From assembly GCA_009780485.1 (NCBI GenBank), contig WQZZ01000010.1, forward strand, positions 1 to 34,476: a stretch of 34,476 bases of DNA. Reading direction: 5' to 3'. The stretch comes from Defluviitaleaceae bacterium (GTDB lineage Bacteria; Bacillota; Clostridia; Lachnospirales; WRAX01). The notes under the pieces were generated by a model. That model had not been told where the DNA came from, did no database searches, and saw only the letters and a list, made by a program, of their open reading frames with translations. Shown here in pieces: positions 1 through 34,476 of the stretch (positions are counted from its first letter, which is position 1; every line of letters starts with the position of its first letter). The position numbers and the translations under genes are program-made.

Positions 1-228
1 CTCTGTTATGGCTTCACGATACTGCTCACGTGTCTCGTCCATTTTGCGTAAATATGTTAAACGCTCTGCCAGCTCACGTAGCACTTGGTCGTCCAGCTCC
101 CCCGTCACCTCTTTGCGGTAACGGGCGATGAAAGGTATCGTGTTCCCCTCGTCAATCAAAGCGATTGTGGCAACCAAATGCCCTTCTTTAATACCGAATT
201 CTTCCTGTAAAATTTTTGTAATGTTCAT
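1..228 (-). CDS. tex: Tex, RNA-binding transcription accessory protein (N-terminal part, cut by window edge)
   Basis: The minus strand reads 76 codons from an ATG at 228 to the window edge with no stop. It is absent from the ORF track because its 3' end lies outside. The product begins MNITKILQEEFGIK and contains IPFIARYRKEVTGELDD, the hallmark N-terminal block of Tex/YhgF proteins. These are about 720-residue cytoplasmic RNA-binding proteins with a Tex N-domain, a YqgF-like domain, HhH motifs and a C-terminal S1 domain; only the first tenth is visible here. A Shine-Dalgarno GGAGAAAG lies just upstream of the ATG. It follows the antitoxin gene by 22 bases and is probably the last visible gene of the minus-strand run from miaB. 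Confidence 0.9.
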   Translation of the reverse strand, partial: MNITKILQEEFGIKEGHLVATIALIDEGNTIPFIARYRKEVTGELDDQVLRELAERLTYLRKMDETREQYREAITE

Positions 229-250
229 TCAGCTTTCTCCTTGCTTGTAT

Positions 251-460
251 TTAGTTCCAGTCTATATTATCCCAGCTACCTGTATTTCCGTCCAATATCT
301 CTTGTTCACCAATTTTGATATAATGCAAATCTTCTTCCGTGGCAACATTATCTGGTGGCAAAAACTTCCGCATTACGGTTAAAACCACAATTTGCTCTTG
401 CTCATTTAGGTATTCTGCAAGACGATTTGCTGTTTCTCTGATTTCTGATGCTACTCCCAT
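251..460 (-). CDS. Small antitoxin-like protein, partner of the broken RelE-type toxin
   Basis: This 69-residue acidic protein (MGVASEIRETANRLAEYL...) has a predicted N-terminal helix, a central EQEQIVVLTVMRKFLPPD segment and an acidic tail ending DNIDWN. The layout resembles the short antitoxins that accompany RelE/ParE-type toxins in Clostridia: a helical dimerising part, then a disordered acidic tail that wraps the toxin. It starts 7 bases after the remnant toxin frame ends, with GGGAG upstream of the ATG, so the pair would be co-transcribed in toxin-then-antitoxin order. The call rests on size, composition and position, since I recognise no diagnostic motif. The antitoxin frame is intact while the toxin frame is not. 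Confidence 0.5.
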   Translation of the reverse strand: MGVASEIRETANRLAEYLNEQEQIVVLTVMRKFLPPDNVATEEDLHYIKIGEQEILDGNTGSWDNIDWN

Positions 461-466
461 ATATTG

Positions 467-668
467 TCACACTCCCTTATATACGTCCCCTCTCGGAATT
501 ATGCGAAATAAGAATATTTGATGCTCTGACAGCCATCTTTGGTTTAATATCCCCTTCAGGTATACCTAAAATTCCATCCCTTATCCTTATTTTAGTGTTT
601 TTATCCAATTTTTGCAAGTATTTTTCTGCTTGCTTGGATGGTATTGGTGGCAATTCTTGTTTTTTCAA
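467..668 (-). pseudogene. RelE/ParE-type toxin, internally deleted and frameshifted
   Basis: The frame opened by TTG at 668 (SD AAGGAG) gives a typical RelE-fold start: KQAEKYLQKLDKNTKIRIRDGI...PEGDIKP. It then turns into non-family sequence (KMAVRASN...) and stops at 477. The expected end of the family, RIIPRGDVYKGV, is present in the +1 frame and runs to a TGA at 467. The roughly 30 residues that should lie between GDIKP and RGDVYK, which form the central beta-strands including the usual catalytic or RNA-contact positions, are missing. I read this as an internal deletion with a frame change that kills a ribosome-dependent RNase-type toxin. The gene sits 21 bases after gpmI. The family assignment is by recognition of the flanking blocks only. 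Confidence 0.6.
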
Positions 669-689
669 TAGTTCATCTCCTTGGACACG

Positions 690-2234
690 TCAAATCATAG
701 ATTGTTCCCAATTCGGGTGGGGTGGCAGATTTAGCAGAGTGGCAATTGTAGATGCAACATTTGCAACGCCGTAGTTATCGTCCTGCTTTATACGGATTTC
801 GTCGTCGCTGTATATGATAAACGGGACAGGGTTTAGAGTATGTGCGGTTTTTGGCGTTTTGCCGTCACTCTCCAACATTTCGTCGGCATTGCCATGGTCT
901 GCCGTCACAATAAGGATTGCACCTGCTTCTTTTGTGGCTTCCATAATCCGCCCGATTGCCAAATCCACAGCAGACACTGAAATGATGGCAGATTGAAGAT
1001 TGCCCGTATGCCCCACCATGTCCCCATTGGGCATATTAGCACGGATTAAGCCATACTCCCCAGTGCCAATCGCAGCAATAACTTGGTCGGCAATCTCAGC
1101 AGACTTCATCCACGGGCGTTGCTCGAATGGCAAAATGTCGCTATTTATCTCAACCCAATCCTCCAGCTTAGGGTCAGGTTTTTCCATACGGTTGCCATTC
1201 CAAAAGTATGTCATATGCCCGTATTTCTGGGTTTCTGACACAGCAAATTGACGCACACCATTAGCCACAAGCAAATCTGTAAGCGTGTTTTGTATATTAG
1301 GTGGGTGGGTTAAAAAATTCTGTGGCAAATTATTGTCCCCATCATATTGCAACATACCCGCAAAATAGACTTTCGGCACAACACCACGGTCAAACTTATT
1401 AAAATATGGCAAATCAAAGGCTTGGCTAAGTTCTATGGCACGGTCACCACGGAAGTTTATCAAACAAACGCTGTCACCATCAGCAATTTTGCCTATAGGC
1501 TCACCATTTTCAGCAATGACAAAGGGTGGCAAGTCTTGGTCAATAATGTCGGGCTTGGCTTCACGGGCAACAGTTATCGCTTCACTAGCAGAGCCAAATT
1601 GCGTGCCAATGCCATGTACATGAACATTCCAGCCCTCTTCTACCATGCCCCAATTCGCTCCGTACCTGTCCATGGTAATCCGCTGTCGCCCGCCACCTGA
1701 CGCAATCCGTGCATCAAACCTAGCAGAATTAAGCTCCGCCAGCACAAGCTCCAATTTGGCAACATATTCAATGGCAGACTGTGCCGCCACATCCCGCCCG
1801 TCAAGCAAGATATGTATACGCACCCGCCTAACCCCGTCATCATAGGCTTTGCGAACCAAAGCAATCAAATGCTCAATATTAGCATGAACCTTGCCGTCTG
1901 ACAAAAGCCCAATAAAATGCAGAGTATCACCCGCAACTAAATTTTTCCAAACGGGCGTGTCAAACATACGCCTACTGGCAATGGCTTCATCAACAAGCTT
2001 TGCCCCCTGTGCGTAAATTTGCCCGCAACCAAGGGCATTATGCCCCACCTCAGAATTGCCCATGTCCCCATCATCAGGCAACCCAACCGCTGTTCCATGG
2101 GCTTTAATTTTAACCCACGGATGATACTGCATCAAATAATCCAAATTAGGGGTATGTGCCGCCAAAACCGCATTGCCCTCGGTTTTGTCCGACAAAGCAA
2201 CCCCGTCCATAACAATCAAAACAACTGGTTTCAT
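690..2234 (-). CDS. gpmI: 2,3-bisphosphoglycerate-independent phosphoglycerate mutase
   Basis: This 514-residue enzyme interconverts 3- and 2-phosphoglycerate in glycolysis, in the cytoplasm, using two Mn ions. The N-terminus VVLIVMDGVALSD carries the first metal-binding Asp of the alkaline-phosphatase superfamily. DMGNSEVGHNALG holds the phosphoserine nucleophile at about Ser61. ILLDGRD, INFRGDRA and VTADHGNADEM are the other family blocks in the expected order. The length is normal (505-515). It starts 10 bases after miaA ends, so it is almost certainly in the same transcript. A glycolytic gene downstream of tRNA-modification and repair genes is unusual but gives no reason to doubt the call. 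Confidence 0.97.
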   Translation of the reverse strand: MKPVVLIVMDGVALSDKTEGNAVLAAHTPNLDYLMQYHPWVKIKAHGTAVGLPDDGDMGNSEVGHNALGCGQIYAQGAKLVDEAIASRRMFDTPVWKNLVAGDTLHFIGLLSDGKVHANIEHLIALVRKAYDDGVRRVRIHILLDGRDVAAQSAIEYVAKLELVLAELNSARFDARIASGGGRQRITMDRYGANWGMVEEGWNVHVHGIGTQFGSASEAITVAREAKPDIIDQDLPPFVIAENGEPIGKIADGDSVCLINFRGDRAIELSQAFDLPYFNKFDRGVVPKVYFAGMLQYDGDNNLPQNFLTHPPNIQNTLTDLLVANGVRQFAVSETQKYGHMTYFWNGNRMEKPDPKLEDWVEINSDILPFEQRPWMKSAEIADQVIAAIGTGEYGLIRANMPNGDMVGHTGNLQSAIISVSAVDLAIGRIMEATKEAGAILIVTADHGNADEMLESDGKTPKTAHTLNPVPFIIYSDDEIRIKQDDNYGVANVASTIATLLNLPPHPNWEQSMI

Positions 2235-2244
2235 AATATCCCCT

Positions 2245-3159
2245 CTATATAATACGTCTTTGTATTTCCTCGGCTATATGGGCGAAATTCTGGTAGCTGT
2301 CCACATCCAGCCATTGTGCTTGAGGCATTTGGTGCTTAAACCATGTAATTTGACGCTTGGCAAACCGTCTTGTGCCTTGTTTTATGGCATGTACAGCTTC
2401 ATCCAGAGTGGTCTTGCCATCCAGATACGGCACAATTTCCTTGTAACCCAAGCCCTGCATGGACACCAAAGCAGGGTCATAGCGTTTAAGTAGATGGCTA
2501 ACTTCACCCACCAACCCATTTTCTACCATGTCATCAACACGGCGGTTTATGCGGTCATACAGCCTATCACGGTGGGCGTTAAGGATGAAAATTTTAGCAT
2601 CATAAGCGGGAGGTTTTGCACGCTGGTCTTGGTTGTGGTCGCTGATACGCTGTCCTGTCACATGGTAAAATTCCAACGCACGCATTACCCGCTTAATGTT
2701 GTTTTTGTCCAATTGCTCCGCTGACTTTGGGTCACGGTATGTCAGCATGGCAAAGAGCTGGTCTGCATCCAACATTTGTAGCTTCCGCCTATATTCGGGG
2801 TCGGGGTCGGCTTTTTGGTCAAAGTCCACATCATGAAGAATTGCATTGATATAAAAACCAGTACCGCCACAAATTATGGGTGTACAATCACGTCGTATAA
2901 TTTGTGCAATAAGCTCCTTAGCTCTTGCTTTGAAAATGGCTACATTGTAGGGTTTATCGGGGGTCAGCTCGTCAATTAAATGATGAGGGATACCTCCCAT
3001 CTCTTTATGTGACATTTTAGCCGTTCCCACATCCATACCCTGATAAATCTGCATAGAATCTGCTGAAATAATTTCGCCGTTAAGAAGGTGAGCAAGTGCC
3101 ACTGCCGTCCCGCTTTTGCCAGTGGCAGTAGGGCCACCAATTATTATGATTTTATTGAT
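2245..3159 (-). CDS. miaA: tRNA dimethylallyltransferase, apparently with an AUC start codon
   Basis: MiaA transfers dimethylallyl from DMAPP to N6 of A37 in tRNAs reading UNN codons. MiaB, encoded upstream in the same run, then methylthiolates the product. The ORF track starts at a GTG at 3102, but the essential P-loop GGPTATGKS lies upstream in the same frame, so that start is too late. Between the preceding in-frame TGA and the P-loop there is no ATG, GTG or TTG. The best candidate is ATC at 3159, eight bases after a perfect AGGAGG, giving INKIIIIGG-P-loop and 304 residues, the normal family length. The start overlaps the mutS end by 16 bases. NGEIISADSMQIYQGMDVGT and the GGTGFYI block confirm the family. 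Confidence 0.9.
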   Translation of the reverse strand: MNKIIIIGGPTATGKSGTAVALAHLLNGEIISADSMQIYQGMDVGTAKMSHKEMGGIPHHLIDELTPDKPYNVAIFKARAKELIAQIIRRDCTPIICGGTGFYINAILHDVDFDQKADPDPEYRRKLQMLDADQLFAMLTYRDPKSAEQLDKNNIKRVMRALEFYHVTGQRISDHNQDQRAKPPAYDAKIFILNAHRDRLYDRINRRVDDMVENGLVGEVSHLLKRYDPALVSMQGLGYKEIVPYLDGKTTLDEAVHAIKQGTRRFAKRQITWFKHQMPQAQWLDVDSYQNFAHIAEEIQRRII

Positions 3160-5639
3160 GCTCTCGCCCTCCTTTCCATGGCTTCAATTTCTCGGATGGA
3201 TAATACTTCGCCAGAGCTTTCCTCCAAACGAAGGCGAATTTGTTTCATAACTTCTTTTGTAACACAGTAATCCAAACGCTGCTCTTTTGAGAGGGTTTCT
3301 TCATCATAAACCCCGCCACGTATATCAATTTTATCCAAAACTTGACGGGAGCGTTCAACTACAGATTGTGGCAGACCCGCCATTTTCGCCACATTAATAC
3401 CATGGCTTTTGTCCGTACCACCTTCTACAACTTTCCATAAAAACTTGATGTTTTCGCCAACTTCTCTAACAGCCATGGAGAGGTTAAATGCCCCAGCAAT
3501 TTTGCCTTCGGTGGCGGTAAGCTCGTGGTAATGGGTGGCGAAAAGGGTTTTTGAGCCAATTTCCTCGGCAATATGTTCAAGCACTGCCGTTGCAATTGCC
3601 AAACCGTCAGTCGTGCCTGTGCCACGCCCAACCTCGTCTAGCAAAATTAGGCTATTTGCAGTGGCGTTGCCAATAATATGGGCAACCTCTGCCATTTCCA
3701 CCATAAAAGTGGACTGACCACGACTTAAATCATCCGCAGCCCCCACACGGGTGAAAATTTGGTCGCAAATGGCTAAATTCGCACTGTCAGCAGGGACAAA
3801 GCTACCCATTTGTGCCATAATTTGGATTAGGGCAGTTTGTCGCATATATGTAGACTTGCCCGCCATGTTTGGACCTGTAATAACGGCAATTTTTCGCTGG
3901 TCGTCCATGTTGAGGTTGTTGGGTACAAAACCATTAAAAAGCCGTTCGATTACTGGATGACGACCACTCTCTATTTGGGTGACACCTCGGGTATTTAACT
4001 TCGGAGCAACATAATCGTGCTTGACGGCAATTTGTCCAAGGGATTGTAAAGCGTCCATATTTGCGATAATATGAGCCGTTGCCTGTATACGTGATGCTTT
4101 GTCAGCTAAATCATTGCGAAGCTGGGTAAACAAGACTTCCTCCAAGTCAGCAACCTCTTGGGTTAAAGTCAAGATTTTTGTTTCTAACTGTTTAAGTGGC
4201 TCACTGGTGTAACGCTGGTGGTTGGCAAGGGTTTGGCGTGGCGTGTAGTCCTCTGGCACTTTGTCTTTACCGCTATTTGCAACCTCGATATAGTAGCCAA
4301 AAACCTTGTTTTGTGCCACCTTTAACCCCTTGATGCCAGTTCGATTACGTTCTACCTGCTGATATTCGTCCACTTCCACAAGTATACTTGCCAACTGGCT
4401 GCGTAATCCATCCAACTCTTGGTTAAATCCATCAGCAAAAACCTTGTCAGCATCAACAGAAATGGCATTTTTGACACTTTCATAAACATCGGACAATCTA
4501 TCCATTTCAACTGCAAAATATGTATTCATGCTGGACGTAAAATCATCAGGCAAACCTTGGATTGCCGTCAATGACTTTTCTAGCAACAACACATCCCTAG
4601 GCAAAACCCGATTGTAAGTAATTTTGGCACAAAATCTCTCTAAGTCACCAATTTCAGATAACTTTTTACGCACTTGCTCCCGTAAGGTTTTGTTTTCGGC
4701 ATATTCTGCCACAGCCGACTGCCTTGTGTTAATATCATCAACACTAACCAACGGCGACATCGTCCATATTTTAAGCAAACGCCCGCCCATTGGGGTTTTG
4801 GTGGCATCCATAACCCACAACAAACTACCCTTTCTTTCACCAGCCAAGGTTTCAAAAAGCTCTAAATTACGCCGTGCAAAGCGGTCGATGGACATATATG
4901 TGGCAGAGCTATATAAGTTAAGCTTGGCAATATGCGAAAGGTTGTTTTGTTGGGTTTCTCTCAGATATTCCAACAAAGCACCCGACGCAGACAAAGCAGG
5001 ACGAGGAATTGCACCGAAGCTTTGAAGTCGCCCTTCTCCAAAATGGTATATCAATCGCTCATGGGCAGCGGTGTGCATAAAAGCCCAGAAATGATAACTT
5101 TTGGCAGGCATATCAAAGTCGCTAGGGTCAAAACCATCACCAATAATAAGCTCAACAGGTGCAATTTTAACAATTTCATCCAATAATTTATCACGTGTAG
5201 GAAATGTGGTTGCATAAAAATCCCCCGTGGAGACATCGGCATAAGCCAATCCAAAACCCGAATTATCAGAATGTATGGCAGCTATGTAATTAGCATCACC
5301 TTCGTCAGCAAAAATTGTGCCAGCTGTGTAAACACGCACAACCTGACGCTTCATAATGCCGTTTTCAGTTTCGCTGGTCTGCTCGCATAAAGCCACACGA
5401 TGCCCAAGCTCTACCAACTTACGTATATACCCCTCAGCAGAATGATATGGAACCCCACACATAGGGGCTTTCCCCTGCCCTGTGTCCCGCTGGGTAAGGT
5501 GCAAACCAAGGGCATCCGCCACCGTTTGGGCATCATCAAAAAACAGCTCATAAAAATCACCAAGCCGAAAAAATACCAAGGCATCCCTATGAACTTCCTT
5601 AATTTTAAGGTATTGCAACATCATAGGCGACCATTTCAT
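3144..5639 (-). CDS. mutS: DNA mismatch repair protein MutS
   Basis: This 831-residue protein recognises mismatches and small loops as a dimer and signals through ATP. The N-terminal mismatch-binding domain starts MKWSPMMLQYLKIKEVH...FFRLGDFYELFF, containing the Phe-x-Glu type reading motif. The core, lever and clamp regions follow, then the ATPase: Walker A GPNMAGKSTYMRQ at about residue 590, the STFMVEM block, Walker B LILLDEVGRGT near residue 666 and the FATHYHELT switch. The extreme C-terminus is short, so this version is slightly smaller than the usual 850-880. The start codon overlaps the end of the upstream ylbF-like gene (ATGA). No mutL follows it; miaA is next. Confidence 0.97.
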   Translation of the reverse strand: MKWSPMMLQYLKIKEVHRDALVFFRLGDFYELFFDDAQTVADALGLHLTQRDTGQGKAPMCGVPYHSAEGYIRKLVELGHRVALCEQTSETENGIMKRQVVRVYTAGTIFADEGDANYIAAIHSDNSGFGLAYADVSTGDFYATTFPTRDKLLDEIVKIAPVELIIGDGFDPSDFDMPAKSYHFWAFMHTAAHERLIYHFGEGRLQSFGAIPRPALSASGALLEYLRETQQNNLSHIAKLNLYSSATYMSIDRFARRNLELFETLAGERKGSLLWVMDATKTPMGGRLLKIWTMSPLVSVDDINTRQSAVAEYAENKTLREQVRKKLSEIGDLERFCAKITYNRVLPRDVLLLEKSLTAIQGLPDDFTSSMNTYFAVEMDRLSDVYESVKNAISVDADKVFADGFNQELDGLRSQLASILVEVDEYQQVERNRTGIKGLKVAQNKVFGYYIEVANSGKDKVPEDYTPRQTLANHQRYTSEPLKQLETKILTLTQEVADLEEVLFTQLRNDLADKASRIQATAHIIANMDALQSLGQIAVKHDYVAPKLNTRGVTQIESGRHPVIERLFNGFVPNNLNMDDQRKIAVITGPNMAGKSTYMRQTALIQIMAQMGSFVPADSANLAICDQIFTRVGAADDLSRGQSTFMVEMAEVAHIIGNATANSLILLDEVGRGTGTTDGLAIATAVLEHIAEEIGSKTLFATHYHELTATEGKIAGAFNLSMAVREVGENIKFLWKVVEGGTDKSHGINVAKMAGLPQSVVERSRQVLDKIDIRGGVYDEETLSKEQRLDYCVTKEVMKQIRLRLEESSGEVLSIREIEAMERRARASIKS

Positions 5640-5893
5640 CGTCTACCTCCGCAACACCCGCCACAACCGCCACCGCTAGGTGCTTCATCCACCCCAGTAA
5701 CAGTGCGTATCATGCCCACAACACTCTCAACCATAACTTGATATTCTGCCCTTGCCCTCAAAAACCGCTCTTGTGCCTGCCCGTCATCAGTATTTTCTTC
5801 GTATTCGGCAAAAGCGTGGGCGTAATCCTTAGAAATGTCAGAAACCAAAACTTCTTCCGCCAACATACGTGCCTTTTCTTGGTAAATTGTCAC
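5636..5893 (-). CDS. YlbF/YmcA-family small protein with a Gly/Cys-rich tail
   Basis: This 85-residue protein has an alpha-helical YlbF-type body (residues 1-65, EKARMLAEEVLVSDISKDY...FLRARAEYQVMV), followed by a linker and a C-terminal GGGCGGCCGGRR. YlbF-family proteins in Bacillus form a complex with YmcA and YaaT that promotes RNase Y-dependent RNA maturation, and they carry iron-sulfur clusters. The three cysteines of the tail could be ligands here, but that is inference. Both ends overlap neighbours: its ATG overlaps the miaB stop, and its stop overlaps the mutS start. Translation of the three is therefore likely coupled. The position between miaB and mutS is common in Clostridia. Confidence 0.8.
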   Translation of the reverse strand: MTIYQEKARMLAEEVLVSDISKDYAHAFAEYEENTDDGQAQERFLRARAEYQVMVESVVGMIRTVTGVDEAPSGGGCGGCCGGRR

Positions 5894-7251
5894 ACAATCT
5901 CTCCAGTCAAATAAAATGTTTTCGCTTCAATTATCTTTACATCAACCAACTGCCCTGCAAGCTCCGAACCGCCCGCAAAATGCACCAACGAATTATCGTC
6001 AGCACGACCGTGCAACAACCCGTCTTTGCCGACACCTTCCACCAACACCTCTAACACCTGCCCCAACTTCTCGGCAGAAAGCTCACCAGTTATGCGGTTA
6101 ACCTCATCCAAAAGACGATTAAAGCGGTCTTTTACAACACTTTCACAAACTTGGTCTTCCATATGGTCGGCAGGCGTGCCAAGCCTTCGGCTATAGATAA
6201 ACGTAAAGGCAGATGCAAAACGCCCATGTCGCACCACATCCAAGGTGTCCTCAAAATCCTCCTCGGTTTCCCCAGGAAAACCTACCATTATGTCAGTTGT
6301 CAATGATATGTTTGGTATTTCCGCTTTAACCTTGTCAATCAAATCCAGATACCATTTTTTAGTATGCTTGCGGTTCATATCATGCAAAAGCTTGTCAGAA
6401 CCAGCTTGGAATGGCAAATGCAGATAATTACAAACCTTAGGCAAATCCCTAATCGCTTCAATCACATCATCCGTCATATCCTTAGGGTGACTAGACATGA
6501 AACGTATACGGGCAATACCCTCAACCTCACTGACTTTATGCAACAATTCCGCAAAGCTAATATCCCCAGCATAACTATTCACATTCTGCCCCAAAAGCAT
6601 AATCTCACGAACGCCATCTTTTGCCAAAGCTTCAACTTCCGCCAAAATATCCTCTGGTCTACGACTTCGCTCCCGCCCTCGCACATAAGGCACAATGCAA
6701 AATGTACAAAAATTGTCACAACCATACATTATGTTTACCCCAGCTTTGAAAGGATATTCCCGCAGACTTGGCAAATCCTCCACAATCTCAGGTGCTTCTT
6801 GCCAAATGTCCACAATCATGCCTTTTGTTTCCATGCTGGTATGCAACAACTGAGGAAAGCGATAAATATTAAAAGTACCAAAAATCACATCAACATAAGG
6901 ATAAGAAGTCTTAATTTTTTCCACAACCATGTCTTGTTGCATCATGCAACCACACAGCACCAATTTTAAGTTACGGTTCTGCTCCTTACGCACCTTAAAA
7001 TTACCCAAATTACCATAAAGGCGGTTTTCTGCATTCTCCCGCACACAACAAGTATTAAAAATAACCAAGTCGGCAGCGTCCTCGTCCTCCGTCATGTCAA
7101 AACCCATTTCCACCAGCATCCCTGCCAACTTCTCAGAATCCCTAGCATTCATTTGGCAACCATAAGTCATAACCAATGCCTTTGGAGGCACGGGAAACCC
7201 ACGATTAACCTCTGCCATCTTTTCTATATAATAACTCGTCCACTTCTCCAT
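5890..7251 (-). CDS. miaB: tRNA-2-methylthio-N6-dimethylallyladenosine synthase MiaB
   Basis: This radical-SAM methylthiotransferase adds the 2-methylthio group to i6A37 of tRNA. The N-terminal MTTase domain starts at ALVMTYGCQMNARDSE and holds its three cluster cysteines in YGCQMN, NTCCVRENA and LCGCMMQ. The radical-SAM motif CDNFCTFC is near residue 175, followed by VPYVRGRERSR. A C-terminal TRAM domain spans about residues 385-450. The track ORF starts 24 codons earlier. I chose the ATG at 7251 because MEKWTSYYIEK matches family N-termini and GAAGGGG sits 8 bases upstream; the longer version would also run into the promoter. It heads the run that includes miaA, so both steps of ms2i6A synthesis are probably co-expressed. 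Confidence 0.96.
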   Translation of the reverse strand: MEKWTSYYIEKMAEVNRGFPVPPKALVMTYGCQMNARDSEKLAGMLVEMGFDMTEDEDAADLVIFNTCCVRENAENRLYGNLGNFKVRKEQNRNLKLVLCGCMMQQDMVVEKIKTSYPYVDVIFGTFNIYRFPQLLHTSMETKGMIVDIWQEAPEIVEDLPSLREYPFKAGVNIMYGCDNFCTFCIVPYVRGRERSRRPEDILAEVEALAKDGVREIMLLGQNVNSYAGDISFAELLHKVSEVEGIARIRFMSSHPKDMTDDVIEAIRDLPKVCNYLHLPFQAGSDKLLHDMNRKHTKKWYLDLIDKVKAEIPNISLTTDIMVGFPGETEEDFEDTLDVVRHGRFASAFTFIYSRRLGTPADHMEDQVCESVVKDRFNRLLDEVNRITGELSAEKLGQVLEVLVEGVGKDGLLHGRADDNSLVHFAGGSELAGQLVDVKIIEAKTFYLTGEIV

Positions 7252-7280
7252 AAAAACAACCCCTTCAAAACAATAAAACA

Positions 7281-7309
7281 AGTATACACTTTTTTGAAAA
7301 AAAATGCAA
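7281..7309 (-). promoter_or_regulatory. Probable sigma-A promoter of the miaB operon
   Basis: The minus strand reads TTGCAT, 17 bases, TATACT, ending about 30 bases upstream of the miaB start. It is back-to-back with the peroxiredoxin promoter; the two -35 elements are only about 7 bases apart. Confidence 0.6.
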
Positions 7310-7316
7310 GTTACTA

Positions 7317-7346
7317 TTGACAAATAAATCCGACATATGCTATAGT
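7317..7346 (+). promoter_or_regulatory. Probable sigma-A promoter of the selenoperoxiredoxin gene
   Basis: A perfect TTGACA, an 18-base spacer and TATAGT lie about 45 bases before the ATG. I do not see a clear PerR-box palindrome around it, so oxidative regulation cannot be claimed from sequence. Confidence 0.65.
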
Positions 7347-7391
7347 ATTACTAGGATTAAAAAATTCCAAACAAATGAGGAGGACTTTATT

Positions 7392-7967
7392 ATGATAATT
7401 GGCAAAAAAGTTGAACCTTTCACCCTGCAAGCCTTTGTGGATTGCGAGTTTAAGGAAATTACAGAGCGTAACTTAACGGGCAAATGGGCGGTGTTTTTCT
7501 TCTACCCCGCCGACTTCACCTTCGTCTGACCCACCGAATTAGAAGACCTGGCAGGTCTGTATGACGAATTCAAAAAGGCGGATTGTGAAGTTTACGCCAT
7601 CTCCACTGACACGCATTTTACCCACCGTGCCTGGTGGATGGCAAGCAAGGCAATCAAAAAAATAAAATTCCCTATGGTAGGCGACCCAGGGCATGAACTT
7701 TGCAACCAATTTGGCGTACTTATCCCAAAAGCAGGGCTTGCAATGCGTGCCACACTTATCATCAACCCCCAAGGCGAGGTTGAAGCCATGGAAATCGCAG
7801 GAAAAGGTATGGGCAGAAATGCCGCAGAACTTTTGCGTAGGGTGCAATCCGCCCGATTTATGGCAGCAAATCCAGATGTGGTTTGCCCCGCCAAATGGAA
7901 ACCAGGCGACGAGGGCATAAATGTCCGCCAAAGACTGTCAGAAAAAATCGACGAAGCAAGGCAATAA
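7392..7967 (+). CDS. ahpC: AhpC-type 2-Cys peroxiredoxin with peroxidatic selenocysteine (in-frame TGA)
   Basis: The track breaks this gene into two ORFs. Read through the TGA at 7527-7529, it is one 191-residue AhpC-type peroxiredoxin, exactly the family length. Residues 1-45 end in YPADFTFV, and the next codon, where the family has the peroxidatic Cys of FTFVCPTEL, is TGA. The frame resumes at once with PTELEDLAGLYDEF. The resolving cysteine is intact in VVCPAKW (Cys165), so the numbering matches classical AhpC Cys46/Cys165. The enzyme would reduce hydrogen peroxide and organic hydroperoxides in the cytoplasm. Start ATG 7392 follows GAGGAGG by 6 bases. A SECIS-like hairpin follows the TGA. 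Selenocysteine peroxiredoxins are known in some anaerobes (PrxU of Eubacterium acidaminophilum). No AhpF or selenocysteine machinery lies in the window. Confidence 0.88.
7536..7571 (+). promoter_or_regulatory. Candidate bacterial SECIS element
   Basis: Just after the TGA is a hairpin with upper stem AGACC/GGTCT (7544-7548 with 7554-7558) and loop TGGCA. A lower stem GAATT/AATTC (7536-7540 with 7567-7571) closes it. The apical loop begins 19 bases after the TGA and has a G in its second position. This fits the general bacterial SECIS rules (loop about 16-37 bases downstream, G early in the loop). The segment also contains GCAGGTCTG, reminiscent of the E. coli fdhF SECIS loop region. Confidence 0.65.
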
Positions 7968-7969
7968 AC

Positions 7970-8006
7970 AAAAAGCCCCTGTCAAATGACTTGACAGGGG
8001 CTTTTT
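7970..8006. terminator. Bidirectional rho-independent terminator
   Basis: AAAAAGCCCCTGTCAA and its exact reverse complement flank a 5-base loop, with an A-tract on one side and a T-tract on the other. It can terminate the peroxiredoxin transcript on the plus strand and the tRNA transcript on the minus strand. Confidence 0.92.
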
Positions 8007-8012
8007 ATTTAC

Positions 8013-8085
8013 CGCTCTCAACAGGATTCGAACCTGAGACCTTTCGCTCCGGAGGCGAACGCTCTATCCACTGAGCTATGAGAGC
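8013..8085 (-). tRNA. tRNA-Arg (anticodon CCG)
   Basis: The minus strand folds as a 73-base cloverleaf. The acceptor stem is GCTCTCA/TGAGAGC with a G discriminator. The D arm is GCTC-AGTGGATA-GAGC. The anticodon arm is TTCGC-CTCCGGA-GCGAA, giving CCG, which reads the Arg codon CGG. The T loop is TTCGAAT, with one mismatched pair at the base of the T stem. The 3' CCA is not encoded. Confidence 0.93.
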
Positions 8086-8119
8086 AGTTGTGGCATTTAA
8101 TGCCACGGAAGAAAGTATA

Positions 8120-8410
8120 TCATATTTGAGAGGGCGTGTCAAAGGGTTTTTTTCTACGGCTCATACATTCTTGGTCGATGTCATAAATCCCATTAGAATG
8201 AACAGAATTACCACCAATTGAACGCAAGGTTTCTAATAAATGCAAAAAGTCCATTGTATCCTCCAAAGTCTTGTGATTGGCTTGTGGGACAAATGGCTTT
8301 AAGGCATGAAGAAGCTGGGCTTCTTTACTAGGATTTCTACGAGCGTGCTTGCTTTTTTGTTCCAAGTTTTTCATCATTTGGGTGGCTTCTAAAATTCTGC
8401 TTTCAAGCAT
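8120..8410 (-). CDS. Small protein of unknown function, coupled to the split S8 protease gene
   Basis: This 96-residue, charged, probably helical protein (MLESRILEATQMMKNLEQKSKHARRNPSKEAQ...) has no signal peptide or membrane segment, and I do not recognise the family. Its ATG overlaps the stop of the S8 protease C-terminal piece (TAATG), so before the island arrived it was translationally coupled to the protease. It might be a partner, inhibitor or chaperone of that protease, but only the position suggests this. With the protease 5' end now 23.5 kb away, its expression must come from a promoter within the island or from read-through. Confidence 0.6.
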   Translation of the reverse strand: MLESRILEATQMMKNLEQKSKHARRNPSKEAQLLHALKPFVPQANHKTLEDTMDFLHLLETLRSIGGNSVHSNGIYDIDQECMSRRKKPFDTPSQI

Positions 8411-9168
8411 TATTTATTACCTCCATTCAAAAATTTTAACATATTGATAATCCCCCAACCTTGGCGGTTTGGAGGCATCCGCAAATCAACTGCACTATAT
8501 TTTATCATAAGCTTAACTTGGTCGGGTGTAAGATTCGGATATTTTGTAAGCAACAGCGACACGGCACCAGAAACAAAAGGAGCTGCCATTGATGTCCCTG
8601 TCATCCTCACATAATACCGCCCCACCAATTTCATCTTCATCAATCGTTGCAAGCTAAGTTCTGGGCTGTTAGACAAACAAGAAACAATATCGCATCCTGC
8701 CGCCAAAATGTTAGGTTTTATAACACATTCCGATGTGGGTCCTTGCCCCGAAAAATTTGCCGTGGCAATAGAATCGCAATGACTGTCCTCCACAGCCCCC
8801 ACGGTGATAATTTTGCGACTGCTACCAGGGGAGGTGACGGTGGAAGCCTCTGGTCCAGCATTGCCAGCGGCTGCAACCACCACAACACCTGCATCCCACA
8901 ACGCTTCCGACATACGTACCAATGGGTCGTTACTGCCCACATCTGCCGTGCCAATCGAAAGGTTTGCCACACGGATATTATACCTTTCGGCATTATCATA
9001 AACCCACTGCAACCCCGCCAAAGCGTTGCTAGAATTACCCCGACCACTGGAATCCAAAATCTTCACCGACAAAATATTTGCCTTAGGATTCACCCCCACA
9101 TAAACCCCGCCAGATGCAAACCCATCCCCCGCCGCAATACCTGCTACATGGGTGCGGTGCTGATAATC
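8410..9168 (-). pseudogene. Subtilisin-like (S8) protease, C-terminal piece, separated from its start by the island
   Basis: The frame is open from just after a TAA at 9169-9171 to the stop at 8410. It begins with island-derived residues DYQHR and continues with native THVAGIAAGDGFASGG. The oxyanion Asn block VVVAAAGNAGPE and the catalytic Ser block GTSMAAPFVSGA are intact, and helices follow to the C-terminus. The catalytic Asp region and the true His context are missing. They are found at 32604-32756 on the same strand ([14 protein letters not shown]...DDNGHGTHV). Joining the two at the shared ACC-CAT-GT codons gives a 291-residue intracellular-type S8 protease with Asp11, His43, Asn142 and Ser232. 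The track start (GTG 9099) is not a real initiation site. Confidence 0.9.
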
Positions 9169-9174
9169 TTAGCC
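9146..9174. repeat. attL: 8-bp core plus left attP arm
   Basis: ACATGGGT (9146-9153), then 7 bases, then TGATAATCTTAGCC (9161-9174). The chromosomal half-site lies to the left in the S8 codons for HVAGIAAG. The crossover is predicted at the TG at 9149-9150, from the symmetry centre of the reconstructed attP. Confidence 0.82.
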
Positions 9175-9268
9175 TAACGAGTAAATATACGCCTATAACG
9201 AGCGTGGCAAAGCTATATGTAATTACTTAAACATTTAATCTCTAAATATTAGAAGCAGAGACTTTTTG

Positions 9269-9297
9269 TTGAAATCTTTGAAATTTAATGCTACAAT
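9269..9297 (+). promoter_or_regulatory. Probable promoter of the 3-methyladenine glycosylase gene
   Basis: TTGAAA, 17 bases, TACAAT, ending about 80 bases upstream of the ATG. It sits about 100 bases inside the left end of the island and reads inward. Confidence 0.55.
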
Positions 9298-9379
9298 AAT
9301 TTCAGAGTTACTGAAGTTTCTGCACTTGATTGCAATGCAGCAACTGGTTGCTTAAAAATAAAACCAAGGAGTGCTTCAT

Positions 9380-9880
9380 ATGCGTCTTCCCTCAGGCTTC
9401 TTCAAACAATCTGCCATCAATCTCGCTCCCCTCTTAATCGGCAAAACACTTTGCCGTAAAATAGATGATGAGATTATTCGCTTTGCTATAACAGAAACAG
9501 AGGCATATGCAGGTGAAAGTGATACCGCTTGCCATGCACATAAGGGTAAAACCCCACGCACTTCTGTTATGTATGGGGAAAGTGGCATTGCCTATGTTTA
9601 CTTGTGTTATGGGATTCATCATCTGCTGAATGTTGTGGTAGCAGATATTGGTGAGCCTGAATGTGTGTTGATTCGTGGTGTAGAAGGTATATCTGGACCT
9701 GGGCGGTTGACAAAGGCTTTGCAGATTGATATGAGGTTTAATAGGATGAATTTAATAACATCGAATGAGCTTTGGTTGGAAGATGGCGTTCAACTTCCAT
9801 ATACTGCCACTCCCCGAATAGGGATTGGTTATGCTAGTGAGGAGGATAGGGCACAGTTGTGGAGGTTTGTTGCTGTTTAA
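9380..9880 (+). CDS. mpg: 3-methyladenine DNA glycosylase (AAG/MPG family)
   Basis: This 166-residue AAG-fold glycosylase excises alkylated or deaminated purines (3-methyladenine, hypoxanthine). Family blocks are visible: LAPLLIGKTLCRK, the catalytic-region ITETEAYAGESDTACHA (Glu general base), KTPRTSVMYGESGIAYVYLCYGIHHLLNVV with the intercalating Tyr loop, VLIRGVE and the SGPGRLTKAL block. The length is slightly shorter than the usual 190-200, trimmed at the C-terminus. The track start is a GTG that overlaps the ribosome site. I prefer the ATG at 9380, 8 bases after AAGGAG. It is the first gene inside the left end of the island and converges on the DUF421 gene with only 9 bases between them. 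Confidence 0.93.
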   Translation: MRLPSGFFKQSAINLAPLLIGKTLCRKIDDEIIRFAITETEAYAGESDTACHAHKGKTPRTSVMYGESGIAYVYLCYGIHHLLNVVVADIGEPECVLIRGVEGISGPGRLTKALQIDMRFNRMNLITSNELWLEDGVQLPYTATPRIGIGYASEEDRAQLWRFVAV

Positions 9881-9889
9881 TGTGTTTCG

Positions 9890-10561
9890 TTATGCACGCT
9901 TTTGTATATACAGGCTTCTATCCTGTTGTAATTCAGCATAAAAAATATGCTTAACATCTTTGACCCCTTGCTTTCTCAATTCGGCATTTAGTTGTTCACG
10001 GCTATATCCTAGCTCTGCCAGATTTTTTTCAACAATTTTTCCATCTGTAATGATTTCGGATGGCAAGCCAGCAGGTTCTGACAAAATTTGCATATCCTCT
10101 TTGGTCACGGGTTTTTTGCTTGATTTCTTCATTACAGTTAATGCACCATTTGGCTCTAAAATCGCATATTCTACATCCATTATGGAAAATACTTGGTTTA
10201 ACCTTAGTTGCATGGATAAGTCATCTAAATTTAGCCTTTGTTTTCTTAATGCTGACTCTAAAATAAGACCTTGTTTAATTACTATCGTGGGCTGTCCGTC
10301 CATCAAAACTCTAGCGACTGGACTTTTCAAACTCATCCATTCAATTATAAGAACCAACAGGCTCCACAAAGTCAAGGCAAGCAGACCATCTATAATACGT
10401 ACTTCCTTTTGCATCACCATCTCGCTCGCCATGCTACCTAGAGCGATTCCTGTGATATAGGTAAATACTGTAAGTTGGCTAAGTTGCTTTTTACCCAACA
10501 AACGGGTAAGAAGTAAAAGTATTACAAAGCCCAACAATGTGCGAATGGCTGTATCCAACAT
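9890..10561 (-). CDS. DUF421 (YetF-like) membrane protein
   Basis: This 223-residue protein has three N-terminal membrane segments (FVILLLLTRLLG, VFTYITGIALGSMASEM, LLALTLWSLLVLIIEWM). A cytosolic DUF421 domain with the typical GQPTIVIKQGLI block and a conserved RLNQVFSIMDVEYAILEPNGALTV stretch follows. YetF/YdfS-type proteins are widespread in Firmicutes, with some linked to spores, but their biochemical function is not established. The track ORF is 22 codons longer; I chose the ATG at 10561 because GGGAGGG lies directly upstream and the first helix then starts normally (MLDTAIRTLLGF). It is divergent from selO. Confidence 0.88.
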   Translation of the reverse strand: MLDTAIRTLLGFVILLLLTRLLGKKQLSQLTVFTYITGIALGSMASEMVMQKEVRIIDGLLALTLWSLLVLIIEWMSLKSPVARVLMDGQPTIVIKQGLILESALRKQRLNLDDLSMQLRLNQVFSIMDVEYAILEPNGALTVMKKSSKKPVTKEDMQILSEPAGLPSEIITDGKIVEKNLAELGYSREQLNAELRKQGVKDVKHIFYAELQQDRSLYIQKRA

Positions 10562-10651
10562 GATATTCCCTCCCTTTCCAGTTATTGTGCGGAATAAGCC
10601 ACGTTTTATACCAACAAAGATGGACACCCTAAGTCAGAGGTGATTTGTAAA

Positions 10652-12082
10652 ATGTCCATAAATGGCTGGAATTTTCAGAATACTTATTTGGGGCTACCCG
10701 AAATTTTTTATTCCAATCAAAAGCCTGCCCTAGCTCCTGACCCCAAAATGGTTATTTTTAATCAAGGACTAGCAAAAGACTTGGGTTTAGATGATGGGCT
10801 TTTGAAATCTTCCCCAGAATTATTTGCTGGAAACATCTTGCCAACCAATGCTCGTCCCGTTTCTCAGGCATATGCTGGGTATCAATTCGGTCGTTTTGCC
10901 ACGCTGGGGGATGGACGGGCTGTTTTATTGGGAGAGCAGATAACACCAAACGGACAGCGATTTGACATACAACTAAAGGGTTCGGGTCGCACGCCCTATT
11001 CTCGTGGAGGGGATGGGCTAGCATCACTCTCACCCATGCTTAGGGAATATATTATTAGCGAGGCAATGTATGCTTTGGGCATACCCACCACTCGCTCATT
11101 GGCGGTTGTCCTTACTGGCGGGGAAGTTGTTCGGGAAACCATATTTCCTGGGGCGGTATTAACTCGTGTTGCTTCCAGCCACATCCGCATCGGCACTTTT
11201 AATTATGCGGCAGCATACGGAAGTACAGATGATTTAACCGCACTTGCAGACTATACCATACGGCGACATTTCCCGTGGCTGGAAGGAGTTAAGGATAAGT
11301 ATCTGCTGTTTTTTCGTGAGGTCGCTCGCTTGCAAGCTGAATTAATAGCAAAATGGCAGTTGGTGGGATTTATCCATGGCGTTATGAACACGGACAATGA
11401 AGCAATTTCTGGCGAAACCATAGATTATGGACCATGTGCATTTATGGATACCTATGACCCAAATACTGTGTTTAGCTCAATAGACACAAGCGGGCGATAT
11501 TCCTATAAAAACCAGCCAGGTATAGGGGCATGGAACTTGGCGAGATTAGCAGAGTCCATCCTTCCCTTATTACACAAAAATCAAGAAGAAGCCATATTGA
11601 TGGCAGAAGATGAGATTAAGGTTTATTGGGATATTTTTAACGAAAACTGGTTGCAGGGCATGAGAACCAAGCTTGGAGTGACAAACAAAGAAGAAGATGA
11701 CACCTCTTTGGTCAAAGAATTACTTGATTTAATGGAGCATCATAAGTTGGATTATACTAATACATTTCGTGCGTTATCGTCCGTAAATCTGGAAAACCCC
11801 CCGTTGCCGGGGGACGGTCAGTGGCTGAAACAATGGATTGCAAGACTAGGCCGACAACCCATCAGCATAAATGAGGCTAGTGAAATGATAAAAGCCCACA
11901 ATCCTGCACTTATCCCAAGGAATTATTTTGTTGAGGAAGCTCTAACTGTAGCGAGCAAAGGAGATATGGGTGTTATGAAAGATTTGTTGAGGGCTTTAAG
12001 TGAACCTTTTGAAGAATCAGATAAATATACCTCTGTGCAGGAAGGGTGGAGTTGTGGGTATAAGACGTTTTGCGGGACGTAG
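10652..12082 (+). CDS. selO: Protein adenylyltransferase SelO (YdiU family)
   Basis: This 476-residue SelO-family pseudokinase transfers AMP from ATP, bound in a flipped orientation, to Ser/Thr/Tyr of target proteins, with a role in redox homeostasis. Visible blocks are YAGYQFGRFATLGDGRAVLLGEQ, LKGSGRTPYSRGGDGLA, the SEAMYALGIPTTRSLAVV helix, GFIHGVMNTDN (catalytic-loop equivalent) and IDYGPCAFMD (the DFG-equivalent metal site). The bacterial C-terminal end TFCGT is complete, with a normal Cys and no selenocysteine. GTG 10640 is the track start; I prefer ATG 10652 after AGAGGTGA. It shares a 90-base intergenic region with the divergent DUF421 gene. Confidence 0.95.
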   Translation: MSINGWNFQNTYLGLPEIFYSNQKPALAPDPKMVIFNQGLAKDLGLDDGLLKSSPELFAGNILPTNARPVSQAYAGYQFGRFATLGDGRAVLLGEQITPNGQRFDIQLKGSGRTPYSRGGDGLASLSPMLREYIISEAMYALGIPTTRSLAVVLTGGEVVRETIFPGAVLTRVASSHIRIGTFNYAAAYGSTDDLTALADYTIRRHFPWLEGVKDKYLLFFREVARLQAELIAKWQLVGFIHGVMNTDNEAISGETIDYGPCAFMDTYDPNTVFSSIDTSGRYSYKNQPGIGAWNLARLAESILPLLHKNQEEAILMAEDEIKVYWDIFNENWLQGMRTKLGVTNKEEDDTSLVKELLDLMEHHKLDYTNTFRALSSVNLENPPLPGDGQWLKQWIARLGRQPISINEASEMIKAHNPALIPRNYFVEEALTVASKGDMGVMKDLLRALSEPFEESDKYTSVQEGWSCGYKTFCGT

Positions 12083-12470
12083 CTTAGGTTATAGCTTTAT
12101 AAACTTAGTTAGTATCTGCAAGATAGTTGTAACAAAAAAATCGAGTGATGTGCTAATTTGACTAAAAACTGCCCACGGGGTAATCGGTGGCAGTTTTTTA
12201 TTGACGTTTCCATTATTTTTTATCAATTTTGCAAAAAAATCTAAAATCACCAAAATGGTTGTTAGCTGGCTTCTTGTGCTTATCTTTGTTTTTTCGTTTG
12301 GTTTTAATGTGGCGACTTATGACGGCATCACGCCAATAAACCCTGCCTTTCAAAAGTGTCATAAAAAACATTCGATTGATATTCAAGAAAGTAAGTTTTT
12401 TGTATGAGAAGCATATTGAAACAGCTTTACTAGGGGTTATTCAAAAGTAAACCACCACATGATTTGAATA
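12083..12470. other. Intergenic stretch with a terminator and one doubtful small ORF
   Basis: After selO there is a hairpin terminator (12164-12198). Past it, the plus-strand frame 12201-12407 contains ATG GTT GTT at 12255, coding a 50-residue peptide with one hydrophobic helix (MVVSWLLVLIFVFSFGFNV). It lacks a convincing ribosome site and I would not call it a gene without homologues. The rest up to the end of the serine hydrolase gene shows nothing recognisable. Confidence 0.4.
12164..12198 (+). terminator. Terminator downstream of selO
   Basis: AAAAACTGCC and GGCAGTTTTTT pair around a loop containing CACGGGGTAATCGGT, and a T-run follows. There is one imperfect position at the stem-loop border. 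Confidence 0.65.
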
Positions 12471-13526
12471 CTATTGTATAATTTTTGGGCTTTTAGAATC
12501 AGCCCCATTAGAATCGAAAACATATTTAATAATTTCACCAACTAGAGATTCGTTCTGGTCTTTACCTGGGTCTGAATTAGTCATTACGATTACGCCACTT
12601 TGCCCTTCATGGTAACAACGAAGTTTGCATTGCATACCCACACCCCAACCTTGTGAAACAAAGAAAGGTTTGCCTTCTTTGTCTTTATCGAGAAAAACAC
12701 CTAAACCCACATCATCTGTACAACCATATGGGGTCAGCATAAGCCGTGCCGTTTCTTGGTTCAACACCAAACCACCATTTCCGTGGTAGGATTTTAGAAG
12801 GTCTGTGATTATGATTGTAAGCTCCCTTGTTGTAGTCCACAGCCCTGCACCTTCGATGTTTGGATAAACAGCACGGACTTCCTTCACCGCATTTCCACGC
12901 TTATCATGCCCTACGGCACAATCAGCGAGCGAAATGCCGTCATATTCATTTTTGTTTGGCTCCCAAAAGAATGTACGAGTTAGCCCAAGGGGTTTGAAAA
13001 TCATCCAACTCGCAGCTTGCGGTATCGTTTCGCCCAAAGCATCAAGAAGAACTTGACTAATAATAGAGTAGCCTGCATCTGAATATTCGCAATCAGTTTC
13101 GGGTTCATATTTTATATTAACTGCTTTATTCAAAATATCAACAAGACTTGGAGCGTCATCACCAATTTTACATAGGCTAAAAATATCATCATAATCACGC
13201 AACCCTGCCTGATGAGCTAATAAATTTGCAAGTGTGATTTTTTTCGTTTTGGTAAACTCGCTATCGGGAAGTTTCCATGAAATGAGGTATTCGTTGACAT
13301 CTTTATGCAAATCTAACTCTCCATATTGAGCCAACCTTAATACGCATATAGCTGTAATCATCTTTGATATTGAGCAAGCATGGAAAATGGAATTATCATC
13401 AACCTCTTTACTCGTCCCTTTTTCAAGCGTCCCAAAATGCTTACTCCAATCAATTTTTCCATCAGCAAAGCAAGTTACGCTAACGCTTGGTATATTAAAA
13501 TAGTTCATTCTTTCTATTATGTTCAT
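12471..13526 (-). CDS. Beta-lactamase-fold serine hydrolase (class C / PBP4*-like)
   Basis: This 351-residue protein of the beta-lactamase/transpeptidase-like superfamily has the nucleophile motif SISK (Ser52, Lys55) in FHACSISKMITAICVLRL. The Tyr motif YSDAGYS near residue 148 replaces the usual YxN, and LANLLAHQAGLRDYDD is the typical Thr/Ser-gate region. A C-terminal VSQGWGVGMQC block takes the place of KTG/HTG. No signal peptide is visible, so it is likely cytoplasmic and more probably an esterase or peptidase-type hydrolase than a true beta-lactamase. The ATG at 13526 follows GGAGG and overlaps the stop of the AraC-type gene (ATGA), so the two are translationally coupled. The start 12 codons earlier in the track lies upstream of that ribosome site. 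Confidence 0.86.
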   Translation of the reverse strand: MNIIERMNYFNIPSVSVTCFADGKIDWSKHFGTLEKGTSKEVDDNSIFHACSISKMITAICVLRLAQYGELDLHKDVNEYLISWKLPDSEFTKTKKITLANLLAHQAGLRDYDDIFSLCKIGDDAPSLVDILNKAVNIKYEPETDCEYSDAGYSIISQVLLDALGETIPQAASWMIFKPLGLTRTFFWEPNKNEYDGISLADCAVGHDKRGNAVKEVRAVYPNIEGAGLWTTTRELTIIITDLLKSYHGNGGLVLNQETARLMLTPYGCTDDVGLGVFLDKDKEGKPFFVSQGWGVGMQCKLRCYHEGQSGVIVMTNSDPGKDQNESLVGEIIKYVFDSNGADSKSPKIIQ

Positions 13527-14431
13527 ATGCTCGTTTCCTCCAATTTTCTTACGGCAAACCAAAGCTCAAAATATCCAAACTCATTGTCACCGCCATAAAT
13601 TTCTAAATCCAAACCGCCGACCTGTTCATATTGCGATGCTGGTAGCCATTCACCAAAGAATCGTTTATACAAGGACTCAATAACTGTGTCAAAATTGTCC
13701 CATTCAAACTTTCCAGATGGGAACACAGCCCATGTGTGTGCTGGCACATCTAAAACTGTATAATCGTCAATTTGACTACCTCTGCCTTTGAAGGCACAAA
13801 TCATATAAGGGAACTCGCCTGTGCCAACCTCTTTGTAACTGCAAATAGCGTGTACATTATCTAAATTTTGACCGACAAACGAGGGTAGCTTGCCAGCGTC
13901 TTCATCTAGCTTAGTAATGGCACCGCTTGCATGGCAATCAGCCCACAAATCTGCGGGAGTTCGTGGGTGTTCTCCACTTTCATCAGTTCTAAAAATTCCT
14001 TCGATACCAAACACTTGAAAGGCATCTTTTTTCTCAATACGATAGTCCATTTGCTCCTTCCCTATAATCGAAACTTGGAATGAAATGCGAGGGTATGCTT
14101 TTAACAAAATACCACCCTTTTTTGCCTGTGTAGGTGTTGCACCATGCAAAGCATGAAACGCACGGGCGAAAGATACAGGCGATTCATAGCCATATTTCAT
14201 CGCCACCTCAATCACCTTAACATTACTACTTTGCAACTCTAACGCCGCCAAAGTCAACCGCCTTTTCCTCACATATTCGGAAAGCGATATATCTGCGACA
14301 TATGAAAACATTTTGAAAAATGTATGCACAGAACAACAAGCCAATTTTTCAAGCACACTGTAATCAATTTCGCCACAAAGATTATTCTCTATATAATCCA
14401 ATGTGGTGTTCATTCGTGTCAGCCAGTCCAC
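13523..14431 (-). CDS. AraC-family regulator with a GyrI-like effector-binding domain
   Basis: The 302-residue protein has an N-terminal two-HTH AraC domain (residues about 8-105: LDYIENNLCGEIDYSVLEKLACCS..., YVRKRRLTLAALELQ..., VIEVAMKYGYESPVSFARAFHALHGATP). A C-terminal GyrI-like/effector-binding domain follows (about 125-300, ending EIYGGDNEFGYFELWFAVRK). Such proteins (Rob/BmrR-type ligand domain) usually sense small molecules and activate neighbouring resistance genes. The GTG at 14431 is preceded by AAGGAG at 8 bases, so I prefer it over the TTG of the track. It overlaps the hydrolase gene downstream, its likely regulatory target. Confidence 0.9.
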   Translation of the reverse strand: MDWLTRMNTTLDYIENNLCGEIDYSVLEKLACCSVHTFFKMFSYVADISLSEYVRKRRLTLAALELQSSNVKVIEVAMKYGYESPVSFARAFHALHGATPTQAKKGGILLKAYPRISFQVSIIGKEQMDYRIEKKDAFQVFGIEGIFRTDESGEHPRTPADLWADCHASGAITKLDEDAGKLPSFVGQNLDNVHAICSYKEVGTGEFPYMICAFKGRGSQIDDYTVLDVPAHTWAVFPSGKFEWDNFDTVIESLYKRFFGEWLPASQYEQVGGLDLEIYGGDNEFGYFELWFAVRKLEETSI

Positions 14432-14741
14432 AGCACTCTCTCCTTCCAAAATCAATTATAGGGCAAGCCAAACAAAAAAGCACAACATTTCACGCCCAAT
14501 TTTGTTTGCAAGACCCTCTTGATAAATGATGCTATTCTAAATGTTGCGTAGTATATTTGACTATATGCCGAGATTTTTTAATCGCCCTAAAACTAGTATA
14601 TCAATAAGTCTTATAAGTTTCAAGATGTGATTGCCAATCACATTATTTGACCTTTACCACTAAGCTCCATCCTCATGGACAAGCATGAGCAAACCCCTAT
14701 TCACTGCATAGTATATACCAAAACTATAAGGACGGATATTT

Positions 14742-14888
14742 ATGTCAGCAAAGCTAACAGCCCATTGGGTTGAACAGATTGTTAGAGGATTGCAGGAATC
14801 CATAGATGGTATAGTTCTGTGCGACCCCGATAACATAGCAACCTGTGGAGTCAATGCCGCACACATCCTTGTGGATTTTACCAATTAA
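14742..14888 (+). CDS. Possible 48-residue protein, unknown
   Basis: ATG at 14742 is preceded by AAGGA at about 8 bases, and 48 codons run to TAA. The product starts MSAKLTAHWVEQIVRGLQES and ends AAHILVDFTN. It could be soluble and helical. I recognise no family. It may be the 5' fragment of a lost gene. The following open frame (14845-15165) contains an equally unassigned sequence ending at the hairpin at 15141. Confidence 0.25.
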   Translation: MSAKLTAHWVEQIVRGLQESIDGIVLCDPDNIATCGVNAAHILVDFTN

Positions 14889-15140
14889 AAATCCTAGTTT
14901 CAAACCCAGCTACACCATTTCCCAATCCGAAACAAGGGAGATTTCCGACTTCAACATATACAACAACGGTGCTGGCATAAAAGCAGACTGGGATTATAAA
15001 ATGTCCATGGTTGAAAAGGATATTTGGAACGCCTTTCGCCAGCCCTTTATGAAAAAAGTGCGTGTGTTAATCGAAAAATCTACCAATACATTACCGCATG
15101 ACAATTCAAAAACCATCCACGGTGTTTTTGTTATATTGAT

Positions 15141-15178
15141 AAAACCGACCATCCAGAGGTTATGAGTGGTCGGTTTTT
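15141..15178 (+). terminator. Rho-independent terminator in the gene-poor region
   Basis: AAAACCGACCA pairs with TGGTCGGTTTT across a 15-base loop, and T-rich sequence follows. It implies that something upstream is, or was, transcribed on the plus strand. Confidence 0.7.
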
Positions 15179-15277
15179 CGTTTAGATGGTGTGGTTGAAA
15201 TTTCGCTTGACAAAAGCATTGATTTTGTACTATCAGCAATTGGTGCTTTATTGTTCTATAAATCAATTTAATGCAGA

Positions 15278-15328
15278 ACCCATTTAAGCGATACATCTGC
15301 CTATGATGTATTGTTTGGATGGGTTTTT
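15278..15328 (+). terminator. Second terminator-like structure upstream of the thiolase operon
   Basis: An outer stem AACCCAT/ATGGGTT and an inner stem GATACATC/GATGTATT (one G-U) enclose TGCCTAT, followed by TTTTT. It would insulate the operon downstream from transcripts entering from the left. Confidence 0.45.
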
Positions 15329-15434
15329 ATGATTTTATCAAGAAAAATTTCCACCACATTGTTGTATTTCGGAAATAATTTAACCTGCAAAATAGCTATT
15401 CGACATAAAAAGTGAATAATACTTCATTTTTTTC

Positions 15435-15463
15435 TGGACAAATGTAATTTGTTGGTGTATACT
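15435..15463 (+). promoter_or_regulatory. Probable promoter of the thiolase-led operon
   Basis: TGGACA, 17 bases, TATACT, 35 bases upstream of the thiolase ATG. Both hexamers match consensus at 5 of 6 positions. Confidence 0.7.
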
Positions 15464-15497
15464 AACGAGAAACAAAAACTTTTTTGAGGTGATTTTG

Positions 15498-16676
15498 ATG
15501 AGAGAGGTTGTAATTGCATCAGCCATGCGCACAGCCATTGGAAGCTTTGGTGGTGTGTTTAAGGATGTGTCAGCCGTTGATTTGGGTGTGGTTGCCACGA
15601 AAGCGGCAATAGAGCGTGCTGGCATCAAACCAGAGCAGGTTTGCCAAGTGATTTTGGGTAATGTTTTGCAGGCAGGTCTTGGACAAAATGTGGCAAGGCA
15701 GGTGGCAATTGGTGCTGGTATTCCTGACACTGTCCCATCATTTGTGACGAATTTCGTTTGCGGAAGTGGTTTGAAAGCGGTAGAACTTGCCACCCAAGCA
15801 ATTCTTTGTGGTGACGCCGATATTGTGGTTTGCGGTGGCACAGAAAATATGTCCCAAGCCCCTTATTTGGCAAAAGGTGTCCGTTGGGGACAAAAAATGG
15901 GCAACTCTGAGCTTGAGGACACCCTGATTGCTGATGGTTTGACCGATGTTTTCAACAAATATCACATGGGAATAACTGCCGAAAATTTGGCTGATAAATA
16001 CGGCTTTTCACGTGAGGAACAAGATGAATTTTCAGCACAAAGCCAACAAAAGACAGAAAATGCCATAAAGACAGGTAAATTTAAGGCAGAAATTGCCCCT
16101 GTAAGTATTCCAGTGCGCAAGGGCGACCCTGTTGTGGTTGATGTTGATGAGTTTCCGAGGGCAGGCACAACTGCCGAGGGTCTTGGAAAGCTTCGCTCAG
16201 CCTTCAAAAAAGATGGCTCTGTAACGGCAGGGAATGCTTCGGGCATAAACGATGGGGCGGCTGTACTTGTGGTAATGAGCAAGGAAAAGGCAGAGGAACT
16301 AAATATAAAGCCTTTGGCAACCATTGTCAGTTATGCAAATGCTGGGGTATGTCCAACGATTATGGGTATTGGCCCAGTGCCTGCTACCCAAAAAGCCTTG
16401 ACAAAAGCAGGTTTGACAGTTGCCGACCTTGACTTGATTGAAGCCAACGAAGCATTTGCTGTACAAGCCCTTTCTGTGAGCAAAGAATTGAGTTTGCCTT
16501 CTGAAAAAGTTAATGTAAACGGCGGTGCAATCGCTCTTGGACATCCCATAGGGGCAAGTGGCGCTCGTGTACTTGTCACCCTAATTCACGAAATGATTGC
16601 ACAAGAGGCAAAACACGGTCTTGCGACCCTTTGCGTGGGTGGCGGACAAGGTATCGCAATGATTATAAAGCGTTAA
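15498..16676 (+). CDS. thlA: Acetyl-CoA C-acetyltransferase (biosynthetic-type thiolase)
   Basis: This 392-residue thiolase condenses two acetyl-CoA to acetoacetyl-CoA, or cleaves 3-ketoacyl-CoA in the reverse direction. The acyl-accepting Cys is Cys88 in [12 protein letters not shown]. The two C-terminal catalytic motifs, [12 protein letters not shown] (His near 348) and LCVGGGQG (Cys near 378), are intact, as is the [10 protein letters not shown] block. The length and N-terminus ([18 protein letters not shown]) match clostridial ThlA/PhaA. ATG 15498 follows GAGGTG; the track's GTG is inside the ribosome site. It opens the cargo operon; the reductase follows after 21 bases. Confidence 0.95.
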
Positions 16677-16697
16677 AACAAAATGGAGGATAAAATT

Positions 16698-17417
16698 ATG
16701 AGATTTCAAGGAAAAACAGCAATTGTTACAGGAGCAGCAGGGGGAATTGGACGTTGTGTGGCAGAAATACTGGCATCTGAAGGTGCAAATGTTTGTGCCG
16801 TTGATATGGTAGAACTTCCATATAGTGTGGATGGTGTCAAGGGCTACAAACTAAATGTAACCGACACAGTGGCATGTAAAGCTTTTTATGACGAGGTTGC
16901 CACCGAATACCCAACTTCAGACATTTTGGTTAACAACGCAGGAGTTACAAGAGATGCTATGACAGCCAAAATGACTGACGAGCAATGGGATTTGGTGATT
17001 GATGTTAATTTGAAAGGTTTGTTTAATTTAACTCGACACTTTGGACCGCATATGGAGCGTCAAAACAGCGGTTCAATTATAAATATTTCTTCTGTTGTTG
17101 GTGAATTTGGCAATATTGGTCAGGCTAATTATGCCGCAACAAAATCCGCCGTTTATGGCTTGACAAAAACATGGGCTAAAGAATTTGCCCGCAAAGGGGC
17201 TGCCGTCCGTGTAAATGCCGTGTCCCCAGGGTATACTATGACGGATATTCTTAAAACTGTGCCACAAGACTTGCTTGACAAATTTGCCGCCCAAACAATG
17301 CTTGGCAGACTTGGACAACCCGAAGAAATCGCTAAAGCAATCGTGTTTTTAGCAAGTGACGACGCATCATACATAACGGGTCACAATTTAAGCGTCAATG
17401 GAGGGATGAGATTATAA
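16698..17417 (+). CDS. SDR 3-ketoacyl-CoA/ACP reductase (PhaB/FabG type)
   Basis: This 239-residue short-chain dehydrogenase has the Rossmann motif TGAAGGIG (residues 11-18), NNAGVTRD, the catalytic Ser in INISSVVG and YAATKSA (YxxxK), then SPGYTMTD and the end NGGMRL. In this context the natural substrate is acetoacetyl-CoA, giving (R)-3-hydroxybutyryl-CoA as PhaB does; FabG activity on ACP substrates cannot be excluded by sequence. The track start includes GGAGG as codons, so the ATG at 16698, 7 bases after that site, is the real start. Its stop overlaps the ATG of the MaoC gene (TAATG). Confidence 0.9.
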   Translation: MRFQGKTAIVTGAAGGIGRCVAEILASEGANVCAVDMVELPYSVDGVKGYKLNVTDTVACKAFYDEVATEYPTSDILVNNAGVTRDAMTAKMTDEQWDLVIDVNLKGLFNLTRHFGPHMERQNSGSIINISSVVGEFGNIGQANYAATKSAVYGLTKTWAKEFARKGAAVRVNAVSPGYTMTDILKTVPQDLLDKFAAQTMLGRLGQPEEIAKAIVFLASDDASYITGHNLSVNGGMRL

Positions 17418-17833
17418 TGAATGGACTTACAATGAGCCAAATCAGCGTGGGGCAATCCGCCAGCTTTACAAAAACAATCACCGAAACAGATGTATATATG
17501 TTTGCGGGCGTGACGGGAGACTTAAACCCTGCTCACTTAAACGAAGAATATGCCAAAAATACCATGTTTAAGGGACGCATCGCCCATGGGATGCTTGGGG
17601 CAGGTTTGATTTCTGCTGTCCTTGGTATGTATTTACCAGGTCCTGGAACTATTTATATGAAGCAAGACCTGAAATTCCTTGCTCCTGTACGCTTTAACGA
17701 CACAATCACAGCCACCTGTACCGTCAAGGAAAAAATCGAGGACAAAGGGCGTCTTGTCATGGAATGTATCGTGACAAATCAGGATGGCACACAGGTAATC
17801 GTCGGGGAAGCCCTTGTGATGCCGCCAAAATGA
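17417..17833 (+). CDS. MaoC-like (R)-specific enoyl-CoA hydratase (PhaJ type)
   Basis: This 138-residue single hot-dog-fold protein has the hydratase-2 signature AGVTGDLNPAHLNEEYA, with catalytic Asp35 and His40, followed by FKGRIAHGMLGAGLIS. The enzyme interconverts (R)-3-hydroxyacyl-CoA and trans-2-enoyl-CoA. It pairs stereochemically with the (R)-forming reductase just upstream, and its start overlaps that gene's stop. Together they replace the (S)-specific Hbd/Crt pair common in clostridial butyrate operons. Its stop overlaps the TetR start (ATGA). Confidence 0.92.
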   Translation: MNGLTMSQISVGQSASFTKTITETDVYMFAGVTGDLNPAHLNEEYAKNTMFKGRIAHGMLGAGLISAVLGMYLPGPGTIYMKQDLKFLAPVRFNDTITATCTVKEKIEDKGRLVMECIVTNQDGTQVIVGEALVMPPK

Positions 17834-18456
17834 TAAAAGCTGAGGATTTACTAAAATCTCCGCCAAAAACAAAGCTTCGAGAGGTGACCCTTGAGAAGCT
17901 TTGTTTGGCAGCGGAGCAAATTTTTATGAAAAAAAATTATTATAATACAAGCATATACGACATCGTGACCGAAGCCGATGTGTCCATCGGCACTTTTTAC
18001 AATTATTTCCCTGATAAAATCAGTATGTATAAATATGTTGTGCTGAAACATGGGCAAGATATTAGGAAGTTTATCGCCAAAGGGTTGTCCAAAACAGGCA
18101 TAACCGACCGAAAGAAAATGGAAAGGGAAGGCATAAAGCTTTATTTGGACTATTGCCTTAAAAATCCCCGTGTCATCAACATTATTTGGCAATCCCACTT
18201 TGTCGCACCTGAGCTTTTTATCGCATATTACGACAATTTTGGAAAACAGTATGAAAAGCAGTTAGCGTCTGCTGTCGCTGTCGGCGAAGTTTACCCTGCT
18301 GACCTTGAGGTTGTCAGCTATATGTTGATGGGTATGTCGAATTTTCTTGCAATCAAATATGTGGAATTTGGCGACCACAACAACTTGACTGACGAACGTC
18401 TTTATGAAATTGTTGACCAAGTGATGGAAATTTTGCAAAGGGGGATGTTTGTTTAA
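17830..18456 (+). CDS. TetR-family regulator, probable repressor of the acyl-CoA cluster
   Basis: This 208-residue protein has an N-terminal TetR DNA-binding domain (LCLAAEQIFMKKNYYNTSIYDIVTEADVSIGTFYNYFPDKISMY, residues about 24-68) and a helical ligand domain. The true start is ATG 17830, overlapping the MaoC stop; the track adds 22 out-of-place codons. TetR regulators inside acyl-CoA clusters (FadR-like in Bacillus, PaaR, PsrA) typically sense acyl-CoA. A likely operator is the imperfect palindrome overlapping the -35 of the next promoter, directly downstream. Confidence 0.9.
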   Translation: MIKAEDLLKSPPKTKLREVTLEKLCLAAEQIFMKKNYYNTSIYDIVTEADVSIGTFYNYFPDKISMYKYVVLKHGQDIRKFIAKGLSKTGITDRKKMEREGIKLYLDYCLKNPRVINIIWQSHFVAPELFIAYYDNFGKQYEKQLASAVAVGEVYPADLEVVSYMLMGMSNFLAIKYVEFGDHNNLTDERLYEIVDQVMEILQRGMFV

Positions 18457-18469
18457 TAATTAAGTCCTA

Positions 18470-18491
18470 CAAGTTCTGAAAAAAGTTCTTG
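18470..18491. promoter_or_regulatory. Candidate TetR operator
   Basis: CAAGTTCT and AGTTCTTG flank six A/G-rich bases. The palindrome is imperfect (CAAG..CT......AG..CTTG) and also reads as two AAGTTCT direct repeats. It overlaps the -35 of the following promoter by three bases, the usual place for a repressor site. Confidence 0.35.
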
Positions 18492-18517
18492 ACGCTTCTT
18501 GGGAATTAATATATAAT
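18489..18517 (+). promoter_or_regulatory. Strong promoter of the KAS III/liv/etf segment
   Basis: TTGACG, 17 bases, TATAAT, about 55 bases before the KAS III-like start. The match is close to the sigma-A consensus, so the ketosynthase-to-etfA genes can be expressed separately from the thiolase-TetR set. Confidence 0.8.
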
Positions 18518-18571
18518 AATTGTAATCAAAAAAATGAATGACCCTTCACATTTTGAAAAGAGGTGTTAGCT

Positions 18572-19597
18572 TTGGAGAGACACGTTGGAATTGCGGGGAT
18601 TGGCACATATATTCCCCAAAGTTTTATGACAGCGGGAGAGATTTCCGATGCCACAGGTGGCGTGTGGAGCGAGGATGCTGTCATAAACAAGCTTGGAATT
18701 GTGAAAAAACCCGTCACCGATGAAGTTGGGACGCAGGAAATGGGATATTTGGCGGCGAAGGCTTGCTTGGAAAATGCAGGGATAAGTCCTTTAGAAATTG
18801 ACGTGATTTTGTGCATGGGCGAGGAATACAAGGAATTTCCTTTGACAACCTCGGCTTTGTATATCCAAGACAAACTTGGTGCTGTAAACGCTTGGGGTAT
18901 TGACGTGCAAAACCGTTGTTGCACTGCCGTTTCTGCCATAAAAATGGCGAAAGATATGTTGATGGCGGATGACGAGATTGACACAATTCTCATTGCGGGC
19001 GGTTATCGCAACGGCGACTTCATTGATTATACTGACAGCAATGTGTCGTTTATGTTTAACTTGGCGGCAGGGGGCGGAGCAATCCTTCTTCGCAAAAATC
19101 TTGGTAAAAATTTAGTGCTTGGCAGTCATATCATTGCAGATGCAAGCTTAAACCGTACTGCTGGGGTTGAAATTGGCGGGCAAGTAAATCCAATAAACGC
19201 TGAAAATTTTGAAGAAGCACGTCGCTCTCTACGTTTGATGGATGCCGAAACCATGAAAAACCGTTTGAACGCAGTGAGCATGGATAATTGGCATACTTGC
19301 ATCAACCGTGCTTTTGAAAAGTCTGGTTTACCCTGCTCTGCCATGGACTATTTAGCGATTTTGCATATCAAGCCAAGCGGGCATCGTGGGATGCTTGCAG
19401 ATTTAGGCTTGACGGATGACCAGTCTATATATCTTGAAGATTTTGGACATATAGGACAGGTTGACCAAATTTTGTCCTTGGAGCTGGCTTTGAAGCAAGG
19501 CAAGGTTGGGGAAGGTTCGGTTGTATGTATGTTGTCCGCTGGAATCGGCTATGTTTGGGCGGCTTCTGTTATTAAGTGGGGGGAATTTAAGGTATGA
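18572..19597 (+). CDS. KAS III / thiolase-fold condensing-enzyme-like protein with altered active site
   Basis: This 341-residue thiolase-superfamily protein is of FabH/HMG-CoA-synthase type. It begins HVGIAGIGTYIPQ, carries its nucleophilic Cys in DVQNRCCTAVSAIK, its His in LHIKPSGHRG, and ends with a C-terminal motif GHIGQVDQ. FabH has GNTSAAS in the last position, with an Asn needed for malonyl decarboxylation; here that residue is His. Decarboxylative condensation with malonyl-ACP is therefore doubtful, and an acyl-transfer or non-decarboxylating reaction is as likely. TTG 18572 after GAGGTG is my preferred start; GTG 18563 lies within the ribosome site. Its stop overlaps the livH start. 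It may act on the imported substrate of the Liv system; that is inference. Confidence 0.75.
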   Translation: MERHVGIAGIGTYIPQSFMTAGEISDATGGVWSEDAVINKLGIVKKPVTDEVGTQEMGYLAAKACLENAGISPLEIDVILCMGEEYKEFPLTTSALYIQDKLGAVNAWGIDVQNRCCTAVSAIKMAKDMLMADDEIDTILIAGGYRNGDFIDYTDSNVSFMFNLAAGGGAILLRKNLGKNLVLGSHIIADASLNRTAGVEIGGQVNPINAENFEEARRSLRLMDAETMKNRLNAVSMDNWHTCINRAFEKSGLPCSAMDYLAILHIKPSGHRGMLADLGLTDDQSIYLEDFGHIGQVDQILSLELALKQGKVGEGSVVCMLSAGIGYVWAASVIKWGEFKV

Positions 19598-20466
19598 GTA
19601 TTTTTGTACAAATCCTTTTCAACAGCTTGGAAGCGGGCGGGATTTATGCACTTGCTACCCTTGGCGTAATCCTGATATTTCGCACATCCTCTGCCTTTAA
19701 CTATGCCCAAGGGGTTATCTCCATGTTTTGTGCCTTTATCGCAGCAAATTTTCTCCACTCTACAGGTATGAATGTTTGGGTCGCTACCATCTTTGGTCTG
19801 TTTTCGGCATTGCTTGTGGGAATTTTCATAGATAGGGTGGTAATTTCTCGTACGATAAACTTACATTCTGTGTCAAAACAAATTATAACCCTTGGTCTTG
19901 TTATTGTATTTTTGGGGCTTGCCCCTATGTTTTTCGGGGTTGACCCTATGACATATCCACGTTTTGCCCATGGTGCTGTCACTGTTGCCGGGGCAAACAT
20001 TACCCATGGTGCGATTATCAACATTTCTATTGGTATCATGGTTGTTGCGATTTTGTTTTTTGTCATACAAAAGACAAAATGGGGGCTGGCTGTCCGTGCC
20101 ACGGCTTCCAACGGTTTGGTTGCCCGTTTGATGGGCATACCCACCCCTGTTGTAACCATGGGGGCGTGGGCGATTGCGGCGGCTCTTGGTACACTAGCGG
20201 CGGTTATGCGTGCACCTGACACCATGGTTAACCTTGTAATGATGGACAGCATCCAAATCACGGCTTTGCTTGCTTGTGTTTTGGGGGGTCTTGGCACTTT
20301 CCATGGACCTGTGATTGCGGCATACCTTATCAGCCTTGGACGTGCCTTGGTAGCCTTCTACATAAGTCCAACTTGGAGCGAGGCAATCATTTACATCCTA
20401 ATTCTTCTGGTGCTTATGTTTGCACCCAATGGCATTTTCGGCAAAAAAGTGCTGAAGAAAGTTTAG
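19594..20466 (+). CDS. livH: Liv-type ABC transporter permease LivH
   Basis: This 290-residue integral membrane permease belongs to the branched-chain amino acid (HAAT) ABC family, with about eight helices. The typical N-terminus is FNSLEAGGIYALATLGVILIFRTSSAFNYAQGVISM, and an RATASNGLVARLMGIP EAA-like loop contacts the ATPase. The start overlaps the KAS III-like stop (ATGA). LivM, LivG, LivF and LivK follow in order, giving a complete importer. The HAAT family also imports amides, urea and aromatic or short carboxylic acids, so the placement among acyl-CoA genes leaves the substrate open. Confidence 0.93.
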   Translation: MSIFVQILFNSLEAGGIYALATLGVILIFRTSSAFNYAQGVISMFCAFIAANFLHSTGMNVWVATIFGLFSALLVGIFIDRVVISRTINLHSVSKQIITLGLVIVFLGLAPMFFGVDPMTYPRFAHGAVTVAGANITHGAIINISIGIMVVAILFFVIQKTKWGLAVRATASNGLVARLMGIPTPVVTMGAWAIAAALGTLAAVMRAPDTMVNLVMMDSIQITALLACVLGGLGTFHGPVIAAYLISLGRALVAFYISPTWSEAIIYILILLVLMFAPNGIFGKKVLKKV

Positions 20467-20478
20467 GAGGGTATGGAT

Positions 20479-21522
20479 ATGAATAAAGTTTTTGGAACAA
20501 TCAAAAAAACACAGCCATATCTTGGTTTTCTGATTTTGGGAGGGATTTTGTCCCTTGCCCCTGCACTTGTGGCAAATACCCAATGGTTTTTATTCGCATG
20601 GCTTACCATTTTTGCGGGCTTTGTGGTGTATTCCATTGCCAGCCTTGGGATGAACATTTTGATGGGCTATGGTGGCTTGGCAAGCCTTGGAACTGCTGGC
20701 TTTATGGGTCTGGGTGCGTACCTTACCATGGTTTTGACTGTGGATTTGGGGTTAAGCTTCTTCCCCGTTCTCATCCTTACGATTTTGGCGACGACAGTGC
20801 TTGGGATTTTGGTTGGACTAATATCTTTGCGTGTGGAAGGGTTTTTCCTTGCCATCGCCACACTGGTAATCGCTGAAATGCTTCGCCAAGTGTTTCAACA
20901 GATGCCTTTGCTTGGCGGACACGCAGGGCGTACAATGCCAGCATTTCCAACCATTTCGATTTTTGGCATCGCTGAATGGACATTAAACCGAAACCAGACA
21001 TATATAATGCTTGTAATTTTCCTAGTAATTGCCATGTTTGTGACGCAACTTTTGTTCAAGTCAGCAACAGGGCGGGCATTATCTGCCATGCGAGGAAGTG
21101 AGTCAGCTGCCGCTGCCATGGGTATAAGCATTTTCCGTGGTAGATTGTTGGCATTTGCCCTTGCTTCTGGTTTTGCGGGGGCGGCTGGGTCATTGTTCAT
21201 GTTTTTCATGCCTTTCACCAACCCGAACCACTGGAACTTAGTGCTTTCTCTCTTTATCTTTGCGGTTGTGGTTATTGGTGGTGTACGTTCGGTTGCTGGC
21301 ACTGTACTTGGTGCGTTTATCGTGTTTGCCGTACCCCAGTTGTTTATCGCCCGCCTACCAATTATTGGTGACATAAGTGGCATGGACTTCGTGTTCACAG
21401 GTGTTTTGATTATCGTGGTTGTGCTTTTCTACCCCGCTGGTCTTGTATATATGCCTATAAGTATTAAAAACGGCATCACAAAGCTGATTAACAAACGTAA
21501 GAAAGGAGGCGAAACGGCATGA
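20479..21522 (+). CDS. livM: Liv-type ABC transporter permease LivM
   Basis: This 347-residue second permease subunit has about nine to ten hydrophobic helices, with the signature MNILMGYGGLASLGTAGFMGLGAYLT and the loop SATGRALSAMRGSESAAAAMGISIFRGRLLAF. GGAGGG sits one base before the track's ATG 20473, so the ATG two codons later (20479) has the proper spacing. It pairs with LivH to form the pore. The last codons overlap livG (ATGA). Confidence 0.92.
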   Translation: MNKVFGTIKKTQPYLGFLILGGILSLAPALVANTQWFLFAWLTIFAGFVVYSIASLGMNILMGYGGLASLGTAGFMGLGAYLTMVLTVDLGLSFFPVLILTILATTVLGILVGLISLRVEGFFLAIATLVIAEMLRQVFQQMPLLGGHAGRTMPAFPTISIFGIAEWTLNRNQTYIMLVIFLVIAMFVTQLLFKSATGRALSAMRGSESAAAAMGISIFRGRLLAFALASGFAGAAGSLFMFFMPFTNPNHWNLVLSLFIFAVVVIGGVRSVAGTVLGAFIVFAVPQLFIARLPIIGDISGMDFVFTGVLIIVVVLFYPAGLVYMPISIKNGITKLINKRKKGGETA

Positions 21523-22322
21523 GCATCCTTTTAAGCGTAGAAAATTTGTCCATTGCCTTCGGTGGGCTGAAAGCCGTGGATGATTTGACTTTCGAGATGA
21601 ACCATGGTGAAATTTATGGCATCATAGGTCCAAACGGAGCGGGTAAAACCACCGCATTTAACTGCATTACGCAATTTTACAAGCCAAACGCAGGCAAAAT
21701 TCTATTTGACAGCAAAAAGAATGGCGTGATGGACTTGGTTGGCTTGAAGCCACATCAAGTAATTGGACATGGGCTTGTCCGCACATTCCAAAATGTGGAG
21801 TTAATTTCGTCCTTGTCGGTGATTGACAATTTGCTTGTTGGGGCGCATATCGCTTTCAAGTCCACATTGCCAGAGCAAATTTTCCGCCTGCCACGTGCAA
21901 GGCGTGAAGAAAAGCAATTGCGTGAAAGAGCTATGGAAGTCCTCGAAATGCTTGACCTAACCCATATCGCCCATATGCCAGCAACCATGCAACCTTACGG
22001 ATACCAAAAAAAGCTAGAGCTTGGTCGCACCCTTATGATGTCACCAAAACTTATTATACTTGATGAACCAGCGGCAGGGCTTAATGAAGTGGAAACCGAG
22101 GGGCTTATCAACATTGTGCAGAGCGTAGCAAAAGACCTAAATTGTGGCATTTTGCTGATTGAGCATGATATGAATTTTGTTTCAAAACTTTGCAATCGTA
22201 TTTGTGCTATAAGCTTTGGTAAAAGGCTTGCAATTGGCACACCTGACGAGATTAAGGCACATCCTGATGTGCGGGAAGCATACCTTGGCAAAAGTGATGA
22301 AGGGGGTGATGTTGATGGCTAA
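21519..22322 (+). CDS. livG: Liv-type ABC transporter ATPase LivG
   Basis: This 267-residue ATPase has Walker A GPNGAGKTT at residues 37-45, the HQVIGHGLVRTFQNVELI Q-loop region typical of LivG, and Walker B LIILDEPAAGLNEVE with a downstream LLIEHDMNFV switch. The signature is degenerate (MQPYGYQKKLELGR instead of LSGGQ), as often seen in LivG. The insert between Q-loop and signature (AHIAFKSTLPEQIFRLPRARREEKQ) is characteristic of LivG rather than LivF. It energises import together with LivF. Confidence 0.94.
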   Translation: MSILLSVENLSIAFGGLKAVDDLTFEMNHGEIYGIIGPNGAGKTTAFNCITQFYKPNAGKILFDSKKNGVMDLVGLKPHQVIGHGLVRTFQNVELISSLSVIDNLLVGAHIAFKSTLPEQIFRLPRARREEKQLRERAMEVLEMLDLTHIAHMPATMQPYGYQKKLELGRTLMMSPKLIILDEPAAGLNEVETEGLINIVQSVAKDLNCGILLIEHDMNFVSKLCNRICAISFGKRLAIGTPDEIKAHPDVREAYLGKSDEGGDVDG

Positions 22323-23034
22323 TATCGCACTGGACATCAAAGGCTTGACGGTGCAGTACGGCTATATCACCGCCGTCAAGGGGGTGGATATGCAAATCCC
22401 GCAGGGGGGGCTTGTTGCCCTTCTCGGCTCTAATGGTGCTGGCAAATCCAGCATTTTGAAGGCGATTTCTGGGGCTGTCCCTGCAAAAGGCGAAATGACC
22501 TTTTTCGGAGATAACATCAGCGGAATGATTTCCAACAAAATCACTAAACGAGGACTTTTCTCCGTGCCTGAGGGTAGGCAAATTTTTAATGACCTTACCG
22601 TGGAAGAAAACTTACGGACAGGAATGTTTACCCTTAAAGACAAAAAACAACAAGCCAGTAATTTCGAGCGTGTATACAGCTATTTCCCATTTTTGGCAGA
22701 GCGTAAGAAGCAAGTCGCCCAAACCCTGTCGGGCGGGGAACAACAAATGCTTGCCATGGGCAGAGCATTGATGGGAAGTCCAAAAATGCTTATTTTGGAC
22801 GAACCGTCCCTAGGGCTTGCCCCTCTAATTGTCCAGCAAATTTTTGACATTGTGCAACAAATTAGGGATGACGGCACAACAGTGCTGATTGTGGAGCAAA
22901 ACGCCCTCGGGGCATTGAAAATCGCTGATTATGCCTATGTTTTAGAGCTTGGCAATATCATAATGCAGGGCGAGGCAAAGGAACTTATAAAAGACCCGAC
23001 CCTCATCGAGGCGTATTTGGGCAAATCTGAATAA
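22315..23034 (+). CDS. livF: Liv-type ABC transporter ATPase LivF
   Basis: This 239-residue ATPase has Walker A GSNGAGKSS, FSVPEGRQIFNDLTVEENLR (a LivF hallmark), signature LSGGEQQMLAMGRALM, and Walker B LILDEPSLGLAPLIV. The track extends it by 33 spurious codons. The ATG at 22315 lies 6 bases after AAGGGGGTG and overlaps the end of livG by 8 bases, so translation is coupled. Confidence 0.94.
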   Translation: MANIALDIKGLTVQYGYITAVKGVDMQIPQGGLVALLGSNGAGKSSILKAISGAVPAKGEMTFFGDNISGMISNKITKRGLFSVPEGRQIFNDLTVEENLRTGMFTLKDKKQQASNFERVYSYFPFLAERKKQVAQTLSGGEQQMLAMGRALMGSPKMLILDEPSLGLAPLIVQQIFDIVQQIRDDGTTVLIVEQNALGALKIADYAYVLELGNIIMQGEAKELIKDPTLIEAYLGKSE

Positions 23035-23082
23035 TTTAGCAATTACCGTCAAAGGGCGGTTAAAAATAAGGAGGAAACGAAA

Positions 23083-24381
23083 ATGAAGAAAAAATTATTT
23101 ACCCTTGCAGCTTTGGCTGCTATGACAATCGGTGTGATGTCATTTACAGCTTGCGGTGGCAATGACGATGATGCGGGCGGGCAACCCCAAGGTGTTACAG
23201 GCACTGCTGGTACACATTCTCAAGGTGTTACAGACACCACGATTTACATCGGTAACACAGCCGCCACTTCTGGTGCTTTTGCTGCTGTTGGTGTGCCTTT
23301 TAACCATGGTCTGCAATCCTATCTTGACATTGTAAACGCCGCTGGTGGTGTCCACGGTAGGCAAATCCAACTTGTTCACCATGATGATGGCTTTGACGCA
23401 GTAAACGGTCTTGCCTTCACCGAACAACTTATCCATGATGACCGTATTTTTGCCCTTGTTGGTCATTTCGGAACACCGACCATCGGTGCAACCTTGCCAA
23501 TGCTAAAAGAAACTGGTATTCCAGCAGTTTATTTTGCAGCAGGTATTTCTCAGCTTTATATGCCGTATGCGACCACCGTTGCGGAAGGTCAGCGTCTTTT
23601 CCCTGTGCAACCACTGTTCCGTCCAGAAGGTCATATCTTGGCAGCACGTGTAATTGACGAATATGCTCCAAGCACCATCGGCGTAATTTTCTCCAATGAT
23701 GAAGCGGGTCAAGACCTTATTAGCGGTATCCGCTCTCAAGTGGCGGAAATTGGTGGCGTAAACCTTGTTGAAGCCCAAATCACTCCTGCTGACGCTGGCT
23801 CAATCTCTCCTGCTGTTTTGACTATGTATGCTCAAAATGTGGATGTTATCATAGTTGCTACTTTGCAAGGTGACTTTCCAGCGGTTGTAAACTCTATCGT
23901 TGGTCAAGGGCTTAACGTACCTGTGTTTACTTCATACGTAAGTGCTGCCCCAATCATCATCCAAGGTTTTGCAGCGGACTATCTTGGTGCAAATGCCACT
24001 TTCCCTGTTTATGTAACCAGCTGGCTTAGCATCTTTGACGATGAAGGCGAACTTGTTGACGATTACTGGGCATTTGCTGAGGGCGTTGGCGAAGACATGG
24101 CTTTGAACACCTTTGCAATGGCTGGCTGGGTTGCTGCAAGCACCTTCGTCCAAGGTTTGCGTGCCATGGGTAATGTGGATTATGTTACTTGGGAAGGTCT
24201 GACAAGTGCTTTGGAAGCGAACACTGTAAGCCTGCCAATGGGCGGTATCATGGACTTTTCAAATGGTGTAAGAACTGGTACAACTGCCATGGCATTGCTT
24301 CGTGCTGATGTGGATGGTGGCGAATGGTCGCCTTTGCGTGGTATGGAGCAACTTGAAGATATTGTAAACCGTATCAACTAA
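23083..24381 (+). CDS. livK: Liv-type substrate-binding lipoprotein LivK
   Basis: The 432-residue precursor has a lipoprotein signal peptide (MKKKLFTLAALAAMTIGVMSFTACGG, lipobox FTAC, so Cys24 would be lipidated). A Gly/Asp/Gln-rich linker follows, then a type I periplasmic-binding fold (TTIYIGNTAATSGAFAAVG...GGVHGRQIQLVHHDDGFD). It is anchored outside the membrane and delivers ligand to LivHM. The strong SD AAGGAGG suggests high expression. The usual ligand-binding Ser/Thr pair of LivK (SGPLA...) is replaced by TSGAFA, so the ligand may not be a branched-chain amino acid. Confidence 0.93.
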   Translation: MKKKLFTLAALAAMTIGVMSFTACGGNDDDAGGQPQGVTGTAGTHSQGVTDTTIYIGNTAATSGAFAAVGVPFNHGLQSYLDIVNAAGGVHGRQIQLVHHDDGFDAVNGLAFTEQLIHDDRIFALVGHFGTPTIGATLPMLKETGIPAVYFAAGISQLYMPYATTVAEGQRLFPVQPLFRPEGHILAARVIDEYAPSTIGVIFSNDEAGQDLISGIRSQVAEIGGVNLVEAQITPADAGSISPAVLTMYAQNVDVIIVATLQGDFPAVVNSIVGQGLNVPVFTSYVSAAPIIIQGFAADYLGANATFPVYVTSWLSIFDDEGELVDDYWAFAEGVGEDMALNTFAMAGWVAASTFVQGLRAMGNVDYVTWEGLTSALEANTVSLPMGGIMDFSNGVRTGTTAMALLRADVDGGEWSPLRGMEQLEDIVNRIN

Positions 24382-24397
24382 TACAGGAGGCATGTCT

Positions 24398-25696
24398 ATG
24401 TATGACAATAAAATCATAACCATAGACCAAGCCGTCAAACTTGTTAAATCTGATTATCATATTGTCACGGGGCTTGGTGCTGTCGAGGCCCGTGACTTTA
24501 TGGAAAATTTGCACCACATTGCAGGGGATGTTCGCAATGTGACCATAACTAACTGCCTGCCAATGTCTGGCGGGCAGTTTATGGATGCAGAGTTTTCGGA
24601 CAGCTTTAATATTGACGGTTGGTTTTACAGTGGGGGATTACGCTCTGCTCATAAAAACGGCAATGTAAGCTTTGTGCCAAATCACTTGCATTTGGCAGGG
24701 GAAAAGCGACTTTTCCATGCTAAGCCCAATATTTATGTTGGGGTGGCGACCATGCCTGACAAACACGGCTATATGTCCCTGTCACTGAGTAATACCTATG
24801 AAAGACGGATGATTGAGGCGGCTGACATTGTAATTTTGGAGATTAACCCAAAATTCCCCCGTACTTTTGGGGATTTGGAAGTTCATGTGGATGAAGTTGA
24901 CTATCTCGTTGAGACAGATTATGGCCCGCCCATCATCCCCGACAGCGAGCCTAGTGAAAAAGACCGTATAATCAGCAAATATATCACCGAATATATAAAT
25001 GATGGGGATTGTTTGCAACTTGGCATCGGAAGTATTCCAAATGCCGTGGCGGAAGGGCTGGTGGACAAAAAAGACCTTGGTATACACACAGAAATGCTTG
25101 GTTCTGGACTTATGAAGCTTGCAAAACTTGGTGTTGCTAATGGACGTCACAAAAATTTTTATCCAAACAAACTTGTGGCGACTTTCGCCCTTGGCACACA
25201 GGAATTGTATGACTTTTTGGATGACAACCCAAGTGTGTTAATCCTTGACGGAAATTTTGTCAATGACCCCGCCGTCATTGCTCAAAATGACAACCAAATC
25301 AGCATAAACACAACAATTGAGATTGATTTGACGGGTCAGTGTTGTTCTGAATCTCTTGGGCATATGCAGTTTAGCGGTACAGGCGGGCAAGCGGACACAG
25401 TTATTGGGGCGCAAAAGTCCAAAAATGGTAAAAGCTTTATCGCCCTACATTCGACGGCGATGGTGCGTGGGACAGATGGTGAACGCCATGAGGTATCAAA
25501 AATCGTAGCAACCCTAAAACCTGGGGCAATCGTTTCTTTGTCCCGTAATGACGTGGATTTTGTGGTGACGGAATATGGTGTCGCATCACTTCGTGGCACA
25601 AATGTTAAAGAGCGTGTACATCGTCTTATTGGCATCGCCCACCCAAGTTTCCGTGAAGATTTGATGAAACAAGCAAAAGAGCTTATGTATATCTAA
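24398..25696 (+). CDS. Acetyl-CoA hydrolase/transferase family CoA-transferase (4-hydroxybutyrate or butyryl-CoA:acetate type)
   Basis: This 432-residue family I CoA-transferase has two Rossmann-like halves. The catalytic Glu is Glu232 in GIHTEMLGSG, at the position of Glu238 of the clostridial 4-hydroxybutyrate CoA-transferase. FSGTGGQADTVIGA and VTEYGVASLRGTNVKERVHRLI are conserved family blocks. The enzyme moves CoA between acyl-CoA and acetate (or a related acid) through a glutamyl-CoA intermediate. In this operon it could release butyrate from butyryl-CoA, or activate an imported acid. Sequence alone does not separate butyryl- from 4-hydroxybutyryl-specific members. AGGAGG fits ATG 24398 rather than the track's ATG 24392. 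Confidence 0.9.
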   Translation: MYDNKIITIDQAVKLVKSDYHIVTGLGAVEARDFMENLHHIAGDVRNVTITNCLPMSGGQFMDAEFSDSFNIDGWFYSGGLRSAHKNGNVSFVPNHLHLAGEKRLFHAKPNIYVGVATMPDKHGYMSLSLSNTYERRMIEAADIVILEINPKFPRTFGDLEVHVDEVDYLVETDYGPPIIPDSEPSEKDRIISKYITEYINDGDCLQLGIGSIPNAVAEGLVDKKDLGIHTEMLGSGLMKLAKLGVANGRHKNFYPNKLVATFALGTQELYDFLDDNPSVLILDGNFVNDPAVIAQNDNQISINTTIEIDLTGQCCSESLGHMQFSGTGGQADTVIGAQKSKNGKSFIALHSTAMVRGTDGERHEVSKIVATLKPGAIVSLSRNDVDFVVTEYGVASLRGTNVKERVHRLIGIAHPSFREDLMKQAKELMYI

Positions 25697-25710
25697 GGGG
25701 GTAAAAAATT

Positions 25711-26526
25711 ATGGCTTTTTTTGAAATAAACGGCAAAAATATTTATTATGAAGTCCATGGGGAAGGGACGCCCGTTGTACTGCTAAACGGCATTATGATG
25801 TCCACCCCTAGCTGGCAGATGTTTGTCCCAGCCTTGTCGTCAAATAATAAGCTAATTTTAGTGGATTTTTTTGACCAAGGGCAATCCCATAAGATGGTTG
25901 ACGAGGAATATGACCAGATGTTGCAAGTAAGCGTGGTCAAGAGCTTGCTTGAGCATTTAGGGCTTCCAAAAGCCAATATTGCAGGTGTTTCCTATGGTGG
26001 AAATGTCGCCCTTCGCTTTGCCATTGAGCATCCCCAAATGGTGGATAAACTTGCAATTTTCCACGCCGCCCCAAAAACAGGTGCATGGCTTCGTGACGTG
26101 GGCAAAAGCTGGATTTTAAGTATGGATTGCCCCGAAAATTTTTACAACACGTCAATCCCTGTGATTTATTCGCCAGAGTTTTATAATGGCAACCCAGATT
26201 GGGTGGAGGTGCGTAAAAACTTCTTGACCACCCATGTTTTCACAAACCAAGATTTCATGCAGGCTATGGCACGCCTTAGTCACTCGTCATACAGCTATGA
26301 TGTCAGCGACAAGCTGGACAAAATAACAGCAAAAACCCTAATTGTAGCGGCAGATAGCGACCCGCTAACCCCATATGCAGACCAAAAAGCCCTTAAAGAC
26401 GGCATCAAAGATGCCGAACTTGTCCTTCTACCAAATTGTGGTCACGCTTCAATGTATGAAAAACCAACCCTTTTTGCCAGCCTAATTACTGGCTTTGTAA
26501 ACACAGATTTTACGGGACTTCAATAA
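25711..26526 (+). CDS. Alpha/beta hydrolase
   Basis: This 271-residue cytosolic alpha/beta hydrolase has the nucleophile elbow GVSYGG (Ser94), an acid residue at about Asp217 (ADSDPLTP) and His245 (NCGHASMYEKP). The oxyanion region is LLNGIMMSTPSWQ. The small cap looks like that of lactonases, enol-lactonases or thioesterase-type hydrolases. Position between the CoA-transferase and the acyl-CoA dehydrogenase suggests a substrate entry step (ester, lactone or acyl-CoA hydrolysis). I cannot name the substrate. Start ATG 25711 follows GGGGG. Confidence 0.88.
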   Translation: MAFFEINGKNIYYEVHGEGTPVVLLNGIMMSTPSWQMFVPALSSNNKLILVDFFDQGQSHKMVDEEYDQMLQVSVVKSLLEHLGLPKANIAGVSYGGNVALRFAIEHPQMVDKLAIFHAAPKTGAWLRDVGKSWILSMDCPENFYNTSIPVIYSPEFYNGNPDWVEVRKNFLTTHVFTNQDFMQAMARLSHSSYSYDVSDKLDKITAKTLIVAADSDPLTPYADQKALKDGIKDAELVLLPNCGHASMYEKPTLFASLITGFVNTDFTGLQ

Positions 26527-26544
26527 TATTTGAGGAGGAAAAAT

Positions 26545-27666
26545 ATGGATTTTAGTTTATCAAAAAAACATTTGCTTATGCAAGAATTGTTTCGTCGGTT
26601 TGCCGAAAAAGAAGTAAAACCCCTTGCTGCCGAGGTGGATGAAAAAGAAATTTTTCCATACGGCACTGTGGATTTGCTTGGCAAATACGGGATGCTTGGT
26701 ATCCCATGGTCAGCGGATAATTTGTCATATACCCTATGTGTGGAAGAAATGAGCAAGCATTGTGCAACAACAGGGGTTATTGTGTCTGCCCACACAAGCT
26801 TGTGTGCTGCCCCCATATCCGATTGGGGTACGGCAGAACAAAAGGGGAAATATCTTTCAAAACTTGCCAGCGGAGAATGGCTTGGAGCCTTTGGTCTAAC
26901 TGAAGCTGGAGCGGGGACTGATGCGGCAGGTCAGCAAACAAAAGCCGTCCTTGATGGTGACAATTATATCCTAAACGGCACAAAAATTTTCATCACAAAC
27001 GCCGATGCTGCCCATGTGTATATCATCATCGCCATGACTGACAAAAGCCAAGGAACAAGAGGACTTTCTGCATTTATCGTTGAAAAGGATATGCCTGGTT
27101 TTTCCATTGGCAAAAAAGAGGATAAAATGGGCATCCGTGGCTCTTTGACCTGCGAGCTGATTATGGAAAATTGCATCATCCCTAAGGGAAACTTGCTGGG
27201 CAAAGAAGGGGAAGGCTTCAAAGTCGCCATGAAAACATTGGATGGCGGACGCATCGGAATTGCCGCCCAAGCCCTCGGAATCGCCCAAGGGGCAATTGAC
27301 ACCACCGTGGCATATGTGCGGGAGAGAAAGCAGTTTGGCAAGCGTATTTCCCAATTCCAAAACACACAATTCGAGCTGGCAGATATGCAAACAAAAGTGG
27401 ATGCCGCCCGCCTTTTAACCTATCGTGCTGCAAACCTTAAAGATGCTGGCAAAAAATACACCAGCGAAGCTGCCATGGCGAAACTTTTTGCATCAGAAGT
27501 GGCAAGCGACGTGACACGTCGTTGCCTGCAACTTCACGGCGGATATGGGTATATCCGTGAATATCCTATCGAGCGGATGATGCGTGATGCAAAAATCACC
27601 GAGCTTTATGAGGGTACAAGTGAAGTGCAGAAAATGGTTATTGCTGCTGGTATGAAGGTTAATTAG
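26545..27666 (+). CDS. bcd: Acyl-CoA dehydrogenase (butyryl-CoA dehydrogenase type)
   Basis: This 373-residue FAD enzyme matches the short-chain acyl-CoA dehydrogenases: the N-terminus MDFSLSKKHLLMQELFRRFAEKEVKPLAAEVD, GLTEAGAGTDAAGQQTKA (FAD/substrate site), KIFITNADAA and LQLHGGYGYIREYPIERMMRDAKI. The catalytic base is Glu356 in YEGTSEVQ. It interconverts butyryl-CoA and crotonyl-CoA (or longer/branched homologues) and exchanges electrons with EtfAB, encoded just downstream. The track's TTG start lies within GAGGAGG; ATG 26545 is the correct start. Confidence 0.94.
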   Translation: MDFSLSKKHLLMQELFRRFAEKEVKPLAAEVDEKEIFPYGTVDLLGKYGMLGIPWSADNLSYTLCVEEMSKHCATTGVIVSAHTSLCAAPISDWGTAEQKGKYLSKLASGEWLGAFGLTEAGAGTDAAGQQTKAVLDGDNYILNGTKIFITNADAAHVYIIIAMTDKSQGTRGLSAFIVEKDMPGFSIGKKEDKMGIRGSLTCELIMENCIIPKGNLLGKEGEGFKVAMKTLDGGRIGIAAQALGIAQGAIDTTVAYVRERKQFGKRISQFQNTQFELADMQTKVDAARLLTYRAANLKDAGKKYTSEAAMAKLFASEVASDVTRRCLQLHGGYGYIREYPIERMMRDAKITELYEGTSEVQKMVIAAGMKVN

Positions 27667-27676
27667 GAGGTATTGA

Positions 27677-28468
27677 ATGAAGATAATTGTTTGTGTAAAG
27701 CAAGTGCCAGATACCAACGAGGTGCGTCTTGACCCGAAAACTGGCACATTAATAAGGGAAGGTGTTCCAAGCATCATCAACCCCGATGATTTGTGCGGAA
27801 TTGAGGCAGCCTTGCGTTTGAAAGATGAATATGGTTGTCATGTGACGGCAGTCAGCATGGGACCACCACAAACAGATGTTGCCTTGCGGGAAGCTTTGGC
27901 GATGGGTTGTGACGAAGCGTATTTGGTTTCTGACCGTGCATTTGGCGGGGCGGACACATGGGCAACATCAAGCACGTTGGCAGGGGCAATCAAAAAACTT
28001 GGTTACGATTTGATAATAACAGGCAGACAGGCAATTGACGGGGACACTGCCCAAGTTGGACCGCAAATTGCAGAGCATTTGGGCATCCCGCAAGTAACCT
28101 ATGCCCAAGACATTGAAAAAACCGAGGGCAACGCCCTGATTGTACAACGTCAATATGAAGACAGGTATCAAAAAATCAAAATCAAATGCCCCGCTCTTGT
28201 GACTGCACTTTCAAGTCTTAACAAGCCACGTTATATGTCCGTTGCTGGCGTTGTTTCCGCATATGACACAAAAGAGGTCAAAACCCTCACTTTTGAGGAT
28301 TTGAAAGAATTTGTTAAGGAAGAAAATATCGGACTAAAAGGCTCGCCCACAAAGGTTAAAAAGTCTTTTCCCAAGCAGGTTAAAGCACAAGGCGTCAAGC
28401 ATGAAGTGGACGAAGACGATGCCGTTGAAATTATTGTGAAAAAGCTTAAAGAGCATTTTGTGATTTAG
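27677..28468 (+). CDS. etfB: Electron transfer flavoprotein beta subunit
   Basis: This 263-residue protein begins MKIIVCVKQVPDTNEVRLDPKTGTLIREGVPSIINPDD, the typical EtfB N-terminus. It also has ITGRQAIDGDTAQVGPQIAEHLGIPQVTYA and LSSLNKPRYMSV. In clostridial Bcd/EtfAB complexes it takes NADH electrons and bifurcates them to crotonyl-CoA and ferredoxin; whether this copy bifurcates is inferred from context only. It starts 10 bases after the dehydrogenase, with GGAGG upstream. Confidence 0.95.
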   Translation: MKIIVCVKQVPDTNEVRLDPKTGTLIREGVPSIINPDDLCGIEAALRLKDEYGCHVTAVSMGPPQTDVALREALAMGCDEAYLVSDRAFGGADTWATSSTLAGAIKKLGYDLIITGRQAIDGDTAQVGPQIAEHLGIPQVTYAQDIEKTEGNALIVQRQYEDRYQKIKIKCPALVTALSSLNKPRYMSVAGVVSAYDTKEVKTLTFEDLKEFVKEENIGLKGSPTKVKKSFPKQVKAQGVKHEVDEDDAVEIIVKKLKEHFVI

Positions 28469-28480
28469 GGAGGTGAAATT

Positions 28481-29470
28481 ATGACGGAAAATATTTTGGT
28501 AATTTGCGAACAACGTGACGGCAAGTTTCAAAAAGTTTCTATGGAACTTATCGGCAAGGCACGTCAGTTGATTGAAAAAAAGCAGGGACAAAAGGTTGTT
28601 GCCCTTCTTATGGGTGACAAAATTGCAGAGCTTGCCCAAGATTTGGTTAACCACGGGGCGGACAGGGTTGTTTATGTTGACAATCCAGCTCTCAAAGACT
28701 TTATGACCGAACCTTATACGAAAGCGGCTTGTGCAGTGCTTAAAAGCGAAAATCCCGACATGGTGCTGGTGGGTGCTTCATCCATTGGGCGCGACCTTGC
28801 CCCACGCATTGCCGCCCGCTTAAAAACAGGCTTGACGGCGGATTGCACCACCTTAGAAATCGACGATGAAACGGGCGAGCTTTTGATGACCCGCCCAGCT
28901 TTTGGTGGAAATGTCATGGCGACAATTATCTGCCCAGACCATCGTCCACAAATGGCAACGGTGCGTCCTGGTGTTATGGTTGCCCTTGAACCACAAACCA
29001 AAACAGGTGAGATTGTTGACTTTGATGTGGCTTTTGAAACCTCTGACAGCAATGTGGAAATCCTTGAAACTGTGATGATAGCCAAGGAAACCAAGGACAT
29101 TACGAAGGCAAACATTTTGGTGTCTGGCGGGCGTGGTATTGGCAACAATTTCGCACCCTTGAAAGAACTGGCTGACGTTTTGGGTGGGGAAGTTTCCGCA
29201 TCACGTGCCTCGGTGGATGCTGGGATTGCCTATAAAGATATGCAGGTTGGGCAAACAGGAAAAACCGTACGACCAGATGTATACTTCGCCTTTGGAATAT
29301 CGGGTGCCGTCCAGCATACAGCAGGCATGGAAGAAGCCACCCTAATATTTGCCATAAACAAAGACGCAACGGCACCAATTTTTGATGTGGCAGATGTAGG
29401 TATTGTTGGGGATGCCCACAAAATTATCCCAAAGCTTGTAAATCGCATCAAAAAAGAGAAAAATCTTTAA
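28481..29470 (+). CDS. etfA: Electron transfer flavoprotein alpha subunit
   Basis: This 329-residue protein has the C-terminal FAD-binding ETF domain: SGGRGIGNNFAPLKELADVLGGEVSASRASVDAG, QVGQTGKTVRPDVYFAFGISGAVQH, then INKDATAPIFDVADVGIVGD. There is no N-terminal ferredoxin extension. It forms the heterodimer with EtfB and is the last gene of the cargo operon. The start ATG 28481 follows GGGAGGTG, and 12 bases separate it from etfB. Confidence 0.96.
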   Translation: MTENILVICEQRDGKFQKVSMELIGKARQLIEKKQGQKVVALLMGDKIAELAQDLVNHGADRVVYVDNPALKDFMTEPYTKAACAVLKSENPDMVLVGASSIGRDLAPRIAARLKTGLTADCTTLEIDDETGELLMTRPAFGGNVMATIICPDHRPQMATVRPGVMVALEPQTKTGEIVDFDVAFETSDSNVEILETVMIAKETKDITKANILVSGGRGIGNNFAPLKELADVLGGEVSASRASVDAGIAYKDMQVGQTGKTVRPDVYFAFGISGAVQHTAGMEEATLIFAINKDATAPIFDVADVGIVGDAHKIIPKLVNRIKKEKNL

Positions 29471-30020
29471 TTATCTTCGACCGATGATAAAGTGTCATTT
29501 GGTCAATGGCTTAACTTTGCTAGACTACCGTCACTCCTAATTCCCAAAGTAAAGTAGCGAATAAATTTTATATTTTGAACATGACACACTCATGTCATAG
29601 GCGATAGGAACAAGTTTGAAAAATTGCTCACAATCCTTGAATTTACACACTTTATCAAGAATCAAACACCCAGCCGGCAAGCGAAGAAAAAGTTATGAAT
29701 TTACTGTAAGCGTCGCTATAAATATAGTATGACTAAATATTTCAAAAGATTGATGATTGCCCAAAGCTGAATAACGCTCCTTTTCTCAACTCGGGAAAAG
29801 CAACTAAAGGCATGATTGATTTATCACCATCTAATCAATCATGCCTCTTTCTATTTCACGGCAAAACACCAAAAGGAGGAATTTTTCTGCCTCGGAGAAA
29901 CAAACGCAAGACAGAACCACACAATCATGCTACGTCAATACACGATAGATGTTTTAAGGTTAGTTAGATTTGTAGGAAAATGATGTAAAAAGTTTGATAT
30001 TGAATAAATTGACCCTTTCC
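29471..30020. other. 550-base non-coding gap between etfA and the recombinase gene
   Basis: No gene is visible. It contains a short hairpin ATGACA-CACTCA-TGTCAT (29581-29598), a 6-bp stem CTTTTC/GAAAAG at about 29780-29799, and the strong hairpin at 29808-29846. Two convergent transcripts (etfA and the recombinase) end at its borders. Confidence 0.6.
29808..29846. terminator. Strong hairpin, probable terminator of the cargo operon
   Basis: AGGCATGATTGAT and its exact complement ATCAATCATGCCT flank a 13-base loop, followed by CTTTCTATTT. The 13-bp stem is perfect. The T-tract is interrupted, so termination is likely but not certain. Confidence 0.6.
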
Positions 30021-31646
30021 TCAAAACATCCAACTTATTATTATAACCTGTTCTTTTGTATCAAGGTCTCTCTCTCTGATTTGTATTGTATCAATAAAGT
30101 CATTTATGATTTTATGCGTTAAGATGTCAACCCGCTTGTACTTTTCTAGCAGAATCACCATATTGTCGAAGGTCTTTTTATTTATTTCAATGGCGGTTAA
30201 TTCCTCTTGCAAATACCGCTTCCTGTTGACGTCACTTTGTCGCTCTTTTTCAAAAACTTTCTTAAAGTCCAGAAAATCTTCTTCCGAAATGACACCATTT
30301 AGTTTGTCGGCATAGGACATAGTTATGTTTCTTAGGATGGTTTCAATTTTCGATTCAACTTCAAAGAGTTGCTTTTCAATTTTTGGGCGATTATCGCCAC
30401 CTTGTTCAATGATAGATAGGGCAGAACTTACAATGTCATAAGCATCACCTCCTATGGTTGCATCATTGATTAAACCCCTTATTTTGGTGATAATAGCATC
30501 TTCAATCTTATCCTGACTAATACAATGAGGTGTACACTCTCTCCTTTTGGACATTGCCGAAAGCCTGCATCTTAAGAAGTGTGTTTTGCCATTTCGTGAT
30601 AATCCGCTACGTTGCATGGTGGAACCGCAGTCTGCACACAGAAGCTTACCCGCCAAAATATGGGGCTTTGACTTTTCTGACGGCTTGTTATCGGGGTTGT
30701 TTTTATAGCCTGTGCGTTTGCGGTCTATCAGCTTCTGGACTTTGTGAAACTGATTCTCGTCAATTATGGGAGGGTGGTTGTTCTTTATCACTATCCATTC
30801 ACTCTCGGGGACTTTAGTTGTCTTTTTACTTTTGTAGCTGACCTTTCGCTCTCTACCTTGAATTAATGTTCCTATGTAAGCCTTATTCCTAAGAATCTTA
30901 TTGATGGTATTTGCTGACCATACGCCATACTTAAGGCTGTAAATTCCAGCACTTGGGTTTTCAAAGTTTAGACCCTGATTCTTTTTGTATTGACTTGGCG
31001 TAGGCACTCCTCTTTGGCTAAGAATATGCCCTATTGTGTGAGTTCCATTGCCGTCCAAATACAGGGAGTAGATTTCTTTAACGATTTGAGCGGCCTCTTC
31101 ATCAATAGTCAACTTATGCCTGTCATTTGGGTCTTTAATGTATCCATAGCAGGCAAAAGAACCTAGAAACTGCCCATCCTCCATCTTTTTCTTGAACACA
31201 GCCCTAATATTATCGGACAGGTCCTCGCTATGCCATTCATTGATAAGCCCATATATCTGGCGAGCTTTTTTATTGCCCTTGACATTGGTGTCCACATTAT
31301 CGGTTAGGCTGATGAAGCGTATGCCCCACTCTATAAAGTATCCGTGGATGTATTTTTCTACTAATTCCATGTCTCTGGTAAATCGGGATTGGTGTTTGCA
31401 GATTATGGTGTTAAACTTTCCATCGGCAGCATCTTTAATCATCTGCTTAAACGCTGGTCTGTCCGAAAATCCGCTTAAATCCTCATCAACATAAACATTG
31501 TGTACAAGAAATCCATTGGAAACTGCGTAATCAATCAATAACAACTTCTGATTTTGGATACTTTCGCTATCATCTCCGATATGAACCTTATCTGTGTCCT
31601 CCTTCGATAAACGGCAATAGATGGCCACAATTTCTTGGTTTTGCAT
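30021..31646 (-). CDS. Large serine recombinase (integrase of the island)
   Basis: This 541-residue large serine recombinase starts with the resolvase/invertase catalytic domain (residues 6-150): IVAIYCRLSKED with the nucleophile Ser14, DEDLSGFSDRPAFKQMIKDA and KHQSRFTRDMELVEKYI. A recombinase domain follows (about 170-290, GYIKDPNDRHKLTIDEEAAQIVKEIYSLYLDG). A zinc ribbon (LLCADCGSTMQRSG...LRCR) comes next, and then a coiled coil (about 430-490) that governs synapsis and directionality. These enzymes join attP and attB by double-strand cleavage at a central dinucleotide. The ATG at 31646 after GGGAGGG is preferred; the track start includes the ribosome site. It lies 1 kb from attR and is the only recombinase in the window. 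Confidence 0.95.
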   Translation of the reverse strand: MQNQEIVAIYCRLSKEDTDKVHIGDDSESIQNQKLLLIDYAVSNGFLVHNVYVDEDLSGFSDRPAFKQMIKDAADGKFNTIICKHQSRFTRDMELVEKYIHGYFIEWGIRFISLTDNVDTNVKGNKKARQIYGLINEWHSEDLSDNIRAVFKKKMEDGQFLGSFACYGYIKDPNDRHKLTIDEEAAQIVKEIYSLYLDGNGTHTIGHILSQRGVPTPSQYKKNQGLNFENPSAGIYSLKYGVWSANTINKILRNKAYIGTLIQGRERKVSYKSKKTTKVPESEWIVIKNNHPPIIDENQFHKVQKLIDRKRTGYKNNPDNKPSEKSKPHILAGKLLCADCGSTMQRSGLSRNGKTHFLRCRLSAMSKRRECTPHCISQDKIEDAIITKIRGLINDATIGGDAYDIVSSALSIIEQGGDNRPKIEKQLFEVESKIETILRNITMSYADKLNGVISEEDFLDFKKVFEKERQSDVNRKRYLQEELTAIEINKKTFDNMVILLEKYKRVDILTHKIINDFIDTIQIRERDLDTKEQVIIISWMF

Positions 31647-31745
31647 TTGGGTGGTTCCCTCCCTCATAAATGAAAAGAAGTAGATGCCTACTGACTAAAG
31701 ATATTATATCGCAGCACACAACCTCGGCATAGCTTCATGTACGTT

Positions 31746-31952
31746 TCAAGTTCCCAACTTTTCCTTGCCTGCATTATCAGGATTTTGGGGATGTTTTTTT
31801 GAAGGACAGCTATCCATCCTGATGCCACCTTTCACTGAGCCAAGGTTGTCTTTCACCAAGTGTCCAACAATGATTTTCCTAATGTTTTTGTGCCTCTCCA
31901 CTTCCTCGGTTGACATAAAAATGTCTGAAACAACAATTCTGGCACCTCTCAA
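31746..31952 (-). CDS. Small protein upstream of the recombinase, unknown
   Basis: This 68-residue ORF starts with TTG at 31952 behind GAGGTG (5-base spacing) and reads toward the recombinase gene 100 bases further on. The product is LRGARIVVSDIFMSTEEVERHKNIRK..., basic at the C-terminus. I recognise no family. Its position next to a large serine recombinase is where recombination directionality factors or regulators are often found, which is a reason to test it and not evidence of that role. Confidence 0.45.
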   Translation of the reverse strand: MRGARIVVSDIFMSTEEVERHKNIRKIIVGHLVKDNLGSVKGGIRMDSCPSKKHPQNPDNAGKEKLGT

Positions 31953-32595
31953 ATCATCACCTCAAACTGAGCCACTTATAAAATCTGTATTAATATCTAT
32001 ATTACACCATGGCTTGTTTGCATACTGCAACAGGATTTATGCCTTAAAAATCAATGCCATGACTTAACAGTACATGCCTGTGTTTGCAAATTTTTAGAGT
32101 ACTTTAACAATATGGCGGTAAACGGATGTGTGGCTGTTCGTTCAAATTCCTAATACCTTATGATGGAGATGCTCTAAGTATTATTAAATCATCTTAATTG
32201 CTTATAACAATCCGTTTTCTTTCCAAAATAAAAATCCACAGAAACCGATTAAATCAATTCTGTGCATATAATAATCGAAAAACCAGCCTAATTATATGAC
32301 CAGATAACAATCCAAAATCATGTTATACCAAGAAAACCAGCCATCAATTTTGACAAAAGCAAAAACCTTAAAAAGTAGCAAGGATTGCGTGGATTTTCGA
32401 TAGCCCAATGCCAGAAACATCTACACCTATCAAAATTTAACTACTTACACCTCTTTTAACCGACTTGTACAAGTGGTGCAATAGGCTTGTGCAAGTTTTG
32501 GAAGTTGTTAAAGTGGTCAATCGAATGATTTGAGGTATTTATAGCACCCTTGATGGTCGTGGTGGAAAATCGCACGGTTTGACGGATGCGGAGAT
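31953..32595. other. Gene-poor right end of the island
   Basis: This AT-rich stretch has no convincing gene. A weak minus-strand promoter (TTGCAG, 18 bases, TGTAAT) lies at about 31997-32026 and could serve the small ORF and recombinase. Near the att arm are two related 10-bp palindromes (32464-32495). A short plus-strand open frame around 32530-32654 crosses attR (TLDGRGGKSHGLTDAEM...) and has no clear start. Confidence 0.5.
32464..32495. repeat. Paired 10-bp palindromes near attR
   Basis: CTTGTACAAG (32464-32473, perfect palindrome) and CTTGTGCAAG (32486-32495, one base different) are spaced 22 bases start to start, about two helical turns. This suggests cooperative binding of a dimeric protein on one DNA face, perhaps a regulator or accessory factor of recombination. 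Confidence 0.45.
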
Positions 32596-32624
32596 GGCTA
32601 AGATTATGAAGCTTCCACATGGGT
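32596..32624. repeat. attR: right attP arm plus 8-bp core
   Basis: GGCTAAGATTATGA (32596-32609), 7 bases, then ACATGGGT (32617-32624). The arm is the inverted copy of TGATAATCTTAGCC at 9161-9174 with one mismatch, at the same 7-base distance from the core. The S8 codons for DDNGHGTHV follow to the right. The crossover is predicted at TG 32620-32621. Confidence 0.82.
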
Positions 32625-32756
32625 TCCGTGACCATTATCGTCGTATGGGTGGTTTTGTCCGTTGATGAAATCCACACTGTCAAGGATGCGCCCCTGCAAG
32701 TCAGGAACTGGAGCAACTCCTGTGTCTAAAATGGCAATAGAAATTGGCTGGTGCAT
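32604..32756 (-). pseudogene. Subtilisin-like (S8) protease, N-terminal piece
   Basis: The ORF is too short for the track. ATG at 32756 follows GGAGGTGA by 4 bases. Fifty codons read [18 protein letters not shown]...DDNGHGTHV and then run into island sequence (EAS, stop). Asp11 in ILDTGV is the catalytic aspartate, and His43 in GHGTHV the catalytic histidine. The remainder of the protease is at 8410-9168. There is no signal peptide, so the intact enzyme would be intracellular. The gene is divergent from yggS. Confidence 0.9.
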
Positions 32757-32798
32757 GGTGTCACCTCCTCTCCCCATCATATAGAGGGACGAAATCTA

Positions 32799-32828
32799 TT
32801 GACACAGTGGGTGTGGTAAGTTTATAAT
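32799..32828 (+). promoter_or_regulatory. Near-consensus promoter of yggS
   Basis: TTGACA, 18 bases, TATAAT; both hexamers are perfect and the spacer is one base above optimum. It lies 20 bases before the yggS start, in the region shared with the divergent S8 gene. Confidence 0.8.
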
Positions 32829-32848
32829 TGTTGTAAGGGGTGTTGTTT

Positions 32849-33508
32849 ATGAATATTTTGGATAACTTGAAGCGTGTAAATGAGAATATTGAAAAAGCAG
32901 CAGAAAAGTCTGGGAGAGATGTGTCAGACATTGTTATGGTTGCCGTTACAAAATCTCTTAATTTGGATGAATTGCTACAAATTGAAGGCTTGACCCATGT
33001 GGGCGAGAACAAAGTGCAAGATTTGGTTGCCAAACAACCTCATCTTGATGGGTTGGTTTGGCATTTTGTAGGGCATTTGCAACGAAACAAGGTGGGTCAA
33101 GTATTGGGGCGTGCGGCACTTATACACAGCTTGGACAGCATACGTCTAGCGGAAGAGATTAGCCGTGTCGCCACCAAACAAGATTTAATGGCGGATGTGT
33201 TGATTGAGGTTAACATTGCAAATGAACCAAATAAATATGGTATCATTCCAGAGGAAGTAATGGAATTTGCCACAAAAGTGATTGAATTGCCAGGGATTGC
33301 CATTCATGGTTTAATGACCATGGGTCCAGCAGATGCAACCCCCTCACAACGGCGAAGCAACTTTGAAAAAATGTCAGAATTGCACAGAGAGCTAAATTCT
33401 ATAGCACAAGCACGTTACCTTTCCATGGGTATGAGTAGCGACTATGAGCTAGCCATCGAATGTGGAGCCAACATCGTGAGAATTGGGCGAGGGATATTCG
33501 GAAAATAA
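32849..33508 (+). CDS. yggS: PLP-binding homeostasis protein (YggS/PLPBP family)
   Basis: This 219-residue single-domain TIM-barrel protein binds PLP on Lys35 in MVAVTKSLNLDEL. Other family blocks are THVGENKVQDLVAKQ, WHFVGHLQRNKV, IHSLDSIRLA, VLIEVNIANEPNKYG, GLMTMGPADA and LSMGMSSDYELAIECGANIVRIGRGIFG. It buffers and delivers pyridoxal phosphate and affects amino-acid homeostasis; it has no known catalytic activity. ATG 32849 follows AAGGGGTG; the earlier GTG in the track is part of that site. It seems monocistronic, with a strong promoter and a terminator. Confidence 0.96.
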   Translation: MNILDNLKRVNENIEKAAEKSGRDVSDIVMVAVTKSLNLDELLQIEGLTHVGENKVQDLVAKQPHLDGLVWHFVGHLQRNKVGQVLGRAALIHSLDSIRLAEEISRVATKQDLMADVLIEVNIANEPNKYGIIPEEVMEFATKVIELPGIAIHGLMTMGPADATPSQRRSNFEKMSELHRELNSIAQARYLSMGMSSDYELAIECGANIVRIGRGIFGK

Positions 33509-33548
33509 GAAAGACGACCACTTAAAATTTCATATAGATACACCAATA

Positions 33549-33580
33549 AAAACTCCCCCAGATTTTTTCTGAGGGAGTTT
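33549..33580. terminator. Bidirectional terminator between yggS and the TraB/GumN gene
   Basis: AAACTCCCCCAGA pairs with TCTGAGGGAGTTT (one mismatch) across a T-rich 6-base loop. There is an A-tract upstream and T-rich sequence downstream, so it can serve both convergent genes. Confidence 0.8.
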
Positions 33581-33584
33581 GTTT

Positions 33585-34476
33585 CTATTTCCATAAAGAA
33601 TTGACTTCATATCCCATTTCTTCCAAAACAATAAAAACATTGCCGTGGTCATCACCTATCATATGACCAATGCCCATAGTTACGAAAAATGTGGTTGGTT
33701 CGTCAGTTTCCACTAACAGACGATGAATTTCTTCGGCAAACTCCACTGACCGCTGAATAAGAATCACATCAACCATGTATTGAGCAAAAGCGTTGCCATG
33801 TGCATCTTCTGGACGAAGCAGAGCAAAAAGTGCATCAATATCTTGTGCTGTATAGGCTTCCACCAACCCTAAATCTCTGGCAGCTTCTATCATAGTGTCA
33901 CGGTCCGCTAAATCATTTATGGCGGCGATTTGCACGTCCATTGGCGCTCTGTAAAGCACAGACGTTTCATGGGCAAGAGGGTTAAGCCCGATTATGGTAC
34001 GGTCAAGCCCTTGGGCAATCGACATAATATGAGTATCTACACTGTAAATTTCAGAAATGTCCATAAGAGGAAAAATCTCAAGGGCGGTTATCATGGTCGC
34101 AGCAACCATGGGTTGGAACATTGCAATGTCCTCATAATTCACCAATGTGAAGGTTTCTAGCACATCCAGCAGATGTGCATGGGTTTCTGGAGGTAACACA
34201 TCCGCCAAAGTCGTGCCAAGGGGCAACATCATGTAACGTGCCACTTCCATCATCGCAGCCAAATCTTGCAATTGTGTTAGGTCAAATTCAAATGCGAAAA
34301 TGTCAGAGCGGTGCATGGCGTCTTCCACACGTGCTGGTAATGGAAAAAAGTATGGTCGCCCAAGGTGCATAGAACCAAAAATATAAGCACGGTTGTCGCC
34401 ATATTCTACATAAGACAATAAACCATGGATATATGGTCGCCCCTCTATTTCCTCGGCAATTTCTTCAACCACCTGC
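33585..34476 (-). CDS. TraB/GumN family protein (N-terminus cut by window edge)
   Basis: The frame is open to the window end, giving at least 296 residues. It has the TraB/GumN N-terminal motif AYIFGSMHLGRPYFFPLP and the C-terminal FVTMGIGHMIGDDHGNVFIVLEEMGYEV, where Gly-His pairs mark the putative metal-dependent hydrolase (Tiki/EreA-like) active site. The internal repeats of acidic helices match the family. Bacterial members are usually secreted or lipoproteins, so a signal peptide probably lies beyond the window; the GTG at 34472 used by the track is not a credible start. Its exact substrate is unknown. Confidence 0.85.
   Translation of the reverse strand, partial: QVVEEIAEEIEGRPYIHGLLSYVEYGDNRAYIFGSMHLGRPYFFPLPARVEDAMHRSDIFAFEFDLTQLQDLAAMMEVARYMMLPLGTTLADVLPPETHAHLLDVLETFTLVNYEDIAMFQPMVAATMITALEIFPLMDISEIYSVDTHIMSIAQGLDRTIIGLNPLAHETSVLYRAPMDVQIAAINDLADRDTMIEAARDLGLVEAYTAQDIDALFALLRPEDAHGNAFAQYMVDVILIQRSVEFAEEIHRLLVETDEPTTFFVTMGIGHMIGDDHGNVFIVLEEMGYEVNSLWK

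Follow-up and report, generated by a model that had tools for sequence, protein, structure and literature searches.

Gene-intervening elements in sporulation genes have been described in sigK, spsM, spoVFB, gerE, and yabG. Excision has been proven for gin, which interrupts gerE in Bacillus cereus ATCC10987 (PMC5595907), and both excision and a directionality factor (RDF) have been shown for skin, the element in sigK of B. subtilis and C. difficile (PMC5025042). Here, we analyzed a stretch of 34,476 nucleotides (the window), in which a 23.5-kb element lies inside an S8 subtilase gene, exactly at the catalytic-histidine codon; as with gene-intervening elements, the DNA that breaks up the host gene encodes a site-specific recombinase, and the two parts of the gene are in frame. 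The element resembles gin in being apparently non-phage, in its serine recombinase, symmetric attP-type site, and short shared core, and in the host gene lying in pieces with the flanking halves in frame (PMC5595907). However, gin targets gerE rather than an S8 subtilase, it has three recombinases versus the one full-length recombinase found in the window element, and its excision is proven, whereas that of the window element is predicted. As in skin, a large serine recombinase lies within the interrupted gene of a spore-forming Firmicute, and reconstitution of the gene would require precise excision in both cases (PMC5025042); the interrupted genes differ, skin has prophage-like content, and excision is predicted for the window element. 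Serine-recombinase elements also interrupt late-sporulation genes in the case of SPbeta in spsM (PMC4191935) and yin in yabG (PMC10747680), the latter gene likewise encoding a protease, but these are prophages or prophage-like, while the window element has no recognised phage genes. We consider it probable that the locus holds a non-phage gene-intervening element that carries its own large serine recombinase, sits in the S8 catalytic-histidine codon, and would be excised late in sporulation.

Attachment sites and crossover

The initial annotation had reconstructed from the two ends and their spacers a 50-bp attP with 13/14 matching arms and TG at its center, and we recovered all of these letter for letter. 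Joined in a circle, the end parts (Table 1) give GGCTAAGATTATGA-AGCTTCC-ACATGGGT-GCGGTGC-TGATAATCTTAGCC, which is 14 + 7 + 8 + 7 + 14 = 50 bp; the arms are inverted repeats, and the TG occupies attP positions 25 and 26. The core ACATGGGT by itself was not significant, with 4 copies versus 1.53 expected in the window. The arm motif had a single 1-mismatch match within the window, namely, the right copy, and arms matching at 13 or more of 14 positions at any offset arose in 5e-6 of trials with random pairs of island stretches. The symmetry of attP was best when centered on the TG (15 to 16 of 24 pairs) and fell to 3 to 8 pairs when the center was shifted by 1 to 6 bp, a shift of 1 bp leaving 6 to 8 pairs.

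Table 1. Positions of the features of the interrupted S8 gene and its element in the window
Feature	Positions	Strand	Description
Small ORF directly 3' of the S8 gene	8120..8410	-	Also follows S8 in G002; without family match
S8 subtilase, C-terminal part	8410..9150	-	In frame to the crossover; PF00082, joined translation, purifying selection
Left junction	9146..9174	+	Core ACATGGGT (9146-9153), 7 bp GCGGTGC, element arm TGATAATCTTAGCC (9161-9174); one attP half; TG at 9149-9150
Cargo, first part	9371..14455	.	Methylpurine-DNA glycosylase, YetF-like, SelO, beta-lactamase-fold protein, AraC/GyrI-like regulator (Pfam)
Cargo, second part	15489..29470	+	Thiolase, SDR, MaoC, TetR, KAS III-like, branched-chain-type transporter, CoA transferase, acyl-CoA dehydrogenase, etfBA (some names from reading translations only)
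Large serine recombinase	30021..31667	-	548 aa; PF00239 Resolvase, PF07508 Recombinase, PF13408 Zn-ribbon in one protein
Small ORF, candidate directionality factor	31746..31952	-	68 aa, starting with TTG; immediately 5' of the recombinase; also conserved in G002 and G012
Right junction	32596..32624	+	Element arm GGCTAAGATTATGA (32596-32609), 7-bp spacer AGCTTCC, core ACATGGGT (32617-32624); other attP half
S8 subtilase, N-terminal part	32617..32756	-	Start codon at 32756; runs to the catalytic-histidine codon

When the flanks were joined at the core, they gave an uninterrupted S8 subtilase of 291 amino acids, and the attB thus restored encodes the catalytic-histidine motif GHGTHVAG. The reading frame is restored exactly. 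The proposed reading of the 50-bp site as the attP of a large serine integrase was supported: a recombinase with all three expected domains lies inside the element, attP is symmetric and about 50 bp long, the two junctions share a dinucleotide, and attB reappears on joining. The attP of the A118/LI serine integrase is of similar length with symmetric half-sites, and its zinc-ribbon motif occupies positions 16 to 24 from the central dinucleotide, a range that falls within positions 12 to 25 covered by the window arms (PMC3783163). In contrast to that system, the 5-bp inward shift of the zinc-ribbon motif in attB was not clearly visible by eye in the window (about 4 of 9 bases per half). The joined attB was not notably symmetric (8 of 25 positions). 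A search of the window's own genome for excised forms did not find the attB pattern, and the attP half pattern matched only the known left junction and, with 3 mismatches, one place on another contig. Insertion by a tyrosine recombinase or a transposon was rejected, as we recognised no gene for either and the flanks fit together exactly, the core being the only duplicated target sequence. The 68-aa ORF upstream of the recombinase had no Pfam or NCBIfam match that would identify it as a known directionality factor; it is a candidate for such a factor. Similar short ORFs precede the recombinases of G095, G059, G320, and G211.

The same split in related genomes

A search of 76 relatives (G numbers) turned up S8 genes interrupted at the same residue, next to related recombinases, both in the window's own family, where four genomes have the split, and in a second family, presumably Anaerotignaceae (Anaerotignum and related names). 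By our count, S8 was split in 36 of the 58 Anaerotignaceae genomes, intact in 14, unclear in 3, and absent from 5, and no intact extra copy was seen alongside a split one in the 58. Single-contig assemblies (G119, G231, G255, and G304) were among the split genomes, and in a named strain, [Clostridium] fimetarium DSM 9179, an element of about 11 kb interrupts S8 in the same way; a scan of named genomes with a single recombinase as the query found nothing, while the recombinase alignment as the query gave matches. Among the papers searched, none dealt with an interrupted subtilase gene or with recombinases of Anaerotignum.

Both junctions were available in 29 genomes (24 with the two on one contig), and in all 29 the gene was split at the same codon. 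CA at the center (TG on the other strand) was common to every junction pair, although the junctions had been refined with a CA-containing pattern; in the two genomes that this pattern missed, CA was nevertheless present at the position reached by extrapolation. In three genomes, G182 and G290 (same contig) and G320 (different contigs), CA/TG was all that the two junctions had in common, and in the remaining genomes the shared block reached left, right, or both ways from CA; because sequence can change after integration, single junctions weigh less than the overall pattern. The crossover dinucleotide had originally been chosen by symmetry alone, and the mismatches between the relatives' junctions leave just CA/TG in common, at which we place the crossover of the window element on the strength of these comparisons. 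The element halves were more symmetric than the chromosomal halves (attP, 13.0/24; attB, 8.1/24; Wilcoxon p 1.7e-5; 27 genomes, not fully independent). G002 and G012 carry the arm motif (GATAATCTTA type) with the same spacing to the core as the window; in G004 the motif has diverged. A second att-like arm copy, perhaps from an earlier insertion, was seen near the N-side junction in G004 (L050, about 1160 to 1260). Related elements can thus map a serine-recombinase crossover to two bases without experiment, and the comparison supplies new pairs of recombinases and att sites.

In 29 of the 36 split Anaerotignaceae genomes, we found a recombinase relative of about 300 to 340 aa that ends before the zinc ribbon, compared with none of the 14 Anaerotignaceae with intact S8 at E 1e-100. 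It was the only recombinase found between the S8 halves in several genomes, and in G182 and G078 it was on a different contig from the element. These proteins may represent a minimal recombinase class.

Promoter sequences and a possible link to sporulation

Among Anaerotignaceae, 26 of 29 split S8 genes have a CATAnnnT[A/G] box upstream (1.1 expected), as do 13 of 13 intact copies (0.8 expected); these counts are not independent draws because the genes are related. In the split genes it lies 28 to 43 bp before the start codon (65 bp in one genome), and many S8 genes have AC 16 to 17 nt further upstream. The box resembles what we take to be the -10 consensus of sigma-K. In the window, G002, and G012, TATAT[G/T]ATG stands in its place; the window box, TATATGATG, is a weak sigma-K match. 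The string CATANNNTA had no match in the literature.

No sigma-E, -F, or -G pattern was found upstream of S8 or the recombinase. Upstream of the truncated recombinases, CATA boxes were not clearly enriched, whereas the looser [CT]ATAnnnT was (18 of 24 versus 6.7 expected). No sporulation sigma-factor promoter signal was seen upstream of the recombinases. SpoIVA is present in the window genome and in most relatives. In three relatives, sigK matched in two separate pieces that meet near profile positions 104 to 134 (G002, C14:37476-37763 and 53278-53640; G013, C163; G068, C12), as expected for skin-like elements in sigK.

The locus had initially been read as an island inserted by a serine recombinase. 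Insertion by such an enzyme stood up to the comparison; "island insertion" is probably not the whole story, since dozens of relatives show the same split and the gene looks linked to sporulation.

Cargo and architecture of the window element

No phage structural or packaging genes were found among the Pfam-scanned cargo proteins or recognised among the ORFs of the window. The stretch with the transporter, CoA-transferase, and etf genes (20185 to 29460) is syntenic with a G001 contig at 76 to 80%, where jag-like and yidC-like ORFs follow it (names from reading translations); part of the cargo is judged to be an ordinary host operon. The same catabolic operon is also syntenic with a G004 contig at 67 to 72%. 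The recombinases of G002, G012, and G004 run antisense to S8 and have their 3' ends beside the N-half; the window has this block in the inverted orientation, some 950 bp from the N-half, with no convincing repeats to explain the inversion. As both the cargo and the recombinase orientation differ from those of the relatives, the window copy may be rearranged, and either internal rearrangement or the uptake of host DNA is likely.

Descent, selection, and alternative explanations

The split label can be mapped onto the S8 tree with 6 changes, compared with 16.6 in shuffles. The window, G002, G012, and G004 form one split clade (100/98) that spans several genera, with the intact G015 as its sister. 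S8 and truncated-recombinase distances were correlated in 24 Anaerotignaceae (r 0.85). The identities between the window and G002 (MutS, 68%; recombinase, 76%; S8 C-half, 72%) are compatible with vertical descent; in G012, the recombinase (71%) is above MutS (54%), which leaves room for transfer. Among congeneric split genomes, dN/dS (Nei-Gojobori) was mostly 0.03 to 0.24 for the C-half, N-half, and recombinase, with several synonymous distances saturated; two N-half pairs of low divergence gave 0.4 to 0.6 over only 55 codons. Judged from these comparisons, the split in the window can be regarded not as a one-off insertion but as one that has persisted for long while purifying selection acted on both halves.

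These data bear on the possibility that the element is an ordinary mobile island, inserted site specifically, that knocked out a dispensable protease gene and is excised rarely and without regulation. Its metabolic cargo, which differs wholly from the 10.4 kb in G002, would fit such an island, as would the weak promoter match in the window. Very similar split and intact S8 genes (G059/G087 and G227/G140) indicate that insertion or precise loss still happens, and these pairs, together with recombinase pieces in G015, whose S8 is intact, point to recent insertion in places. However, both halves are open and under purifying selection in genera whose sampled members are split, and the split clade of the window's family covers several genera; a mere knock-out should not show such dN/dS values, provided that the tree gives the right impression of the split's age. 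We therefore consider an ordinary island unlikely. Separate expression of the halves and their assembly into a working protease without excision is very improbable: both are open reading frames, but the N-half has only about 50 to 100 aa with the catalytic Asp, and in G182, G219, G012, and G304 it ends, when unjoined, in Gln in place of the catalytic His, the His codon being restored by the joined attB in G182 and G219. An assembly artefact or a chance inverted repeat is very improbable, even though the window comes from a fragmented draft genome of 169 contigs, because the same split occurs in many genomes, including the single-contig assemblies and [Clostridium] fimetarium DSM 9179, and the arms are far above chance.

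We thus favor a gene-intervening element. Weighing against this reading are the absence of excised forms from the window's own genome, the lack of an intact extra S8 copy beside split ones, the weak promoter match in the window, the missing sporulation promoter signal upstream of the recombinases, and the deviating cargo and recombinase orientation of the window copy. By its sequence, the element behaves like a serine-integrase element and, as far as its sequence and those of its relatives allow, most likely also as a sporulation gene-intervening element; the split at the same place in dozens of spore-forming relatives suggests that it is cut out late in sporulation, rebuilding the gene. The large serine recombinase would integrate the element into the catalytic-histidine codon of the host S8 gene, making the present ends attL and attR, whose element halves form the 50-bp attP, with the crossover placed at CA/TG. 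By analogy with the excision reported for skin, SPbeta, and gin (PMC5025042, PMC4191935, PMC5595907), the recombinase, probably with the small candidate directionality factor, would act in the mother cell at a late stage of sporulation to excise the element, after which the S8 promoter would drive expression of the intact protease, while the spore chromosome would retain the element. A more tentative extension, possible though somewhat doubtful, is that S8 is a standing gene in pieces in the window's family and in Anaerotignaceae, rebuilt only in the mother cell, with a domesticated truncated recombinase as the switch in Anaerotignaceae and a full-length version in the window, where the element would be rearranged and contain host operons. 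If the gene-intervening reading is true, S8 would be a new target gene for such elements, split at an active-site codon, and its split would be kept across genera of cultured and uncultured bacteria.

Related recombinases were also seen beside other genes. In L139, L143, and L145 (Anaerocolumna, Herbinix), recombinases with 45% identity end beside another, larger S8 gene, at its HGTH-type motif. In L141, L150, L156, L162, L166, L168, and L193 (Clostridium, Caloramator, Thermobrachium, Alkaliphilus, Oscillospiraceae, and others), they directly adjoin a P-loop ATPase-like gene that may be a further interrupted host gene.
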